A DNA stretch of 64,000 bases. It comes from Antiquaquibacter metalliresistens. GTDB lineage: Bacteria > Actinomycetota > Actinomycetes > Actinomycetales > Microbacteriaceae. Made by a program: the position numbers and the translations under genes. Every line of letters begins with the position of its first letter. Within the stretch, counting starts at the first letter, position 1. The stretch spans positions 186,001-250,000 of the forward strand of contig NZ_JARGEM010000003.1 of the NCBI RefSeq assembly GCF_029211225.1. Direction: 5' to 3'. The notes below the pieces were generated by a model. That model was not told where the DNA came from. It did not search any database and worked only from the letters and a program-made list of their open reading frames with translations. Shown piece after piece: positions 1 to 64,000 of this stretch.

Positions 1-251
1 GCGAGATCGACCTCGTCGCGCGGGACGGGGTCGAGGTGGTGTTCGTGGAGGTGAAGACGCGCGCGGGACTCGGGTACGGGCATCCGCTCGAGTCGATCAC
101 GACGGTGAAGCTCGCGCGGTTGCGGCGACTCGCGGCGGCGTGGTGCGAGGCGCACCCGGGGCGGCACGAGCGCATCCGCATCGACGCGATCGCGGTGATC
201 GCGCCAGCGGGCGGCGTCGTGCAGATCGAGCACCTGGAGCGGGTGTTCTGA
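1..251 (+). CDS. YraN/UPF0102 family nuclease-like protein, 5' end missing
   Basis: The window opens inside this gene; the reading frame is open from base 3 to the stop at 249-251. The visible part begins GEIDLVARDG-like (EIDLVARDG), followed by VVFVEVKTR. This is the E-I-D...F-V-E-V-K core of the UPF0102/YraN family, a fold related to Holliday-junction resolvases and PD-(D/E)XK nucleases. The family's cellular role is not well established. It lies 13 bases before the yifB homologue, the usual actinobacterial yraN-yifB-dprA order, so the three are probably one transcript. The N-terminus and start codon lie outside the window. Confidence 0.9.
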   Translation, partial: EIDLVARDGVEVVFVEVKTRAGLGYGHPLESITTVKLARLRRLAAAWCEAHPGRHERIRIDAIAVIAPAGGVVQIEHLERVF

Positions 252-264
252 TGGGCGGCCTCTG

Positions 265-1800
265 ATGGGTATGGGGCGCACCTGGTCGGTGTCGCTGCTC
301 GGGCTGCAGGGTGCGGTTGTGGAGATCGAGGCCGACCTCTCCAGCAACCTGCCCGCGTTCGTGCTGATCGGACTGCCGGATGCCGCGCTCGGCGAGGCGA
401 AGGACCGGGTGCGGTCCGCGGCGACGAACGCCGGTTGCCCGCTGCCGAACCGCAAGATCACGGTGAACCTGTCGCCCGCGGCGCTGCCCAAGCACGGCTC
501 TGGCTTCGACCTGGCGATCGCGCTCGCCGCGCTCGCGGCGGCGGGGGAGGTGCGCGCCGAGTCCATCGAGCGGGTGCTGCACCTGGGGGAGTTGGGGCTC
601 GACGGGCGCTTGCGACCGGTCAACGGCATCCTGCCCGCCGTGCTCGCCGCGTCGCGCGCGGGCTTCGAGACGGTGATGGTGCCGGCCGGCAACGCGGACG
701 AGGCCGCGCTCGTGCCCGGCATCCGGGTCGTGCCGGTCGCCTGCCTGCGTGATGCTGCGATCTGGCACGGGGGCGAGTTCGAGCCGGTGCCGGTCGAACC
801 GATTCTGCGCGCTCTGCCGGATGCTCCCGCCGACGACACCGGTGACCTGGCCGATGTCATCGGCAATCCGGATGCCGTCGACGCGATGCTCGTCGCGGCG
901 GCGGGCGGACACCACGTGCTGCTGCTCGGGCCGCCGGGAGCTGGCAAGACCATGCTCGCCTCCCGCCTGCCGGGGCTGCTGCCCGATCTCGACCCGCGCG
1001 CGGCGCTCGAGGTGAGCTCGGTGCGGTCCCTCGCCGGCCTGCCGGTCGGGGGCACGCTCGCCGCCCGCCCGCCGTTCGAGGCCCCGCACCACACCGCCTC
1101 CGCGGCCGCGCTCGTCGGCGGGGGGAGCGCGACGATCCGTCCGGGCGCGGCGGCGCGGGCCTCCGACGGGGTGCTGTTCCTCGACGAGGCCCCCGAGTTC
1201 GCCGCGGTCGCCCTGGACGCGCTGCGGCAACCGCTCGAGTCCGGCGTGATCAGCATCCATCGCGCGAACGCGGTCGCGCACTTCCCGGGCCGGTTCCAGC
1301 TCGTGCTCGCCGCGAACCCGTGCCCGTGCGGGCAGTACGGGGCGCGCGACTCCGAGTGCACATGTCCGCCGAACGCACGCAGGCGCTACCTCGGCAAGCT
1401 CTCCGGTCCGCTGCTGGACCGCATCGACATCCAATTGCGGGTGCACCGCATCACCGCCGCGCAGCTTCGGCTCGCAGCCCAGGGCGGCGGGATGACGACG
1501 GCCGAGGCCCGAGACCGCGTCGCGACCGCGCGCGCCGCCTCGGCCACGCGCCTGGCGGACACCCCGTGGCGCTTGAACTCGCAGGTGCCCGGCACCTGGC
1601 TGCGCGGGCCGGCCGCGCGGCTCCCCGCCGGCGCCACCGCCGCACTCGATCGCGCGCTCGAGCGCGGCGGCATCACCATGCGCGGATACGACCGCGTACT
1701 GCGCCTCGCGTGGACGCTCGCCGACCTCGCCGGCGACCCGCGACCGGATGCCGCCCACGTCGGGCGCGCGCTGTACCTGAGGAGGGCGATGTCCACATGA
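265..1800 (+). CDS. YifB/ComM family Mg-chelatase-like AAA+ ATPase
   Basis: A 511-residue protein of normal length for the YifB/ComM family. The N-terminal part has the Lon-protease-like domain (ALGEAKDRVRSA, LPKHGSGFDLAIALA). The central AAA+ module has a Walker A motif GPPGAGKTM near residue 222 and Walker B LFLDEAPEF near 308. The typical NPCPCGQYG segment follows, then a C-terminal Mg-chelatase domain. In competent bacteria ComM is a branch-migration helicase that helps integrate transforming DNA; that role is inferred here by family and by the following dprA. Methionines at 265 and 271 are both possible starts. The stop overlaps the dprA start as ATGA. Confidence 0.93.
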   Translation: MGMGRTWSVSLLGLQGAVVEIEADLSSNLPAFVLIGLPDAALGEAKDRVRSAATNAGCPLPNRKITVNLSPAALPKHGSGFDLAIALAALAAAGEVRAESIERVLHLGELGLDGRLRPVNGILPAVLAASRAGFETVMVPAGNADEAALVPGIRVVPVACLRDAAIWHGGEFEPVPVEPILRALPDAPADDTGDLADVIGNPDAVDAMLVAAAGGHHVLLLGPPGAGKTMLASRLPGLLPDLDPRAALEVSSVRSLAGLPVGGTLAARPPFEAPHHTASAAALVGGGSATIRPGAAARASDGVLFLDEAPEFAAVALDALRQPLESGVISIHRANAVAHFPGRFQLVLAANPCPCGQYGARDSECTCPPNARRRYLGKLSGPLLDRIDIQLRVHRITAAQLRLAAQGGGMTTAEARDRVATARAASATRLADTPWRLNSQVPGTWLRGPAARLPAGATAALDRALERGGITMRGYDRVLRLAWTLADLAGDPRPDAAHVGRALYLRRAMST

Positions 1801-2996
1801 GCATGTTCGGACTGAAGGAGGCCGAGGTCGCCGAGTTGGTGCGGGCGATCACGGCGCGAGACCTCGACCGGGATGCCATCGAGGAGCGATTCGCGCGCGC
1901 GACCTGGACCGCCATCGCGGAGCCGGGCGACCGGGTCGCGGGGCGGCTCATCGCCGTGCTCGGAGCGCCGCGAGCGCTCGCCGCGGTGGTGGAGCGCTGG
2001 AGCCCGGCCGAACTCGCCGCGGCGGTGAACGGGCTGCCCGAGACCGAGCTCGACCAGGCGCAGCAGCGCTGGCAGCCCCGGCTGAACTCCAGCAATGCCC
2101 TGCTCGCCCTGCGACAGGCCGCACGCTTCGGCACGCGTCTGCGGGTGCCGGGCGACGCACTCTGGCCGGATGCCATGGACGACCTCGGGGATCACGCCCC
2201 GCTCGCGCTCTGGACGCGCGGCACCGACGCGGCGCTCGAGGCGATCCCGCGTTCGATGGCCCTGGTCGGCGCGCGGGCGGCCACAGGTTACGGCGAGCAC
2301 ATCACGATGGAGGCCTCCGCCGGGCTCGTCGACCGAGGCTACGCGATCGTCTCCGGCGCCGCCTACGGCATCGACGGCATGGCGCACCGCGCCGCACTCG
2401 CCAGCCACGGCCAGACCGTCGCCTTCCTCGCCGGCGGCGTCGACCGCTTCTACCCGACCGGGCACGAGGCGCTGCTGACGCGCATCGTCGAGCACGGGGT
2501 GGTGGTCTCCGAGCTTCCCCCGGGCTCGGCGCCGACCAAGTGGCGTTTCCTGCAGCGCAATCGGCTCATCGCCGCCGCGGGGCGGGCGACCATCGTGCTC
2601 GAGGCGGGCTGGCGGTCGGGGTCGATCAACACCGCCGGGCACGCCAACGACCTCTCGCGTCCGGTCGGCGCGGTGCCGGGCCCGGTGACGAGCGCGGCGT
2701 CCGCGGGATGCCACCGCCTGATCCGCGAGCACGGTGCGACCCTCGTCACCACCCCCGAGGAGATGGCCGAGCTTGCGCCTCTGCAACCGGCGGCGCCGCA
2801 CGCAGCGGGTGCGGCATCCGACCCCGACGGCACCCGCGTGCTCGACGCGCTCAGCACGCGCTCGCCGAGACAGCCGCGCGATATCGCCGCGCGAGCCGGG
2901 CTCTCCGTCGCCGACGTGGAGGCCGTGCTCGGCCGGCTCGACCTCGACGGCATCGTGCACGAGGCCGAGCGCGGCTGGCTGCGTCGGGCCCGCTAG
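1797..2996 (+). CDS. dprA: DNA-processing protein DprA
   Basis: A 399-residue DprA/Smf protein that loads RecA on incoming single-stranded DNA during transformation. The start is the ATG overlapping the yifB stop (ATGA), which gives tight translational coupling; a second methionine lies two codons later. Residues 1-100 form a helical N-terminal domain. The Rossmann-like DprA domain follows with GARAATGYGE, GGVDRFYPTGHE, FLQRNRLIAA and GSINTAGHAND, which contact DNA in known DprA structures. A C-terminal winged-helix-like segment (RVLDALSTRSPRQPRDIAA) closes the protein. The stop codon overlaps the stop of the convergent M3 peptidase gene by two bases. Confidence 0.95.
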   Translation: MSMFGLKEAEVAELVRAITARDLDRDAIEERFARATWTAIAEPGDRVAGRLIAVLGAPRALAAVVERWSPAELAAAVNGLPETELDQAQQRWQPRLNSSNALLALRQAARFGTRLRVPGDALWPDAMDDLGDHAPLALWTRGTDAALEAIPRSMALVGARAATGYGEHITMEASAGLVDRGYAIVSGAAYGIDGMAHRAALASHGQTVAFLAGGVDRFYPTGHEALLTRIVEHGVVVSELPPGSAPTKWRFLQRNRLIAAAGRATIVLEAGWRSGSINTAGHANDLSRPVGAVPGPVTSAASAGCHRLIREHGATLVTTPEEMAELAPLQPAAPHAAGAASDPDGTRVLDALSTRSPRQPRDIAARAGLSVADVEAVLGRLDLDGIVHEAERGWLRRAR

Positions 2997-5032
2997 TTCA
3001 GCCCGCGCCGGTCCAGCAGGGGCTGGATGTCGGCGTCGCGTCCCCGGAAGTCGCGGAACGCCTCGAGCGGGTCCTTCGAACCGCCAACGCCGAGCAGGCG
3101 CTGCCGGAATCGGTCGCCGTTCTCGCGCGTCAGCCCGCCGTTGGCCTTGAACCACTCCACGGTGTCCGCGTCGAGCACCTCGCTCCAGATGTACGAGTAG
3201 TAGCCGGCGTCGTACGCCGACGTCGCGAACACGTGCTGGAAGTAGGTGCTCGAATACCGGGTGGGCACGGCCGGGTTGTCGAGCCCGGCCGCCTTCAGCG
3301 CCGCGGCCTCGAACTCCGCGACCGTGCCGACAGTGGCATCCGACTCGAAGGCGCCGGCGGGCAGGGTGTGCCAGGCCTGGTCGAGCAGCGCCGCGGCGAG
3401 GTACTCCGAAGTCTGGAATCCCTCGTTGAACGCCGACGACGCCTGGATCTTCTCCACGAACTCCTTGGGCATCGCCTCACCGGTCACGTAGTGCACGGCG
3501 TAGTTCTCCAGCACCTCGGGCCAGAGCATCCACATCTCGTTCACCTGACTCGGGAACTCCACGAAGTCGCGGTACGTGTTGGTGCCCGCGAACTTCGGGT
3601 ACGTCACCCGAGCGAACAGGCCATGCAGGGCGTGCCCGAACTCGTGGAAGAACGTGTTCACCTCGTCGTAGGTCAAGAGCGTCGGCTCGCCCGCGGCGGG
3701 CTTCGGCACGTTCAGGTTGTTCGTGACCACCACCGGGTGATCGAGCAGTGCCGACTGCGAGATGAGCGAGTTCATCCACGCGCCGCCGCGCTTGGAGTCG
3801 CGGGTGTACAGGTCGAGCGTGTACAGGCCCACCGGGGAGCCGTCCTCGTTCTTCACCTCGAACACGCGCACGTCGGGGTGGTAGGCGGGGATGTCCGGCC
3901 GCTCCGTGAACGTGACGCCGTAGAGCTTCGTGGCGGCGAAGAACACGCCGTCCTGCAGCACGCGCTCGGCCTCGAAGTAGGGCCGCATCGCGTTCTCGTC
4001 CACGTCGTACTTGGCCTGGCGCACCTTCTCGGTGAAGAACGCCCAGTCCCAGGCCTCGATCGGCTCGCCGGCCTGCGCCTGCAGATCCGCCTGCTCCTCG
4101 CGCGCGTTGCGGGCGGCGGGCACGGCGAGCCGGTTCAGCATCGCTGCGACGTTCGCGGGGGTCTTCGCCGTCTCATCCGCGATCACCCAGTGCGCGTGCG
4201 ACTCGAACCCGAGCAGCCGCGCGCGCTCGGCACGCAGCCTGGCGATCTGCAGCACGAGCTCGCTGTTGTCCCACTGGTTGCCGCGGTTGCCGCGCGCACG
4301 GGAGGCGGCCATGATCCGCTCGCGCACCTGCGGCTTCACCAGTGAGGCGAGCCACGGATGCCCGGTCGGCAGCACGAGCGTGACGAGGTACTTGCCATCC
4401 AGCCCCCGCTCCTTGGCGGCCTCGGCGGCGGCGGAGATCTCGCCGGGCTCCAACCCCTCCAGGTCGGCGACGTCGTCGATCACCACGGCGAGGTCGTTGG
4501 TGTCGGCGAGCAGGTTCTTCTCGAAGCGCGTGGTGAGGGTCGACAGCCGCTGGTTGTAGTCCTTCAGCTGCTCCTTCTCGTCGTCGTCGAGCCCGGCACC
4601 GGCGATCGTGTACTCCATGTAGTAGCGCTCCACCAGGTAGCGCGACTCCGGGTCGAGGCCCAGGTCGTCGAGCTGGTCGTAGAGCGTCTTGATGCGCCAA
4701 TACAGCTGCGAGTCGAGGCTGATCGCGTCCGAGTGGGCGGCGAGCTTCGGCGCGATGCGCTCCTCCAGCTCGCTCGTGACGTCGTTGCTGTCGGCGGAGA
4801 CCTTGTTGAAGAACACCGTCGCGACCCGCATGAGCAACTGGCCGGAACGCTCGAGGGGGATCATCGTGTTCTCGAAGGTCGGCATGTCGCGTCGCCGGGT
4901 GATGTTGGCGATCTCGGCGAGTTGGTCGGCCATGCCCTGCTCGAAGGCGGGCTCGTAGTGCTCGTCCCGGATCTCGGCGAACGGCGGCATGCCGTAGGGG
5001 AGCGTGCTCGGGGCGTCGAACGGTGTCTGCAT
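2993..5032 (-). CDS. M3 family metallopeptidase (oligopeptidase / dipeptidyl carboxypeptidase type)
   Basis: A 679-residue zinc peptidase of the thimet-oligopeptidase (M3) family, close in length to E. coli Dcp and OpdA. The zinc-binding motif HEFGHALHGLF lies near residue 460, with the downstream glutamate expected in the NEMWMLWPEV/FVEFPSQVNE region. No signal peptide is visible, so it probably cleaves short peptides in the cytosol. It is transcribed divergently from the methyltransferase gene, with only 22 bases between the two starts, so promoters overlap and one or both mRNAs may be leaderless. Whether it is a Dcp- or OpdA-type enzyme cannot be told by eye. Confidence 0.93.
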   Translation of the reverse strand: MQTPFDAPSTLPYGMPPFAEIRDEHYEPAFEQGMADQLAEIANITRRRDMPTFENTMIPLERSGQLLMRVATVFFNKVSADSNDVTSELEERIAPKLAAHSDAISLDSQLYWRIKTLYDQLDDLGLDPESRYLVERYYMEYTIAGAGLDDDEKEQLKDYNQRLSTLTTRFEKNLLADTNDLAVVIDDVADLEGLEPGEISAAAEAAKERGLDGKYLVTLVLPTGHPWLASLVKPQVRERIMAASRARGNRGNQWDNSELVLQIARLRAERARLLGFESHAHWVIADETAKTPANVAAMLNRLAVPAARNAREEQADLQAQAGEPIEAWDWAFFTEKVRQAKYDVDENAMRPYFEAERVLQDGVFFAATKLYGVTFTERPDIPAYHPDVRVFEVKNEDGSPVGLYTLDLYTRDSKRGGAWMNSLISQSALLDHPVVVTNNLNVPKPAAGEPTLLTYDEVNTFFHEFGHALHGLFARVTYPKFAGTNTYRDFVEFPSQVNEMWMLWPEVLENYAVHYVTGEAMPKEFVEKIQASSAFNEGFQTSEYLAAALLDQAWHTLPAGAFESDATVGTVAEFEAAALKAAGLDNPAVPTRYSSTYFQHVFATSAYDAGYYSYIWSEVLDADTVEWFKANGGLTRENGDRFRQRLLGVGGSKDPLEAFRDFRGRDADIQPLLDRRGLN

Positions 5033-5054
5033 CCCCCAACCCTAAGCTCAAGGC

Positions 5055-5855
5055 ATGGCACGAACAGGCGAGCACTACACCCACGGCCACCACGAGAGCG
5101 TGCTGCGGTCGCACACCTGGCGCACCATCGCGAACTCCGCCGCCTACCTCGAACCGCACCTCGCGCCGGGGCTCAGCCTGCTCGATGTCGGGTGTGGTCC
5201 GGGCACGATCACGGTCGAGTTCGCCGACCGCCTCGCTCCGGCGCGCGTCGTGGGGCTGGATGCCTCCCCCGAGGTGATCGCCAAGGCCTCCGCCGACTTC
5301 GACCGCCCCAACCTCGCCTTCGTCACCGGCGACGCCTACGCGCTGCCCTTCGAGGACGGCAGCTTCGACATCACCCACGCCCACCAGACCCTCCAGCACG
5401 TCGCCGACCCGGTCGCCGTGCTGCGCGAGCTGCGCCGGGTGACCAAGCCCGGCGGCATCGTCGCGGCGCGCGACGTGGACTACGCGGGCACGATCTGGTT
5501 TCCGCTGCTGCCGGGCCTCGACGAGTGGCTCGACCTCTATGAGCGCGTGCACCGCAGCAACGGCGGCGAGCCGGACGCCGGTCGGCGGTTGAAGGCCTGG
5601 GCGCGCGAGGCGGGCTTCGTCGAGGTCGCGGCCACGGCATCCATCTGGAACTTCTCCGACCCCGACGACCGGCAGTGGTGGGGCGGCATGTGGGAGGCGC
5701 GGGTGCTGAAGTCGGCATTCGCGGGGGATGCGACATCCAAGGGCCTGGCGACCCCCGAGCACCTCGAGCGCATCAGCACCGCCTGGCGCGTCTGGGCCGA
5801 CGACGCGGACGGCTGGCTCGCGATGCCGCACGGGGAGATCATCGCCCGGGCCTGA
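5055..5855 (+). CDS. class I SAM-dependent methyltransferase
   Basis: A 266-residue protein with the SAM-binding motif I LLDVGCGPGTITVEF near residues 39-53. An acidic motif II (VVGLDASPEVI) and the ALPFEDGSFDITHAHQTLQH segment are typical of UbiE/MenG-like Methyltransf_11 enzymes. The substrate cannot be inferred. It is a single gene: upstream is the divergent M3 peptidase, and downstream lies the operator region of the ArsR-like regulator. The regulator's TTGCAAAG array starts only a few bases after this gene's stop. Confidence 0.88.
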   Translation: MARTGEHYTHGHHESVLRSHTWRTIANSAAYLEPHLAPGLSLLDVGCGPGTITVEFADRLAPARVVGLDASPEVIAKASADFDRPNLAFVTGDAYALPFEDGSFDITHAHQTLQHVADPVAVLRELRRVTKPGGIVAARDVDYAGTIWFPLLPGLDEWLDLYERVHRSNGGEPDAGRRLKAWAREAGFVEVAATASIWNFSDPDDRQWWGGMWEARVLKSAFAGDATSKGLATPEHLERISTAWRVWADDADGWLAMPHGEIIARA

Positions 5856-5863
5856 TCGCCGGG

Positions 5864-5925
5864 GTGCAAAGAACCGCTTGCAAAGGAACTCTTGCAAAGA
5901 ACACTTTGCAATGCTACCTTTGCAC
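5864..5925 (+). promoter_or_regulatory. Array of five TTGCAAAG-type sites before the ArsR-like gene
   Basis: Five copies of an 8-mer lie within 62 bases: GTGCAAAG at 5864, TTGCAAAG at 5879 and 5892, then the reverse complement CTTTGCAA at 5904 and CTTTGCAC at 5918. Spacings are 12-15 bases. The central pair forms an inverted repeat, and the outer copies extend the symmetry. The array ends three bases before the regulator's ATG at 5928, so a bound repressor would block transcription. Autoregulation is inferred, not shown. Confidence 0.7.
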
Positions 5926-5927
5926 GC

Positions 5928-6743
5928 ATGGAAGCGAGCACCGCGGGAACGAGCACCGCCCAGGAGGGCGCCGCCGAAGCGAGCAGCTCCGAAGCGAGCA
6001 ACCCCGAGCTGAGCAGCGCTGAGCTGAGCAACCCCGAGCCGAGCAGCGCTGAGCCGAGCAGCGTCGAGCCGAGCAGCGCCGAGCCGAGCAACCCTGAGCC
6101 GAGCGCCGCCGAGACGCGCAGTGCCGACGAGACGACCGCCGAAGCGACGCACCCGGCAGGGCTCGTGCAGCGCACCCTCGACATGGAGGGTCTCAAGGCG
6201 CTGGCGCATCCACTGCGGGTGCGGATCTTCGACACGCTCTCCACGTACGGCCAGTTCACCGCGAGCGGACTCGCCGAGCGTCTCGACGAGTCCAGCGGCG
6301 CGACGAGCTACCACCTGCGCCAGCTGGAGAAGCACGGCTTCGTGCGCGAAGTGCCGGGCAAGGGAACGGCGCGAGAGCGCTGGTGGGAGCGGGTGCCCGG
6401 CGGCATCGCCCTGTCACCCGACGATGTCGAGCGCAGCGATGCCGCGAAAGCGGCCTCCCGGGTGATCCTCGCCGAGTGGGAGCGGACGCGTTCGCGGCTG
6501 CTCAACGACTTCCTCGAGCACGGGGAGGCCGAGCTCAGCGAGGACTGGCTGCGAGCCTCCGACATCTCCACGATCAACCTGCGCGTCACCCGCGAGCAGT
6601 TCAAGGAGATCACCGAGGCGTGGATGGAGTTCATCAACCCCTTCGTGGTGCGCTACCGCGGCCAGAACCCGCCGGGTTCACGGCCGGTGCAGGTGCAGTT
6701 CAACGCCTTCCCGGTGCTCGACGGAGAGGAGACTCCGGCATGA
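5928..6743 (+). CDS. ArsR-type winged-helix transcriptional regulator with repetitive N-terminus
   Basis: A 271-residue regulator. Residues 1-80 are a Ser/Glu/Pro-rich disordered tail made of pentapeptide repeats. A winged helix-turn-helix follows (LKALAHPLRVRIFDTL, TASGLAERLDESSGATSYHLRQLEKHGFV), typical of ArsR-like repressors used with MFS exporters. The C-terminal half resembles a ligand or dimer region of unknown ligand. The start was set at ATG 5928, after the operator array; a TTG at 5892 would place the start inside the operators. The stop overlaps a possible ATG of the next small gene. Confidence 0.85.
   Translation: MEASTAGTSTAQEGAAEASSSEASNPELSSAELSNPEPSSAEPSSVEPSSAEPSNPEPSAAETRSADETTAEATHPAGLVQRTLDMEGLKALAHPLRVRIFDTLSTYGQFTASGLAERLDESSGATSYHLRQLEKHGFVREVPGKGTARERWWERVPGGIALSPDDVERSDAAKAASRVILAEWERTRSRLLNDFLEHGEAELSEDWLRASDISTINLRVTREQFKEITEAWMEFINPFVVRYRGQNPPGSRPVQVQFNAFPVLDGEETPA
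5976..6110 (+). repeat. Nine tandem copies of a 15-bp unit inside the regulator gene
   Basis: Nine back-to-back 15-base units run without a gap, with forms such as GAGCCGAGCAGCGCT. They encode pentapeptides of the pattern E-(A/L/P)-S-(S/N)-X: EASSS, EASNP, ELSSA, ELSNP, EPSSA, EPSSV, EPSSA, EPSNP, EPSAA. Because the unit is a multiple of three, copy-number change would alter only the length of the disordered tail. Confidence 0.9.
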
Positions 6744-6829
6744 TCGCCCTCGCGCAGAGACCGCCCGAAACGAGCCAAGGGGTGTCGGTGGCCGAGGCTA
6801 CCGTGGGGACCAGAAACGAGGTGAAATCC

Positions 6830-7048
6830 ATGAGCGTCACAACGATCGACCGGCGGTACGACCGCCGCGCACGGCCCAGCGGCCTCGACCGAATCGTCAT
6901 GCGACTGAGCCTGGCGACACTGCTCTGGGCGCGTCGCCACGCCGACCGCACCGCGCTCTCGCACGACGAGCAGGCGCGTCGACGCCGGGTGCAGCTCGAG
7001 ATCGAGCGTCGCGATCACGCGATGCTGCCGCTGATCAGGGTGTTTTGA
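6830..7048 (+). CDS. Small basic protein of unknown function
   Basis: A 72-residue Arg-rich protein (MSVTTIDRRYDRRARP...RRHADRTALSHDEQARRRR). The start at 6830 is preferred because a ribosome site (GAGGTGAAATCC) sits just before it and a TACCGT -10-like hexamer lies about 30 bases upstream. An in-frame ATG at 6740 overlaps the regulator's stop and would give 102 residues. Similar short basic proteins are common in Microbacteriaceae, but no function is recognised. No membrane segment or signal peptide is seen. Confidence 0.6.
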   Translation: MSVTTIDRRYDRRARPSGLDRIVMRLSLATLLWARRHADRTALSHDEQARRRRVQLEIERRDHAMLPLIRVF

Positions 7049-7063
7049 GCACCCCACACGACC

Positions 7064-7145
7064 CCAGCCCCGGCGACTCGCGTCCCGAGCACTCGGCGTC
7101 CTAGCGCCACCTCCTGTGCACCGACCTCGCGAGTGCCGGGGCTGG
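7064..7145. repeat. Large inverted repeat between convergent genes, possible bidirectional terminator
   Basis: An arm CCAGCCCCGGCGACTCGCG (7064-7082) pairs with CGCGAGTGCCGGGGCTGG (7128-7145) with one bulged base, leaving a 45-base loop. It fills the gap between a plus-strand gene ending at 7048 and a minus-strand gene ending at 7148. There is no clear T-run on either side, so termination is only a guess. Confidence 0.6.
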
Positions 7146-7147
7146 TG

Positions 7148-7369
7148 CTATTCGGGGGTGGAGACGGCGACCACGCCGTCGTGGCCCAGGCGCACGACGG
7201 TGCCGTCATCGAGCTCCGCGACCGGCCGTCCCTCGAGCCAGGTGAGCGTCCACCGCCAGCCATCGCGCTCGCCGACCTCGGTCTCGACGGCGCGGATCGC
7301 GGCCACCACGGATTCGGGCAGGGCGGTCGGCGGCTCGCCGCCGAGGTTCCAGCGCGTACCGAGTTGCAT
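7148..7369 (-). CDS. Small hypothetical protein
   Basis: A 73-residue protein (MQLGTRWNLGGEPP...DDGTVVRLGHDGVVAVSTPE). Its ATG overlaps the stop of the GNAT acetyltransferase gene (ATGA), so translation is coupled, and it is the last gene of the valS operon. The WTLTWLEGRPVAELDDGTVVRL stretch looks like a short beta-rich domain. No known family was recognised. Confidence 0.72.
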   Translation of the reverse strand: MQLGTRWNLGGEPPTALPESVVAAIRAVETEVGERDGWRWTLTWLEGRPVAELDDGTVVRLGHDGVVAVSTPE

Positions 7370-7815
7370 CAGGGCTCCAGTCTCTTTTCGTAGGTGACCC
7401 ATGTCGTTCTTGTGGCCAGCCGGTCGTAGATGCGCTGGGCGCGCACGTTGTCCGCAGCGGTGATCCAGCGCAGGGTGCCGGCGTGATCGGTGTCGCGGGC
7501 GAGTGCGGCGAGGTGTTCGATCAGCGCGGTCGCTATGCCGCCGCCGCGGGCATCCGGGTCGACATAGAGGTCTTCCAGGTACCAGTCGCGACCGCCCGTG
7601 AAGGTGTCGAAGTGTGCACGGTGGTGGGCGAAGCCGACCACGACGCCGTCGCGCTCGGTGACGAGGGCGTGGATGCCGGAACTCTCGTCGTGCAGCAGTT
7701 TCCACACCCGGTCGAGCACGGCGTCGTCGAACTCGGTCTCGTAGAACACGCCGTAGGCGTGGAAGAGGCGCCGCCATGCCTCGCTATCGCGGGTCTCGAT
7801 CGGGCGAATCGTCAT
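7369..7815 (-). CDS. GNAT family N-acetyltransferase
   Basis: A 148-residue acetyltransferase. The acetyl-CoA-binding motif A is visible as LYVDPDARGGGIATALI (near residues 80-96), after the FAHHRAHFDTFTGG and WYLEDL strands. The start ATG at 7815 follows a strong ribosome site (CCGGAGGAACG) and overlaps the lipoprotein gene's stop as ATGA. The substrate is unknown; the spermidine/RimI-like size is not enough to choose. It is the third gene of an operon with valS, a lipoprotein and a small protein, all joined by 4-base overlaps. Confidence 0.88.
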   Translation of the reverse strand: MTIRPIETRDSEAWRRLFHAYGVFYETEFDDAVLDRVWKLLHDESSGIHALVTERDGVVVGFAHHRAHFDTFTGGRDWYLEDLYVDPDARGGGIATALIEHLAALARDTDHAGTLRWITAADNVRAQRIYDRLATRTTWVTYEKRLEP

Positions 7816-8303
7816 CGTTCCTCCGGAACCATCTTCGCAACCAGGATGCGCTCGAACCCGGTCGACTCCAGCGCCGCGCGCGCGGCATCGGTCGGGAACC
7901 CGCAGCGGTCCTTGGGCGCATAGACCGGGGTCGTGCCGTCGGTGCGGGCGACCCAGAGGATCAGCGGGTCCTCTTCCTGCAGCGTGCACACGCCCGCTCC
8001 GTGCGCGGCGTTCGGCGCGGCGTAGGCGGCGAGCACGGCATCCCAGTCGACGGCACGGTCGACCCAGTGCTCGAGCTTGACCACCCCGTGATCATCGGGC
8101 GGCAGCAGCTGCGCCGTGCAGCGGTAGACCGCCACGATGTCGCTCGTGTCGCCGTCGAAGTGCTCGGCGGGCTCGTCCGGGCAGGTGCGCGTGACGTGGG
8201 GATGCTGCAACCGCTCGAGCGGGTACACCTCCTCATACCCGGGGCTCGCGCATCCCGCCAACGCCACCACGGCGATGGCCAGGAGCGCGAGCCGCGCGCT
8301 CAC
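7812..8303 (-). CDS. Putative lipoprotein of unknown function
   Basis: A 163-residue exported protein. A GTG start overlaps the valS stop (GTGA). The N-terminus (SARLALLAIAVVALAGC) is a lipoprotein signal with lipobox LAGC, so the mature protein should begin at Cys 18 and be membrane-anchored outside the cell. The rest has conserved-looking Cys residues (HVTRTCPDEP, VAVYRCTAQ, GVCTLQEE, DRCGFPT), which suggest two disulfides. Septum-formation-like and other actinobacterial lipoproteins have similar layouts, but no family can be named safely. It is in the valS operon. Confidence 0.8.
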   Translation of the reverse strand: MSARLALLAIAVVALAGCASPGYEEVYPLERLQHPHVTRTCPDEPAEHFDGDTSDIVAVYRCTAQLLPPDDHGVVKLEHWVDRAVDWDAVLAAYAAPNAAHGAGVCTLQEEDPLILWVARTDGTTPVYAPKDRCGFPTDAARAALESTGFERILVAKMVPEER

Positions 8304-10846
8304 TCCACCGGCTCCGCGAGCACCACGTCGGCGAAGGCGGTCGTCTCGGCCTCGGCGAAGTCGAGGCTCGCGATGCGGCCGACCGCCTTGAGGTCGCCGA
8401 GACCACCGGCGAGCACCGCAGGGCCGGTGAGCGTCGCCGAGACGACCTCGGTGCGCTGGGAGACCTTGGCCTCGGTCTTCGCACCTCGGATGCCTATGAG
8501 CGCCTCGCCGAGCAGGGCCAGCAGACCCGTGGGCTCGCCGTGCGCGCCCGGGGTGGGCCACGGCGCGGTGTGCACCGAGTCGTCGTGCGTCCAGCGCCAC
8601 ACCTCCTCGGTGGCGAACGGGATGAACGGCGCGAACAGCCGCAGCATCACGTCCACCGCCTCCCGCAGCGCGAGCACCGCGGAGGCCTGACCCTCGGGCG
8701 TCGCCGAGCCGTAGGCGCGCTCCTTGACGAGTTCGAGGTAGTCGTCACAGAAGGTCCAGAAGAACTGCTCGGTCGTCTCGAGCGCGCGGGCGTGGTCGAA
8801 CTCGTCGAACGCGGTCGTCGCGGTCGCGATCACCGTGTCGAGGTTGGCGAGCATGTCGAGGTCGAGGGGCTCGGTGATCTCGGCGGGCTCGATCGCCGGC
8901 GACGGGAACGAGTAGACGAACTTCGCCGCGTTGAGCACCTTGATCGCCAGGCGCCGACCGATCTTCATCTGCTTCGGATTCTGCGGATCGAAGGCGGCAT
9001 CCGTGCCGAGGCGACTCGACGCCGCCCAGTAGCGCACGGCATCCGAACCGTGGTCGTCGAGCATGGCCTTCGGGGTGACGACGTTGCCCTTGGACTTGGA
9101 CATCTTCTTGCGGTCCGGGTCGACGATGAAGCCGGAGATGCCTGCGTTGCGCCACGGGATCTCGTGCTCCTCGAGCTCGGCGCGCAGCACCGTGGAGAAC
9201 AGCCAGGTGCGGATGATGTCCTGTCCCTGGCTGCGCAGGTGGTACGGGAACACCAGCTCGAACAGCTCGGGGTCGGTGCCCCAGCCGCCCGCGATCTGGG
9301 GGGTGAGGCTCGAGGTGGCCCAGGTGTCCATGATGTCGAGCTCGCCGGCGAATCTCGTGCCGCGGTCCGCCTCGGTGTAGCCCGGCGGCACGTCCGTCGA
9401 CGGGTCGACGGGCAGCGCGTCTTCGGAAGGCACGATCACTGCGCCCTTGTTGCCCTCGGCATCCAGCTCGTACCAGACCGGGATCGGCACGCCGAAGAAA
9501 CGCTGGCGCGAGATGAGCCAGTCGCCGGTGAGGCCGCCGACCCAGTTCTCGTAGCGCACCCGCATGTGCTCGGGGGTGAAGCCGATCTGTCGACCGGCCT
9601 CGATGAGCCGCTCGCGCAGCGCCTCGTCGCGGGCGCCGTTGGCGATGTACCACTGGCGGGTGGAGATGATCTCGAGCGGCCGGTCGCCCTTCTCGAAGAA
9701 CTTCACGGCGTGCTCGATCGGCTTCGGGTCGCCGATCAGCTCGCCCGAGTCGCGCAGCAGTTCGACGACGCTCTGCTTCGCGCTGAACACCGTCTTGCCG
9801 GCGAGCTCGGCGTACGCGGCCTTGGCCGCGTCGCTCGCGATCGCCTCCGGGGGGTCCGGGATGATGCGGCCGTCCGCACCGACGATCGTGCGGTTGGGCA
9901 GGTCGAGCTCTCGCCACCACACCACGTCGGTCACGTCGCCGAACGTGCAGATCATGGCGATGCCGGAGCCCTTGTCGGGCTGGGCGAGGTGGTGGGCGAG
10001 GATCGGCACCTCGACGCCGAACAGCGGTGTCGTCACGGTGGTGCCGAACAGGTCGCGGTAGCGCTCGTCGTCGGGGTGGGCGACGAGGGCGACGCACGCG
10101 GGCAGCAGTTCGGGGCGGGTGGTCTCGATGTGGATGTCGCTGCCGTCCGGCCGGTGGAACGCGAGCCGGTGGTAGGCGGCCGACTGCTCGCGGTCCTCGA
10201 GCTCGGCCTGGGCGACGGCCGTGCGGAAGGTGACATCCCACAGGGTCGGCGCATCCGCCTGGTAGGCCTCACCGCGGGCGAGGTTGCGCAGGAACGCGCG
10301 CTGGGCGACCCGCTGCGACTCGTCGCCGATGGTGCGGTAGGTCAGCGACCAGTCGACGCTGAGCCCCAACTGGCGCCACAGGTCTTCGAACTGCTGCTCG
10401 TCTTCGGCGGTGAGGCGCTCGCACAGCTCGATGAAGTTGCGGCGCGAGATCGGCTTCTGGTCCGCGGCCTTCGTCGATGCCCCTTCGCCACCCTCGAGCG
10501 GCGGGGTGAAATCGGGGTCGTAGGGCAGGGTCGGGTCGCAGCGCACGCCGTAGTAGTTCTGCACGCGACGCTCGGTGGGCAGGCCGTTGTCGTCCCAGCC
10601 CATCGGGTAGAACAGGGTGCGACCGCGCATGCGCTGGTAGCGGGCGATGAGGTCCATGTGGGTGTAGCTGAACACGTGGCCGATGTGCAGGCTGCCGGAG
10701 GCGGTCGGCGGCGGCGTGTCGATGGAGAAGACGTTCTGCTTGGTGGCGCGCTCGCGATCGAACCGATAGGTGCCGCTGGACTCCCAGGCCGCTCCCCACT
10801 TGTGCTCGAGACCTTCGAGGGCGGGCTTTTCTGGGATGGCAGACAA
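8300..10846 (-). CDS. valS: Valyl-tRNA synthetase
   Basis: An 848-residue class Ia aminoacyl-tRNA synthetase that charges tRNA-Val. The HIGH-type signature PPPTASGSLHIGHVFSYTH lies near residues 44-62 and the KMSKSKGN loop near residue 580. The CP1 editing insertion lies between them (TTRPELLPACVALVAHPDDERY). The wording of the first signature resembles the archaeal-like ValRS lineage rather than the common bacterial PPPNVTG form; this is a family inference. It heads a four-gene operon in which each downstream gene starts inside the previous stop. Confidence 0.96.
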   Translation of the reverse strand: MSAIPEKPALEGLEHKWGAAWESSGTYRFDRERATKQNVFSIDTPPPTASGSLHIGHVFSYTHMDLIARYQRMRGRTLFYPMGWDDNGLPTERRVQNYYGVRCDPTLPYDPDFTPPLEGGEGASTKAADQKPISRRNFIELCERLTAEDEQQFEDLWRQLGLSVDWSLTYRTIGDESQRVAQRAFLRNLARGEAYQADAPTLWDVTFRTAVAQAELEDREQSAAYHRLAFHRPDGSDIHIETTRPELLPACVALVAHPDDERYRDLFGTTVTTPLFGVEVPILAHHLAQPDKGSGIAMICTFGDVTDVVWWRELDLPNRTIVGADGRIIPDPPEAIASDAAKAAYAELAGKTVFSAKQSVVELLRDSGELIGDPKPIEHAVKFFEKGDRPLEIISTRQWYIANGARDEALRERLIEAGRQIGFTPEHMRVRYENWVGGLTGDWLISRQRFFGVPIPVWYELDAEGNKGAVIVPSEDALPVDPSTDVPPGYTEADRGTRFAGELDIMDTWATSSLTPQIAGGWGTDPELFELVFPYHLRSQGQDIIRTWLFSTVLRAELEEHEIPWRNAGISGFIVDPDRKKMSKSKGNVVTPKAMLDDHGSDAVRYWAASSRLGTDAAFDPQNPKQMKIGRRLAIKVLNAAKFVYSFPSPAIEPAEITEPLDLDMLANLDTVIATATTAFDEFDHARALETTEQFFWTFCDDYLELVKERAYGSATPEGQASAVLALREAVDVMLRLFAPFIPFATEEVWRWTHDDSVHTAPWPTPGAHGEPTGLLALLGEALIGIRGAKTEAKVSQRTEVVSATLTGPAVLAGGLGDLKAVGRIASLDFAEAETTAFADVVLAEPVE

Positions 10847-10966
10847 ATGCGGCTCCGGTTCGCTATGTGCGGCACCGAGTCGGTTCGCGCCGCGGCGCGA
10901 TGGGGTGCCTGAGTGTGGGGGTTCCGAACCCGATTCTACGGCCCGTCGCGATGCCCGTGCCGGCGG

Positions 10967-11581
10967 CTACTCCTTGACGACGATCGTCTTGGACTGCAGG
11001 TCGCCGTTGGACTGCTCGACGGTGATGGTGTACTTCTGCTGACCGTCCGCCTGTCCGCACTGGTAGTCGAAGTCGAGCGTGTAGACCAGCGGGAACGTGT
11101 CGTAGGGGGCGTTCTTCGCGTTGTCCGTGCCCACGCCGAACCACAGGGTGACCCCGCTGGTCTCCCAGACGAACTGCATGGGCACGGATGAGACGCCTTC
11201 GCAGTCGACGGAATCGTCGTCGACCGTGAAGCTCCTAATCGGATCGACGGGCGGTGGCGGAGCGACCGTCTGGGTGGGGGTCGGCGAGGGCATCTCGGTG
11301 GCGGTGGGGGTGGGGCTCGGGGTCGTCGTCGGGGTCGCCGTGGCCGTGGGGCGCGCGGTCGGCACGACCGGTGCGCCGCCGCCGCGTGTCAGCAGCAGCA
11401 CGAGCAGGATGATCACACCGAGCAGCAGCACGCCGCCGACGATCCCGAGGATCACCGTGAGCCTGCGGGACTTGCGCTGCTCGACCGCTTCGACGGGTGC
11501 CTCGGCCCCGGCGGCGTCGAGACGCTCGGTGGGTGCATCCCCGGTCGGGTCGAACTTGGCGGTTGGCGTGTCGTCGCTCAT
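10967..11581 (-). CDS. Single-pass membrane protein with Pro/Thr linker and extracellular beta domain
   Basis: A 204-residue protein. An acidic cytosolic N-terminus (MSDDTPTAKFDPTGDAPTER) is followed by a basic stop (RKSRR) and one membrane helix (VILGIVGGVLLLGVIILLVLLL). A PTATATPTTTPSPTPT linker follows, then a C-terminal domain with two cysteines (SVDCEG, DYQCGQ) that should lie outside the cell. The same layout recurs in the protein at 14416-15069, so the two are paralogues. Function is unknown. The ATG at 11581 follows a GGAGGAATCC ribosome site. Confidence 0.8.
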   Translation of the reverse strand: MSDDTPTAKFDPTGDAPTERLDAAGAEAPVEAVEQRKSRRLTVILGIVGGVLLLGVIILLVLLLTRGGGAPVVPTARPTATATPTTTPSPTPTATEMPSPTPTQTVAPPPPVDPIRSFTVDDDSVDCEGVSSVPMQFVWETSGVTLWFGVGTDNAKNAPYDTFPLVYTLDFDYQCGQADGQQKYTITVEQSNGDLQSKTIVVKE

Positions 11582-11708
11582 GGATTCCTCCGCGCGAGCC
11601 CGGTGGTCCCGGGATGCCGACAGCATAGGGCCGGTTCCGGCGCGAGCGACACCCCTTCGCCGCATCGCCAACATTGCTCTAGTGCAAATAGAAAAATAGG
11701 ATGGATCC

Positions 11709-12059
11709 GTGCTTCTGACCATCGACGCCGCGTCGAGCGTGCCGCTCTTCGAGCAGCTGGCCGCCGGCATCCGCTCGCACATCGTCACGGGCACGGTTTC
11801 GGCGGGACAACGGTTGCCGGCGGCCCGTGAGCTCGCCGAGTCGCTGGATGTCAACGTCCACACCGTGCTGCACGCCTATCAGTTGCTGCGCGACGAGGGC
11901 TTCGTCGATCTGCGGCGCGGTCGCGGCGCGGTCGTGACATCCCGCGCCCACGACTACGTGCAACTCATGCGCGACATCGACCGGGTCGTGCAAGAAGCGC
12001 GACGACTCGAGCTCACCCCCGGCGCCCTCGGCGCCCTCATCCGAGAGGCCTACCAATGA
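11709..12059 (+). CDS. GntR family transcriptional regulator (YtrA type)
   Basis: A 116-residue regulator with an N-terminal winged helix (PLFEQLAAGIRSHIVTGTVSAGQRLPAARELAESLDVNVHTVLHAYQLLRDEGFV) typical of short YtrA/YhcF-type GntR proteins that bind DNA as dimers. The start is a GTG at 11709. The A/T-rich stretch just before it (TAGTGCAAATAGAAAAATAG) is the likely promoter, so the leader is very short. It overlaps the next gene, a DUF1648 membrane protein, by 4 bases, a standard regulator-target pair. Confidence 0.9.
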   Translation: MLLTIDAASSVPLFEQLAAGIRSHIVTGTVSAGQRLPAARELAESLDVNVHTVLHAYQLLRDEGFVDLRRGRGAVVTSRAHDYVQLMRDIDRVVQEARRLELTPGALGALIREAYQ

Positions 12060-13030
12060 ACGCGCTCGTGCGCACCGTGATCGTCGCGGTGATCGTCCCG
12101 CTGGTGATCTCGATCGCCGCCATCGTCGCGATCCTCGTCGTGCTGCCCGACCTGCCCGATCCGATCGCCACGCACTGGAACTTCGCGGGGGAGGTCGACG
12201 GCACCGGGCCGGTGTGGTTCGCCTTCATCGCCGTCGGGGTGATGCCCTTGGCGTATTCGGCGTTCGTGATCCTCATGGCGCGACCGCGCCCGGGAGAGGG
12301 CATCACCACGGCGATGCGGCTCATGGCGGCCACGGCGCCGTTCCTGTCGGCCACGCTCTCGATCACGATCGCGGGCAGCGTCGTGTTGCAGCGCGGCATC
12401 GCCTCGGCGGCCGATGCCCCGAACATCGGATGGCTGGTCGCCGCAGGCTTCGGGTCGGGCATCCTGCTCGCGGTCGCATCGTGGTTCGTGCTGCCGAAGG
12501 GCGCGCCGAGCGAGGTCACCGAGCAGCCCGTGACCGCGATGCCGCTGGCCGCCAGCGAGAAGGCGGCATGGATGCAGCGCATCTCCCCGTCCCGCGGCGC
12601 GCTGGTCGTGCTCTCCATCGCCGTCGGGGTGCTCGTCATCGCCGCCGCGGCCATGTGGGCACTCGTCGCCACACCGATCGCGCTCGGCTTCACGCTCTTC
12701 GTGCTGCTGATCACCGCGCTCGTCTCGAGCACGCTCGTCTGGCGCGTCACCGTCGGCGCCGGCGGGCTGCGGGTGCGCTCCCGGGTGGGCTGGCCGGACT
12801 ACCGCGTTCCGCTCGACGACATCGTGTCGGTGTCGACGATCGACGTCGATCCGGTGCGCGATTTCGGCGGCTGGGGCATCCGGTGGGGAGGCGATCGGCG
12901 CTGGGGCGTGATCACCCGCAGGGGCGATGCGATCGAGGTGCGCCGACGCAACGGCAGCGCGTTCGTCGTCACGGTGCCCGACGCCGGCGAGGGGGGCTCG
13001 TTGCTGGCCTCCCTCGCCGGGCGGGGATGA
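12056..13030 (+). CDS. DUF1648 domain membrane protein
   Basis: A 324-residue membrane protein. The first helix (VIVAVIVPLVISIAAIVAILVVL) is followed by PDPIATHWNFAGEVDGTG, the hallmark of DUF1648 (PF07853), which is also found in SdpI-like immunity proteins. At least six membrane helices are visible. The C-terminal part (WRVTVGAGGLRVRSRVGWPDYRVPLDDIVSVSTID) is a soluble PH-like domain. Such genes are commonly paired with a small GntR regulator, as here (ATGA overlap). The exact role is unknown. Its stop abuts the stop of the convergent MFS gene. Confidence 0.88.
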   Translation: MNALVRTVIVAVIVPLVISIAAIVAILVVLPDLPDPIATHWNFAGEVDGTGPVWFAFIAVGVMPLAYSAFVILMARPRPGEGITTAMRLMAATAPFLSATLSITIAGSVVLQRGIASAADAPNIGWLVAAGFGSGILLAVASWFVLPKGAPSEVTEQPVTAMPLAASEKAAWMQRISPSRGALVVLSIAVGVLVIAAAAMWALVATPIALGFTLFVLLITALVSSTLVWRVTVGAGGLRVRSRVGWPDYRVPLDDIVSVSTIDVDPVRDFGGWGIRWGGDRRWGVITRRGDAIEVRRRNGSAFVVTVPDAGEGGSLLASLAGRG

Positions 13031-14350
13031 TCAGGCCTCGACGGCCTCGCGACGGCGCAGGCGCACCGCCGCGAGCGAGGCGCCCAGGGTCAGGATCGAC
13101 AGCACCGCGAGCACGACGCCCGGGTGCCACCAGGCGAAGCCCGAGGCCTGGCCGAGCAGCAGCGTGAGCGTCGGCACGAACGCGGTGAGCGTCGCCGCGA
13201 TGCTGTACGCGAACGACAGCGCCGAGTAGCTGAACCTCGGCTCGAAGAGGTCGTGCATGAGCCCGCCGAGGGCGGCCCAGCTGAGCGTCGGCAGGATGCC
13301 GCCGATGATCATGGTGCCGACCAGGATCGGGAACGTGGCGAACTGCAGCAGGAAGTACATCGGGAACGCCACCAGCAGCGTGCCGATCGCACCGATCGCG
13401 ACGACCTTCGCCGAACCGATGCGCGTGGCCCACACCCCGAACAGCGGGATCGTCACCAGTTGCAGCAGTCCGCCGATCGTGGTCGCCACGAGCAGGTCCT
13501 GGAACGAGAAGCCGAGTTCGGCCACCCCGTAGTTGACCGTGTAGGTGTTCATGAGCGAGTACGAGCCGATGCCGAGCAGGGCGGCTCCGACGGCCACGAC
13601 GAGGGCGAGCGGCTGGGCCTTGAACACGGCGACGAGAGGGAAGCGCGGCTTGATGCCCGCGGCATCCACCGCCTTGAAGACCGGGGTCTCCTCGATCGAC
13701 CAGCGCAGGTACAGCGAGACCAGCAGCAGCGGGATCGCCGTCAGGAATGGGATGCGCCAGCCCCACGCGACCATGTCCTCACTCGAGACCAGCAGCGTCA
13801 TCACGATGAAGAGGGCGGCGGAGAGGATCGAGCCGACGGGGGAGCCGAGCTGCGGGATCGCGGCCACGAAGCCGCGGCGGCGTGGTTCGGCGTGCTCGGT
13901 CGCGAGCAGGATCGCCCCGCCCCATTCACCGCCGAGCGAAAGGCCCTGCACGAGGCGCAGCAGCACGAGCAGGATCGGCGCGATCCAGCCGACGGTCGCA
14001 TAGGTCGGCAGTACGCCGATGAGGCCCGTGGCCACACCCATGAGCGCGATCGTGATGAGCAGCGTCGTGCGGCGGCCGAGCCGGTCGCCGAGCTGCCCGA
14101 AGACGATGGCCCCGATAGGGCGGATCACAAAGGCCGCGGCGATCGACAGGAACGCCGCGAGCGTGCCACCGACGACCCCGAAGGGTTCGAAGAACAGCGG
14201 GCCCACGAAGAACGCGGCGAAGTAGGCGAACACATAGAAGTCGTAGGACTCGAGAGCGGTCCCGACGAACGATGCCCAGACGACCCTGCGGGAGGTCTGG
14301 ACCGAGGAAGACGGAGTGGTTGGCGCTTTGCCACTTGTCGTAGTAGTCAC
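13031..14350 (-). CDS. MFS transporter, metabolite:H+ symporter (MHS) type
   Basis: A 439-residue 12-helix transporter. The major facilitator signature between helices 2 and 3 reads GQLGDRLGRRTTL, and LVQGLSLGGEWGGAILLATEHA is typical of the MHS subfamily that includes ProP, ShiA and KgtP. The substrate is probably an organic acid, osmolyte or aromatic acid, but it cannot be assigned. The start is a GTG (GTGACTACTACGACA). It converges stop-to-stop with the DUF1648 gene. Confidence 0.9.
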   Translation of the reverse strand: MTTTTSGKAPTTPSSSVQTSRRVVWASFVGTALESYDFYVFAYFAAFFVGPLFFEPFGVVGGTLAAFLSIAAAFVIRPIGAIVFGQLGDRLGRRTTLLITIALMGVATGLIGVLPTYATVGWIAPILLVLLRLVQGLSLGGEWGGAILLATEHAEPRRRGFVAAIPQLGSPVGSILSAALFIVMTLLVSSEDMVAWGWRIPFLTAIPLLLVSLYLRWSIEETPVFKAVDAAGIKPRFPLVAVFKAQPLALVVAVGAALLGIGSYSLMNTYTVNYGVAELGFSFQDLLVATTIGGLLQLVTIPLFGVWATRIGSAKVVAIGAIGTLLVAFPMYFLLQFATFPILVGTMIIGGILPTLSWAALGGLMHDLFEPRFSYSALSFAYSIAATLTAFVPTLTLLLGQASGFAWWHPGVVLAVLSILTLGASLAAVRLRRREAVEA

Positions 14351-14415
14351 GAGTACAGCAGCCTACGGGGTGGCCGACATATTCCTGACGCGCCCTGTTC
14401 GGCGCGCCAGGGCGC

Positions 14416-15069
14416 TCACTCCGTCTGGCCGCTGTTGGTGATGGTGACCGATTTGCTGACCGTCTGGCCGTTGCCGAGCACGGTGATCGTGTACACGTGC
14501 GAGGCGGCCGGGCAGGCGAACCGGAACGGGTCGTAACCGCTCGGGAAGTCGGAGCTGTCGCCACTCGGCGGCAGGTTGCTGAACAGCGGCTGCTTCGAGG
14601 CATCGGTGGTGTCGACGCCGAAGAAGACGCGATCGACGTTGGTCGCCGTCCAGTTGACCTCCAGTTCCGGCCACTGCGTGCCGGCCGCGGCGCACTCGAT
14701 GTCGTCGGGGGTCACAGTGAAGGCGCTGATGGTCGGCGCCGGCGGCGCCGGTGGGCTCGTCGGGGACGACGTCGGCGTCGGGGTGGGGGTCGGCGTGGGT
14801 GTGGGGGTGGGGGTCGGTGTCGTCGTGGGGCTCGGCGTCGGGGTCGGTACAGGCGCCCCTCCTCGCGAGAACAGTAGGGCGAGCACGACGACGAGGATCA
14901 CGAGCAGCGCGCCGCCGACGGAGGCCAGGATGATGTTGCGGCGCCGAGCGACGCGGCGCGCGTCATCCACGACGTTATGGTCGCCGTGCGTGGCGTGCTC
15001 GTGGGTGGGGACACCGGTTTCGGGCAGCTGCACGGTCTTCGGGTCGCCGTCTGGGATGATGTCGCTCAC
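14416..15069 (-). CDS. Single-pass membrane protein with Pro/Thr linker (paralogue of 10967-11581)
   Basis: A 217-residue protein. It has an acidic cytosolic N-terminus, a basic RRVARRRN segment, and one membrane helix (IILASVGGALLVILVVVLALLF). SRGGAPV and a long (PT)n linker follow, then an extracellular domain with two cysteines (DDIECAAAG, FRFACPAAS). The order, the RGGAPV junction and the final VYTITV strand match the gene at 10967-11581, so they probably arose by duplication. Start GTG 15069 was chosen because the acidic tail begins there, after a GAGAAAG-like ribosome site. Function is unknown. Confidence 0.78.
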   Translation of the reverse strand: MSDIIPDGDPKTVQLPETGVPTHEHATHGDHNVVDDARRVARRRNIILASVGGALLVILVVVLALLFSRGGAPVPTPTPSPTTTPTPTPTPTPTPTPTPTSSPTSPPAPPAPTISAFTVTPDDIECAAAGTQWPELEVNWTATNVDRVFFGVDTTDASKQPLFSNLPPSGDSSDFPSGYDPFRFACPAASHVYTITVLGNGQTVSKSVTITNSGQTE

Positions 15070-15182
15070 GTCGTCGCTTTCTCTCTGGGCCGCGCCAGCG
15101 TATCGGCGCCCCGCACGCCGGGCAACACCCCGGTTCGCGGTGCATGTCCGGCGCTCGTCATGCCCCACGCGGCGCGGCGGTG

Positions 15183-15707
15183 TCACGGCTCCTGCGTGCC
15201 GACGACCTCGCGTGAGGGATGCCGCCGTAGCGCGATGACGCTCGCGATGCCGATCATTACAAGGGGGATCAGCAGGCCAACGCTCCACAAGAGGGTGGTC
15301 TGCGGCGCAGTCGCACTCGTCGGGAAGGAGGAGTCTGCGGAGCACAGGATCGCCGGCGGGATGTAGCTTCGCTGGAACTCGAGCGAATCGTAGTCGCGCC
15401 CCAAGAGATGGCCGCACAGATAGATCGGATCCTTGTCGTAGAAGACCGCGAAGGTGACGAGCCATACCCAGGCGGACGCTCCGAGAACGCCGAAGACGGC
15501 GAGAAAACCTCCGGCGATTTCGCGCTCGCCCGAGCCGGCACTGCGGCTGCCCGCGACGGTGGCGACGATCGCAGCGACGAATGCCGTGCAGCCGAGTACC
15601 AGCGCTGGCGTTGTGAGTGCGAAGTTGAGCGCCACGAGCGCGAGAACGGTCGCCGACGCACATACGGCAATGGCGACCGCGTACCCGCGACTGGCGCTTT
15701 CTTTCAT
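15183..15707 (-). CDS. Hypothetical membrane protein
   Basis: A 174-residue protein with four or five predicted membrane helices (YAVAIAVCASATVLALVAL, LVLGCTAFVAAIVATVA, GGFLAVFGVLGASAWVWLV, TTLLWSVGLLIPLVMIGIA). An external loop of about 50 residues holds two cysteines (YLCGHLLG, AILCSADS). The start ATG at 15707 is preceded by GGGTGCTCAACGG. No family was recognised. It lies 113 bases upstream of the Pro/Thr-rich protein gene on the same strand. Confidence 0.65.
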   Translation of the reverse strand: MKESASRGYAVAIAVCASATVLALVALNFALTTPALVLGCTAFVAAIVATVAGSRSAGSGEREIAGGFLAVFGVLGASAWVWLVTFAVFYDKDPIYLCGHLLGRDYDSLEFQRSYIPPAILCSADSSFPTSATAPQTTLLWSVGLLIPLVMIGIASVIALRRHPSREVVGTQEP

Positions 15708-15813
15708 CCGTTGAGCACCCTCCGTGAGCGACCCTACCCTGGCGCGATACGTGCAATCGGGATGGGTGATCGCGCGCGACAGTCCCAGCTCGGCGCTGGA
15801 ACCGACCTGCCGC

Positions 15814-15819
15814 TACAAT
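15814..15819 (+). promoter_or_regulatory. Probable -10 box of the ileS T-box transcript
   Basis: TACAAT lies about 12 bases before the T-box leader begins. No good -35 hexamer is seen, which is common in actinobacterial promoters. Confidence 0.5.
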
Positions 15820-15828
15820 CGACACACA

Positions 15829-15985
15829 GGCCGTGATCCGCTATCACCGGGGAGCCTTCGGAAGAACGGCGCGCGAGCGCTCACTAGAACCGAACCAGCA
15901 GTCTGAGTGGCATCGGAGATCGAGCGAAGTCGAGATCCGGCGCAAGCGGGGTGGTACCGCGGCCGAGAGGTCGTCCTCGTGTTGA
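15829..15985 (+). promoter_or_regulatory. T-box riboswitch controlling ileS
   Basis: The conserved T-box sequence GGTGGTACCGCGG is present at 15950-15962. Its TGGT can pair with the ACCA end of uncharged tRNA-Ile. Upstream, 15830-15870 folds as the very short stem I seen in actinobacterial ileS leaders (GGCCGTGATC...GAAGAACGGC), with an ATC isoleucine codon at 15843-15845 as the specifier. These short leaders are known to act on translation: uncharged tRNA binding frees the ribosome site (AGGAG at 15992-15998). The ileS start follows at 16003. Confidence 0.88.
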
Positions 15986-16002
15986 AGAACACCAGGAGCC
16001 GC

Positions 16003-19000
16003 ATGTCGTACCCCCGCCACACCCCCGACGAGCCCGTTCAGCCCTCGCCGCGCTTCCCCTCGATCGAGGAGCAGGTGCTGGCCTACTGGAAGCACGACGG
16101 CACGTTCCAGGCCTCGGTCGAGCAACGCGACGGATGCCCGGAGTGGGTGTTCTACGACGGCCCCCCGTTCGCCAACGGCCTGCCGCACTATGGCCACCTG
16201 CTCACCGGCTACGCCAAAGACCTCTTCCCGCGTTTCCAGACCATGCGCGGCAAGCAGGTGCACCGTCGTTTCGGCTGGGACACCCACGGCCTGCCCGCCG
16301 AACTTGAGGCCGAGCGCCAGCTCGGCATCACCGACAAGAGCCAGATCGAGCAGATGGGCATCGCCGCCTTCAACGCCGCAGCCAAGGAGTCGGTGCTCAA
16401 GTACACCAAGGAGTGGGAGGAGTACGTCACGCGCCAGGCGCGCTGGGTGGACTTCGAGAACGACTACAAGACCCTCGACCCAGGCTTCATGGAGTCGGTC
16501 ATGTGGGCCTTCAAGCGCCTGTACGACAAGGGCCTGGCCTACGAGGGCTACCGCGTGCTGCCCTACTGCTGGCGCGACCAGACGCCGCTGTCGAACCACG
16601 AGCTGCGCATGGACGACGACGTCTACAAGATGCGCCAGGACCAGTCGGTCACCGTCACCTTCCCGCTCGTCGGCGAGAAGGCGGAGGCGCTCGGCCTCAC
16701 CGCCGTCAAGGCGCTCGCGTGGACGACCACTCCGTGGACCCTGCCGACGAACCTCGCGCTCGCGGTGGGACCCGCGATCGAGTACGCGGTGCTCCCAGCC
16801 GGCCCGAACGGCGCCGCCGACGGGTCGACGACCTCGGAGTTCCTGCTCGCGACCGACACCATCCCCGCCTATGCGAAAGACCTCGGCTACGACTCCGTCG
16901 AGGTCGCGAAGGCGGCGGTCACGCGCGTGCTCGCGGGCGCCGACCTGGCCGGAGTGCACTACGACCGCCTCTGGGACTATTACGCGGACACCGAGGAGTG
17001 GGGCACCGAGCACGCCTGGCAGATCCTCGTGGCCGACTACGTCGCCACCGGGGAGGGCACGGGCATCGTGCACCAGGCGCCCGCCTACGGTGAAGACGAC
17101 CAGGTGGTGTGTGCGGCAGCCGGCATCCCGGTGATCCTCTCGGTCGACGACGCCGGCCGCTTTCTGCCGAACATCGAGGATGTCGCGGGCCTGCAGGTCT
17201 TCGACGCGAACAAGCCGCTCACCCAGCGGCTGCGCGCCGACGGCCGGCTGCTGCAGGTCAAGAGCTACGAGCACAGCTACCCGCACTGCTGGCGCTGCCG
17301 CAACCCGCTGATCTACAAGGCCGTCTCGAGCTGGTTCGTGAAGGTGCCCGAGTTCCGCGACCGCATGGGCGAGCTGAACCAACAGATCAACTGGGTGCCC
17401 GAGAACGTCAAGGACGGCCAGTTCGGCAAGTGGCTCGCGAACGCCCGCGACTGGTCGATCAGCCGCAACCGCTACTGGGGCAGCCCCATCCCGGTGTGGA
17501 AGAGCGACGACCCCGCTTACCCGCGCGTCGACGTCTACGGCTCGCTCGACGAGCTCGAGGCCGACTTCGGGGTGCGCCCGGCCGACCTGCACCGCCCGTA
17601 CATCGACGAGTTGACGAGGCCGAACCCGGATGACCCGACCGGCCGTTCGACGATGCGCCGCATCCCCGATGTGCTCGACGTCTGGTTCGACTCGGGCTCG
17701 ATGCCCTTCGCCCAGGTGCACTACCCCTTCGAGAACCAGGAGTGGTTCGACAGCCACAACCCCGCCGACTTCATCGTGGAGTACATCGGGCAGACCCGCG
17801 GCTGGTTCTACACGATGCACGTGCTCTCGACGGCGCTCTTCGACCGGCCCGCCTACAAGAACGTGATCAGCCACGGCATCGTGCTCGGCAGCGACGGGCA
17901 GAAGATGTCGAAGAGCTTGCGCAACTACCCCGATGTCTCCGAGGTCTTCGACCGGGACGGCGCGGATGCGATGCGCTGGTTCCTGATGTCCAGCTCGGTG
18001 ATCCGCGGCGGCAACCTCGTGGTCACGGAGGAGGGCATCCGCTCGGGCGTGCGCGAGCTGCTGCTGCCGCTGTGGAGCACGTACTACTTCTTCGCCCTCT
18101 ATGCGAACGCCGCCGGCGGCTACCAGGCCACCTGGCGCACCGACTCCGAGCACGTGCTCGACCGCTACCTGCTCGCGAAGACCCGGCAGCTGATCGTCGA
18201 CGTCACGAACGATCTCGAGGCGCTCGACAGCCCGTTCGCCGCGGCCCGCCTGCGCGACTTCGCCGACGTGCTCACCAACTGGTACGTGCGCCGCAGTCGC
18301 GACCGGTTCTGGTCCGGCGACGACATGGCGGCCTTCGACACGCTGTACACGGTGCTCGAGACCGTCGCGCGGGTCTCCGCCCCGCTGCTGCCGCTGGTCT
18401 CCGAGGAGATCTGGCGTGGGCTCACCGGCGGGCGCAGCGTGCACCTGACCGACTGGCCGGACGCCGAGGCGTTCCCCGCGGACGACGCGCTCGTGGCCGC
18501 GATGGACCGGGTGCGCGAGGTCGCCAGCGCTGGGCTCGCGCTGCGCAAGGCGCGCGGCCTGCGGGTGCGGCTGCCGTTGGCCGCACTCACCGTCGTCAGC
18601 CCGAGCGAGGGCCTGGATGCCTTCGCCGAGGTGCTGCGCGACGAGCTCAACGTGAAGTCCGTCTCGTTCCAGCCGCTCGAGGAGCACTCGCTCGCCGCGT
18701 ACGGCATCACGCGGCGCCTGAGCGTCAACGCACGCGCCCTGGGCCCGCGCGTCGGCAAAGACGTGCAGCGCATCATCCAGGCCGCGAAGGCCGGCGATTG
18801 GCGGTTGGACGGCGAGACGGTCACCGCCGGTGGCGTCGAGCTGCTGCCGGGCGAGTTCGAGCTGGAGCTGGATGCCGCCGACCCGACGAGCGCGATCGCG
18901 TTCCTCGGCGACGGAGGCTTCGTGATCCTCGACACCGTCACGACCCCCGAGCTCGAGGCGGAGGGGCTCGCGCGCGACCTGATCCGCGCCATCCAGGACA

Positions 19001-19275
19001 CGCGAAAGGCGGCGGGACTCGAGGTGAGCGACCGCATCGTGCTCTCGATCAAGGGTTCGGCGGAATCGGACATCATGGCGCTCGTCGACTTCGCGCCGAT
19101 GATCGATGCCGAGACCCTCGCGGTGGAGAGCGACTTCGCGTTCACAACCGATCCCGAGGCCGCGGCCGCACTCGACTCCGCCGCCGGCGCCCGCACGGTG
19201 CTGGCTGTCGGCGCGGGGGCGAATGCTGGTGTACTGGTCGTTGACGTATGGAAGTCGGGAGCTGTGGATGTCTGA
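16003..19275 (+). CDS. ileS: Isoleucyl-tRNA synthetase
   Basis: A 1090-residue class Ia synthetase that charges tRNA-Ile. The HIGH-type motif reads [15 protein letters not shown] (near residues 50-64) and the KMSKS loop [11 protein letters not shown] (near 635). The editing domain is between ([17 protein letters not shown]). The length and these signatures fit the eukaryote-like type 2 IleRS, a lineage linked to mupirocin tolerance; that is a family inference. Start ATG 16003 follows AGGAGCCGC and lies just after the T-box; an upstream in-frame ATG at 15907 falls inside the riboswitch. Its end overlaps folC by 8 bases. Confidence 0.96.
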
Positions 19276-20761
19276 ACGGGACCGCGATGACGAGTTCGCC
19301 GACGAGCGCGACCTCGGCGACGACGAGCAGAACCCGCTCGCCGACCTGAGCCCCTTCGCCGGCGGCGACGAAGGCGACAACCTCGACGAGGACTCCGACT
19401 GGGATCTCGAAGACGCCGAGTACCAGGAGGACGCCGACCGCGTGTTCGAGGAACTGCTCGAGCGGGTCGGTGAGGTCGCCCCGCAACCGCGGCTGGAGGC
19501 CACGCGACGGGTGGTCGAGCTGCTGGGCGACCCGCAGCGCAGCTACCCGATCATCCACGTCACCGGCACGAACGGCAAGACGTCGACGAGTCGCATCATC
19601 GAGTCCATCCTGCGCGCCTACGGGTTGCGCACCGGGCTCATGACCAGCCCGCACCTGCAGCGCGTGAACGAGCGGATCGTGATCGACGGCCAGCCGATCT
19701 CGAACCGAGCGCTCGCCGCGAACTGGGCCGACATCCGCCCGTTCATCGACATGGCCGACGCGGAGCTCATCGCCAACTCCGAGGAGCCGCTGACCTACTT
19801 CGAGGCGCTCACCGTGCTCGCCTTCGCGAGCTTCGCCGACGCGCCGGTCGATGTCGCGGTGATCGAGGTCGGCATGGGCGGGGAGTGGGATTCCACGAAC
19901 GTCGCCGACGGTCAGGTCGCCGTCTTCGCACCGATCGCCCTCGATCACACCCAGCGGCTCGGCGCGACGGTCGCGGAGATCGCGCGCACCAAGGCGGGCA
20001 TCATCAAGCCGGTGGCCTCCGTCGTCTCCGCCGTGCAGGTGCCAGAGGCGCTCGCCGAACTCGAACGTGCGAGTGAACTCACCGAGTCGAGCCTCGCGGT
20101 GGAGGGCGACGCCTTCGCGCTCGAATCCACCGCCGTGGCCGTCGGCGGGCAGCTGATCACCGTGCGCGGACTCGCGGGCACGTACCGGGACCTGTTCCTG
20201 CCGCTGTTCGGGGAGCACCAGGGCCACAACGCGGCGCTGGCCATCGCCGCCGTCGAGTCGTTCCTCGGCGCGGGCACTCAGGCTCTGGTCGGCGACGTGC
20301 TCGAGGAGGGCCTCGCCCTGGCGACCTCGCCGGGACGCCTGCACCTGATCGGCATCGAGCCGACCGTGATCGTCGATGCCGCGCACAATCCGCACGGTGC
20401 CACGGCGCTCGCCTCGGCCCTCTCGACGTATTTCACGTTCGACGAGTTCTGCGTGGTGATCGGTGTGCTGCAGGACAAGGATGCCGCCGGCATCGTCGAA
20501 GCGCTCGCCCCGATCGCGACGCGCTTCCACGTCACCCGCTCGCAGTCCGACCGCGCCATCGACCCGGACGACCTCGCCGCCGTCGTGCGCGAGTGGGTGC
20601 CCGAAGACGCGACGTCCGCCTACGAGTCCTTCGAGTTCGCGGTGCAGGATGCGCGCGTCTGGGCCAGCGAGTCCCCGCGCCGTGCCGTGGTCGTCACCGG
20701 CTCGATCACGCTCGTGGGCGAGGCCATCGCCCTCGCCGCGGCCGAGAGCTGGAAGCGATGA
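19268..20761 (+). CDS. folC: Folylpolyglutamate synthase / dihydrofolate synthase
   Basis: A 497-residue Mur-ligase-family enzyme that adds glutamate to folates. The ATP-binding P-loop is [15 protein letters not shown] near residues 96-110. [11 protein letters not shown] and the [15 protein letters not shown] segment follow, with the C-terminal domain motif VDAAHNPHG. The first 60 residues are a very acidic extension ([15 protein letters not shown]...) not needed for the fold; the ATG at 19268 overlaps the ileS stop. It is translationally coupled to the next gene (ATGA) in an ileS-folC-DUF4233-ndk run. Confidence 0.94.
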
Positions 20762-21144
20762 CCACGGCCTCCGCCAGCCGGCCCCGGCGCGAGCGTTCGG
20801 CGACCGAGTCGCTGCTGTCGATCGCGCTCGGTCTCGAAGCCGCCCTCGTGTTCTTCGTCACCCTCACCGCCTACGGGTTGCGCGCCCTGCCGCCCGTCGC
20901 GGCGTTCGCCGGGGGAGCGGCGCTCATCGTGCTGCTGATCGTCACCGGCCGCCTCCTGCGGTACCGGTGGGGAGTGTGGCTGGGGTGGGGGCTGCAGGCC
21001 GTGCTCATCGCGACGGGCATCCTGCTGCCGGTGATGTTCTTCATCGGTGCCGGATTCGCCGGCATCTGGGTGTTCTGCTTCGTCAAGGGGCGTCAGCTCG
21101 ACGCCGCCAAACTCAACCACCACCCCGAACAGGAGTCATCGTGA
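20758..21144 (+). CDS. DUF4233 membrane protein
   Basis: A 128-residue protein with four membrane helices (SIALGLEAALVFFVTLTAYG, AFAGGAALIVLLIVTGRLL, VWLGWGLQAVLIATGILLP, VMFFIGAGFAGIWVFCFVKG). The sequence and its place between folC and ndk are characteristic of the actinobacterial DUF4233 family, which has no known function. It starts in the folC stop (ATGA) and ends inside the ndk start (GTGA), so all three are probably co-translated. Confidence 0.9.
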   Translation: MTTASASRPRRERSATESLLSIALGLEAALVFFVTLTAYGLRALPPVAAFAGGAALIVLLIVTGRLLRYRWGVWLGWGLQAVLIATGILLPVMFFIGAGFAGIWVFCFVKGRQLDAAKLNHHPEQESS

Positions 21145-21563
21145 CCACCGCCATCGAAGAGACCCTCGTGCTCGTCAAGCCCGACGGAGTCGCCCGCAAC
21201 CTCACGGGCGAGATCCTGCGCCGCATCGAGGCGAAGGGCTACCAGCTCGTCGACATCAAGCTCGTCGAGGCCGATCTCGAGCTGCTCGCGGCGCACTACG
21301 AGGAGCACCAGGGCAAGCCGTTCTACGAGCCGCTCGTGGAGTTCATGCAGTCCGGCGCCATCGTCGCGCTGCGCATCGCCGGTCACCGCGTGATCGAGGG
21401 CTTCCGCTCGCTCGCCGGTACGACCGATCCGACGACGGCCGCGCCCGGCACCATCCGCGGCGACCTCGGCCGCGACTGGGGCGTGAAGGTGCAGCAGAAC
21501 CTCGTGCACGGCAGCGACTCGCCCGAGTCGGCCGCGCGGGAACTCGCGCTCTGGTTCGGCTGA
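21141..21563 (+). CDS. ndk: Nucleoside diphosphate kinase
   Basis: A 140-residue NDK that balances NTP and dNTP pools by phosphate transfer through a phospho-histidine. The N-terminal TLVLVKPDGVARNL, the active-site segment around NLVHGSDSPESAARELALWF with the catalytic His, and GTIRGDLG are all present, and the length is standard. The GTG start overlaps the DUF4233 stop and follows an AGGAG ribosome site. Confidence 0.97.
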   Translation: MTTAIEETLVLVKPDGVARNLTGEILRRIEAKGYQLVDIKLVEADLELLAAHYEEHQGKPFYEPLVEFMQSGAIVALRIAGHRVIEGFRSLAGTTDPTTAAPGTIRGDLGRDWGVKVQQNLVHGSDSPESAARELALWFG

Positions 21564-21644
21564 CCCCGGGCGGCTGACGGGACCTTCAGCCCTGCGAGGA
21601 TCGCTGCGTGATGCCCACACTGGTCGAGGACCGAGAGGGGCGAC

Positions 21645-22856
21645 ATGGCGCAGCGGGCGCAGCGGGCGAAGGGGAGGGCGCGAAGGGTGACCTTGGCGAT
21701 CATCGGGGCAGTGGTCGGCGTTGTCGCGCTCGGGCTCGTCGGCATCCTCGCCGTCGGGGGACTCCTCGTGCCCGCGCGCTACCTCGATTCTTGGGATCGC
21801 TCGGCCTACGAGCGCTTCGACGATCCGCGCCTGCAGTTGGTGGCGCACGGCATCCTGGCGCCGAGCGGCCACAACATGCAGCCGTGGATCGTGCGGCTCG
21901 ATGCCGACGACCCGCATGCATTCGACGTCTACGTGGATGCCGAGCGACTGACCCCTGCGGTCGATCCGCTCGCGCGCCAGACCCTGGTCTCCGTCGGCAC
22001 CTTCCTCGAGTACCTGCGAGTGGCGGGGGACCGGCTCGGCTGGAGCGTCGACGTCGCACTGTTCCCCGAGGGCGACTATGACGAGGGCCGACTCGAGCGC
22101 AGCATGACGGAGCTCCCGGCCGCGCGCGTCACGATCAGCGAAGCCGCGCCCACGAGGGGCGGCGACTATGAGGCCCTGTATCTCTCGGACACGAACCGCG
22201 ATCCGTATGCGGCGACGCCGCTGAGCGTCGAGCAGCGCGAGGCGCTCGCTGGGCTCGCCGCAGACGGCGGTCCCGGCCTCGAGCTCCTCGAAGACCCCGC
22301 CGACCTCGATGCGCTCGCCGGGTTCGGCGTGCGCGGCACGACGATCGAGGCGGCGGATGCCGCGGCCATCGCCGAGACGGCCGCCGTGTTCCGCTCCAAC
22401 GAGTGGCAGAAGAACGAACGCCCCTGGGGCTTCGCCGTGGAGGGGCAGGGCACCAGCGGGTTCATGAAGTACCTGCTGCAGGGGCTGCTCACCCTGTTCC
22501 CGGGCATGAACGAGGGCGATGCGGCCGCGCAGCGCGCGATCGACCTCACCACGTCCGAGGTGGCCGCGACGCCGGCGTACGCGCTCATCACCACCGACGG
22601 CAACACCCGCGCCGAGCAGGTCGAGGCGGGCGAACTGTACGCGCGGTTCCAGTTGCGAGCGCGCACCCTCGGCCTCGTGGTGCAGCCGCTGAGCCAGGTG
22701 CTCGAGGAGTACCCGGCGATGAGCGAGGAGTACGCCGCGGTGCACGCTCGGTTCGCGCCCGATGGGGGCACCATCCAGATGATCGCGCGGGTCGGCACCC
22801 CCACCAAGGACTACCCGGTGACGATGCGCCGCACCGTCGAAGACCTGGTGCGCTGA
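21645..22856 (+). CDS. Acg-family FMN-binding nitroreductase-like protein, membrane-anchored
   Basis: A 403-residue protein. One N-terminal membrane helix (LAIIGAVVGVVALGLVGILAVGGLLV) is followed by two nitroreductase-like halves. HGILAPSGHNMQPWIVRL matches the A-P-S-xHN-xQPW element of the mycobacterial Acg family, in which FMN is bound but ordinary nitroreductase activity is doubtful. FRSNEWQKNERPWGFAVEGQGTSG and LGLVVQPLSQVLEEYP fit the second half. The membrane anchor suggests the flavin domain faces outward or sits at the membrane. The start ATG follows GAGGGGCGAC. Confidence 0.85.
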   Translation: MAQRAQRAKGRARRVTLAIIGAVVGVVALGLVGILAVGGLLVPARYLDSWDRSAYERFDDPRLQLVAHGILAPSGHNMQPWIVRLDADDPHAFDVYVDAERLTPAVDPLARQTLVSVGTFLEYLRVAGDRLGWSVDVALFPEGDYDEGRLERSMTELPAARVTISEAAPTRGGDYEALYLSDTNRDPYAATPLSVEQREALAGLAADGGPGLELLEDPADLDALAGFGVRGTTIEAADAAAIAETAAVFRSNEWQKNERPWGFAVEGQGTSGFMKYLLQGLLTLFPGMNEGDAAAQRAIDLTTSEVAATPAYALITTDGNTRAEQVEAGELYARFQLRARTLGLVVQPLSQVLEEYPAMSEEYAAVHARFAPDGGTIQMIARVGTPTKDYPVTMRRTVEDLVR

Positions 22857-22864
22857 GCGCGCGA

Positions 22865-23461
22865 TCAGACCAGGGTCGACAGCACGTCCAGTCGCACCTG
22901 CGCGGTGATGAGGATGATCAGGTAGCCGAGCACGGTGATCGCCGGCACCCAGGTGTACAGGCGCTCACCGAGCGGCATGAGCCGCGCGCCGAACACGCCC
23001 TCACGAGCATTGCGCAGCGTGAGCGTCCAGAACATCGGGATCACGACGGTCCACACCAGCAGGCACCAGGGGCACAGCGTGCCGAGGTTGAAGATGCTCT
23101 GGTAGGGCAGCCAGATGCAGAACAGGAACGCGCCGAACACGCCCACGTTGAAGGTGATCCAGAACCAGCGGGCGAAGCTCGCACCCGCGAGCAGCGCCGT
23201 GCCGACCGCGATCGGGGCGACGAATCCGCCGAGGCCGAGGATGGGGTTCGGGAATCCGAGAATGGCCCCCTGCCAGGAGTCGAGGTTCTTGCCGCACTGC
23301 ACGATCACGCTGAGGTTGCAGTCGAGGTCCGCCTCCGGGTTCATGAGCACCGCGATCTTGTCGATCGTGAGGGCGAACGACGCCCACCACCCGAGGGCTC
23401 CGGTGACGATGAGCAGAATGGCCAGGGTCAGGGGTCGGCGCGCCGCCGGGGCATCGGTCAT
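22865..23461 (-). CDS. Vitamin K epoxide reductase (VKOR) family protein
   Basis: A 198-residue membrane protein with four or five helices. The VKOR hallmarks are present: a loop cysteine pair (DLDCNLSVIVQCGKNLDSWQG) and the redox CPWC motif at a helix start (LGTLCPWCLLVWTVV). In actinobacteria VKOR re-oxidises DsbA-like proteins outside the membrane, passing electrons to menaquinone. Start ATG 23461 was chosen; an in-frame ATG at 23491 would add MSRRAWNNPT. An AATAAT hexamer ends a few bases before 23461, so a leaderless mRNA is possible. No thioredoxin-fold partner is adjacent. Confidence 0.9.
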   Translation of the reverse strand: MTDAPAARRPLTLAILLIVTGALGWWASFALTIDKIAVLMNPEADLDCNLSVIVQCGKNLDSWQGAILGFPNPILGLGGFVAPIAVGTALLAGASFARWFWITFNVGVFGAFLFCIWLPYQSIFNLGTLCPWCLLVWTVVIPMFWTLTLRNAREGVFGARLMPLGERLYTWVPAITVLGYLIILITAQVRLDVLSTLV

Positions 23462-23529
23462 GGTCGGATTATTCCATGCGCGCCGGGACACGGCCTGAGG
23501 CCGAAGGTCCCGTTACCACTCGCGCGTGC

Positions 23530-23807
23530 GATAATGGACGGCAGTCATCTGAGCCGCGCTCGGAATGACGCCAGAGAAGGCTTACCGGGCAGAGAACCGG
23601 GCAGGATGCGACACCAGTCGCACGATTCGGATAGCCAGTTCCGAAGTGCGGTGACAGCGCACAACTGCGGCGCGAGCGGTCACCAAGGCAGGCCCGCCGC
23701 AGGACATGAAGGATTAGGTAGCGGTCCACCGCGGATGCGGGGATGGCGCACGAGAGAGTACCCGGTGGGCGGCGCGGTTGCCCACCCGGGCTAGGAGTAC
23801 ACCAGCG
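23530..23807 (+). promoter_or_regulatory. Promoter and long structured 5' leader of the RNase E/G gene
   Basis: The gap between the VKOR start and this gene is 346 bases. A GATAAT hexamer at 23530-23535 is a good -10 box, which would leave a leader of about 265 bases. It has several inverted repeats, including GTGCGG...GCGCAC at 23648-23662 and CCCGGTGGGC...GCCCACCCGGG at 23761-23792, the latter ending just before the AGGAG ribosome site. No open reading frame is convincing in it. RNase E mRNAs in other bacteria are autoregulated through such leaders; that role here is inferred. Confidence 0.6.
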
Positions 23808-26294
23808 ATGGTGAACACAAACGAAGAAGAGACCCCGAAGAAGCGCAGCCGATTGTTCGGTGGGCGGCGTGCGAGTGCGGATGCCGCGGCGCCCGAGCCG
23901 CAGACGCCGCCGGCTGCACCCGCCGAGGCTGCGCAGGCCGCAGCGCCCGAGGTGCAGCAGGTCGAGGCCCCGCGGGCCGAAGCCGCCGAGCCCCGCAAGC
24001 GCGCCCCGCGCTCCGCGCCGGCCAAGAGCGCCGCGGAGCACGTCGCGAGCACGACCGAGCCCAGCGAGTCGAGCTCGCCGGGCACCGAGTCGGCGGAGGA
24101 AGCGGCGCCGAAGTCCCGTCCCCGCACGCGCAAGAAGCCGATCACCGAGCCCGCGCCCGAGATGAACACCGAGGCGCCCGACATCGAGACGCCGAGCGAG
24201 CCGGTCGCACCGGTTCGTCGGCCCACGACATCCCTGCTCTTTCAGGCACCCGATCTGCCGCCGTTGCCGGAGCGCTCCGGCCCGCTCGAGCTGCCGGAGG
24301 AGCCCGGTTCGGTGCGTCGTCGCTCGCGGCGCCGCCCGGGTGAGGACGCCCGCCCGGGCGATGACGCCCCGAACACCGTCGTGCGGGTGCGGGAGCCCCG
24401 CCGCCAGCAGCAGCCCGAGCTCATCACCGAGCCGCAGCGGGTCAAGGGCTCCACGCGCCTCGAGGCCAAGAAGCAGCGCCGCCGCGACGGACGGGATGCC
24501 GGCCGCCGGCGCCCCGTCGTCACCGAGAGCGAGTTCCTGGCCCGCCGCGAGGCCGTCGACCGCGTGATGGTGGTGCGCTCGAAGTTCGGGCGCATCCAGA
24601 TCGCCGTGCTCGAAGACGGCGTGCTCGTGGAGCACTACGTCGCGCGTTCGCAGGAGGCGAGCCTCATCGGCAACGTCTACCTCGGCCGCGTGCAGAACGT
24701 GCTGCCGAGCATGGAGGCCGCCTTCGTTGACATCGGTCGCGGCCGCAACGCCGTGCTCTACTCGGGCGAGGTGGACTGGGATGCCGCGGCGGAGAACTCC
24801 GCCGAGGGCAAGAACCAGGCCCGCCGCATCGAACTCGCGCTCAAGCCCGGCGACCGTGTGCTCGTGCAGGTCACGAAGGACCCCGTCGGACACAAGGGTG
24901 CCCGGCTCACGAGCCAGGTGAGCCTGCCCGGCCGCTACCTCGTCTACGTGCCGAACGGCTCCATGTCGGGCATCAGCCGCAAGCTGCCCGACACCGAGCG
25001 CGCCCGCCTCAAGAAGATCCTCAAGGAGGTGCTGCCCGAGAACGTGGGCGTGATCGTGCGCACCGCAGCCGAGGGTGCCACCGAGGAGCAGCTCACGCTC
25101 GACGTGCAGCGACTGACGAACCAGTGGGCCGAGATCAGCCGCCAGGTCGAGACCGTGCAGGCTCCGGCGCTGCTGCACAGCGAGCCCGACCTGCTCATCA
25201 AGATCATCCGCGACGTCTTCAACGAGGACTTCCACCGGCTCGTGATCGAGGGCGACGATGCTCGCCAGACGATCGAGAGCTACCTGCGTGCCGTCGCCCC
25301 CGACCTCATCGACCGGGTCGCCAGCTACGAGGGTTCCGCGGACTCCTTCGACGAGTTCCGGGTCAGTGAGCAGATCGAGAAGGCGCTCGACCGCAAGGTC
25401 TGGCTGCCCTCCGGCGGTTCGCTCGTCATCGACCGCACCGAGGCGATGACGGTCGTCGACGTCAACACGGGCAAGTTCGTCGGCTCGGGCGGCAACCTCG
25501 AGGAGACCGTCACCAAGAACAACCTCGAGGCGGCCGAGGAGATCGTGCGCCAGCTGCGTCTGCGCGACATCGGCGGCATCATCGTGGTCGACTTCATCGA
25601 CATGGTGCTCGAGACCAACCGCGACCTCGTGCTGCGCCGGCTCGTCGAGTGCCTCTCGCGCGACCGCACCAAGCACCAGGTCGCCGAGGTCACCTCGCTG
25701 GGCCTCGTGCAGATGACCCGCAAGAAGCTGGGACTCGGCCTGCTCGAGACCTTCAGCGAGCCCTGCGAGACGTGCGCGGGTCGCGGCATCATCGTGCACC
25801 ACGACCCCGTCACCAAGCACCGCCAACAGGTGCAGACTGCGCAGCCCGAGCAGGGCGGCGGACGCCGCAACCGCAACCGCGGTGGCGGCGGCGGTGGCGC
25901 CCAGACCCCTGCCGTGAAGAACGGCGTGGGCAGCGCGGGCACGCACGCGATCACGGAGGACGTGCGCAACGCCCTGGCCCGGGTCGCGGCGAGCACGGTG
26001 CACACCGAGTCGATCGCGATCGTGGATGCCGCGGCATCCGCCCCCGTCGAGTCGGCCGTGCCCGTCGTGGAGGAGACCGTGGCGATTCTCGACATCCCCG
26101 TCGCGAAGGCCGCGCGCCAGCCGCGTCGGGCCCTGCCGAAGGATGCCGAGCAGATCCTCGGCTCCGTGCTCGATGCCCTCCCCGAGCCGAAGCAGCCGGG
26201 GCAGGGGCGCTCGCGCGTCTCGCGCCGCGCCGGCAGCGCCGGGGCGATCGTGAGCGCGCCCGTCACCACCGAGCCGAGCGAGCCGCAGGACTGA
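23808..26294 (+). CDS. rne: Ribonuclease E/G family endoribonuclease
   Basis: An 828-residue endoribonuclease for rRNA maturation and mRNA decay. Residues 1-230 are disordered and charged (KKRSRLFGGRRAS, then Ala/Pro/Glu-rich), as in actinobacterial RNase E, where catalysis sits centrally. The S1 domain (NVYLGRVQNVLPSMEAAFVDIG) lies near residues 290-310. The catalytic core has TVVDVNTGKFVGSG and GGIIVVDFIDM with metal-binding aspartates. The zinc-link EPCETCAGRG is present, then a Gly/Arg-rich tail. Start ATG 23808 follows the GGCTAGGAG ribosome site. Confidence 0.94.
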   Translation: MVNTNEEETPKKRSRLFGGRRASADAAAPEPQTPPAAPAEAAQAAAPEVQQVEAPRAEAAEPRKRAPRSAPAKSAAEHVASTTEPSESSSPGTESAEEAAPKSRPRTRKKPITEPAPEMNTEAPDIETPSEPVAPVRRPTTSLLFQAPDLPPLPERSGPLELPEEPGSVRRRSRRRPGEDARPGDDAPNTVVRVREPRRQQQPELITEPQRVKGSTRLEAKKQRRRDGRDAGRRRPVVTESEFLARREAVDRVMVVRSKFGRIQIAVLEDGVLVEHYVARSQEASLIGNVYLGRVQNVLPSMEAAFVDIGRGRNAVLYSGEVDWDAAAENSAEGKNQARRIELALKPGDRVLVQVTKDPVGHKGARLTSQVSLPGRYLVYVPNGSMSGISRKLPDTERARLKKILKEVLPENVGVIVRTAAEGATEEQLTLDVQRLTNQWAEISRQVETVQAPALLHSEPDLLIKIIRDVFNEDFHRLVIEGDDARQTIESYLRAVAPDLIDRVASYEGSADSFDEFRVSEQIEKALDRKVWLPSGGSLVIDRTEAMTVVDVNTGKFVGSGGNLEETVTKNNLEAAEEIVRQLRLRDIGGIIVVDFIDMVLETNRDLVLRRLVECLSRDRTKHQVAEVTSLGLVQMTRKKLGLGLLETFSEPCETCAGRGIIVHHDPVTKHRQQVQTAQPEQGGGRRNRNRGGGGGGAQTPAVKNGVGSAGTHAITEDVRNALARVAASTVHTESIAIVDAAASAPVESAVPVVEETVAILDIPVAKAARQPRRALPKDAEQILGSVLDALPEPKQPGQGRSRVSRRAGSAGAIVSAPVTTEPSEPQD

Positions 26295-26322
26295 GCGGGC
26301 AGAGGCCACGTAGGCTTTCCGC

Positions 26323-27363
26323 GTGACCTCGCCCGCCCCCGTTCAGGAGCACACGGCGCACACCCACGGCGAGCGACGTTCTCGCGCGCCGTGGGTGTGG
26401 ATCGCCGTCGCCGTGCTCGGCATCGGCGGGCTGCTGGTGGCGCGCGGCGCGCTCGAGGGCAGCGGTGCGACCCTGCTGCCGAATCGGGTGCAGGATCTGC
26501 TGACGCTCGCGATCAGCGTCGTCATCGAGTCCCTGCCGTTCGTGATCCTCGGCATCGTGCTCTCGATCGTCGTGCAGGTGTGGCTGCCCGCGGGGCTGCT
26601 GCAGCGCATCCTGCCCCGCAATCCCGTGCTGCGCCGACTCGGCATCTCGATGTTCGGCATCTTCCTGCCGGTGTGCGAGTGCGGCAATGTGCCGCTCGCG
26701 CGCGGTCTGATCGTCGGCGGCTTCACGGTGCCCGAGGCGATGACCTTCCTGCTCGCCGCTCCGATCGTGAACCCGATCACCATCATCACGACGCACCAGG
26801 CCTTCGGGTTCGATGACGGCATTCTCGTGGCCCGCGTGCTCGGCGGCATCGCGATCGCGAACGTGGTCGGCTGGTTGTTCAGCCTGCACCCGCGGCAGGA
26901 CGAGCTGCTCACGCCCCGCTTCGCCGCGGAATGCCGTCGTCCCGACGGCGACCACGCGCACACCCGCACGGGCAAGAGCCTCGACATCTTCGTGCGCGAG
27001 ACGAGCGTGATCATGCCCGCGCTGCTGATCGGCGCCCTCGTGGCCGGCGCGATCCAGGTCGTCGTGCCGCGCGACGTGCTCGTCGAGGTCGGCAGCAACC
27101 CGCTCTGGTCGGTGCTCGCGATGATGGTGCTCGCCTTCGTGATCGCGGTCTGCTCCAACGTCGACGCGTTCTTCATCCTGCCGTTCGCCTCCACGTTCAT
27201 GCCGGGCTCGATCGCCACCTTCCTGGTCTTCGGCCCGATCATCGACATCAAGATGCTCGCGATCATGCGCACCACCTTCACCACGAAGGTGCTCGTGCAA
27301 CTGACGGCGATCGTCGCGCTCCTCAGCGCTCTCGTGGGTCTGGTGGTGAACGTTCTTGCGTAG
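26323..27363 (+). CDS. YraQ/DUF318-type permease
   Basis: A 346-residue permease with eight or more helices. The family motif PVCECGNVPLARG in a membrane loop and the inverted half NVDAFFILPFASTF fit the permease/ArsP-like superfamily (PF03773, formerly DUF318). Some members move organoarsenicals or other toxic compounds; the substrate here is unknown. A His-rich N-terminus (EHTAHTHGERRS) and a central loop (GDHAHTRTGKS) could touch metal. The start is GTG 26323. It overlaps the TTG start of the next gene, the usual YraQ-YcgQ pair. Confidence 0.87.
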   Translation: MTSPAPVQEHTAHTHGERRSRAPWVWIAVAVLGIGGLLVARGALEGSGATLLPNRVQDLLTLAISVVIESLPFVILGIVLSIVVQVWLPAGLLQRILPRNPVLRRLGISMFGIFLPVCECGNVPLARGLIVGGFTVPEAMTFLLAAPIVNPITIITTHQAFGFDDGILVARVLGGIAIANVVGWLFSLHPRQDELLTPRFAAECRRPDGDHAHTRTGKSLDIFVRETSVIMPALLIGALVAGAIQVVVPRDVLVEVGSNPLWSVLAMMVLAFVIAVCSNVDAFFILPFASTFMPGSIATFLVFGPIIDIKMLAIMRTTFTTKVLVQLTAIVALLSALVGLVVNVLA

Positions 27364-28093
27364 CGTCCAACGGTGGCGGGGCGTGATCCTCACCACGGCG
27401 ATCGTGGCCGCGACCGCGTGGCTCGCGCTGTCCGGGCAGCTGGTGCTCTACATCCATCCCCGCTACATCGTGTTCACCGTGGTGATGTCGGTCGTCGCGT
27501 TGGGCCTGGCGATCGCCGCAGCGATCGTGCAGCCGCACGACGACGACGAGCAACCGCAACGGCCGGGCCCCTTCGGCATCGCGGCGGTGGTCGTGGCCGC
27601 CGTGTTCGTCGTGGGGCTGGTGGTGGTGCCGCCGGCCACCCTCTCGGCCGAGACCGCGAGTCAGCGGGACATCGTGGGCTCCACCGCGGGCTCCGACGCG
27701 CAATCCATCGAGAGCGCGGATGCGACCCCCACGGAGGCCTTCGCCAAGTTCACCGTGGTCGACTGGTCTTCGCTGCTTCGACAGACGGGCGATCTGGCGT
27801 TCTACGCCGACAAGCCGGTGGATGTCGTCGGCTTCATCGTCGCCGACGCGGATGCCCCGCAGGACGTGTTCCTCGTCTCGCGCTTCATCGTCACCTGCTG
27901 CGCCGTCGACGCGCAGCCCATCGGCGTTCCGGTCTACTCGCCCGGCTGGCAGCAGCGGCTGGCCGTGGACGACTGGGTGCGGGTGACGGGGGAGTTCGCC
28001 ACCAACCCGGCGGCGGCGTCCACGCAACCGCTCGCCGTCGATCCCGCATCGGTCGAGATCGTGGAGCAGCCGAGTGAGCCGTACCTCTACTGA
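27356..28093 (+). CDS. TIGR03943/YcgQ family membrane protein, permease partner
   Basis: A 245-residue protein. Helices lie near residues 8-25, 30-50 and 75-95, followed by a soluble domain (VDWSSLLRQTGDLAFYADKPVDVVGFI, VSRFIVTCCAVDAQPIGVPV) with the CC pair conserved in TIGR03943 proteins. These are nearly always encoded beside a YraQ-type permease and are thought to work with it. The TTG start at 27356 overlaps the permease stop, and the GTG start of the next gene overlaps its end. Confidence 0.85.
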   Translation: MRSVQRWRGVILTTAIVAATAWLALSGQLVLYIHPRYIVFTVVMSVVALGLAIAAAIVQPHDDDEQPQRPGPFGIAAVVVAAVFVVGLVVVPPATLSAETASQRDIVGSTAGSDAQSIESADATPTEAFAKFTVVDWSSLLRQTGDLAFYADKPVDVVGFIVADADAPQDVFLVSRFIVTCCAVDAQPIGVPVYSPGWQQRLAVDDWVRVTGEFATNPAAASTQPLAVDPASVEIVEQPSEPYLY

Positions 28094-29459
28094 GCGCAGG
28101 CCGCGGTCGGATGCCGCGTTCCGCCGCGCCCTCGCCATCACCCTCGTCGCGCTGTCCGTCGCCTGCCTGCTGCTGCTCGGCGCGAGCTATCTGCAGGGCC
28201 CCCGGCTGGAGGACGCGCAGGTCGACGTCGTGCGGGTGACCTCCGCCGACGACCAGCAGCTGCGGCTGTTCGCGAACCAGACCGTCGAGCCCGTCACGGC
28301 CTCGCAGGTGCACATCGAGCCTGCGGTACCGTTCACCGTCTCGAGCGAGGGCGACCTCATCGCGGTGCAGTTCGGCGCGCGGCTGCAATACGGCACCGAA
28401 TACCTCGTGCGCGTTGACGATGTGGCGAGCACCTACACCGGGCGGACCTCCGCGATCGAGCACCGCTTCACGACGACCCAGCCGCAGGTGTTCTGGCTGG
28501 ATCGCGGCCAGCCGGATGACACGATCCTGCGCTCCACGCTGGACGGGCAGGGCGGGGAGGCGGTGTACTCGGCGGCGGGCATCCAGGATTTCGCGCTCGT
28601 CGACGACCTGCTCGCGGTGGTGACCGTCACCGCCCAGCGCACGAACCAGCTCGCGCTCGTGCGCCCGGGCGATGTGATCCTGGAGAACGTGCTGCTGCCC
28701 GAGGAGGGCGTGATCCAGCAACTGGCCGCCTCCGCGGGCACGCTCGGCTTCGCGTTCTCGAGCGCGGACGCCGGCCCCGGGCAGGCCAACGCGTCGACGC
28801 TCTACACGCTCGATCTGGGCGGCGTGCGCGAGCTGCGCCCCGTGCTCGGCCTGGATGGCGAGCCGATGGAGGTGCTCGGCTGGGGCTTCGTGCCCGGCAC
28901 CGCGCGCATCGCGGCGCTCACCACCGATCTCACCCTGGTGTCCGTGGACACGAGCTCGGGCGCGGTGCTGCCGCTCGGCCAGTACGAGGAGTTCGGCGCG
29001 GTCTCGCTCGACGGCACGACCGTGATCGTGAGCAACCAGTTCGCACCGCGCGTGGTCGATCTCGTCACCGGGGACGAGCAGCCGATCGATCCTTCGCCCG
29101 TGGAGGGTCGGCGCGCGTTCTCCGGTGCGAGCCAGCTGCTGCCGGACGGCACGCGGCTGGGCAAGGCCCTCCTCGCGGACGAGACGGGCACCCGGTTCAG
29201 CACCCTGCTCGTGCACGACGACGGCACGGCGGCCGACATCGTCTACCGCACGGTGGAGGATCGCGGCAGCATCGGCGAGATCAGCATCTCGCCGAACGGC
29301 CAGTACGTGGCGATCGAGACGATCCCGGACACCACGGTGAGCGTGTCCGACGGGTACTACTACGACGCTCGCTCCACGAGTGTGACGACCGTGATCGTCG
29401 AGATCGCCACCGGGCGGCAGGTGCGCAGCTTCGAGGGCTTCGGGCTGCTCTGGGACTAG
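28074..29459 (+). CDS. Membrane-anchored protein with probable beta-propeller domain
   Basis: A 461-residue protein. One N-terminal helix (ALAITLVALSVACLLLLGASYLQG) acts as anchor or signal. An Ig-like region follows (VRVTSADDQQLRLFANQTVEP, IEHRFTTTQP). Repeats such as ALVRPGDVILENVLLP, LVSVDTSSGAVLPLG, VVDLVTGDEQPID and IGEISISPNGQYVAIET look like blades of a WD40/TolB-type propeller outside the cell. Function is unknown. The GTG start overlaps the TIGR03943 gene, so it may belong to that operon. Its stop overlaps the stop of the convergent DUF4031 gene. Confidence 0.75.
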   Translation: MSRTSTERRPRSDAAFRRALAITLVALSVACLLLLGASYLQGPRLEDAQVDVVRVTSADDQQLRLFANQTVEPVTASQVHIEPAVPFTVSSEGDLIAVQFGARLQYGTEYLVRVDDVASTYTGRTSAIEHRFTTTQPQVFWLDRGQPDDTILRSTLDGQGGEAVYSAAGIQDFALVDDLLAVVTVTAQRTNQLALVRPGDVILENVLLPEEGVIQQLAASAGTLGFAFSSADAGPGQANASTLYTLDLGGVRELRPVLGLDGEPMEVLGWGFVPGTARIAALTTDLTLVSVDTSSGAVLPLGQYEEFGAVSLDGTTVIVSNQFAPRVVDLVTGDEQPIDPSPVEGRRAFSGASQLLPDGTRLGKALLADETGTRFSTLLVHDDGTAADIVYRTVEDRGSIGEISISPNGQYVAIETIPDTTVSVSDGYYYDARSTSVTTVIVEIATGRQVRSFEGFGLLWD

Positions 29460-29719
29460 CGGTCGCGCTGCGGCACGCGCAGCCCGCTCGCCTCCAGGCG
29501 TCGCACGAACTCCCGCACGCTCACCGGCTGGGCGCCGAGCGCGACGAGCTCGCCCCACTTGTGGGCGGGCACGTCGTAGTGGTCGAGATCGAAACCGCGT
29601 CGGGGGATGCCCGCCCGCGCTGCGAACGCGTGCAACTCCTCGAGGGAGGTGTCGCTGACGATGTGCGCCCAGAGGGTGTCGTGCGCCGGCCAGATCGGCT
29701 GGTCGATGAGCACGGTCAT
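29456..29719 (-). CDS. DUF4031 domain protein
   Basis: An 87-residue protein with TVLIDQPIWPAHDTLWAHIVSDTSLEELHAFAA and FDLDHYDVPA, matching the small DUF4031 family found across actinobacteria. No function is known. It is monocistronic, convergent with the propeller protein and divergent from rplU. The ATG at 29719 follows a weak ribosome site (AGGATCAGCGG). Confidence 0.88.
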   Translation of the reverse strand: MTVLIDQPIWPAHDTLWAHIVSDTSLEELHAFAARAGIPRRGFDLDHYDVPAHKWGELVALGAQPVSVREFVRRLEASGLRVPQRDR

Positions 29720-29769
29720 CCGCTGATCCTAAGCCGTCGGCGCACGGCGGGCGCTCGTGGGGCCGAGGT

Positions 29770-29868
29770 TTGACCGAACCCCTCCCGATCGCGTACTCTT
29801 GACCCTTGGTGTCTGCTGGGTCGAACCCGCAGTTCGAACACCGACAGCTTCCACAGTCAGGGAAACAA
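29770..29868 (+). promoter_or_regulatory. Promoter and short leader of rplU-rpmA
   Basis: A -35 TTGACC (29770-29775) and -10 TACTCT (29794-29799), 18 bases apart, give a strong vegetative promoter. The roughly 60-base leader contains a small hairpin (CTGCTGGGT-CGA-ACCCGCAG) of the kind seen before ribosomal protein genes. Autoregulation is possible but not shown. Confidence 0.65.
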
Positions 29869-30177
29869 ATGGTTTACGCAGTTGTGCGCGCCGGTGGGCG
29901 GCAGGAGAAGGTCGAGGTCGGCTCGATCGTCGTGCTCGACCGCATCGCGGGCGACAAGGACGGCAACGTCGAGCTCACCCCCGTGCTGCTCGTCGATGGC
30001 GACAAGATCACCCACGTCGCCAAGGACCTCGCGAAGGTCAAGGTCGTCGGCGAGGTGCTCGGCAACGAGCGCGGGCCGAAGATCGTCATCCAGAAGTTCA
30101 AGAACAAGACCGGGTACAAGAAGCGCCAGGGCCACCGCCAGGAGCTCACCCGTCTGAAGATCACCAAGATCGCGTAA
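29869..30177 (+). CDS. rplU: 50S ribosomal protein L21
   Basis: A 102-residue L21 ([37 protein letters not shown]), a 23S rRNA-binding protein of the large subunit. ATG 29869 gives the standard N-terminus. It is followed after 14 bases by rpmA, the universal rplU-rpmA-obg order. Confidence 0.98.
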
Positions 30178-30191
30178 GGGGCTGAGCATCC

Positions 30192-30446
30192 ATGGCACAC
30201 AAAAAGGGAGCTAGCTCCACCCGCAACGGCCGCGACTCCAACGCCCAGCGCCTCGGCGTGAAGCGTTTCGGCGGCCAGGTCGTCGGCGCGGGGGAGATCC
30301 TCGTCCGCCAGCGCGGCACCCACTTCCACCCCGGCGCCAACGTCGGCCGCGGTGGCGACGACACGCTGTTCGCGCTCGCGGCCGGTGCCGTCGAGTTCGG
30401 CAACAAGGGTGGCCGCAAGGTCATCAACATCGTCACCGCCGAGTAG
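30192..30446 (+). CDS. rpmA: 50S ribosomal protein L27
   Basis: An 84-residue L27 ([22 protein letters not shown]) whose N-terminal tail reaches the peptidyl-transferase centre. The mature-type N-terminus MAHKKG shows no firmicute-style cleavable extension. It is the second gene of the rplU operon; 124 bases separate it from obg, with no clear terminator. Confidence 0.98.
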
Positions 30447-30570
30447 GTTCAGTTCCACAGGTCACGGCGAGCTGGGCCCCCGCTGAGCAGTCCGGACGAT
30501 TCGATGAATCGGTCGGCGGCTCAGTAGGGGACGGCTCGCCATTGCCGTTTAACACACAGGAGGCACGAAC

Positions 30571-32094
30571 ATGGCGACATTCGTCGACCAGGTGACGTTG
30601 CACCTGAACGCCGGCCACGGCGGCAACGGCTGTGTGTCGGTCAAGCGCGAGAAGTTCAAGCCGCTCGCGGGCCCGGACGGCGGCAATGGCGGCAACGGCG
30701 GCGACATCATCCTCGTCTCCGACCCGCAGGTGACGACGCTGCTCGGCTTCCACCGCGCCCCGCACCGCAAGTCCGACAACGGCCAGCCCGGCATGGGCGA
30801 CCACCGCAGCGGCGCCTCCGGCGAAGACGTCGAGCTGCACGTGCCGATCGGCACCGTCGTGCGCGACGCCGAGGGCAACGAGCTCATCGACATGGATGCC
30901 CCCGGCCTGCGTTTCATCGCCGGCCCCGGCGGCCAGGGCGGCCTCGGCAACGCCGCCCTCGCCACCACGAAGCGCAAGGCGCCCGGCTTCGCGCTGCTCG
31001 GCACCCCCGGGTTCGAGGGGGATATCTACCTCGAGCTCAAGACCGTGGCCGACGTCGCGCTCGTCGGCTACCCGTCGGCGGGCAAGTCCAGCCTCATCGC
31101 CGCCATGAGCGCCGCGAAGCCGAAGATCGCCGACTATCCGTTCACCACGCTGCATCCCAATCTCGGCGTCGTCGAATCCGGTGACGTGCGCTACACGATC
31201 GCCGACGTGCCCGGTCTCATCGAGGGCGCGAGCGAGGGCAAGGGTCTGGGCCTGGAGTTCCTGCGCCACGTCGAGCGCTGCACCGCCCTGCTGCACGTGC
31301 TGGACTGCGCGACGCTGGAGCCCGGTCGCGACCCGATCAGCGACCTCGACGTGATCCTCGGTGAGCTCGCCGCGTACCCCGTGCCCGAAGGCCAGGTGCC
31401 GCTGCTGGAGCGCCCGCAGCTCATCGCGCTGAACAAGATCGACGTGCCCGAGGGCAAGGAACTCGCCGACCTCGTGCGGCCCGACCTCGAGTCGCGCGGC
31501 TACCGCGTGTTCGAGGTGTCCGCGGTGTCGCGTGCCGGGCTGCGTGAGCTCTCGTTCGCGCTCGCCGAGCTGGTGGGGGCCGACCGCGCCGTGAAGGCGG
31601 CCATCCCCGCCAAACAGCGCATCGTCATCCGCCCGCGCGCCGTCAACGAGCGCGAGTTCACGGTGCGCGTCGACGGCGGCACCTACGGCGACACCTACAC
31701 GATCCTGGGCGACAAGCCCGAGCGCTGGGTGCAGCAGACCGACTTCGAGAACGAAGAGGCGGTGGGCTTCCTCGCCGACCGTCTCGCCAAGCTCGGCGTC
31801 GAGGACGAGCTGTTCAAGGCCGGCGCGGTGCCCGGTTCGAGCGTGACGATCGCCGGCCGCGAGTTCGATTGGGAGCCCACGCTGTCGTCGGCGGCCGAGC
31901 TCATCACGAGCCCGCGCGGCACCGATGCGCGCTTCGCCGACCACGCCCGGCCGACGCACAAGAAGCGCCGCGAGACCTACCTCGAGCGCATGGATGCCAA
32001 GGCCGCCGCCCGGGCAGAGCTCGAGGCCGAGCGCGCCGCCGGCATCTGGGTCGACGACGAGGGATTCGCAGTGGAGAGGGAGCGCGAGGAGTGA
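30571..32094 (+). CDS. obg: Obg GTPase
   Basis: A 507-residue GTPase that acts in 50S assembly and stress signalling. The Gly-rich Obg fold is at residues 1-160 ([22 protein letters not shown]). The G domain has G1 [11 protein letters not shown] (near 168), G3 [16 protein letters not shown] and the G4 motif NKID. A C-terminal OCT domain ([17 protein letters not shown]...) and a charged tail follow. The start ATG follows an AGGAGG site. The stop overlaps the proB GTG start (GTGA). Confidence 0.97.
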
Positions 32095-32873
32095 GTGTGC
32101 AGGGTCGTGCCGACATCCCGTCGGCACGTCGCATCGTGGTGAAGGTGGGCTCCTCGTCGATCAGCGGCCCCAACGTGGGCCAGATCGCCCCGCTCGTGGA
32201 TGCCCTCGCCGCAGCCCACGGACGCGGGTCCGAGGTCATCCTGGTGTCCTCCGGGGCCATCGCCACGGGCATCCCGTACCTCAAGCTCGAGTCCCGCCCC
32301 ACCGATCTGGCGACCCAGCAGGCCGCGGCCGCGGTCGGCCAGAACGTGCTCATCTTCCGCTACCAGGACTCGCTGGACCGCTACGGCATCGTCGCCGGGC
32401 AGATCCTGCTGACCGCCGGCGACATGGAGAACCCCACGCACCGCAGCAACGCGCAGCGCGCGCTCGAGCGGCTGCTGGGCCTGCGCATCCTGCCGATCGT
32501 CAACGAGAACGACACGGTGGCCACGCAGGAGATCCGCTTCGGCGACAACGACCGGCTCGCCGCCATGGTCTCGGTGCTCGTGCACGCGGACGTGCTCGTA
32601 CTGCTCAGCGACATCGATGCGCTGTACTCCCGCCCGCCCGGCGAGCCCGGCGCGCGCAAGATCACCGAGGTGGCCTTCGACGACGACCTCGCGGGCGTGC
32701 AATTCGGGGACATCGGCGCCGCGGGTGTCGGCAGTGGCGGCGCGGGCACGAAGGTGGCGGCGGCGAAGCTCGCGGCGGCATCCGGCATTCCGGTGCTGCT
32801 CGCGGCCACCGGCAGCGTCGCACAGGCCCTCGCGGGCGAGCAGCTCGGCACCTGGTTCGAGGCCTCGGTCTGA
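32091..32873 (+). CDS. proB: Glutamate 5-kinase lacking the PUA domain
   Basis: A 260-residue amino-acid kinase that makes gamma-glutamyl phosphate in proline synthesis. It shows [11 protein letters not shown] at the N-terminus, the [10 protein letters not shown] loop, NENDTVA and [16 protein letters not shown]. It stops after the kinase domain, so the PUA domain of the roughly 370-residue E. coli form is missing. The GTG start overlaps the obg stop; a second in-frame GTG lies two codons later. proA follows after 26 bases. Confidence 0.94.
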
Positions 32874-32899
32874 AAAGCGACGGTTCTAGACTGGATGCC

Positions 32900-34168
32900 A
32901 TGACCGAGACGCTCGTGGACGCCCCGTCGCTGACCGACAAGCTCGTCGCCGCTCGCGACGCCTCCCGGGTGCTCGCGACGAGCACCACCGCGACCCGCAA
33001 TCGCGCCCTCGAGACGATCGCCGATGCGATCATGCGCAACCAGGAGCCGATTCTCGAGGCGAACGCCCTAGACCTCGCCAATGGTCGCGAGAACGGCCTG
33101 AGCGAGGGCCTTCAAGACCGACTTCGCCTCGACGAGAAGCGCCTCGCCGCGCTCGCGACCGCCGTGCTCGACATCGTCGCCCTGCCCGACCCGGTCGGCA
33201 ACGTGGTGCGCGGCTCGACGCTCGCGAACGGACTGCAGCTCACGCAGGTGCGCGTGCCCTTCGGCGTTGTCGGCGCGATCTACGAGGCGCGACCGAACGT
33301 GACGATCGACATCGCGGCGCTCGCGCTCAAGAGCGGCAACGCCTCGGTGCTGCGCGGGGGCTCGGCGGCGGAGCAGACCAACCGGGTGCTCGTGCGCGTC
33401 ATCCAGTCCGCCCTCGTCGAGGCCGGACTGCCCGCCGAGGCCGTGCAGACGATCGACGAGTTCGGGCGTGAGGGTGCGACCGAGCTCATGCGCGCGCGGG
33501 GGTACGTCGACGTGCTCATCCCGCGGGGCAGCGCCAGGCTCATCGATTCGGTGGTGCGCGAGTCCACGGTGCCCGTGATCGAGACCGGGGCCGGGGTTGT
33601 GCACGTGTTCCTGGACGAGTCGGCCGACGTCGAGGTTGCGGCATCCATCGTCCACAACGCCAAGGTGCAGCGCCCGAGCGTCTGCAACGCGCTCGAGACG
33701 CTGCTCGTGCACGTCGATGCCGCGCCGCGCCTGCTGCCGACCGTGCTGCAGCGCCTGCGGGAATCCGGGGTGACCATCCACGCCGATGAGCGCACGCTCG
33801 CGATCTTCCCGGATGCGCTGCCGGCCACCGAGGACGACTGGGCCACCGAGTACATGTCCCTCGATCTCGCCGTCGCCGTCGTCGACGACCTGGATGCCGC
33901 GCTCGAGCACATCCGCCGTTACTCCACCCATCACACCGAGTCGATCATCACCAACGACCTCGCCAACGCGGAGCGCTTCCTCGCCGAGGTGGATTCGGCC
34001 GTCGTCATGGTCAACGCCTCGACGCGGTTCACCGACGGGGGAGAGTTCGGGTTCGGCGCCGAGGTCGGCATCTCCACCCAGAAGCTGCACGCCCGCGGCC
34101 CGATGGGTCTGCCGGAGCTCACGAGCACGAAGTGGGTCGTGCGCGGCAGCGGCCAGGTGCGCGGCTAG
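32900..34168 (+). CDS. proA: Gamma-glutamyl phosphate reductase
   Basis: A 422-residue aldehyde-dehydrogenase-fold enzyme, the second step of proline synthesis. Clear motifs are VPFGVVGAIYEARPNVTID, RGGSAAEQTN, the active-site region KVQRPSVCNALETLLV with the catalytic Cys, and the C-terminal ELTSTKWVVRGSGQ. The length is standard. It is in the same transcript as proB; ATG 32900 follows TGGATGCC. Confidence 0.96.
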   Translation: MTETLVDAPSLTDKLVAARDASRVLATSTTATRNRALETIADAIMRNQEPILEANALDLANGRENGLSEGLQDRLRLDEKRLAALATAVLDIVALPDPVGNVVRGSTLANGLQLTQVRVPFGVVGAIYEARPNVTIDIAALALKSGNASVLRGGSAAEQTNRVLVRVIQSALVEAGLPAEAVQTIDEFGREGATELMRARGYVDVLIPRGSARLIDSVVRESTVPVIETGAGVVHVFLDESADVEVAASIVHNAKVQRPSVCNALETLLVHVDAAPRLLPTVLQRLRESGVTIHADERTLAIFPDALPATEDDWATEYMSLDLAVAVVDDLDAALEHIRRYSTHHTESIITNDLANAERFLAEVDSAVVMVNASTRFTDGGEFGFGAEVGISTQKLHARGPMGLPELTSTKWVVRGSGQVRG

Positions 34169-34177
34169 ACTGGTCGA

Positions 34178-34378
34178 ATGCTGCAGCTCGCCGTCGTCCT
34201 CGCCGAGACCGAGGAACACCTCGCCCCGTTGCTCATGCCGCCGCTGGTGTTCGCCGGCATCGCCGTGGTCGCCTTCATCGCGCTCGGCTTCGTGACCTGG
34301 AGCTTCCGCGATGTCGCCAACCGTCACAGCGAGAAGTGGGCCAAGCCCGGCTCCGACTCGCACGGTGCGGGCCACTAG
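34178..34378 (+). CDS. Small single-pass membrane protein
   Basis: A 66-residue protein with one membrane helix (LLMPPLVFAGIAVVAFIALGFVTWSF) and a short polar tail ending SDSHGAGH. It starts 9 bases after proA and lies before nadD, where a small membrane protein of this type is often found in Microbacteriaceae. Function is unknown. Confidence 0.75.
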   Translation: MLQLAVVLAETEEHLAPLLMPPLVFAGIAVVAFIALGFVTWSFRDVANRHSEKWAKPGSDSHGAGH

Positions 34379-34393
34379 GGTTTCACGCCCCGT

Positions 34394-34996
34394 ATGACCG
34401 ACGCAGCCACGCGGCGACCGCGCGTCGGCGTCATGGGTGGCACCTTCGATCCCATCCACAACGGCCACCTCGTGGCCGCGAGCGAAGTGCAGCAGCAGTT
34501 CGACCTCGACGAGGTCATCTTCGTGCCCACCGGCCAGCCGTGGATGAAGCGCACGGTGACCGCGGGGGAGCACCGCTACCTCATGGCCGTCATCGCCACG
34601 GCCGCGAATCCGCGGTTCACCGTCAGCCGCGTCGACATCGAGCGCAGCGGCCCCACGTACACGATCGACACGCTGCGCGACATCCGCCGGGCCCGGCCCG
34701 ATGCCGACCTGTTCTTCATCACGGGCGCGGATGCGGTGGCCCAGATCCTCGAGTGGAAGGACGTCGAGGAAGTCTGGTCGCTCGCCCACTTCGTCGCGGT
34801 TTCCCGGCCAGGACACAGGCTGACCATTAGCGGATTGCCAGAGCAGGGCGTAAGCTCGCTTGAAGTGCCGGCGCTGGCGATATCGTCCACGGACTGTCGC
34901 AACAGAGTCAGTCGGGGCTACCCGGTGTGGTACCTGGTACCCGATGGAGTGGTCCAGTACATCGCCAAGCACCATCTGTATCGGAGTGCTTCATGA
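34394..34996 (+). CDS. nadD: Nicotinate-nucleotide adenylyltransferase
   Basis: A 200-residue nucleotidyltransferase that makes nicotinate adenine dinucleotide in NAD synthesis. It shows [19 protein letters not shown] (the HxGH-type site reads HNGH), the [10 protein letters not shown] loop, the [17 protein letters not shown] segment and a C-terminal [11 protein letters not shown]. The stop overlaps the next gene's ATG (ATGA). Confidence 0.95.
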
Positions 34997-36531
34997 CCAC
35001 GTTCCACGAACCGCAACCGCAATCGCGGCGTGCGGTGCGGCAGAACGAGCGCGCTGAGACCTCCGGCTCCGGTTTCGTTCCGTTCCCGCCGAACCAGGCC
35101 GCAACGGCCCCCAACTACTTCGCCGACCCGAATGCGCCGCGCGACATGTGGGACACGACGGCGCGACGAGCCGCGCAGCCGCCAGCCGCTCCGCGCACCG
35201 AGACGCCCACGACCTCTGGCCGTCGCGCCGCTGCCGCCCCGCAGCCTGAGGCCGAGCCCCTGACCTACACGACCCAGGGTGGCAACGCTCCGGTCTTCGA
35301 GGCGCCCGCCTACCAGCCGGCCCCGCCTGCCGCGCAGCCGGTGCTGCCGCCGACCGAAGCCATCCAGGAGCAGCCCGCGTACCGCGTGCGCGATTTCAGC
35401 CCCGAGGGTCGCCGCGCCGCGCGTGCCGCAGAGGCCGCACCGTCGTTCCCGGCGCCGACGGACCTCGAGTACCACACCGAGGCACGCGCCCCGCAGCCGA
35501 TCGCTCCGGCACCGCAGCCCACCGAGCAGACCCTCACGCGGCGCGAGTTGCGCGCCATGCAGCACGTCGAGCCGGATGCCGCTGACGCACCGGCCTCCTA
35601 CCCGGCACCGCAGGCGGCCTACCCGCTCGTCACGCCGCCGGCGCCCGAGTATCGGGCCCCGGCGGAGGTACCCACCTACCAGCCGCCCGCGCAAGAGGTG
35701 CCCGCGTACCAGCCGCCCGCAGCGTACGAGGCCCCTGCGTACGAGATCCCCGCGTACGAGGCCCCTGCGTACGAGGCGCCGACCTACGAGGCACCCGCCG
35801 CGTACGAGCCGCCCGCCGAACAGGCGCCCGCCTTCCAGGCACCCGCGGCACCCCCGCAGGCCCCGCCCGCCGAGCAGCCCAGCGCGTTCGAGGCCCTCTT
35901 CCAGGCTCAGCCGCCGGCCGCCGAGGCGCCGCTGCCGCTCGTGGCACCGGAGCCGTCCACGAACACGGCGATGACCAACGCGCTCGCCGAGTTCGACGCG
36001 CTCACGGCCGCGCCCGCCCCCGCCGCTGCGCAGCAGCAGATGGGTGTCGAGTCCACCTGGACGCCCCCGGCCGGTCACTGGTCGGCGCAGCTCGACGCGG
36101 ACGACGATCCGTTCGAGACCACCCTGAGCCGTTCGATCGGCAGCGGGCACACGGCGACCAACGCGCTCGTGCTGCCGGGCATGCCCAAGGAGACCGACAT
36201 CCGCGGTCCCCTGACGAGCACCGGCGAGGTCATGCTCACCGGTTCCATCGACCTGCCGCGCAGCCTCGCATCCACCGGGGCCACCGCGCGCATGGAACAC
36301 GACGGCATAGACACTCTGTTCGATGCCAACGACGCCGAGATCAACTCCACCGACTCGTCGCCGGTGCGCGCGATCCGGGCCGTGAGCACCCACAACTCCG
36401 GCCACGGCGTCACCCACACCCAGAAGCCCAAGGGCACCAAGGCCCTCACGGCACTGCTCATCGCGGCATCCAGCATGGCCGTCGTCGTCGCCGGTCTGCT
36501 TATTGCCGCCTTCGCGTTCAACGTGTTCTGA
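34993..36531 (+). CDS. Long disordered Ala/Pro-rich protein with C-terminal membrane helix
   Basis: A 512-residue protein. Residues 1-400 are Ala/Pro/Glu/Tyr-rich and disordered, with a repeat block near residues 225-290 of the form (A/T)YEAPAYE ([19 protein letters not shown]). A conserved-looking stretch follows ([47 protein letters not shown]). The end is one membrane helix ([26 protein letters not shown]) with almost no tail. It lies between nadD and rsfS, where such proteins occur in related genera. A tail-anchored cytosolic scaffold is one possible reading. ATG 34993 overlaps the nadD stop. Confidence 0.78.
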
Positions 36532-36574
36532 TTCGCTTGAACGCCTCCCTCATCCCAGTACCCCGAAGGACCCT

Positions 36575-36952
36575 GTGACTGCATCCGCGCGCGCACGCGA
36601 ACTCCTGGCCGTGGCGGCCCTCGCCGCCGACGCGAAGCAAGGCGAGGATCTCGTCGCGCTCGACGTGTCGGGTCCGCTGCCGCTGACCGACATCTTCCTG
36701 CTGGCCACCGGCCGAAACGAGCGCCAGGTTCAGGCCATCTCCGACGAGATCGAGGACAAGCTCGCAGAGGCCGGGGTCAAGACGCTCCGCCGCGAGGGCA
36801 AGGCGGAGGGCCGCTGGGTGCTGCTCGACTTCGGCGACCTCATCGTGCACGTCTTCCACGAGGAGGACCGCATGTACTACTCACTGGAGCGGCTCTGGAA
36901 GGACTGCCCCGCGATCCCGCTCAACCTGCCCGTCGCGAAGGGCGCCGAGTAG
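36575..36952 (+). CDS. rsfS: Ribosome silencing factor RsfS
   Basis: A 125-residue RsfS/Iojap protein that binds L14 and blocks subunit joining during starvation. The motifs LTDIFLLATGRNERQVQAISDEIEDKL and GRWVLLDFGDLIVHVFHEEDRMYYSLERLW are diagnostic. The GTG start at 36575 follows GAAGGACCCT. The last 32 bases overlap the 3' end of the convergent gene. Confidence 0.95.
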   Translation: MTASARARELLAVAALAADAKQGEDLVALDVSGPLPLTDIFLLATGRNERQVQAISDEIEDKLAEAGVKTLRREGKAEGRWVLLDFGDLIVHVFHEEDRMYYSLERLWKDCPAIPLNLPVAKGAE

Positions 36953-37496
36953 CGTTCAGCCAAGGCCGCAGGGCCCGGGTCACCAGCGGCATGGCCAGAT
37001 AGGTCATCACCGGCGTCACGAGCGCGACCGTCACGAGGATGCGCAACGCCAGCGACCAGGCGCCGGCCAGCGGCAGCAGCGCCCAGTTGGCGAGCAGACT
37101 CAGCGGGTAGAAAACGATGAAGATCGAGACCATCTGCTTCCAACGCGGCGGGGTGGATGCCTCGGGCCCGATCACCTCCACGCTCGTGGGGGTATCGAAC
37201 CAGCCCTCGATGCCGGTGCGGCGCTCTTCGGGACTGTGCTCCACCATCCCGAGCGCGGATGCCACCCACCAGGCCCGCTCGGGCGACGCCTCCCACGCGG
37301 CCAGGGACTCGGCATCCGCGAACCGGAACAGCATGTGCCACTCGGGGCTGTTCGGGTCGGGGCGGATCCACCCGGAGCCGAGGTAGCCGGGGGAGGCGCT
37401 GAGCAGGTCCTGGCCGGCGCGCGCCCACGCCGCGACCTCCTTCGCCCGGGCAGGATCGACGATGCGCGTGATGGAGACGGTGATCGGGGAGCCCAT
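36921..37496 (-). CDS. Antibiotic-biosynthesis-monooxygenase-like domain fused to membrane helices
   Basis: A 191-residue protein. Residues 1-95 form an ABM-type ferredoxin-like domain (ITVSITRIVDPARAKEVAAWARAGQDLLSASPGYLGS, EWHMLFRFADAESLAAWEASPERAWW). Two or three membrane helices follow (VSIFIVFYPLSLLANWALLPL, LRILVTVALVTPVMTYLAMPLV). This fusion resembles a known actinobacterial and proteobacterial type with unknown substrate. Its end overlaps rsfS antisense. It is the last chromosomal gene before the tRNA-Ala insertion site. Confidence 0.83.
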   Translation of the reverse strand: MGSPITVSITRIVDPARAKEVAAWARAGQDLLSASPGYLGSGWIRPDPNSPEWHMLFRFADAESLAAWEASPERAWWVASALGMVEHSPEERRTGIEGWFDTPTSVEVIGPEASTPPRWKQMVSIFIVFYPLSLLANWALLPLAGAWSLALRILVTVALVTPVMTYLAMPLVTRALRPWLNATRRPSRRAG

Positions 37497-39508
37497 GGCT
37501 CCATTGTGCGGTTCGCGCGACGCTTGCCGTGGTGTAATCTTGACAAGTTGATCTTCCCCGGAGGATCACGAGATGGGTCTGTGGCGCAGCTGGTAGCGCA
37601 CCTGCATGGCATGCAGGGGGTCAGGGGTTCGAGTCCCCTCAGATCCACCATAAGAGTCTTACTAGAATCGCCGTCCTGGTAGATGCCAGCGAGGAGCGCA
37701 TCAGTAAGTCCCGATTGATTTGATCCCAAGAGACCGCCCGCGTGGGCGGTCTCTTTTGGTTGTTCCCCTATGTGCCGTGCCAGTTCGGCCTGTGCGCTTG
37801 CCTGTGCCGCAGACAACGGCAGATCGGCGTTGTATGCGGTCCAGCCGCGCTGTGCTGCGAGGAGCTCGCGGAGCGGCTGCTTCACGTCGTCGCCGATGAC
37901 ATCGTCGTTGGCGACGTAGAGGTTGTTGAAGATGGCCTGATTGAGTGAGCGCCGTACGTCGTCGCTTGAGGCGATGTAGAGCGCACGGATGTCGGTCAAG
38001 AGTTCGAGGAAGCCGTCGACGTGGTTGCGTCCGGTGGTGAGGTCTGCGGACACGGCGTTGAGTTGTTCTGTCACTGTTTCGCGTTCGCGGCCGAGCTCTC
38101 GCAGGCGTTCGCGGATGCGTTCGCGCGGGAGTGAAGCGTCGGCTGCGAGATCGAGCAAGTTCTCTTCTTTGGCGCGGAGCACGGACAGGCGGTCTTCAAG
38201 CTGTGTGCGGCGAAGCTGTTCGGCCCGCACTTCGTCGAGAAGGGCCTGTTCGAGCTGATCGCGGACCACCTGAATGAAGTCGGTGCTCAGTTCGACCTGC
38301 TTATAGTGCTCTTCGACCGCCGCTTCGATGTTGTCGAGCTTGGCGAAGGGCGCGTCGCAGGTGCCATCCTGGTTGCCGCGGCAAAAGAAGTACCAGTACT
38401 CATCGCCGTGCCGGTTGACTGTGCGCTGCTGGATGAGGCGTCGGTTGGCGTTCCGCTCCAGTCGGCAGTGCCCGCACCAGAGGCTTCCCTTCAGGTAATG
38501 GGTGTGGACGCGTCGACGTTCGCCGGAGACGGCTCGCGTTTCGAGGATGCCTTGTACGACGTCGAAGAGATCCGGCTGGATCAGCGGGGTGTGACGTCCC
38601 TTGAACACTTCGTCCTTGTATGAGACTTCGCCGATGTAGTAGCGGTCGCGGAGCATCGACTGGATCTTGCTGTCTGACACCGGGCCTGCAGGTCGTCGAG
38701 CTGTGGGGCGGGTGCGCAGCCCACGCTCAGTGAGCTCATCAGCGATGTCCTGGAACGTGTAGGCGTTCGTGGCATAGAGCTCGAAGGCGAGCTTGACGTA
38801 CGGTGCTCGTTCTTCGTCGATGGCGACGGTGTTGACCTTGCGGCCATCGATGTTCTCGGTGACGTTGACGTACCCGAGCGGTGCGCGGCCAAGCGTGCCG
38901 CCGTTCTTGGCCTTCTGCGCCATCTTGTAGGCGATATCCGCGCCGTCTTCCCGGGAGCGGTACTCGTTGAACGCCGCAAGGATGCCGTGCATGAGCTGTC
39001 CGACGGGTGTGGCGTCGATGGACTCGGTCGCGGAGATGAGAGTGACGCCACGCTTCTGGAGGTCGGCCATGACGATGGCATCATCGGTACGGTTTCGCGC
39101 GAAGCGGGAGAGCTTGTACACGATGACGTAGTCGACGTCGCGGTCGCGGCGGATGCGTTCCAGCATCTGCTGGAACGCGACGCGTTTGGTCATCTCGGTA
39201 GCGGAGCGGCCAGGCTCGACATACTCGGCGACGATGGTGAGTCCAAGTTGCTCAGCTTTCCGCTGGCACGACGTGCGCTGAGCGGGGATAGAGATCCCCT
39301 CGGGGTCGTAGTCGGTGTTGACCTGTCCTTTGCTTGAAACGCGCAGGTAGGTCACGGCTCGTGAGCCCGGTGGCGCGTCAGCGCCTTCGAGGATGTTGGG
39401 CGTTCCGTATGTCGTGATCTCGTTCTCGTTGAGCTCAACGACGATTGGCTTCAGCGGTGGCGGCGAGGCGCTGAAAACACCTGATGGGTAGCTGGTTTGA
39501 TTCGACAT
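37172..39508 (-). CDS. Large serine recombinase (element integrase), reading frame continuing through the tRNA
   Basis: The start ATG 39508 follows a strong site (GCAGGAAGGAGCCCC). The N-terminal resolvase domain has TYLRVSSKGQ with the catalytic Ser near residue 41, YKLSRFARNRTDD and GQLMHGILAAFNEYRSR. The recombinase domain (GRAPLGYVNV), zinc ribbon (GSLWCGHCRLERNANRR...YFFCRGNQDGTC) and coiled coil follow. The conserved part ends near residue 570. The open frame then continues through the terminator, the tRNA antisense strand (DLRGLEPLTPC) and into the chromosome, ending at 37172, for 778 codons. The tail was probably acquired on integration; the native stop would lie in the excised form. 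Confidence 0.85.
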   Translation of the reverse strand: MSNQTSYPSGVFSASPPPLKPIVVELNENEITTYGTPNILEGADAPPGSRAVTYLRVSSKGQVNTDYDPEGISIPAQRTSCQRKAEQLGLTIVAEYVEPGRSATEMTKRVAFQQMLERIRRDRDVDYVIVYKLSRFARNRTDDAIVMADLQKRGVTLISATESIDATPVGQLMHGILAAFNEYRSREDGADIAYKMAQKAKNGGTLGRAPLGYVNVTENIDGRKVNTVAIDEERAPYVKLAFELYATNAYTFQDIADELTERGLRTRPTARRPAGPVSDSKIQSMLRDRYYIGEVSYKDEVFKGRHTPLIQPDLFDVVQGILETRAVSGERRRVHTHYLKGSLWCGHCRLERNANRRLIQQRTVNRHGDEYWYFFCRGNQDGTCDAPFAKLDNIEAAVEEHYKQVELSTDFIQVVRDQLEQALLDEVRAEQLRRTQLEDRLSVLRAKEENLLDLAADASLPRERIRERLRELGRERETVTEQLNAVSADLTTGRNHVDGFLELLTDIRALYIASSDDVRRSLNQAIFNNLYVANDDVIGDDVKQPLRELLAAQRGWTAYNADLPLSAAQASAQAELARHIGEQPKETAHAGGLLGSNQSGLTDALLAGIYQDGDSSKTLMVDLRGLEPLTPCMPCRCATSCATDPSRDPPGKINLSRLHHGKRRANRTMEPWAPRSPSPSRASSILPGRRRSRRGRAPARTCSAPPPATSAPGGSAPTRTAPSGTCCSGSRMPSPWPRGRRRPSGPGGWHPRSGWWSTVPKSAAPASRAGSIPPRAWR
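37575..37650 (+). tRNA. tRNA-Ala (GGC)
   Basis: A complete 76-base cloverleaf including an encoded CCA. The acceptor stem GGGTCTG/CAGATCC contains the G3-U70 wobble pair that marks alanine tRNAs. The anticodon stem is CCTGC/GCAGG with loop ATGGCAT, giving anticodon GGC. The T arm is GGGGTTCGAGTCCCC. Its 3' half is the probable attachment site of the element to the right. Confidence 0.97.
37729..37757 (+). terminator. Rho-independent terminator after tRNA-Ala
   Basis: A perfect 12-bp stem AAGAGACCGCCC / GGGCGGTCTCTT with loop CGT is followed by TT. Orientation fits the tRNA transcript. It lies within the 3' part of the recombinase open frame on the other strand. Confidence 0.85.
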
Positions 39509-39668
39509 GGGGCTCCTTCCTGCGGCTGGGTCCTCCGGATTAACGCTCTTCCGGCCCAGGAAGTCCAGTCCTTCGGCGGCTTCCACAGCAGGTTCAGCGC
39601 CACGTATCGGGGGTGCGTGACCGTCGTAATTTCTACCTCGTTCCTCGGTCTGTGACGCGGCCTCCACC

Positions 39669-40493
39669 TCACTTGTTGAATACAAAGGTGCGCCCCTTCC
39701 ATTCGATGAGGTCGTAGCCTTCGCGGACGTGGTCTTCGATGAGGCTGTAGTCGATGAGCACCGCATTGTCGGGCAGCGATCGTGATTCGGTGGCTTCGTA
39801 GATCGCGAGCTCGAGGCTGTCGACTTCTGCCAGGTCGCGCACGGCGTCCTCGAGGAACGGATAGGCGTTGACGTAGCTTTCGTGGAAGCTCTCCATGACG
39901 TCGTCGGCTCCGACGCTGACGTCCGGGAGCATGAGGAATGCCTGCAGCGCTTCGTCCTCGGGTAAGTGGAGGTCGGTGAGCAGTTCGATCAGGCCGTCTT
40001 CATCGCCACTGTCCCAGTCAGCCGGAACGTTGACGGTGAAGTGCTCACTGCCGACACGGACGCTGGTCCGCACGAGCAACTGCTCCAGCTTCGGTTGCAG
40101 GTGTTCGTTCATGAAGCGCCGGCCGCTGCCGGTGTTCTCGCGCTGCACGAGGTAGGTGCCGAGCCAGTCGATCCACTCCTTTACTTCGGCGGGAGTGTCG
40201 GGGTCGCCGTAGAGGTCCAGGTACTCGTCGCGGAGCGTGAGGTACTGCCCCTCACCAGTGCGTCCGAAGTCCGCGAGCGCCGATTCGCGGCCGTACGCCC
40301 GTCCGAGGACGTGGGCGATGCACCGAGCTGTCTCTTGACTGATCTCGCGCCCTTCAGTTTGGGCGGCCGCGATGCCATCGACAATGTACTGCGTGAACCG
40401 GCGAGTGGCCACTTCAAGACGTCGGAAGTCCGGGATCTCACGGTCTGTCGCTGTTCGCGCCTCATGCTGATGCTGTGCTTCGTGTTCGTTCAT
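39669..40493 (-). CDS. Hypothetical island protein
   Basis: A 274-residue acidic protein without membrane segments. Recognisable stretches are RRFTQYIVDGIAAAQTEGREISQETARCIAHVLGRAYG in the N-terminal half and DVMESFHESYVNAYPFLEDAVRDLAEVD plus EDHVREGYDLIEWKGRTFVFNK at the end. ATG 40493 overlaps the stop of the preceding small gene (ATGA). The C-terminal part resembles phage/ICE antirestriction-like partner proteins only loosely, so no function is claimed. Confidence 0.72.
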   Translation of the reverse strand: MNEHEAQHQHEARTATDREIPDFRRLEVATRRFTQYIVDGIAAAQTEGREISQETARCIAHVLGRAYGRESALADFGRTGEGQYLTLRDEYLDLYGDPDTPAEVKEWIDWLGTYLVQRENTGSGRRFMNEHLQPKLEQLLVRTSVRVGSEHFTVNVPADWDSGDEDGLIELLTDLHLPEDEALQAFLMLPDVSVGADDVMESFHESYVNAYPFLEDAVRDLAEVDSLELAIYEATESRSLPDNAVLIDYSLIEDHVREGYDLIEWKGRTFVFNK

Positions 40494-40783
40494 GACCGGC
40501 CTCCTCGCGTGAGGATGTGTCGGCCGAGCGCGTCGATCCATCCTTCTTGTTCGAGAGGAACGCGCAGCTGGTTCAGTTCGTTCAGGCTGTCCTGCCGGTT
40601 GAGGACTCCCGTTGACGCGAAGCGTTCGAGTGCGGTGCCGACGCCGTGGTGCAGGCTGGCCGCGATGAGTCGGGCGAGCGTTTCGGAGCGGGCTTCGGGG
40701 TCCATGGCGAGCCCGATCTCGATGAGCTGCCGAGCCTTGTCGGTCTGGTCCGGCGTCGCCGTGATGATGGTTGATGAGTTCAT
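40490..40783 (-). CDS. Small hypothetical island protein
   Basis: A 97-residue mostly helical protein (TDKARQLIEIGLAMDPEARSETLARLIAASLHHGVGTALERFA). The ATG at 40783 follows an AAAGGAGGATTCTC ribosome site. It is translationally coupled to the next gene by an ATGA overlap. No family is recognised. Confidence 0.72.
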   Translation of the reverse strand: MNSSTIITATPDQTDKARQLIEIGLAMDPEARSETLARLIAASLHHGVGTALERFASTGVLNRQDSLNELNQLRVPLEQEGWIDALGRHILTRGGRS

Positions 40784-40801
40784 GAGAATCCTCCTTTCGG
40801 A

Positions 40802-41623
40802 TTACGGGTGGTGTTTGCTCTCGTAGGGAGCGAGTTGGTCGAGGGCCTGTTCCGCCAGTGCGACCCAGAAGAGTGATGCGTCGAGGGCGCCGTCGGCTGT
40901 GATGGCTGCGCGGATGGCGTCGGCGCGCTTGGTGGTCGGTACGAGCCAGACCACGGCCGGGAACAGCCCGCGGGCGTCCTGCTCGATGCCGGTGGCGAAG
41001 TACTGCTGGTAGAGGCGGCACTTGCGGATCACGACCGGCAGGTGTTCCGTGCCGCAGTCGATCTCGACAAACGAATGCGTCTCGGTCCGAGCGTCGGCTG
41101 TGACCACGGTGAGGTCAGGCTTGAGGGTGATCGCCGTACCGCCCGGTGCAGTGAAGGGTCGCCAGTTGGACGGTTCGGCTGCGAGCTCGAGGAGTTCGAA
41201 GCGGCCGGTATGGGTGCGTTCGCGAAGCAGTACGGCAATGTCTCCGACTGCGAGCGTGTGCGCCATGAAGGTGCGGCCGGGCTCGCTGTAGCGCCTACGT
41301 GCGCTGTCACCGCGTCGGGCGCGTAGGAACCGTTCTCCGGCACCGCCGAGGTGCCAGACGGTGAGCGCGGAGCCGTGCTTGAGTCCGCCGATGCGACGCT
41401 CGAGGCGCGCGACTGCGCCGAGGCCTTCGAGCCGGGTGAGGATGCGGGTGGTTCCTCTGGTGGCGGCGCTGGCGGTCGCGTGATCGCCGAAGGGCTTGGC
41501 CGGGAGATGGAGCCGTTGAATCTGGCGGGTCGTGAGCAGCCGGAACTGCTCGAGGTCTTCGAGAATGCGGATGTCCCGATCGGTGAGGTGCAGCTCCAGG
41601 ACGTGCAGGCGGAGGGCGGTCAT
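40802..41623 (-). CDS. Replication-relaxation family protein
   Basis: A 273-residue protein matching the Replic_Relax family (PF13814). It has an N-terminal winged helix (LTDRDIRILEDLEQFRLLTTRQIQRLHLP...RGTTRILTRLEGLGAVARLERRIGG) and a C-terminal nuclease-like region (FVEIDCGTEHLPVVIRKCRLYQQYFATG). These genes occur on actinobacterial and firmicute plasmids and conjugative elements, next to a conjugation ATPase as here, and are linked to plasmid replication or DNA relaxation. Direct biochemical evidence for the family is limited. Confidence 0.85.
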   Translation of the reverse strand: MTALRLHVLELHLTDRDIRILEDLEQFRLLTTRQIQRLHLPAKPFGDHATASAATRGTTRILTRLEGLGAVARLERRIGGLKHGSALTVWHLGGAGERFLRARRGDSARRRYSEPGRTFMAHTLAVGDIAVLLRERTHTGRFELLELAAEPSNWRPFTAPGGTAITLKPDLTVVTADARTETHSFVEIDCGTEHLPVVIRKCRLYQQYFATGIEQDARGLFPAVVWLVPTTKRADAIRAAITADGALDASLFWVALAEQALDQLAPYESKHHP

Positions 41624-41789
41624 GGCGTCCCTCCGCGCCGTGCGCCAGGGTCCGCTGCAACGCAGCGGGAGTCCCCGCCTGAAGTGGCCGAAGACAGCCG
41701 GAACCGGGGCGATGCTGGCGGTGGGTGTTCGTGGTGACGGGAAGGCTGAACGGAATACCGGCCAGAAGCCCTCCGAAGAAGGAATCTGC
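41624..41789 (-). other. Intercistronic region with hairpin
   Basis: Between the ATPase stop and the Replic_Relax start lies a perfect 7-bp hairpin CCGCTGC-AAC-GCAGCGG (near 41650-41666). It has no T-run, so it is more likely an mRNA-processing or stability element than a terminator. Confidence 0.45.
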
Positions 41790-43934
41790 TCATGTCGCCC
41801 TCACCTTCTGGTGGCTTCGCCGAGGCTCCGGATCTGAGGTGACGCCCTTCGGCATCGAGAGCTCAGCAGGCTGGATCGGCGGCAATGCGCCATAGCGCTG
41901 TCGGCTGGCTTCACGGATGAGATCGGCGGCACCGCTCTCAGGGGTAGGCGGGAGGATGGCGGCGGAGCACCACTCGGTCGGCGACGCACCTGCCATGAGG
42001 CGTGCGTAGACATGGTGCTTGGGCAGCGTCTCGAAGTCGTCCGCCGTCAGCGAGGGCGCACGCTTGGCCATCGCCTGGGCGTCTTCGGTGTCGAGGGCGA
42101 AGCAGAGCTTGGAGCGCGCGTTGGCATCCAAGCCGCTGCGCAGGCCGTCGGGCAGCTGCTTCCGGTACTGGTGCGCGACGTGCACGCCTACCCCATAGGA
42201 GCGGAACACGCTCATCGCGTTCTCGACGCTCGTGGGCAGATGCAGGTAGTTCTGCACTTCGTCGATGAAGATCATGCCGGGGCGCTTCATCGGCTCCTTC
42301 TCCGCTGCTCGTTCTGTCGCGGCGAGGAACAGTTCAGCGACGATGAGACTGCCGAGGAGTTTGGAGGCGCCTTCCCCGATGAGTGCGTCGTTGAGGGGCA
42401 CGAGGACGGTCTTCTTCTCACGGAAAACGTCGCGGAGCCGGAAGCGAGGCTGGGACTGGCCGAGCACCCGAACCAGCGGCTGGCGCATCACGATCTTGCG
42501 GAGCTTGTTCAAGGGCGAGGCGATGGCGGCGGCACGCTGTCCTGGGCTCATTGCTTCGAAGTCCGCCCAGAACGCTGCCAGCGTCGCATCGTCCTGCACC
42601 GCGGCGACGACGGGGCGGCGGAAGGCGGCATCGGATAGAAGCCGGGGAAGGTCGATTAGGGTGAACGGCTCGGTGCGCTTCTGCCCGGCGCGAGCAAGCG
42701 ACAGTAACGCGCCTTGGACGAGGTATTCCGTGCGCGGCCCCCAGCCCTCGTGGAACACAGCGCCGAGGGCGGAGAGGATGCCGTCGACGACGATGTCGGG
42801 GTCGCGATCACCGACGTCCAGCGGGTTGAATCCGATAGGAGCGTCCTTATCGGTGGCGTCGAGCACGACGATCCGCCCTGCCGCGTCGGTAGGTGCCGTG
42901 GCGAGGATCCGGTCGACCAGCTGCTTCTTCGGCTCGATGACGCAGCAGGCGCGCCCCGCGGCGATGTCGGAGAGAATGAGGTGTTCGAGGAGCGTGGACT
43001 TGCCGGATCCGGTCGGGCCGATCGCGACGAGATGCTGCAGGCGGCTCTGCGGGTCGAGGCCGATGGGACGGTCGGGTCCAGGCGCAGTGCCGAGCGCGAA
43101 GACCGCTTGGGTGCGGGAGACGATCTCTGGCACCGGCAGGAGTCGCGGATGCAGCGGTGGGACACCGGCGTATTGGCGTTCGCCGAGCGGCCAGGCCAGC
43201 AGCGGCACAATCTCGGAGGCGGTGAGGCGGAGTCTTCCACCTCCGCCTGACTGGCCTGCCTTCCAGCGGGGAGCCGTGTCATGGACAAGGGAAAGGCGAA
43301 CGCCAGGGCTCTCGAGCGGTTGCAGTGCACCGAAGACCTCCCAGAGGAGGCCGTGGCGGCGTTTGACGGTCTCGGCGGTGACGCCGATGCGCAGCGTGAC
43401 ATCAAACCGGGCCTGACCGGCGTGGGCGTGGAGGCGTCGCTTGGTGTCGGTCGGTGCCGGGCGGACACCGTCGATGAGCATGGAGCCGAGCGGTTGTAGC
43501 GGGTCGAGCGGGGTTGCTGTGAGCTGCTGCGGACGGTGGGCTCGTCCAAGGATCAACTGCACGCCGACTACCTCCTCGCCCCGCCTTGCCGCCAGCGCCT
43601 GATAGACGCCGCCGACGACCTGCTCCGGGTCAACCTCCGCCAAGGGGAGACCACCGGGCCGGGCCGTGACTCGGCTGACAGCGGCCACGTGCGGGCGCAC
43701 GGCGGGCCCAAAACCGAGGCCGGGTACCAGGCCGCCCAGGAGGCGCTTCAGGCGGTGAACGGCCATTGGTGCGCAACCGAATGCGGCCACCACCCCATCC
43801 GCGCTGGCGGCCATTTCGAAGGCGATCGGGCGCGGCACGTCGCTGCCCGCCAGGCGCGTCAGCAGGACCGTGACGGTCGACGCGTCGATCGGTCGGGGTA
43901 GGTACAGGCGAGTGAAGACGTAGGAATCAGGCAT
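41790..43934 (-). CDS. Type IV secretion / conjugation-type P-loop ATPase
   Basis: A 714-residue ATPase of the VirD4/TraD-HerA class that would pump DNA during conjugal transfer. Walker A is IGPTGSGKSTLLEHL near residue 325. Walker B is MIFIDEVQNYLHLP near 560, followed by the arginine-rich HVAHQYRKQLPDGLRSGLDANARSKLCFAL. The first 280 residues (FTRLYLPRPIDASTVTVLLTRLAG) form a domain found in actinobacterial element ATPases, and no N-terminal membrane helices are seen. ATG 43934 was chosen because PDSYVFTRLYLPRP is the family-like N-terminus; it overlaps the preceding small gene. Confidence 0.85.
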   Translation of the reverse strand: MPDSYVFTRLYLPRPIDASTVTVLLTRLAGSDVPRPIAFEMAASADGVVAAFGCAPMAVHRLKRLLGGLVPGLGFGPAVRPHVAAVSRVTARPGGLPLAEVDPEQVVGGVYQALAARRGEEVVGVQLILGRAHRPQQLTATPLDPLQPLGSMLIDGVRPAPTDTKRRLHAHAGQARFDVTLRIGVTAETVKRRHGLLWEVFGALQPLESPGVRLSLVHDTAPRWKAGQSGGGGRLRLTASEIVPLLAWPLGERQYAGVPPLHPRLLPVPEIVSRTQAVFALGTAPGPDRPIGLDPQSRLQHLVAIGPTGSGKSTLLEHLILSDIAAGRACCVIEPKKQLVDRILATAPTDAAGRIVVLDATDKDAPIGFNPLDVGDRDPDIVVDGILSALGAVFHEGWGPRTEYLVQGALLSLARAGQKRTEPFTLIDLPRLLSDAAFRRPVVAAVQDDATLAAFWADFEAMSPGQRAAAIASPLNKLRKIVMRQPLVRVLGQSQPRFRLRDVFREKKTVLVPLNDALIGEGASKLLGSLIVAELFLAATERAAEKEPMKRPGMIFIDEVQNYLHLPTSVENAMSVFRSYGVGVHVAHQYRKQLPDGLRSGLDANARSKLCFALDTEDAQAMAKRAPSLTADDFETLPKHHVYARLMAGASPTEWCSAAILPPTPESGAADLIREASRQRYGALPPIQPAELSMPKGVTSDPEPRRSHQKVRAT

Positions 43935-44133
43935 CGCCGGCCTCCTTGGTGCTTTCGTGAGCGGCGTCCGCCTGTGCGGCGGCCTCGAGCCGGGCCTGCT
44001 CCAGACCGGCAGTGGTGATGATCTTCGCGACCTGGTCAGGGCGCAGGTCGTGGTTGAGTTCCGAGAACACCCAGACGCGACGTCCGGAGCTCTTGCGATA
44101 GCGGCGACGAGGACCGCGGGCATGACTACTCAT
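43927..44133 (-). CDS. Small basic island protein
   Basis: A 68-residue protein with an Arg/Lys-rich N-terminus (SSHARGPRRRYRKSSGRRVWVF), then DLRPDQVAKIITTAGLEQARLEAAAQADAAHE, a helical end. ATG 44133 follows GGAAGGAGGTTCACGC. Its end overlaps the ATPase start by 8 bases, and it is the first gene after a strong promoter at 44235-44263. It may be a DNA-binding accessory to the transfer ATPase; this is inference from charge and position. Confidence 0.7.
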   Translation of the reverse strand: MSSHARGPRRRYRKSSGRRVWVFSELNHDLRPDQVAKIITTAGLEQARLEAAAQADAAHESTKEAGDA

Positions 44134-44234
44134 GCGTGAACCTCCTTCCCACCTCTGCTTCGGGTTCGCGTGACGGTCGCGGAAGGACGTTGGGATGGCT
44201 CGCAGGCATAAGCCGAATGAGCGCAATGGGCCCT

Positions 44235-44296
44235 GTTATGAACTCGAACGGTCGAGTTGTCAAGCGTTTTGAGCGGTCGTTGTCGATTCCGCAACG
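44235..44296 (-). promoter_or_regulatory. Promoter of the ATPase operon with palindrome in the spacer and upstream site
   Basis: On the minus strand: -35 TTGACA (44258-44263) and -10 CATAAC (44235-44240), 17 bases apart. The spacer is almost wholly an inverted repeat AACTCGA-CCGT-TCGAGTT (44241-44258). Upstream is CGTTGCGGAATCGACAACG (44278-44296), itself an inverted repeat CGTTG-N9-CAACG, also found before the MT-A70 promoter. Confidence 0.75.
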
Positions 44297-44326
44297 ACTT
44301 CACAGGGGTGAACGTGCTTGAGCTTT

Positions 44327-44524
44327 TCATCGCTGACCCCACCAGTAGCGGTAGGCTCGGACCGCGGCACACAAGACGAGCGCGAGCACGCTGATCATCA
44401 GAATCCAGCCCCAGAACTGGGCCAGGAGCTCCAGCGCGAGCCAGAGCGCGACGATGCCGCCGAGGATGAGCAGGCAGGCGCGGAAGAAGCGCTGCACGAT
44501 GGTGGGCGGAGTATCGTCGGCCAT
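44327..44524 (-). CDS. Small membrane protein
   Basis: A 65-residue protein with two membrane helices (ACLLILGGIVALWLALELL, GWILMISVLALVLCAAVRAY). ATG 44524 overlaps the MT-A70 methyltransferase stop (ATGA). Function is unknown. The pairing with a DNA/RNA adenine methyltransferase is notable but unexplained. Confidence 0.72.
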   Translation of the reverse strand: MADDTPPTIVQRFFRACLLILGGIVALWLALELLAQFWGWILMISVLALVLCAAVRAYRYWWGQR

Positions 44525-45147
44525 CACACATCCTCGCTTCCTCCGTCGGCCGGCGCGTCCTGGCGGGCGAAGTCGCTGGGCACCGGATAGCCCGGGATCG
44601 AGATGTCCGACTCGATCTCGTTGCCCCACACCGACCAGTCCGCGTGACTGTTCGGGCGTCGACGCGCGAAGAGTTCGAGGTAGGGCCCGTCTAGAACGCG
44701 CTCGATGAGCGGGATCATCTCCTCCGGCTTATGGGAATGATCTTGCACGGGGAACTCGACGACAGATGCCTGCCCATGGAACTCCCATGGTGCTTTGCCG
44801 CGGACGGCGTGCAGGAGCGGCTCGTGCATGTTGCGGAAGTAGTTCCCGAGCCCGAGACGTCGCTTGTTCCAGATGGCTTGGCCGACGTAGCGGAAGCCCC
44901 AGGCCCTGGCGACTTCGAGCGCCTGCGGCCAAGCAGCGTTGGTTGTCCACAGTAGTAGCGTGGCGTCTTCGGCAGCCAGATCCGCGATCGGCATTGCCTT
45001 GATCCGATCAAGCGTCATCAGGTCGTAATAGCGCTGCGCACCCCGCGCTCCCTTCTGGGCGATGTCCCAGGGCGGGTCGGCGTAGATCACTTTGAACTTC
45101 TTCTGCGGAGCGGCCGGTTCGGTCTCGCTCGTCTGGTTGCTGGTCAT
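44524..45147 (-). CDS. MT-A70 family adenine N6-methyltransferase
   Basis: A 207-residue methyltransferase with the catalytic DPPW motif at residues 24-27 (KVIYADPPWDI), followed by DLMTLDRIKAMPIADLAAEDATLLLWTTN. The HKPEEMIPLIERVLDGPYLELFARR segment is typical of phage and element MT-A70 enzymes that methylate adenine in DNA, often to evade restriction. Start ATG 45147 follows GGAGAGAGGAG. It is the first gene of a two-gene operon from the promoter at 45202-45230. Confidence 0.9.
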   Translation of the reverse strand: MTSNQTSETEPAAPQKKFKVIYADPPWDIAQKGARGAQRYYDLMTLDRIKAMPIADLAAEDATLLLWTTNAAWPQALEVARAWGFRYVGQAIWNKRRLGLGNYFRNMHEPLLHAVRGKAPWEFHGQASVVEFPVQDHSHKPEEMIPLIERVLDGPYLELFARRRPNSHADWSVWGNEIESDISIPGYPVPSDFARQDAPADGGSEDV

Positions 45148-45201
45148 ATTTCAGTACTCCTCTCTCCAGCCCGCGCGAAGGGCGGGCAGCGACGATGACT
45201 G

Positions 45202-45264
45202 GTTATGCGCTCCCGGGCGGGAGCCGTCAAGATTCCGTTCGCGTCCGTTGCGAAATCCACAACG
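45202..45264 (-). promoter_or_regulatory. Promoter of the MT-A70 operon with palindrome in the spacer and upstream site
   Basis: On the minus strand: -35 TTGACG (45225-45230) and -10 CATAAC (45202-45207), spacer 17. The spacer is the inverted repeat GCTCCCG-CC-CGGGAGC. The upstream element CGTTGTGGATTTCGCAACG (45246-45264) sits 15 bases before the -35, almost as in the promoter at 44235-44263 (14 bases), with 14 of 19 bases identical. Confidence 0.75.
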
Positions 45265-45331
45265 TGAGCGCGTGCGTCTGTCAGGGGTGCCGCGCCCGCC
45301 GCCAGGAAGCGGGCGGCGAGCACGGCCGGCC

Positions 45332-45709
45332 TCACTCGTCTTCGCAGATGGTCAAACGCGTCCCGTGCATGACAAGCACCAGGTGGTGCTTCATGCGGTC
45401 CTCTTCTGAGTCGTTCGCATAAACCGCCCCGGTGACGTAGACGTGCCGGATCGGCGCGGCGTCGAGCATCGCCAGCATGATTCGTAGGCGCTGCTCGGAG
45501 TCGCCAGCGGATGGGCCGACGGCGAAGTGGATGCGGTCTGGTGCGAGGCCATCTCTGTCCATGTACTCCCGCATGATCCGCTCCTGCTCCTTCGCCGATT
45601 GCCCACCGAGTGACTCGGGCGCTACCTGGTGGTCCATGCTCGTGATCCAGAGGATGGCGCCGACCGACGCCGCCTCCCTCTTGCTCGGTGTTGGTGTCTT
45701 GGTGGTCAT
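45332..45709 (-). CDS. Resolvase-domain-like protein without catalytic serine (copy 1)
   Basis: A 125-residue protein. Its order of elements is a first strand (ASVGAILWITSM), an EQERIMREYMDRDGL helix, EQRLRIMLAMLDAAPIRHVYVTGAVYAND, and a final MKHHLVLVMHGTRLTICED. This recalls the N-terminal domain of serine recombinases (YxRVSS / Q...G / L..ML...I..V.V / L...G..L), but the RVS catalytic serine is replaced (WITSM) and no DNA-binding domain follows. The gene at 45818-46210 is a paralogue. The likeness is by eye only; function is unknown. Confidence 0.7.
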   Translation of the reverse strand: MTTKTPTPSKREAASVGAILWITSMDHQVAPESLGGQSAKEQERIMREYMDRDGLAPDRIHFAVGPSAGDSEQRLRIMLAMLDAAPIRHVYVTGAVYANDSEEDRMKHHLVLVMHGTRLTICEDE

Positions 45710-45817
45710 ATCGCCCTCCTTCCATGAGGCCTGGCAGCAGTGGCTGCCTGTTCAGTTGTGTTCCTCGCTTCCGCGAGGCCTGGTACCGCCGGAGCGGTGG
45801 CTGGTGGTCTGCGATGA
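45710..45817 (-). other. Intercistronic region with hairpins and a repeated GAGGCCTGG
   Basis: The gap between the two resolvase-like genes contains the hairpins GGCAGC-AGT-GGCTGCC and CCTCGC-TTCC-GCGAGG, and a direct repeat GAGGCCTGG (near 45727 and 45773). No promoter is clear. It may stabilise or separate the two cistrons. Confidence 0.4.
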
Positions 45818-46210
45818 TCAGCCGTCGCAAATGATGAGGTCGGTGCCGACGCGTGACAGCTCCGCGCTGAACCGCTCGATCTCTGCGTCCGCGCCGTCAA
45901 TCAAGACCGCGCCGGTCGCGTACAGCCGAGCGATCGGGATCCGGGCAAGGTCGTCGCGCAGGACGCGCAGACGCTGGTCGAGCGTCTCGGAGCCGGGGTC
46001 GAGCCCGTAGAGGACGCTCGTGATCGTGAGGCCATCGGCACGGGCGCGACTTCGCGTCACGCGTTCTTGGTACTCGATGGTGAGCGAGCCGGGCGGATCT
46101 GCGATGAGGCGCCGCTGCGGGCTCTTGAGCCAGACGAGCGCTCCCGCCACGTGAGTGCCCGGGCTGGTGGCGTTGGCGACCATGTCGGTGTGCATGAGTT
46201 CGTCCTTCAT
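45818..46210 (-). CDS. Resolvase-domain-like protein without catalytic serine (copy 2)
   Basis: A 130-residue protein. VAGALVWLKSPQ, YQERVTRSRARADGLTI, DQRLRVLRDDLARIPIARLYATGAVLIDG and ELSRVGTDLIICDG line up one after another with the elements of the protein at 45332-45709. The two are therefore duplicates with low identity. As in the other copy, the first strand lacks the RVS serine of active serine recombinases. ATG 46210 was chosen; a methionine five codons later is also possible. Confidence 0.7.
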   Translation of the reverse strand: MKDELMHTDMVANATSPGTHVAGALVWLKSPQRRLIADPPGSLTIEYQERVTRSRARADGLTITSVLYGLDPGSETLDQRLRVLRDDLARIPIARLYATGAVLIDGADAEIERFSAELSRVGTDLIICDG

Positions 46211-46236
46211 GTCAGGTATTTGCTGTGAGGTGGTGG

Positions 46237-46277
46237 CCGGACGGCGAGCGAGTCGGTGCTCAGGGCTCGCCGCCCGG
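46237..46277 (-). other. Intercistronic stem-loop
   Basis: CCGGACGGCGAGC (46237-46249) pairs with GCTCGCCGCCCGG (46265-46277) with one mismatch, forming a 13-bp stem and 15-base loop between two minus-strand genes. There is no T-run, so attenuation or mRNA processing is more likely than simple termination. Confidence 0.5.
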
Positions 46278-46282
46278 CTGGT

Positions 46283-46576
46283 TCAGGAATCCGACGGATG
46301 GTCGGACGCTGTGGCTTGCGCGGCGCGGAACGACTCGCGGATGAGTGCTTGCCGCGCCTCATGTGCGTCCATGCCGAGCGCGTCGGCAAGGCGAAGCATC
46401 CCGGCGTTCCACTCGTCCCACTCGCGGGCCAGCTGCACCTCGGCGGCCTGCTTCTCCGCGGCCAGCGTCGCGGCCAGGGAAGCGTCGCGCGTCCACGTCA
46501 CGGCGTGCTGACCGATGGCCCAGAGGCGACGGAGCACCTTCATGGGCAGCGCCTTCGGAAGCGTCGGCGCAGGCAT
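46283..46576 (-). CDS. Small hypothetical island protein
   Basis: A 97-residue helical protein (KALPMKVLRRLWAIGQHAVTWTRDASLAATLAAEKQAAEVQLAREWDEWNAGMLRLADALGMDAHEARQAL). The ATG at 46576 shares its first base with the TGA of the upstream gene, so translation is coupled; an ATG three codons earlier is possible. No family is recognised. Confidence 0.68.
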   Translation of the reverse strand: MPAPTLPKALPMKVLRRLWAIGQHAVTWTRDASLAATLAAEKQAAEVQLAREWDEWNAGMLRLADALGMDAHEARQALIRESFRAAQATASDHPSDS

Positions 46577-46890
46577 CAGCCCCACCTCCGGATCGAGGCC
46601 GAGGTCGCGACGGTGAAGCTGTCGACGATCTCCCGGTAGCGCGGCTCGCCCAGCGGGGCAACAGTGATGAGGTGCTGCTCGAGCGCGGTCAGCGCACCGA
46701 CATGCTCCAGCGCCGTGTTGGCGAGATGGGCGCGGCCGTCCTCGATGAGCTTGGCGACGACGGCGCGGGACTGCACCTGCTCCACCTCGCGGCGGGTCTG
46801 GCGCTGGATGCCCATGGACAGGCCGCGGAAAGCCTGCGGGGCGACGGCGGAGCCGCCGCTCGTTGACTGCAGTTGGTTCGAGGTGTTCAT
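46576..46890 (-). CDS. Small hypothetical island protein
   Basis: A 104-residue helical protein (GLSMGIQRQTRREVEQVQSRAVVAKLIEDGRAHLANTALEHVGALTALEQHL). The same kind of protein occurs in small-gene clusters of actinobacterial conjugative elements. No function is known. ATG 46890 follows GAAGGAGAACCACC, a good ribosome site. Confidence 0.7.
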   Translation of the reverse strand: MNTSNQLQSTSGGSAVAPQAFRGLSMGIQRQTRREVEQVQSRAVVAKLIEDGRAHLANTALEHVGALTALEQHLITVAPLGEPRYREIVDSFTVATSASIRRWG

Positions 46891-46908
46891 GGTGGTTCTC
46901 CTTCGGGG

Positions 46909-47190
46909 TTAGCGGCGCAGGCGACGCATGCGCGGGTCGCCGGCCATCTGGGTAAGGCGGTGCAGGATCTGGAGGTGCTCGGCGAGTTCTCCGATGAGTG
47001 CGTCGACCTCGCGGGCGAGCAGTTGGTCAGCGGCGAGCTCGTCGAGGTCTTCGTGAGCGGCGTGGATGGTGCGCATCACGGCGGTGCGGGCCTCCACGAG
47101 ATGGCGCTTGACCAGCGAATCGAGCGATCCGCTGACGTGATCGAAGCGGTGGAAGCGGCTTGCGCTCGAGTGCTGGATGGAGTGGGACAT
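46909..47190 (-). CDS. Small hypothetical island protein
   Basis: A 93-residue helical protein (FDHVSGSLDSLVKRHLVEARTAVMRTIHAAHEDLDELAADQLLAREVDALIGELAEHLQILHRLTQMAGDPRMRRLRR). ATG 47190 follows AAAGGAACTCCA. It is second in the run that begins with the 58-residue gene just upstream. No family is recognised. Confidence 0.7.
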   Translation of the reverse strand: MSHSIQHSSASRFHRFDHVSGSLDSLVKRHLVEARTAVMRTIHAAHEDLDELAADQLLAREVDALIGELAEHLQILHRLTQMAGDPRMRRLRR

Positions 47191-47201
47191 TGGAGTTCCT
47201 T

Positions 47202-47378
47202 TCACTGCTTGTGGGCGAGCTGACGATTGAGGAGCTCCGTGAGAAGCTCGACTTCCGAGAGGTGCTCCAAGCCGTCCTGACGGACACCGGGAGACAGAGT
47301 GTTGAGCTCGCGGAGTGCGAGGCTCAGGGCGTTCGCCGCGTCGATGAGATGCGGAATAGGGGTGGGCTGCGTGGTCAT
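47202..47378 (-). CDS. Very small hypothetical protein, 58 residues
   Basis: An intact 58-codon frame: MTTQPTPIPHLIDAANALS, then LALRELNTLSPGVRQDG and a C-terminal helix ending NRQLAHKQ. It ends 11 bases before the next minus-strand gene and starts just inside the divergent regulatory region, so it looks like the first cistron of the minus-strand cluster. The codon bias fits a real gene. No family is known. Confidence 0.6.
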   Translation of the reverse strand: MTTQPTPIPHLIDAANALSLALRELNTLSPGVRQDGLEHLSEVELLTELLNRQLAHKQ

Positions 47379-47416
47379 AGCTCGACTTTCGTCCGGATGC
47401 GCGCGCTAGACATCTC

Positions 47417-47470
47417 TCCAGACATCCCTCGTTCCGACACAATGAGAGGACGGGTCGAGGGATGTCTGGA
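47417..47470. promoter_or_regulatory. Divergent operator: 14-bp perfect inverted repeat
   Basis: TCCAGACATCCCTC (47417-47430) and GAGGGATGTCTGGA (47457-47470) are perfect inverted copies, 40 bases centre to centre (four helical turns). They flank a CACAAT -10-like box. An extra half site GACATC lies at 47409-47414. The region separates the minus-strand small-gene cluster from the plus-strand gene at 47515, a good place for a looping or paired repressor. Confidence 0.65.
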
Positions 47471-47514
47471 GGGTTGTCGAGCCAGACCAACGACGCAACG
47501 ACGACAGGAGCAAC

Positions 47515-48555
47515 GTGAGCGGTCAGGACAGCTTGAAGGCGCTCCGAGCGGAGTTGGTCAAGATTCGCGGCGACCGAGGCTTGACCATCGACCGGGTGCG
47601 GAAGTATGCGCCGCGGCTGATGCACCTCCCGTGCGTCGACGCTGAAATGCTGCGGCGCGGCCGTTCTGAATCGGAGCGTGCTCACACGGCGGTTGACGTT
47701 GTGTGGTGCCTCGTCGAGAACGGTGGGTTCGACTCACGCGCGCAGGATCTTCTGCGGACCACCCTCAACTACACGGTTTCGCTGACCATCCTGGAGGAGC
47801 GCAAGGCGGACCTTTATGTGCGGTTGGAAACGCACGACAGGGTCAAGCAGTATGAAGCCTACGAGGAGGATGTTTACAAGGCATTCATCGCCAGGCTGGC
47901 TCGAGCAGAAAAGTCTCCCTGCACTCCGAAAGAGCCGCCGACCTCGCCGGGCGGCGGGGAACTCGATATCGACGTTGAGAACGCGAGGCGTGGCGCTCGC
48001 GCCGCCATTGAGACTGTGGTCGCCAGCTTGTTCAAGGGCCGCGATGCAGCCGCCTACCCGCATCTGCGCGAGATCGTCGAGGAGTACGCGCCTAAGGCCG
48101 CGCGGCGGTTCTTCTCCGCGGGGGTGAGCACGGTGCAGGGCTTGGCGGCCATGCTGCGGACGCTCGCGGGGTCGCGCTACCCGTTCACGGTCGAGTTCTA
48201 TCGTGAGCACTGGGCAGGCATCTACACGCCGCCCGAGTTTCTCGAGTACCTGCCTTTCCTGCCAGCGTTACTTGAGACCACGCCGCCGCGAGGCGTCGAC
48301 CTACCCTCCGAGGTCCGAGACCTCCGCCTCTATGAAGTGTTGAATTGGCTTGGCATTTCGATGATCGAGGTCAGCCGGCTCGTCCGTGACACCGCCGAGC
48401 TGATCGCAAACCTCATCATCGAGATTGAAGAGCACGACGAGTGGGAGCGAGCGATTTCCAAGACCCTGAATGAAGCTCCCGCCCCGATGGCGCAAGTGGA
48501 GGATACATCGCCTGTCCTCACAGAGGGCGGGAGGGCTTTCGAAGCTGGGGCATGA
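47515..48555 (+). CDS. Hypothetical island protein, possible regulator
   Basis: A 346-residue protein with a GTG start after a GACAGGAGCAAC ribosome site. The N-terminal part (SLKALRAELVKIRGDRGLTIDRVRKYAPRLMHLP) has a helix-turn-helix flavour and is followed by VVWCLVENGGFDSRAQDLLRTTL. The middle and C-terminal parts are helical, with IEEHDEWERAISKTL near the end. No family is recognised. Its position beside a strong divergent inverted repeat suggests, but does not prove, that it regulates the cluster. Confidence 0.7.
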   Translation: MSGQDSLKALRAELVKIRGDRGLTIDRVRKYAPRLMHLPCVDAEMLRRGRSESERAHTAVDVVWCLVENGGFDSRAQDLLRTTLNYTVSLTILEERKADLYVRLETHDRVKQYEAYEEDVYKAFIARLARAEKSPCTPKEPPTSPGGGELDIDVENARRGARAAIETVVASLFKGRDAAAYPHLREIVEEYAPKAARRFFSAGVSTVQGLAAMLRTLAGSRYPFTVEFYREHWAGIYTPPEFLEYLPFLPALLETTPPRGVDLPSEVRDLRLYEVLNWLGISMIEVSRLVRDTAELIANLIIEIEEHDEWERAISKTLNEAPAPMAQVEDTSPVLTEGGRAFEAGA

Positions 48556-48577
48556 AAAGAGCCCGCAGTCGGCGGGC
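48554..48577 (-). terminator. Intrinsic terminator of the 48620-49120 gene
   Basis: On the minus strand, GCCCGC-CGACT-GCGGGC is followed by TCTTTTC, a short stem with a T-run. It overlaps the very end of the convergent plus-strand gene. Confidence 0.65.
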
Positions 48578-48619
48578 GGAGGACTCACGTGGAGTTCATC
48601 TCCGCCCGCAGACGCGAGC

Positions 48620-49120
48620 TCAGGGTTCGACCGGCCGCAGTTCCTTCCAGACGAAGTAGCCAGGGTTCTGACGCCCGAAGTCTGCCTCGCGCTTCGCGTG
48701 GTCGTCGCAGAAATAGCGGTCGCTGTTGGATCTCGTGCGGCGTAGCCAACGGGACGGCTCGTCGCAGGCGCAGCAGCGCATGCCGGACGACTCGACGGTG
48801 CGTAGGTCGGTGTAGACCGCGTCGCCTTCGTCGGTGATGGCCTCCTCGATCATCCGAATGGCATCGAAGAGCTCGCGACGCTCGTCAGGGCCAGTTGGGA
48901 TGACGATCGTCAACTCGGCGAGCGAGGTGCGTTCGTCGTACTTGACGCCGTCGTACCGGTTGATCAAGTTCCATTTGCCGTCGCCTCTGCGCGCGATCAG
49001 ATACTCCGCGTGTGTCACGATCTCGTCCATTCGCGCCGGGTCGACTTCGACGGGATCGGCGGGTGTCATCACGACGGCGCCAAACGCGTATGACACGTCA
49101 TACCCCACGGTGTAGAACAT
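48620..49120 (-). CDS. Hypothetical protein with Cys-rich zinc-like C-terminus
   Basis: A 166-residue protein. The N-terminal two thirds are an alpha/beta region (EYLIARRGDGKWNLINRYDGVKYDERTSLAELTIVIP). The end has GMRCCACDEPSRWL and RYFCDDHAKREADFG, four Cys/His-rich positions that could bind zinc. It is monocistronic, with its own promoter (49238-49266), a hairpin leader and a terminator. No family is recognised. Confidence 0.72.
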   Translation of the reverse strand: MFYTVGYDVSYAFGAVVMTPADPVEVDPARMDEIVTHAEYLIARRGDGKWNLINRYDGVKYDERTSLAELTIVIPTGPDERRELFDAIRMIEEAITDEGDAVYTDLRTVESSGMRCCACDEPSRWLRRTRSNSDRYFCDDHAKREADFGRQNPGYFVWKELRPVEP

Positions 49121-49445
49121 TGCTCACTCCTTCTGGTGGTCAGTGGGCAATGCCCGCCGCCTGCACGGTGCAGGGCTCCGGGCTGCCAAGGCAGCCGAAA
49201 GCCCCGAACCGTGCCTCTTGGAGGAGAGCTGACGCTAGTTATGCGCCATTCGCGCAGATTTTGCAAGCATGAGCTGCATCAGTCGGCTGGCGCGCAAGCA
49301 TCGAGTGGAGTACTGGCGTACTGCGCCCGGCCAGATCTTCAGGTCCGACGTCGTGACGAGACGAACTCGTCCAGTGTGACGCGAGGGCTCCCTCTCCTAG
49401 GTAGACGTCATCCCGCGCCGTGCCATCGCGGGCGCAGCATCGCAC
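49121..49445 (-). promoter_or_regulatory. Promoter and strongly folded leader of the 48620-49120 gene
   Basis: This 325-base gap holds a minus-strand promoter, -35 TTGCAA (49261-49266) and -10 CATAAC (49238-49243), spacer 17, with TGCGC-GAATG-GCGCA overlapping spacer and -10. The leader (49232-49121) contains a 52-base nested hairpin (49163-49214): outer arms GCACGGT/ACCGTGC, middle GGGCT/AGCCC and inner GGCTGCC/GGCAGCC. The part from about 49270 to 49445 shows no gene or clear signal. Confidence 0.6.
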
Positions 49446-49727
49446 CTACGTGGTCGTCAGCCGGGGCTGCCCAGGGAGCACGTCGCCGATCTCGACGTCC
49501 AGCGCCTGACAGATCGCGAGGATCGTGGCCAGCCTCGGGTTCGTCGGCGCTCCGCCGCGCGTGGCAGCTCCGCGCTCGTACTGCTGGTACGAATACAGCG
49601 AGATGCCAGCCAGCTCGACGAGTTCCTCCTGCGTCAGGTTCCTGGCGGCTCGCGCACGCCGCAGATTGTGGCCGAGCGCGGTCGCGAAATCCGCCCAGGC
49701 GGGAACAGAGGCGGGACCGGAAACCAT
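49446..49727 (-). CDS. XRE family helix-turn-helix regulator
   Basis: A 93-residue protein with a lambda-repressor-like domain (LGHNLRRARAARNLTQEELVELAGISLYSYQQYERGAATRGGAPTNPRLATILAICQALDVEIGDVL). ATG 49727 follows GGAGGGG. Upstream in-frame codons run through the operator region and are rejected. Two tandem ACCAAT-N-TTGGT palindromes lie 16 bases before the start, so it probably represses its own gene and perhaps the divergent lipoprotein gene. Confidence 0.86.
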   Translation of the reverse strand: MVSGPASVPAWADFATALGHNLRRARAARNLTQEELVELAGISLYSYQQYERGAATRGGAPTNPRLATILAICQALDVEIGDVLPGQPRLTTT

Positions 49728-49742
49728 CCCCTCCAGCCTCAA

Positions 49743-49778
49743 ACCAATGAGAGTTGGTAGGAACCAATAAGAATTGGT
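49743..49778. promoter_or_regulatory. Tandem operator palindromes between XRE and lipoprotein genes
   Basis: ACCAATGAGAGTTGGT (49743-49758) and ACCAATAAGAATTGGT (49763-49778) share the ACCAAT...TTGGT arms and sit 20 bases apart (two helical turns). The second fills the spacer of a minus-strand promoter candidate with -35 TTGAAC (49781-49786 on the plus strand as GTTCAA). Confidence 0.78.
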
Positions 49779-49832
49779 AAGTTCAAGCTGCTGGCCGACC
49801 GGCCGCACGCGACCCTACTCGAAGGCGGTCCT

Positions 49833-50654
49833 ATGTCCCGGCTGGCCCTCTCCGCTGCCGCAGCCACGATGCTGCTCATACTGTCCGGATGCATGGCGAC
49901 GCCCGCGGCGACGACGGCTTCTCCCGCGCCAGACGGCGAGCAGAGCAGCGCAGCCCAGCCGGTCGCGGTAGAACTGCCGAGCTGCGCTGAGTTCATGGCA
50001 CTGGATGAGGTCGACGCGCTGGGCGTGCTGTCGTCCGCTACGGGCCAAAGGATCGACGAGAACAGCGGGAATGATCTGCTTAACGGCGTCTGGTTCGCCT
50101 GCGACGCCACCCCCGACCGTCCGCTAGGGGAGATCATTGAGGAACTCACCGGCGGCCAGGTCCAGGCCAGTGAAGCGCCGGACGGTTCGGACGATGCCAA
50201 ACACGTCGCGTCAACGCAGATCGGCGGCGTGACCTTCCCCGGCCAGGCCGGCGGGTTCCGCGTGATCCCTGCCGACGAGTACGCGACGTTCCTCGCCGCG
50301 CACGGCAGTGGCGGAGTCGACAACCCCTGGTGCGGCATCCTGCTCCAGCGGGATCTCGAGAGCACTGACTACATCCGGGCGTATTACTCGGCGAGCGACG
50401 AGGCGATCGGTGCTGTGGAGTGCCGTGATACGAGGATGGTGGCCGTACTGCGTCAGACGGGACAGCAGGAACCTACGGGCGCAACCGCCACGATCAACGG
50501 TTTCAGCTGCAGCCAGCCCCGGGAATGGATGTGCTGGACAGTCGTCGACGGTGTGCTGTGGTCGAGCGCGACCCAGACCGGTGCCCGGGACATGCCGGAG
50601 ACCGCTCAGGATGCCGCCGACGTTCTGCGCGACGTGCTCGCGGCACAGCCGTGA
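49833..50654 (+). CDS. Putative lipoprotein
   Basis: A 273-residue exported protein with a lipoprotein signal (SRLALSAAAATMLLILSGC; lipobox LSGC, Cys 20). A Ser/Ala/Thr-rich linker follows. The mature part has several cysteines (LPSCAEFMAL, GVWFACDATPD, NPWCGILLQRD, AVECRDTR, GFSCSQPREWMCWTVVDG), which suggest disulfides outside the cell. Function is unknown. It is divergent from the XRE gene and may share its operator. Confidence 0.8.
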   Translation: MSRLALSAAAATMLLILSGCMATPAATTASPAPDGEQSSAAQPVAVELPSCAEFMALDEVDALGVLSSATGQRIDENSGNDLLNGVWFACDATPDRPLGEIIEELTGGQVQASEAPDGSDDAKHVASTQIGGVTFPGQAGGFRVIPADEYATFLAAHGSGGVDNPWCGILLQRDLESTDYIRAYYSASDEAIGAVECRDTRMVAVLRQTGQQEPTGATATINGFSCSQPREWMCWTVVDGVLWSSATQTGARDMPETAQDAADVLRDVLAAQP

Positions 50655-50825
50655 TCGGAAGCGACGCCATCGGGATAGACCGGTGGACATAGCCTCCGCA
50701 GCGCAGAACTGCCCGTCCTTCGGAAACCCTTAGGACCGCGCAACCTGCGGTGGCTGGGCCGTATCGCGAAGACCGAGACAACCGGCCATCTTGCGACTCG
50801 GTGGGTGCCTCTCCTGCTCTGCCGA

Positions 50826-50950
50826 TGTTGTGAAAACTACGACGGCCGAACCCTTGAACGGATTGCGCTCATGCTTCATAGTCAGGCGCAGTTGTGGCGC
50901 GAACTTCACTACGCACCACTCCGAATCCCGATCAGGAGCCAGCCCGAGGC
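50826..50950 (-). repeat. Dispersed 125-bp repeat, copy A
   Basis: The reverse complement of this stretch matches 56423-56547 over 125 bases without gaps, about 83% identical by eye. Both begin GCCTCGGGCTGGCTC and share GTGAAGTTCGCGCCA. It fills most of the 305-base gap between the lipoprotein gene and the pilin-like gene; 50655-50825 shows nothing else. Confidence 0.8.
50854..50882 (+). promoter_or_regulatory. Promoter of the pilin-like gene, conserved in the repeat
   Basis: -35 TTGAAC (50854-50859) and -10 CATAGT (50877-50882), spacer 17. In copy B the same positions read TTGAAT and CATAGC (minus strand, 56519-56491), spacer 17. Conservation of both boxes supports a real promoter. Confidence 0.6.
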
Positions 50951-51083
50951 GCAGACTTCGTGTACCCTCGCTCTTCAAGTGTTCTGAGCGAGAACGCTTT
51001 AAGCCTTCGCCGTGGCTTCACCATCGTGGAGCTCCTCATCGGGGTCTGCCCCGAGTCTTGTTGACAGTCGGGGTTTGGGGTGA

Positions 51084-51965
51084 TCAGGCCGCTTTCGCGT
51101 CCGTGTAGATCATCTCAAACTCGATGGGGGTGAGTTTGCGGAGGCCGCGCTGACGGCGCCGACGGTTGTACTTCGTCTCGATCCAGATGACCATCGCGAG
51201 GCGGAGGTCCTCGCGGGTGTCCCAGCGTCTGGTGTTGAGGACGTTCTTTTGGAGCAGGCTGAAGAAGCTCTCCATGCTCGCGTTGTCTCCGGCCCCGTAA
51301 GACCGGCCCATCGACCCGACCAGGCCGTTGTTGCGCAGCAGCCGCTGGGTGCGCTTCGCGCGGAACTGACCGCCTCGGTCGGAGTGGCAGATTGTTTCTG
51401 TCGGTGAGCGCAGTGCGATCGCGTTGCGCATCGCCGCCCGTGCGAGGGATGACTTCATGCGGGTGTCGATGGAGTAGCCGACGATCTTGTTCGACCAGAC
51501 GTCTTTGATCGCGCAGATGTAGAGCTTGCCTTCCCGGGTCGGGTGCTCCGAGATGTCCCACAGCCACACCTTGTTCGGCCCGTCGGCGACGAACTCGTGC
51601 CGGACGACGCCGTGCTCGTCGACGACCGCGAGGAGATCGTCGTGGGGTGCGGGGCCGGTGCTGCCGGGCTTGCTCCGCTTCTTATGGGGCGACGCGTGGA
51701 TCCCCGCGATCCGACACAGCCGGTGCACACGGTTCTCGCCGACGGTGATGCCGTACTCGTCGGACAGTTCGTCGGTGAGGAATCTGTAGCCGAGGGTCGC
51801 GTCGTCGCGGTGAGCCTCGTAGAGGACGTCGATGAGGTGAGCATCGTCCCAGTCCCGCTGGGAGATCGGAGCCTTCAGCCACTTGTAATACCCCTGGGTC
51901 GATAGACCCAGAACCCTGCACGCCACCGCGACCGGCACCCTGATCGGGGCGCCGGCCGCGGCCAT
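51084..51965 (-). CDS. IS3-family transposase OrfB (DDE catalytic part)
   Basis: A 293-residue rve-type integrase core. The DDE residues are visible at Asp 137 (VWLWDISEH), Asp 196 (ICHSDRGGQF) and Glu 232 (NASMESFFSLLQKN). An HTH_21 domain precedes it (GLSTQGYYKWLKAP...DDATLGYRFLTDEL). It is normally made as a fusion with OrfA by -1 frameshifting; the upstream open frame continues in phase to the AAAA run at 51989-51992, giving a K-IVFPLVREM junction. Confidence 0.95.
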   Translation of the reverse strand: MAAAGAPIRVPVAVACRVLGLSTQGYYKWLKAPISQRDWDDAHLIDVLYEAHRDDATLGYRFLTDELSDEYGITVGENRVHRLCRIAGIHASPHKKRSKPGSTGPAPHDDLLAVVDEHGVVRHEFVADGPNKVWLWDISEHPTREGKLYICAIKDVWSNKIVGYSIDTRMKSSLARAAMRNAIALRSPTETICHSDRGGQFRAKRTQRLLRNNGLVGSMGRSYGAGDNASMESFFSLLQKNVLNTRRWDTREDLRLAMVIWIETKYNRRRRQRGLRKLTPIEFEMIYTDAKAA

Positions 51966-51985
51966 CTCACGGACGAGCGGGAAGA

Positions 51986-52273
51986 CTATTTTCCCGGCAG
52001 GTTCGCCTGCGACAGATACGCGGCCGCACGGCGGAGCACCTCGTTCTCCTGCTCGAGCAGACGTATGCGCTTCTTCGCCTCGCGCAGGTCGGCCTGGTCG
52101 GCTCCGGTGAGTCCGGGACGGCGTCCGTCCTCGATGTCTGCTTGCTTCATCCAGTTCGACAAGGACCCTTCGGAGACACCGAAGTCCTTCGCAATCTGCG
52201 ACAGCGGCGCCTGGCCCTGCCGGGCCACCGCCACGATGTCGTCTCGGAACTCCTTGGGATACGGCTTTGCCAC
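51986..52273 (-). CDS. IS3-family transposase OrfA (DNA-binding part)
   Basis: A 95-residue HTH_Tnp_1 protein (YPKEFRDDIVAVARQGQAPLSQIAKDFGVSEGSLSNWMKQADIEDG) ending in a leucine-zipper-like helix (AKKRIRLLEQENEVLRRAAAYL). The GTG start at 52273 follows GGAAGGATGTCCCT; an ATG 11 codons upstream is possible. The end GGAAAATAG provides the slip site for the OrfAB fusion. Confidence 0.93.
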   Translation of the reverse strand: MAKPYPKEFRDDIVAVARQGQAPLSQIAKDFGVSEGSLSNWMKQADIEDGRRPGLTGADQADLREAKKRIRLLEQENEVLRRAAAYLSQANLPGK

Positions 52274-53835
52274 AGGGACATCCTTCCAGCGAGGACGAAT
52301 CCTCACAGATCAGATGTCAACCAAACTCGGGGCAGACCCTCGTGATCGTCGTGATCGCGATTCTTGCAGCTGTCACGATCGTCGCCTACAACGGAATCTC
52401 CAAGAGAGCGAAGGCTTCCACCGCCCAGTCTGCGGCGCAACAGATTGCAAAGAAGATTGCAACGTACGCAATTACGAACGGTGAGGACTACCCGTCTGAC
52501 CTTGCGACGATCGGCGTGACCGACGACGGTTCGACGAGCTATCAGTACAGCGTCAACAACAGCGCCAGTCCACGCACCTACTGCGTCACCGTCAGCGTCT
52601 CGGATATCTCATACTTCATCTCGAGTACTCAGCAGTCTCCAACGGAGGGTGGTTGCCCCGGCCACGGGCAGGGCGGTGTCGCCTCGATAACCAACCTCGC
52701 GGTGAACCCGAGCTTCGAAGCTGGGTCCAGCACGATTGAAGTACGGCGCAATCTCACTCGCTACCCCAACGCCGAGATGGGCACCACCGCAGGTTGGGGC
52801 CCCTCAGCAGGCAGCACGATCTCTTCAGTGTCGGAACTCGCGCACTCTGGGACGCGTTCATACAAGGTCGTGACACCCGGCGTCGCGACAAGCGAAGGGA
52901 TATCTCAGGCGGGATCCGCCGCAATGGGGCCGGCGTCTTCGGGCGTGGCGACAGCGGAAACTTTGTCCGTCTGGGTACATGCTCCAGCGGGCGCCACCTT
53001 GTATTCGCTGCCGAGGAGTATGTGCCGGATGGCGCCTTCGTTGCCACGCGTGGGACGGTGAACTTTACCGGCACGGGCGGATGGCAGCGCGTCTCGGTCG
53101 GAGGTACCAAGGCGACAGCCACGAACATCCTGCGTAGTTACGTCCGAACGCGATCGACAGCTCAGGCGATCACCTTCTACGTTGATGATGCGCTCAATGA
53201 AAACGCCCCGGCGCTTAGTGACTACTTCGACGGCTCGATATCTCCCGACCCCGACCTCACTGCAGCTTGGACTGGCGCGGCGAATCAGAGCGAGTCAGTG
53301 CTCAGCGCCCAGAAGCCATCGGATTTCACATCGGGAAGCGCCACCAACTTGATGTACTTCCAGTCCTCGAGCTGGAAGAGCACCGGTGCGAACAGCGTCC
53401 GCTTGCGGTCGGCCTACACGGCCACAGATCCCGGGTCGTTCATTTCAGTCAACAACCTCAACGCTCAGCTCGTTACCGGTCGCACCTATACGGCGGTTGC
53501 GAAAGTCCGGCTGGAAGCGCCGCTATCCGGCGCGCTCCGAAGCGAAAGACTCCGACTGCAGATACGAACGACGGGCGGTGCAGTCGCCGCGGACTCGAAC
53601 ACGCCTCCAAATGAAGCAGGGGAATATGAGGTGCGCGTCACCTGGACACATAACGGCAACAGTTCGCTTCGCCTGTATCACGGAGGAGTACAAGGTTCGG
53701 GCGACGTCTGGTTCGATGATCTCATGGTCGTCGAGGGCACCTACACCGGCCCAGCCCGCAATGGCGACAGTCCGAACTGGATCTGGAATGGCACGCCTCA
53801 TGCATCGACATCGACGGGGCCTGGCCAGTAGCGGA

Positions 53836-54384
53836 TCAGGAGGCGCGTAGCGCATCTTTCAGTTGGGCCATCACTCGTTCGACGTTCTCACGCTTGTCGT
53901 ATGGTCCTGGCATTCGAAATACTTGCGCACCCCACGAGGTGCGCTTTGCTTGCATCCCCGGCGCGCCCTCGCTGCCGAGAAGCGCCTTCACCGGGTGCCG
54001 GAAAACGCAGATGACGAGTCCGATCGCGTGGGACTTTAGTTTCTCGAGAAGCGACTCTGATCCGTGGGCGATCTCCGCCTTGGTCACGCCGTCCTCGCCT
54101 TTGGTGGGGCGCTTCACGATGTCGGTGAAGCCGACGCCTGCTTCGACGGCTGCGTCCTCGAAGTACCGCCCGCGAGGCAGTGCGAAGAGGCCAGCACTCG
54201 CAAGGCGCCGTAGCTGTCCTTGACCAGCCTTGCCTTGGTAGTAGTGACCGACGTCGACGCTGGTCTGTGCGGGATTCAGGCCGACGATCATGGCGCGCGG
54301 ACGCTCAGGCCAGATGTCCGCGAGGGTCAGGATCTCTTCTCCCATCCACGTGGTGCGTTCCTGATACCCGTGGAGATCGCTCAA
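53836..54384 (-). CDS. Mug/uracil-DNA glycosylase superfamily protein
   Basis: A 182-residue protein with the glycosylase active-site motif GLNPAQTSVDVGHYY near residues 35-49 (Mug-type GxNPG loop variant with Ala for Gly), VGFTDIVKRPTKG, and VICVFRHPVKALLG at the second motif. Mug enzymes remove uracil or ethenocytosine from mismatches. The Ala in place of Gly in the first motif and the element setting leave the exact lesion uncertain. Its ATG overlaps the stop of the next gene upstream in the transcript (ATGA overlap near 54381). Confidence 0.8.
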   Translation of the reverse strand: MSDLHGYQERTTWMGEEILTLADIWPERPRAMIVGLNPAQTSVDVGHYYQGKAGQGQLRRLASAGLFALPRGRYFEDAAVEAGVGFTDIVKRPTKGEDGVTKAEIAHGSESLLEKLKSHAIGLVICVFRHPVKALLGSEGAPGMQAKRTSWGAQVFRMPGPYDKRENVERVMAQLKDALRAS

Positions 54385-54638
54385 GGCCCTACCCGCACGG
54401 CGAGTCCAGCTGCGATCAGCTCCTCAATCGCAACTGCGATGTCAGCTGCATCCTCGTATGCGTCCTCATACGGGTTGACTGGCTGACCGTTGTTGGCCAG
54501 CAGCAGAGTGAACAAGCCCTTTGCAATCAACGACAAATCGCGGTCCGCGAGGACATGATCTGGAATCGGGATGCCGGCCTTATCGTCCGTCAGCGGCCAA
54601 AGGCCACGAGCGGCGATGCAGTCCTCGGGCGCGGTCAT
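54381..54638 (-). CDS. Small hypothetical protein
   Basis: An 85-residue acidic protein (MTAPEDCIAARGLWPLTDDK, ADRDLSLIAKGLFTLLLANNGQPVNPYEDAYEDAADIAVAIEELIAAGL). The C-terminal half resembles the short winged-helix or replication-associated segments found before element genes, but no family is claimed. It is translationally coupled to the Mug-like gene and divergent from the 54771 gene. Confidence 0.68.
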   Translation of the reverse strand: MTAPEDCIAARGLWPLTDDKAGIPIPDHVLADRDLSLIAKGLFTLLLANNGQPVNPYEDAYEDAADIAVAIEELIAAGLAVRVGP

Positions 54639-54770
54639 ACCCTCAACGATAGGGGCCGTTGGAACGAAGCAGGGGCGCATCGCCGCCGAGATCGCTGGCG
54701 AGTCGGATGCGGATCCGACGACAATGGAATAGTGGACGGCACCGGCGCGACGGGGATAGACGGCCGGAGC

Positions 54771-55550
54771 ATGATCCGTCTCAACGACAAGCAGCAAGCG
54801 GTGCTCGCCTGGGTCGTGCAGGGGTGCCCGCCTGGCGTGTACCCGGACGATGACTTCAGTCATCGAGTGACGGCGCGTGCGCTCAAGAACCGCGGCCTTA
54901 TCGAGCTTTCCGGTCACGGCAGGAACTGGCGGGCACACCCGACCGCACGCGGCCAGGTGTGGCCGCAGGCGACGGTGGAAGACGAGCACGAGCGCCAACG
55001 CCTTGAGCAACCGCACCGACGTCTCATCACAGAGCAGGGTGACGTCGACGCTCAATCTGGTGCCTTGGGACGGGCGCTTCGCCGGATGCCGCGCAAGGAT
55101 CCCGCTCGTCCGAAGAAGAAACTCCCCGTTAAGCAGGTCAACAGGCAGGAGACGTACATGCGCTACAAGGTCGTGGTCACGCGGGTGCAGGTCGCCGAGA
55201 AGTGGGTGCGCGCCACCGATGAGGAAGATGCCGCCCGCAAGGTCCAGGAGGAGTTCGCCAAGCCGTACTCGTACTTCGGCAACTGGGAGACGAAGGCATC
55301 GGAGGTCGAGATCATCGAGGCTGAGCAGACCACGGTCATCCACCCGAACACGCTGTCGGAGTCTGGGCCGATGCTGCTCAGTTTGAAGGACGCCGCGGCG
55401 GCACTCGGGATCCCGTACTCGGCGCTCTATGAACTGACGAATCGCGGCGAAATCGAGTACACAAAGATGGGCTCGCGCAAGTACATCCAGCGGGAGTCGC
55501 TGATGAACTTCATCGCGGCCAATACGCACCGTGGGTACTACCCGGGCTGA
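54771..55550 (+). CDS. Protein with C-terminal excisionase-type helix-turn-helix
   Basis: A 259-residue protein. The N-terminal part (LNDKQQAVLAWVVQGCPPG...RALKNRGLIELSGHGRNW) looks like a winged helix. The middle (YKVVVTRVQVAEKWVRATDEEDAARKVQEEFAKPY) is a small alpha/beta unit. The end (MLLSLKDAAAALGIPYSALYELTNRGEIEYTKMGSRKYIQRESLMNFI) is a MerR/excisionase-like domain. GTG 54732 would add 13 residues. It may act in excision or regulation of the element; this is inference. Confidence 0.78.
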   Translation: MIRLNDKQQAVLAWVVQGCPPGVYPDDDFSHRVTARALKNRGLIELSGHGRNWRAHPTARGQVWPQATVEDEHERQRLEQPHRRLITEQGDVDAQSGALGRALRRMPRKDPARPKKKLPVKQVNRQETYMRYKVVVTRVQVAEKWVRATDEEDAARKVQEEFAKPYSYFGNWETKASEVEIIEAEQTTVIHPNTLSESGPMLLSLKDAAAALGIPYSALYELTNRGEIEYTKMGSRKYIQRESLMNFIAANTHRGYYPG

Positions 55551-55556
55551 GGACCG

Positions 55557-56306
55557 CTACGACGCGTTTGCCTTCTCGGCGACGCGCGCACGGAGCACAT
55601 CGACGATCTCGGGCACGAAGCGCTGCTTCACCCGGTGTTTCACGCCCTTCTGCATCTCCTTGATGAATTTCCCGATTTTCAGGGCTTCCTCGAACTCGCC
55701 GCCGGCCGCATAGAAGGCGCGGAGCCAGGCTTCCTCGTCGAGCGGATAGCCCGTCTTGGTGAAGGCGCGGAGCAGCTGAATCACAGCGTCCTTGCCCCGC
55801 CCCGAACCCAGACCGTTGTACTGTTCGTCGACCATGCTCACGGCCGCCTCAAGCTGGACGGGATCAAGAGGCGGCGCGCTCTCACCGGTATCGAGGTCGA
55901 CCGCACCGAGGCCATCGAGCATGACGCACACATCGTCGGCGCGAGCCCAGATGATGACGAAGATGCGGGCGACTCGTCCAGCCAAGATGATCTCTCGGAG
56001 CAGTTCGCAATCCTTCTCCTTGTATGGGTGGATGATCATCACGGCGTGGCCGAGCTCGTCGTCGCCACTGCGGCGCAATTGCCCGAGCTCGGAGAGCGCG
56101 AATACCCGGCGCGAGGCCGGGTCGGGAGCAACGAAGTCGACGAACTCGCGGTCTGCATCGTTCTCCGTTTCGTGCTTCTTGAGGTCGGGCGCAGCGAACA
56201 GGTATGGCGCGTCGCCGAGCCAGTCGCGGATCACGGCGCTCTGAGGTTCCATTGCAGTGCCACGCTGGGCCCAGTCGCTACGGACCATGTAGGCAAGTTC
56301 AGTCAT
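55557..56306 (-). CDS. Hypothetical protein
   Basis: A 249-residue protein without membrane segments. Stretches of note are GHAVMIIHPYKEKDCELLREIILAGRVARIFVIIWARADDVCVMLDGLGAVDL, an alpha/beta core, and a basic C-terminus (GKFIKEMQKGVKHRVKQRFVPEIVDVLRARVAEK). No family is recognised. ATG 56306 follows CCTGGAGTC. The 125-bp repeat copy B, with a conserved promoter pointing this way, lies about 120 bases upstream. Confidence 0.72.
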   Translation of the reverse strand: MTELAYMVRSDWAQRGTAMEPQSAVIRDWLGDAPYLFAAPDLKKHETENDADREFVDFVAPDPASRRVFALSELGQLRRSGDDELGHAVMIIHPYKEKDCELLREIILAGRVARIFVIIWARADDVCVMLDGLGAVDLDTGESAPPLDPVQLEAAVSMVDEQYNGLGSGRGKDAVIQLLRAFTKTGYPLDEEAWLRAFYAAGGEFEEALKIGKFIKEMQKGVKHRVKQRFVPEIVDVLRARVAEKANAS

Positions 56307-56422
56307 GACTCCAGGATGCCGGTACCTGCGGACATCGTGCGGCTGATCGTCGCGCTACTCACACGACCGCATGACGCGATTCCCTGCGTGTCAGGGAACT
56401 CGAACTCATCAGACACGCGGGG

Positions 56423-56547
56423 GCCTCGGGCTGGCTCTTGATCGAGATTCGGATTGGTGCGTGGTGAAGTTCGCGCCATAACTGTGCCTGGCTATGAACC
56501 ATGAACGCGAAGCATTCAAGGCCTGAGCCGCCGTAGTTTTTACAACG
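56423..56547 (+). repeat. Dispersed 125-bp repeat, copy B
   Basis: This copy matches the reverse complement of 50826-50950 without gaps at about 83%. Read on the minus strand it carries TTGAAT (56519-56514) and CATAGC (56496-56491) 17 bases apart, as in copy A. The minus-strand gene at 56306 lies downstream. Confidence 0.8.
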
Positions 56548-56562
56548 ATCACGACCGGAAGA

Positions 56563-56590
56563 TTGACACTCGGAACCATCGGTTCATACT
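56563..56590 (+). promoter_or_regulatory. Promoter of the ribbon-helix-helix gene with GAACC/GGTTC operator in the spacer
   Basis: -35 TTGACA (56563-56568) and -10 CATACT (56585-56590), spacer 16. The spacer contains the inverted repeat GAACC-ATC-GGTTC (56573-56585). A similar GAACC-GGAT-GGTTC lies at 57122-57135 before the next operon. Confidence 0.72.
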
Positions 56591-56668
56591 CAGCGACGTT
56601 CCTCGTCGGCATGCGGCTCGTAGGAGAACCACCGGGTTCGCCGGCCGCTCCCGATGAGGAGGCTCACC

Positions 56669-56986
56669 ATGAGTGAGAACAACCCCGCCGAGACGCCCTC
56701 CACGGCGCTCGGCCCGATTCGCACCCTTGCGGTGCGGCTCACCGACGGACTGCGGGCGCAGCTGGATGTCATCGCCCAGCTCAACGACCGCTCCGTCACC
56801 GAAGAGATTCGTATCGCCCTCGAGGCCTGGGTCGAGACCAGCAAGTCCGACCCCAAGGTGCTCGCCAGGGCGGAGACGGTGCGTGCCGAGATCGAGCGCG
56901 AGGCCAAGACCAAGCAGAGCGCGATCGAGGCGATCTTCGGCGGCACCGGAGCGAAGGCTCCGCGTGCCAAGTCGGGCTCCGCCTGA
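56669..56986 (+). CDS. Ribbon-helix-helix (CopG/Arc-like) protein
   Basis: A 105-residue protein. RTLAVRLTDGLRAQLDVIAQLNDRSVTEEIRIALEAWVE is a ribbon-helix-helix fold with the beta strand TLAVRL. The C-terminal half is a charged coiled helix (AETVRAEIEREAKTKQSAIEAIF). ATG 56669 follows GAGGAGGCTCACC. It probably regulates its own promoter and that of the DUF3846-like pair through GAACC/GGTTC sites, or acts in element partition; both are inferences. Confidence 0.82.
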   Translation: MSENNPAETPSTALGPIRTLAVRLTDGLRAQLDVIAQLNDRSVTEEIRIALEAWVETSKSDPKVLARAETVRAEIEREAKTKQSAIEAIFGGTGAKAPRAKSGSA

Positions 56987-57120
56987 CGAAAACTCCCCTC
57001 CCCGTCGTGGGGAACGGAGAGAGGGGCGGCTGTCCCGAGGATTGAGCGATGCGCACGCTCTCCTCGGGCAGCTGCCCTCAAACAACTTCACGCCCTCGTT
57101 GCTGCCCCGCGGCTTGTCAG

Positions 57121-57136
57121 AGAACCGGATGGTTCT
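57121..57136 (+). promoter_or_regulatory. Second GAACC/GGTTC palindrome before the DUF3846-like pair
   Basis: AGAACC-GGAT-GGTTCT is a 6-bp-arm inverted repeat 32 bases before the ATG at 57168, with the same arms as the operator in the ribbon-helix-helix promoter. Confidence 0.6.
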
Positions 57137-57167
57137 CGGCCGCGACAACGGTAAGGAGGTGGGAGCG

Positions 57168-57674
57168 ATGGTTCTCGGAATCGTCATCCCGCAGGACGGC
57201 GGCGGTGACCTTCGACTCGAAGAGCTCGCCGGCCTCCGGGACTTCCAAGAAGTCACCGGCGGCTGGATCGAACCTATCGAGCTCGACGGCATCGACGCCA
57301 CGATCTACATCAACGGCGAAGCGCAGCGCCACCCCGGTCCATTCAACTCTCGGGCCACGACGCTGCACTGGTACCACGGCCTGCACCGCGACAGGGCGCT
57401 GCTCCTGGGCGACGCCGTGATTGTCGGCACGCAGTCCGGTGAGCGCGGAAGGGTGCTGCCTTGGCTCATCCACGCACTGATGGACCACCATGAGTTCGTG
57501 GTGCAGATCAGCCCGGACGGACGCCGCTGGGCGGATACGCCATTGCGCTTCGCCTCGATCTTCGAAGCGAAGCTCTGGGCGATGCTTATCGACGGCGTCC
57601 TCGTTGAAGGCGTCGACGTCCGCATCGAGGCGCTGGATGCCTGCGCCCAGCACCTCCAAAAGGAGACGCGCTGA
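57168..57674 (+). CDS. DUF3846-like protein (copy 1)
   Basis: A 168-residue protein. The core GGWIEPIELDGIDATIYINGEAQRHPGPFNSRATTLHWYH...LLLGDAVIVG matches the DUF3846 pattern (short protein with Y-N-E..., P-x-N-x-R-A-T, and GD-V-x-x-G). The family is common in phages and mobile elements with no known function. ATG 57168 follows GTAAGGAGGTGGGAGCG. Its last base overlaps the first base of copy 2, so the pair is co-translated. Confidence 0.75.
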   Translation: MVLGIVIPQDGGGDLRLEELAGLRDFQEVTGGWIEPIELDGIDATIYINGEAQRHPGPFNSRATTLHWYHGLHRDRALLLGDAVIVGTQSGERGRVLPWLIHALMDHHEFVVQISPDGRRWADTPLRFASIFEAKLWAMLIDGVLVEGVDVRIEALDACAQHLQKETR

Positions 57675-58180
57675 TGGTCACCGGAATCGTCATACCGGCA
57701 GACGCCAACGAGCCAGTGCGGGAGATCGACACCGCCGTGCCGGACGCCATCGCTACGGCAGTCGGTGGCCTCATGGAAGCCGTCGACCTGCACGGTCTCC
57801 GCGTCACGGTCTATGTCAACGAGTCGGGGCTGCTGCAGCATCTGCCGTTCAACAGCCGTGCCTCGTTCCTCTGGTGGTACCACGTCCCGTCTGCACGCCA
57901 GCGAGCCATGCTCGTCGGCGACGCGGTCATCGTGGGCCTGCCGGACGACAACGGCGCCGACACCGAGGTGTCGACGACTGCTCGCGAGCTGTTGCTCTCG
58001 CCGCGGCGCTTCCGCGTCGAGGTGCGGACGGCAGATGACCCCACCTGGCACCGCAACCGGGCGACCTATCCCAACTACTGGGAAGCGATCGTCTGGGCGA
58101 TGGTGCTGCTCGAACGGATGGCGGAGGTCGTGGATACGCGAGTCGTCCCTGTGGATGGCGACGCGGTCGAGGCAGCCTGA
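57674..58180 (+). CDS. DUF3846-like protein (copy 2)
   Basis: A 168-residue paralogue of copy 1: GIVIPADANEP at the start, then GGLMEAVDLHGLRVTVYVNESGLLQHLPFNSRASFLWWYH and MLVGDAVIVGLP at matching positions. The equal length of both proteins points to a tandem duplication that has since diverged. It starts at the stop of copy 1. Function is unknown. Confidence 0.75.
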   Translation: MVTGIVIPADANEPVREIDTAVPDAIATAVGGLMEAVDLHGLRVTVYVNESGLLQHLPFNSRASFLWWYHVPSARQRAMLVGDAVIVGLPDDNGADTEVSTTARELLLSPRRFRVEVRTADDPTWHRNRATYPNYWEAIVWAMVLLERMAEVVDTRVVPVDGDAVEAA

Positions 58181-58611
58181 CTCACACCAACTCATCCGCT
58201 ACGGCGGCGACTGCCCAGCTTCGAGAGCTACGCGCTCTCGGCTGGAACGGTCGCCGCCGTCTTCACCTCCGTGCGCGATGACCCCTGGCACCGAGTCGCC
58301 ACCGCGAGTGCAGCCGCGGATGAGGGCTAGCATAAAGTACCAGGTCAAGGTATAAATATAGGCAGGGATATGCGACAGTTGAGCCTCGCTCCTGACCGCA
58401 CGCCACCCCGGACTAGACGCATCCAAGGCGATGTCCGTCTGCCCCGATACCCTGAGAGCAGTCTCCTGGGGACGTAACCGTAGTGCGCGCACAGACGCGC
58501 GTAGGAGGAACCACACAGCATGACCCGAGCCACATTCAGTCGAGCGAAGCGCCCGTCCGGGCGGCACGTTACCGAGCACACCGCGACTGATCTGTCGCCG
58601 AAGGTGGTGAC
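58181..58611 (+). other. 431-base gap before the restriction operon
   Basis: A terminator-like hairpin CCAGC(TT)CGAGAGC-TACGC-GCTCTCG-GCTGG lies at 58215-58245, but without a T-run. An A/T-rich patch at 58330-58360 includes TATAAA (58351-58356), a likely -10 for hsdM. A 32-codon frame (58520-58618) with a good GGAGGA site overlaps the hsdM start and may be a leader peptide. No larger gene is seen. Confidence 0.5.
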
Positions 58612-61074
58612 GTGGTAGTGGCTCTCAAGAAGTCGGACCTCTATAGCTCGCTGTGGGCGAGCTGCGACCAGCTCCGTGGCGGCATGGACGCGAGCCAGTA
58701 CAAGGACTACATCCTGACGATGTTGTTCATGAAGTACGTCTCGGACAAGGCGAAGTCGGATCCCGACAGCCTGATCGAGGTGCCTGAAGGTGGTTCGTTC
58801 GACGACATGTTTGCCGCCAAGAACGACAAGGAGATCGGCGACCGCTTCAACAAGATCATCGGCAAGCTCGCCGATGCCAACGGTCTCCGAAACGTCATCG
58901 ATCAGGCCGACTTCAACGATCCGGAGAAGCTCGGCAACGGTAAGGAGATGCAAGATCGTCTCTCGAAGCTCGTAACGATCTTCCGAGATCTGGACTTCCG
59001 TGGTTCTCGGGCAGAGGGAGACGACTTGCTCGGCGACGCGTACGAGTACCTGATGCGTCACTTTGCCACGGAGTCGGGCAAGAGCAAGGGACAGTTCTAT
59101 ACGCCTGCCGAGGTCTCGCGCGTGCTCGCCAAGGTTGTCGGGATCGGTCGCTCGACTAGTCAAGACGAGACCGTCTACGACCCAGCGTGTGGTTCAGGAT
59201 CTTTGCTACTGAAGGCCGCCGCGGAGGCCCCCCGTGGGATGACGATCTACGGGCAGGAGAAGGACAACGCGACCTGGGCGCTGGCCAGGATGAACATGAT
59301 CCTCCACGGCAACGCGACTGCGGAGATCTTCAAGGGCGACACAATCACGAGCCCAAGCCCCCAGCTCACCAACGGTAAGAGCCTGAAGACGTTCGACTAC
59401 GTCGTCATGAATCCTCCGTTCTCCATCAAGTCGTGGAACAACGGACTCGAAGAGGACTTCGGCAGGTTCGAGTACGGCATTCCGCCTGAAAAAAACGGCG
59501 ACTACGCCTTCCTCCTCCACGCCCTCACATCACTGAAGTCCGAGGGCAAGGCGGCCGTCATCCTGCCGCACGGCGTGCTCTTCCGCGGTAACGCGGAGGG
59601 GAACATCCGTCGCGAACTTCTCAAGCGCGGCTTCATCAAGGGCATCATCGGTCTGCCGGCGAACCTCTTCTATGGCACGGGAATCCCCGCGTGCATCGTG
59701 CTTCTCGACAAGGAGAACGCTGTTAGCCGCACGGGCGTCTTCATGGTGGACGCCAGCAGGGGTTTCATCAAGGACGGCAATAAGAACCGACTCCGTGACC
59801 AGGACATCCACAAGATCGTCGACACCTTCAACCGCCAGTTGCCGATCGACGGCTACTCACGCATGGTGTCGATGAGCGAAATTGCCGACCCCAAGAACAA
59901 CTACAACCTCAACATCCCGCGCTACATCGATAGCTCGGAGCCTGAGGACCTTCAGGATCTGTCGGCACATCTGCACGGCGGCATTCCGAACCGCGATATC
60001 GAAGCCTTGCAGACCTACTGGGACGCGCTGCCAGCCCTTAAGGACGCTCTCTTCGAGCCGTTCCGCGAGGGCTATTCGAAGCTCACGGTGGACCCGACCG
60101 AGGTGCAAGACTACGCGCTGAATCGCAGTGGTCTCGAGTTCATCCGCGCGGACGTCGCGACGGTCGTAAGTGAATGGTTCGAAGCGCACCGCGCGGCGCT
60201 CCTCGCGATCGATGCCGAGACTACGCCGAACGACCTGATTCGAGTTTTCGGCGACGATCTGCTGGCTCGATTCAAGGACGTGCCTTTGCTCGACGAGTAC
60301 GACGTCTACCAGCAGCTCATGAGCTACTGGAACGACACGATGCACGACGACGTGTATCTGCTCATGACAGAACTCGGAAACGGTGGCTCATGGGCCAGCG
60401 CTGCTAAGCCTCGCAAGACTGTCGAGGACAAGGAGCGAAAGCTCTCTGAGGATCCGGACCTCGAGATCGGCACCGGCCGTAGCAAGACGAAGTACAAGAT
60501 GGACCTCGTCCCGCCAGTTCTGATTGTGGGACGGTACTTCGCGGACGAACAGGCTCGCGTCGATAAGCTCAATGCGAACCTCGAGTCGGTCTCTGCCGCA
60601 GTTGTGGAACACGCCGAAGAGCACGGCGTCGACGAGGCGATTCTCGCCGAGGCCACCAACGACAAGGGTGCGTACACCAGGCAGGTGGTCAGCGCGGTGA
60701 TCCGGGAAGCGAAAGCGAGCGGCGACCAGGAGACTCTCGGCTGCGCCAACGCTGCTCTTGAGCTGCTGAATCGCGAAGCCGCTGTAAAGAAGGCGGCTAA
60801 GGAGGCCCAGGCAGCACTGGATGAGCAGACGCTCCGCAAGTATGGCGAGCTTGCAGATGATGACGTCAGATCGATCGTGTTGGACGACAAGTGGCATGCA
60901 GCCATCGCGACGAAGATCGAAGGCGAAGTCAACGCGTTGACGCTCGCGCTCGGCGCTCGTATTCAGCAGCTAGGGGAACGCTACGCGGCGACCGTCGCAG
61001 ACCTCGACGCCAAGGTGCAAGAGCTCGAGGCTAAGGTCGCCAATCATCTTTCCGCAATGGGGGTCGGGTTGTGA
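58612..61074 (+). CDS. hsdM: Type I restriction-modification methyltransferase subunit HsdM
   Basis: An 820-residue N6-adenine methyltransferase. The N-terminal HsdM_N helical domain (SLWASCDQLRGGMDASQYKDYILTMLFMKYVSDKA) is followed by the SAM motif VYDPACGSGSLLLKAA near residue 188 and the catalytic VMNPPFS near 264-269. The C-terminal 300 residues are long, helical and coiled (AVKKAAKEAQAALDEQTLRKYGEL; LDAKVQELEAKVANH), making it larger than the roughly 500-residue classic HsdM. It acts with HsdS for methylation and with HsdR for restriction. Start GTG 58612; GTG 58618 is possible. It overlaps hsdS by GTGA. Confidence 0.95.
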   Translation: MVVALKKSDLYSSLWASCDQLRGGMDASQYKDYILTMLFMKYVSDKAKSDPDSLIEVPEGGSFDDMFAAKNDKEIGDRFNKIIGKLADANGLRNVIDQADFNDPEKLGNGKEMQDRLSKLVTIFRDLDFRGSRAEGDDLLGDAYEYLMRHFATESGKSKGQFYTPAEVSRVLAKVVGIGRSTSQDETVYDPACGSGSLLLKAAAEAPRGMTIYGQEKDNATWALARMNMILHGNATAEIFKGDTITSPSPQLTNGKSLKTFDYVVMNPPFSIKSWNNGLEEDFGRFEYGIPPEKNGDYAFLLHALTSLKSEGKAAVILPHGVLFRGNAEGNIRRELLKRGFIKGIIGLPANLFYGTGIPACIVLLDKENAVSRTGVFMVDASRGFIKDGNKNRLRDQDIHKIVDTFNRQLPIDGYSRMVSMSEIADPKNNYNLNIPRYIDSSEPEDLQDLSAHLHGGIPNRDIEALQTYWDALPALKDALFEPFREGYSKLTVDPTEVQDYALNRSGLEFIRADVATVVSEWFEAHRAALLAIDAETTPNDLIRVFGDDLLARFKDVPLLDEYDVYQQLMSYWNDTMHDDVYLLMTELGNGGSWASAAKPRKTVEDKERKLSEDPDLEIGTGRSKTKYKMDLVPPVLIVGRYFADEQARVDKLNANLESVSAAVVEHAEEHGVDEAILAEATNDKGAYTRQVVSAVIREAKASGDQETLGCANAALELLNREAAVKKAAKEAQAALDEQTLRKYGELADDDVRSIVLDDKWHAAIATKIEGEVNALTLALGARIQQLGERYAATVADLDAKVQELEAKVANHLSAMGVGL

Positions 61075-62279
61075 GCGCTACGGCTGACGCCCCGAGGTGG
61101 CGCGACACGGCGCTGCTCGAATTAGTGACGATCAAGAGTGGTCAGGTCGATCCTCGAGCGTCTCCTTATCGAGACTTGCCACTGATTGCGCCGGATCACA
61201 TCGCCACCGGAACTGGCCGACTCGTCAAGAAGGAGTCTGCATCGACGCAGGGCGCTATCAGCGGCAAGTACTTCGTGCGACCCGGTGACGTCATTTATAG
61301 CAAGATTCGTCCATACCTGCAGAAGGCATACAGGTGTGACTTTGAAGCCCTCTGTAGCGCGGATATGTACCCGCTCACGCCTCGTGGCGACGTGGACTCC
61401 TCCTTCATCCTGCACTCGCTCCTCGGGCATGACTTCACCAACTTCGCCGTCAGTGTTTCTGCGAGAAGCGGCATTCCCAAGATCAATCGCGAGGAACTCG
61501 CCGAGTATCGGATGCGTACCCCCGGGGGTGCTGAACAGCGCGCGATCGGAAAGGCGCTCGACGACGCCGACAACCTGATTGCCGCGCTGGAACGCCTCAT
61601 CGTCAAGAAGCAGGCGATCAAGCAGGGCATGATGCAGCAGCTCCTCACGGGTACCACTCGCCTCCCCGGCTTCACCGCATCCTGGCGCCAGGCCACCATC
61701 GGTGACCTGGCAAGCGTGTCAGGTGGCGGTACACCGTCCACCCGCGACTCCAGTCTGTGGGGCGGTGGGATTCCATGGTTTACTCCGGCAGAGATCCCTG
61801 AGTCCGGTGCAGGAGTCGTCACGACGTCCGATCGCACAATTACCAAGGCTGGACTCCAGAAGAGCGCCGCAAAGATGCTTCCCGAGGGCACTGTGCTGGT
61901 GACTTCGCGTGCCAGCATTGGCCACTGCGCGATCGCAGGCCGTCCAGTGGCAACGAACCAGGGATTTACATCGCTCGTTCCGAGCGACCGGCGATCGACC
62001 GAGTTTCTCTACTACTGGGTCCAGCAGCATAGATCTCGATTCGTCTCTCGCGCCGCAGGAAGCACCTTTCTGGAGATCAGCGGTTCCAAGGTAGCAACGA
62101 TCGAGATTTTGGCACCTGCCGCCGATGAGCAAGCAGCGATCGGCGCGGTACTTTCGGATGCTGACGCTGACCTTCGGGGCCTGCAGCTGCGCCTAACGAA
62201 GGCGCGGAACGTCAAGCAAGGCATGATGCAGCAACTCCTAACCGGCCGCACCCGCTTGCCTGTGGAGGCTGCGGTATGA
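61071..62279 (+). CDS. hsdS: Type I restriction-modification specificity subunit HsdS
   Basis: A 402-residue specificity protein with two target-recognition domains. TRD1 (residues about 10-170) ends in the conserved helix with GMMQQLLTGTTRLPGF. TRD2 (about 200-360, GDLASVSGGGTPSTRDSSLWGGGIPWFTPAEI) ends in GMMQQLLTGRTRLPVE. The two central/distal repeats set the spacing between the half sites, so the recognised sequence should be bipartite. The GTG start overlaps hsdM and the stop overlaps the next gene. Confidence 0.95.
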   Translation: MSATADAPRWRDTALLELVTIKSGQVDPRASPYRDLPLIAPDHIATGTGRLVKKESASTQGAISGKYFVRPGDVIYSKIRPYLQKAYRCDFEALCSADMYPLTPRGDVDSSFILHSLLGHDFTNFAVSVSARSGIPKINREELAEYRMRTPGGAEQRAIGKALDDADNLIAALERLIVKKQAIKQGMMQQLLTGTTRLPGFTASWRQATIGDLASVSGGGTPSTRDSSLWGGGIPWFTPAEIPESGAGVVTTSDRTITKAGLQKSAAKMLPEGTVLVTSRASIGHCAIAGRPVATNQGFTSLVPSDRRSTEFLYYWVQQHRSRFVSRAAGSTFLEISGSKVATIEILAPAADEQAAIGAVLSDADADLRGLQLRLTKARNVKQGMMQQLLTGRTRLPVEAAV

Positions 62280-63004
62280 GCAGCATGGATCGGGACTGGG
62301 CCATCGAACAGCTCGACGCGTTTATCCACATGACCGCATATGTGGCTTCAAGTACGCCTGGTGTCATCGGTTCCTTCATCCGGGGTAAACCGGATGAGAT
62401 CGCCGGCCAAGCGCAGGTAGTGGAACAGATTCTCGAACGAGCGACTCCGGGTTGGCGGGCACGACTCCGTGAGACGTCTCGGAAGTGGGATGGCTTGCGC
62501 GAGGCCGCCAGCCGTGGACGGACTCAGCTCGAGCGAGAGCAAGAGCTGCGCGAAAAGCTCGGCGAGAACGCTCCAGAAATCTCGGCAGCCAACCTGCACC
62601 CATGGATCTGGAGCGGTGCGCGTTCGCTGTGGCAGTCGGGCCACTTCGTCCAGGCTGTACGCGACGCCGCGACGAAGCTGAACGCCGAGACGCAGAACAA
62701 GGTTAGCCGTCGGGACGTCAGCGAGACGGATCTCTTTAAGCAGTCGTTCTCACTCGATGAAGCGAAGCACGGGAAATCGCGGTTGCGGCGGATGCTGCCC
62801 GAAGACAGCGACACCTACCGGTCGCTGCAGCGCGGGGCGATGGCGTTTGCCGAGGGGGTTTTTGCCGGCATCCGCAACCCGCTCTCGCATGAGGCTGATC
62901 AGGAGCTTTCCGAGCAGGTGGCGCTTGAGTACCTGGCAGCGCTGAGCGTGCTCGCGCGCTGGGTAGATGAATCAACAGTGGAGCACGCAGGGGGCGCGTC
63001 ATGA
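62276..63004 (+). CDS. TIGR02391 (Ymh) family protein inside the hsd operon
   Basis: A 242-residue protein. The C-terminal half LHPWIWSGARSLWQSGHFVQAVRDAATKLNAETQNKVSRRDVSETDLFKQSFS...FAEGVFAGIRNPLSHEADQELSEQVALEYLAALSVLARW is characteristic of TIGR02391. The family is often found with restriction or other defence genes but has no defined role. It overlaps both hsdS (ATGA) and hsdR (ATGA), so it is translated as part of the system. Confidence 0.87.
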   Translation: MSSMDRDWAIEQLDAFIHMTAYVASSTPGVIGSFIRGKPDEIAGQAQVVEQILERATPGWRARLRETSRKWDGLREAASRGRTQLEREQELREKLGENAPEISAANLHPWIWSGARSLWQSGHFVQAVRDAATKLNAETQNKVSRRDVSETDLFKQSFSLDEAKHGKSRLRRMLPEDSDTYRSLQRGAMAFAEGVFAGIRNPLSHEADQELSEQVALEYLAALSVLARWVDESTVEHAGGAS

Positions 63005-64000
63005 GCACAGTAGGACAGATCGAAAAGAAGACACAGGATCGCATCGTGAGGCTGTTCACGGAGCAGCTTAGCTACGAGTACCTCGGAGACTGGCACGACG
63101 GCAACCGGACGAACGGCATCGAGGTCGATCTCCTCAGTCAGAACCTGCGCGCTCGGAACTACGACGATGCTCTCATCACTCGCGCGGTTGAGCAGCTCGA
63201 GAAGGCGGCCGCCGTTGGTGTCGGCCACAACTTGTACGAGGCGAACCGGGACGTCTACCAGCTACTTCGTTACGGCGTGAAGGTCAAGGCAGCTGCTGGT
63301 GAATCAACGCAGACGGTTTGGCTCATCGATTGGCAGACTCCGTCCGCCAATCACTTCGCGCTAGCTGAAGAGGTCACGGTGCTCGGCCACCACTCCAAGC
63401 GCCCGGACATCGTCCTCTACGTCAACGGGCTGGCACTCGGCGTCATCGAGCTGAAGCGCTCCAAGGTGTCCCTTACCGAGGGCATTCGCCAGTCCATCGG
63501 CAATCAGAGCAAGGACTTCATCCGTCCGTTCTTCTCAACCGTCCAGTACCTGTTCGCCGGCAACGACGCCGAGGGGCTTCGATACGGCGTCATCGACACG
63601 CCTGAGAAGTACTGGCTCGAGTGGAAGGAAGAGTCGGAAGTCGACTCGCCACTGGATCGCGCGCTCCTGCAGATGTGCGGGAAAGACCGCTTCCTTGAAC
63701 TGATCCACAACTTCATTGTGTTCGATAAGGGCGTCAAGAAGGGGCCGCGCCACAACCAGTACTTCGGCGTCAAGGCGGCGCAGAAGCGCATCGCACAACG
63801 AGAGGGCGGCATCATCTGGCACACCCAAGGTTCGGGCAAGAGCCTGACGATGGTGTGGCTGGCAAAGTGGATCCGCGAGTCGCAAGTCGGCACCGATCCA
63901 CGCGTGCTCATCATCACTGACCGCACCGAACTCGATGATCAGATCGAGAAGGTCTTCAAGGGAGTCAACGAGTCCATCTATCGAACCAAGAGCGGTACCG
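63001..64000 (+). CDS. hsdR: Type I restriction enzyme subunit HsdR, 3' end missing
   Basis: The first 333 codons lie in the window. The N-terminal nuclease domain has the PD-(D/E)xK pattern (RPDIVLYVNGLALGVIELKRSK, near residues 132-153). Helicase motif I follows (IIWHTQGSGKSLTMVWLAKWI, near 270-290), with VLIITDRTELDDQIEK, motif Ia. HsdR cleaves DNA after ATP-driven translocation. ATG 63001 overlaps the TIGR02391 stop. The frame is open at the window end and the protein should be about 1000 residues in full. Confidence 0.95.
   Translation, partial: MSTVGQIEKKTQDRIVRLFTEQLSYEYLGDWHDGNRTNGIEVDLLSQNLRARNYDDALITRAVEQLEKAAAVGVGHNLYEANRDVYQLLRYGVKVKAAAGESTQTVWLIDWQTPSANHFALAEEVTVLGHHSKRPDIVLYVNGLALGVIELKRSKVSLTEGIRQSIGNQSKDFIRPFFSTVQYLFAGNDAEGLRYGVIDTPEKYWLEWKEESEVDSPLDRALLQMCGKDRFLELIHNFIVFDKGVKKGPRHNQYFGVKAAQKRIAQREGGIIWHTQGSGKSLTMVWLAKWIRESQVGTDPRVLIITDRTELDDQIEKVFKGVNESIYRTKSGT

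Follow-up and report, generated by a model that had tools for sequence, protein, structure and literature searches.

The 64-kb stretch of DNA analysed here (the window) carries a mobile island in which one palindromic element recurs upstream of several promoters. The presence of a common site at several promoters, and its being kept in place in related islands, suggests joint control by one island-encoded regulator. We propose, with somewhat more confidence than doubt, that the element is an operator of the island, bound by the island's own ribbon-helix-helix-like (RHH-like) protein, which would activate its own genes along with the operons of the MT-A70 methyltransferase and the transfer ATPase. 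The operator itself is well supported by sequence comparison; the RHH-like protein as its binder, and activation as the sign of control, are both what we infer.

Operator copies and promoter architecture

A protein family scan, covering part of the open reading frames, found in the island a serine recombinase (37172-39766), a Replic_Relax protein (40802-41623) and, on the minus strand, a VirD4/TraG-like transfer ATPase (41790-44123; Pfam T4SS-DNA_transf, E = 7.8e-6). No VirB4-like protein and no relaxase were recognised among the proteins scanned. The ATPase coordinates are those of the longest open reading frame, whose true start is probably internal, because its 5' end overlaps the gene for a small basic protein of 68 aa (43927-44133, minus strand). 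A search of plasmid DNA gave no match, and a plasmid tblastn search with the ATPase returned 94 records, none covering 80%. An Rfam search of 40-50 kb gave a single match, to a miRNA family, far below threshold. A uracil-DNA glycosylase superfamily protein (53836-54384; Pfam UDG, E = 1.1e-8) is 70% identical to that of the related island L064, and on the right side lie the type I restriction-modification genes HsdM and HsdS (58612-62279), with HsdM homologues near MT-A70 in two related loci (L025 and L077).

Operator copy 1, CGTTGCGGAATCGACAACG (44278-44296, minus strand), lies upstream of the promoter of the 68-aa gene, the first gene past it, and of the transfer ATPase (44235-44263, minus strand; TTGACA at 44258-44263, N17, CATAAC at 44235-44240). 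Operator copy 2, CGTTGTGGATTTCGCAACG (45246-45264, minus strand), lies upstream of the MT-A70 operon promoter (45202-45230, minus strand; TTGACG at 45225-45230, N17, CATAAC at 45202-45207). Behind it come the MT-A70 family DNA methyltransferase (44524-45147, minus strand; Pfam MT-A70, E = 8.1e-24) and, as the next gene, a small hydrophobic protein of 65 aa that is conserved in relatives (44327-44524, minus strand). A preliminary description of this DNA had reported the two elements as CGTTG-N9-CAACG repeats with 14 of 19 positions identical, standing 14 and 15 bases before the -35 boxes. It was accurate on each point: both repeats are present on the minus strand, the identity holds in the promoter-facing orientation, and the gaps from the 19-mer are 14 nt (to TTGACA) and 15 nt (to TTGACG). 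Once one of the two is inverted, they are identical at 17 of 19 positions. The 17-mer GTTG..CAAC was used as the working form of the site, with gaps of 15 and 16 nt. Two palindromes between the -35 and -10 boxes, CTCGA-N4-TCGAG (44243-44256) and GCTCCC-N4-GGGAGC (45209-45224), were set aside as the real operators, since inspection by eye showed no conservation of either in related islands. Directly upstream of the ATPase operator, CACCYCTGT (44302-44310) is exact in five of nine islands and close in others.

A third, weak copy, GCCGTAGTTTTTACAAC (56530-56546, plus strand), has six of the eight arm bases with the promoter-proximal arm intact, and stands 16 nt before the -35 box of the promoter (56563-56590, plus strand; TTGACA, N16, CATACT) of the RHH-like gene, which encodes 105 aa (56669-56986, plus strand). 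This copy is degenerate, its matrix score (11.0) being below those at 35001 and 50308, neither of which is at such a promoter; by score alone it is not outstanding, and the case for it rests on orthology and position. The orthologous promoter in L064 and L087 carries all eight arm bases with a 5-nt gap, and in most other relatives the proximal half of the site is kept while the distal half is variable. Across 12 genomes, the RHH-like promoters have eight arm bases in two, seven in five and six in five. CAAC is found 5-21 nt before a TTGA-N16-CATA at the RHH-like gene in 12 of the 13 genomes having the gene, a pattern that also matches 10 other places (reversed control, 15). As in an autoregulated element, the site, or at least its proximal arm, is located both at the promoter of the proposed regulator and at the target operons.

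A possible fourth copy, also weak, GTCGTAGTTTTCACAAC (50827-50843, minus strand), lies 10 nt before a rightward TTGAAC-N17-CATAGT (50854-50882), and operator copy 3 is held in common with a divergent promoter-like sequence, TTGAAT-N17-CATAGC (56491-56519, minus strand). Sites located 10 nt from such divergent TTGAA-type sequences of prepilin-like genes may or may not be functional; the regulon possibly extends to these genes. The gene at 50854-53061 has a type IV prepilin-like start (GFTIVELLI) and is apparently broken by an IS3-type insertion (51084-52306), which the related frames of L064 and L076 do not have. Adjoining the weak operator copies, at 56480-56546 and 50827-50893, is a repeated block some 45 bp long (CTATGAAsCATGAnCGCnA..TTCAAGG); it occurs in L064, L071 and L076 as well and holds a divergent TTGAA-N17-CATAG-like promoter sequence. 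Two related proteins of no known family are encoded at 45332-45709 and 45818-46210. Their homologues in L066 and L068 have an operator-linked promoter-like sequence of their own, and none was seen ahead of the two genes in the window.

With the MT-A70 protein as query, 25 related loci were found, about half of them from Microbacteriaceae (genus placement in part provisional) and the remainder from other Actinobacteria, Streptococcus, Clostridia and Saccharibacteria. All TTGANN-N16-18-CATANN sequences were listed, blind to the site, in 30 stretches (438,055 bases, with small overlaps) comprising the window, island loci around MT-A70 and its sites, and loci picked by the RHH-like protein. Among the 46 distinct matches, 26 had seven or more of the eight arm bases upstream, where 300 rounds of dinucleotide shuffling gave a mean of 1.4 and a maximum of 8, and all eight were present in 17 (shuffle mean 0.08, maximum 1), counts that are not independent trials, as the islands share descent. 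With weak copies counted (full CAAC, at least two of the four GTTG bases, gap of 5, 15 or 16 nt), the number was 28 of 46, compared with a shuffle mean of 0.29 and a maximum of 3. In the 64 kb of the window itself the promoter pattern occurs five times, each time with six or more arm bases at 10, 15 or 16 nt.

The distance from the 17-mer to the -35 box was 16 nt at twelve of the 26 promoters, 5 nt at six, 15 nt at five, and 10, 13 and 21 nt at one each. At 23 of the 26, then, the dyad is located upstream of the -35 box at the helically phased distances of 5, 15 or 16 nt, as in class I-type arrangements, and the two gap classes are 10-11 bp, or one helical turn, apart. In the reverse test, in which no -10 box was demanded, TTGA stands at 5, 15 or 16 nt from 17 of the 27 distinct full-arm GTTG-N9-CAAC 17-mers of these stretches, and CATA follows at N16 or N17 in all 17. 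The other ten are not placed at a TTGA-CATA promoter, good ones among them being in L069, L071 and L072, with two more in L074 and L077.

Where a site is linked to a promoter, the whole dyad falls upstream of the -35 box, near -60 or -50 by our count. The -35 boxes are good (TTGAC), and the -10 boxes (CATAAC, CATAAA, CATACT or CATAAT) lack the first T and mostly the last T too, a weakness partly built into a scan that requires CATA. An upstream dyad with a good -35 and a poor -10 looks like an activator-dependent promoter, and of the two roles named in the preliminary description, activator or co-repressor site, its position and phasing favour that of an activator. In our model, a dimer, or a pair of dimers, of the RHH-like protein would bind the imperfect dyad GTTGYGG(A/T)(A/T)TnnnCAAC some 50 or 60 bp ahead of the point where transcription starts, and would assist RNA polymerase where a good -35 (TTGAC) is combined with a poor -10 (CATAAC). 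A single regulator, probably an autoregulated activator, would in this way switch on its own genes as well as the operons of MT-A70 and the transfer ATPase.

The same protein on the same operator could instead be a repressor, hindering RNA polymerase from -50/-60 or bridging distant sites and so keeping the island silent. We regard this as unlikely, if the most serious of the alternatives. Many RHH plasmid regulators are autorepressors, the -35 boxes are good, and two sites about 1 kb apart flank MT-A70 in several islands, all of which would suit repression. However, a dyad wholly upstream of -35 leaves the core promoter uncovered, the -10 boxes are poor, and the gap shifts by a helical turn, as expected for polymerase contact.

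Candidate regulators

The RHH-like protein fits best among the candidate regulators, judging from its distribution. Whole-genome searches of 16 genomes (the window's own, G217 and 14 relatives) found relatives of its gene, at 48-95% protein identity, in 12 of the 15 other genomes. The gene was not found in G777, G780 and G782, and the stretches read from these three hold no promoter-linked site above six of eight arm bases. Conversely, 12 of the 13 gene-bearing genomes have a promoter-linked site with at least seven arm bases, the exception being G783, whose protein is 48% identical. This co-occurrence gives a Fisher p of 0.007 with kinship ignored. In G770 and G774 the RHH-like gene and MT-A70 are on separate contigs. 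The RHH-like protein is also more conserved than both the ATPase and MT-A70 in nine of 12 relatives (95% compared with 44% and 50%, respectively, in L064), and less conserved than MT-A70 in G772, G775 and G783.

Its assignment to the RHH fold is weak. The Pfam matches to RHH_1 (E = 0.027, 14.9 bits, cut-off 20.5) and FitA-like (E = 0.0065, 16.9 bits, cut-off 27) are below cut-off, as is the match to the NCBIfam TprA model NF052309 (E = 0.0086, 16.5 bits, cut-off 150), and a second, unrelated NCBIfam family scores about as high as TprA. An AlphaFold monomer of modest confidence (pLDDT 69.8, pTM 0.36) has helices at 20-38, 43-58 and 62-93 and no strand, whereas the RHH fold has a short strand at the N terminus and two helices after it. 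Foldseek with this model listed nine entries, several of them RHH proteins and including Arc, AmrZ, ORF56 and ParD-type proteins, none of them significant.

Binding of the same kind of operator by another island protein appeared to us a little less probable than repression by the RHH-like protein. Two further binders named in the preliminary description turned out to be poor candidates, as they do not track the site. The protein encoded at 47515 has a relative in one of the 15 other genomes (G776, inside the island; 26% identity over residues 8-136 of 346). The XRE protein (49446-49808) has relatives reaching E = 0.001 in 11 of the 15, weak ones with at most 43% identity, of which two are near island genes (G773:C55 and G770:C72), and none was found in G775 and G776, both of which bear sites. 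The proteins encoded at 39669-40496 and 40490-40783 are also conserved across islands with a similar co-occurrence, but match no DNA-binding family above cut-off. Serine recombinase genes have good 17-mers next to them, within them or some 2 kb ahead of them in L074 (13768-13784), L077 (7047-7063, within the recombinase reading frame) and L069 (18506-18522), with no recognisable TTGA-CATA promoter at any of the three. Those of L074 and L077 are in genomes without the RHH-like gene, and these two sites are the strongest facts against the RHH-like protein as the sole binder.

Such promoter-less copies would also be expected if the element were a DNA-processing site, for a relaxosome accessory protein, partition or a transfer origin, that lies near promoters by happenstance. 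PcfF and the pLS20 auxiliary proteins are described as RHH proteins acting in relaxosomes. Nonetheless, the gap to the -35 box is fixed at several different promoters and no relaxase was recognised among the scanned proteins, and we consider this explanation improbable. The RHH-like protein as an activator remains the reading that we prefer.

Distribution of the site in islands and host genomes

The promoter-facing sites of related islands mostly match the imperfect dyad given above. Besides the window, seven islands (L064, L066, L067, L069, L071, L075 and L078) carry all eight arm bases at the ATPase promoter, and one further island carries seven of eight. For the MT-A70 promoter, the window is joined by six islands with all eight (L009, L066, L067, L068, L078 and L080). 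No good site was seen at the ATPase promoters of L068 (G772) and L072 (G776), and no ATPase promoter of the TTGA-CATA kind was found in L080 (G781). The MT-A70 promoters of G773, G775, G776, G778 and G779 have no site next to them; the first three of these genomes have a good 17-mer in reverse orientation, 94-107 bp ahead of the -35 box of MT-A70. Absence of the motif from homologous promoters had been named beforehand as grounds for abandoning the idea of a shared site; the site is kept in close relatives, though not in all. The proposed tie between the MT-A70 and ATPase operons is supported, and the regulon is larger than had been claimed, as it takes in the RHH-like gene.

In two streptococcal loci (L014 and L016), full GTTG-N9-CAAC arms with a different core lie about 200 and 160 nt before MT-A70, with no adjoining TTGAC promoter. 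Of the 25 loci, the window counted, 13 have a half-site like TTTCnACAAC ahead of MT-A70, compared with 1.8 in shuffles (maximum 7), which is a lead only, the pattern having been picked after looking and its positions being scattered. Relatives from Streptococcus and Clostridia also show ACCTCTGTT ahead of MT-A70.

In our preferred reading the 19-mer belongs to the mobile island and not to the host. The pattern GTTGYGGAWTNNNCAAC was found at 14 places in 10 of the 14 relatives' genomes, all within about 10 kb of an MT-A70 gene, and its reversed control at none in the same 14 genomes. Followed by TTGAC, it occurs in one of 396 genomes of the order, the window's own. A looser pattern matched six of 398 genomes of the family (reversed control, 8), the islands among them being those of the window and G217; the other four were judged from their sequences to be chance. 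A host regulon site borrowed by the island, for which one could cite the presence of the bare palindrome in the host genome, as often as chance predicts, is very improbable against this confinement to islands. Scanning IMG/VR for the site with TTGAC gave 33 stretches of viral contigs. None of them had [CT]A[TC]A where a -10 box would lie, and in none was the RHH-like protein found at E = 0.01; because both were absent from all 33 we took these matches to be unrelated.

The palindrome alone is not evidence, because its whole-genome count equals expectation. Exact CGTTG-N9-CAACG occurs only twice in the window against 0.08 expected (first-order Markov), and four times in the whole 3.07-Mb genome against 3.8 expected; with up to two mismatches the window shows no excess (27 observed, 41 expected). 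The bare palindrome is unremarkable genome-wide, and promoter context is what counts. What raises the 19-mer above chance is its placement at two similar promoters together with its conservation in related islands; by these comparisons it is no chance repeat. A chance likeness of the two palindromes, to which the genome-wide count would give room, is refuted by conservation at orthologous promoters and by the shuffle tests, and its probability is negligible.

Implications and comparison with known systems

Tentatively, and with more doubt than belief, we suggest a wider picture in which an RHH-type activator, of which we found no description among the papers listed, would by itself switch on methylation, DNA transfer and its own production in a family of actinobacterial islands. 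From island to island, the distance from dyad to -35 would be able to shift by one helical turn with the regulon kept, and the sites upstream of MT-A70 in streptococcal relatives would hint that this control predates the split of Actinobacteria and Firmicutes. The analysis supplies a group of actinobacterial mobile islands with a candidate master regulator and with an operator that can be read in the sequence, makes transfer control testable with one protein, two probes and one reporter, and provides a natural set of promoters with the same operator at two helically related distances. Among the literature matches listed, we recognised no paper describing this operator or RHH family.

In class I activation of the CRP type, a dyad lies upstream of the -35 box, at about -60, on a preferred helical face. 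The island dyad is likewise upstream of -35 on a preferred face, but its sites include a further class, near -50, that sits about one turn closer to the promoter. AmrZ (3qoq) is the only PDB sequence match of the RHH-like protein, and not a significant one (E = 0.5); superposed on the model it covers 34 columns at 0.8 Å rmsd (E = 8.6). It is an RHH regulator solved with an 18-bp site, similar in length to the island site, whereas its PDB name makes it a regulator of alginate and motility. MobC of RA3 is described as an auxiliary protein of transfer whose own operon is under its control (PMC4175270). MobC is tied to mobilisation, whereas the role proposed for the RHH-like protein is in transcription.

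A further likeness is to TprA of the ICE PAPI-1 of Pseudomonas aeruginosa, an element-encoded RHH regulator, the role proposed here for the RHH-like protein. TprA is described as a major activator of island genes and acts with NdpA2 against MvaT, and a figure legend puts its site at -254 to -287 (PMC8565334). The island sites, in contrast, are at about -50 or -60, and by sequence the RHH-like protein does not fall within the TprA family. TprA directly activates the pil2 conjugation operon according to the same paper (PMC8565334), and an RHH activator serving a mobile element therefore has precedent.
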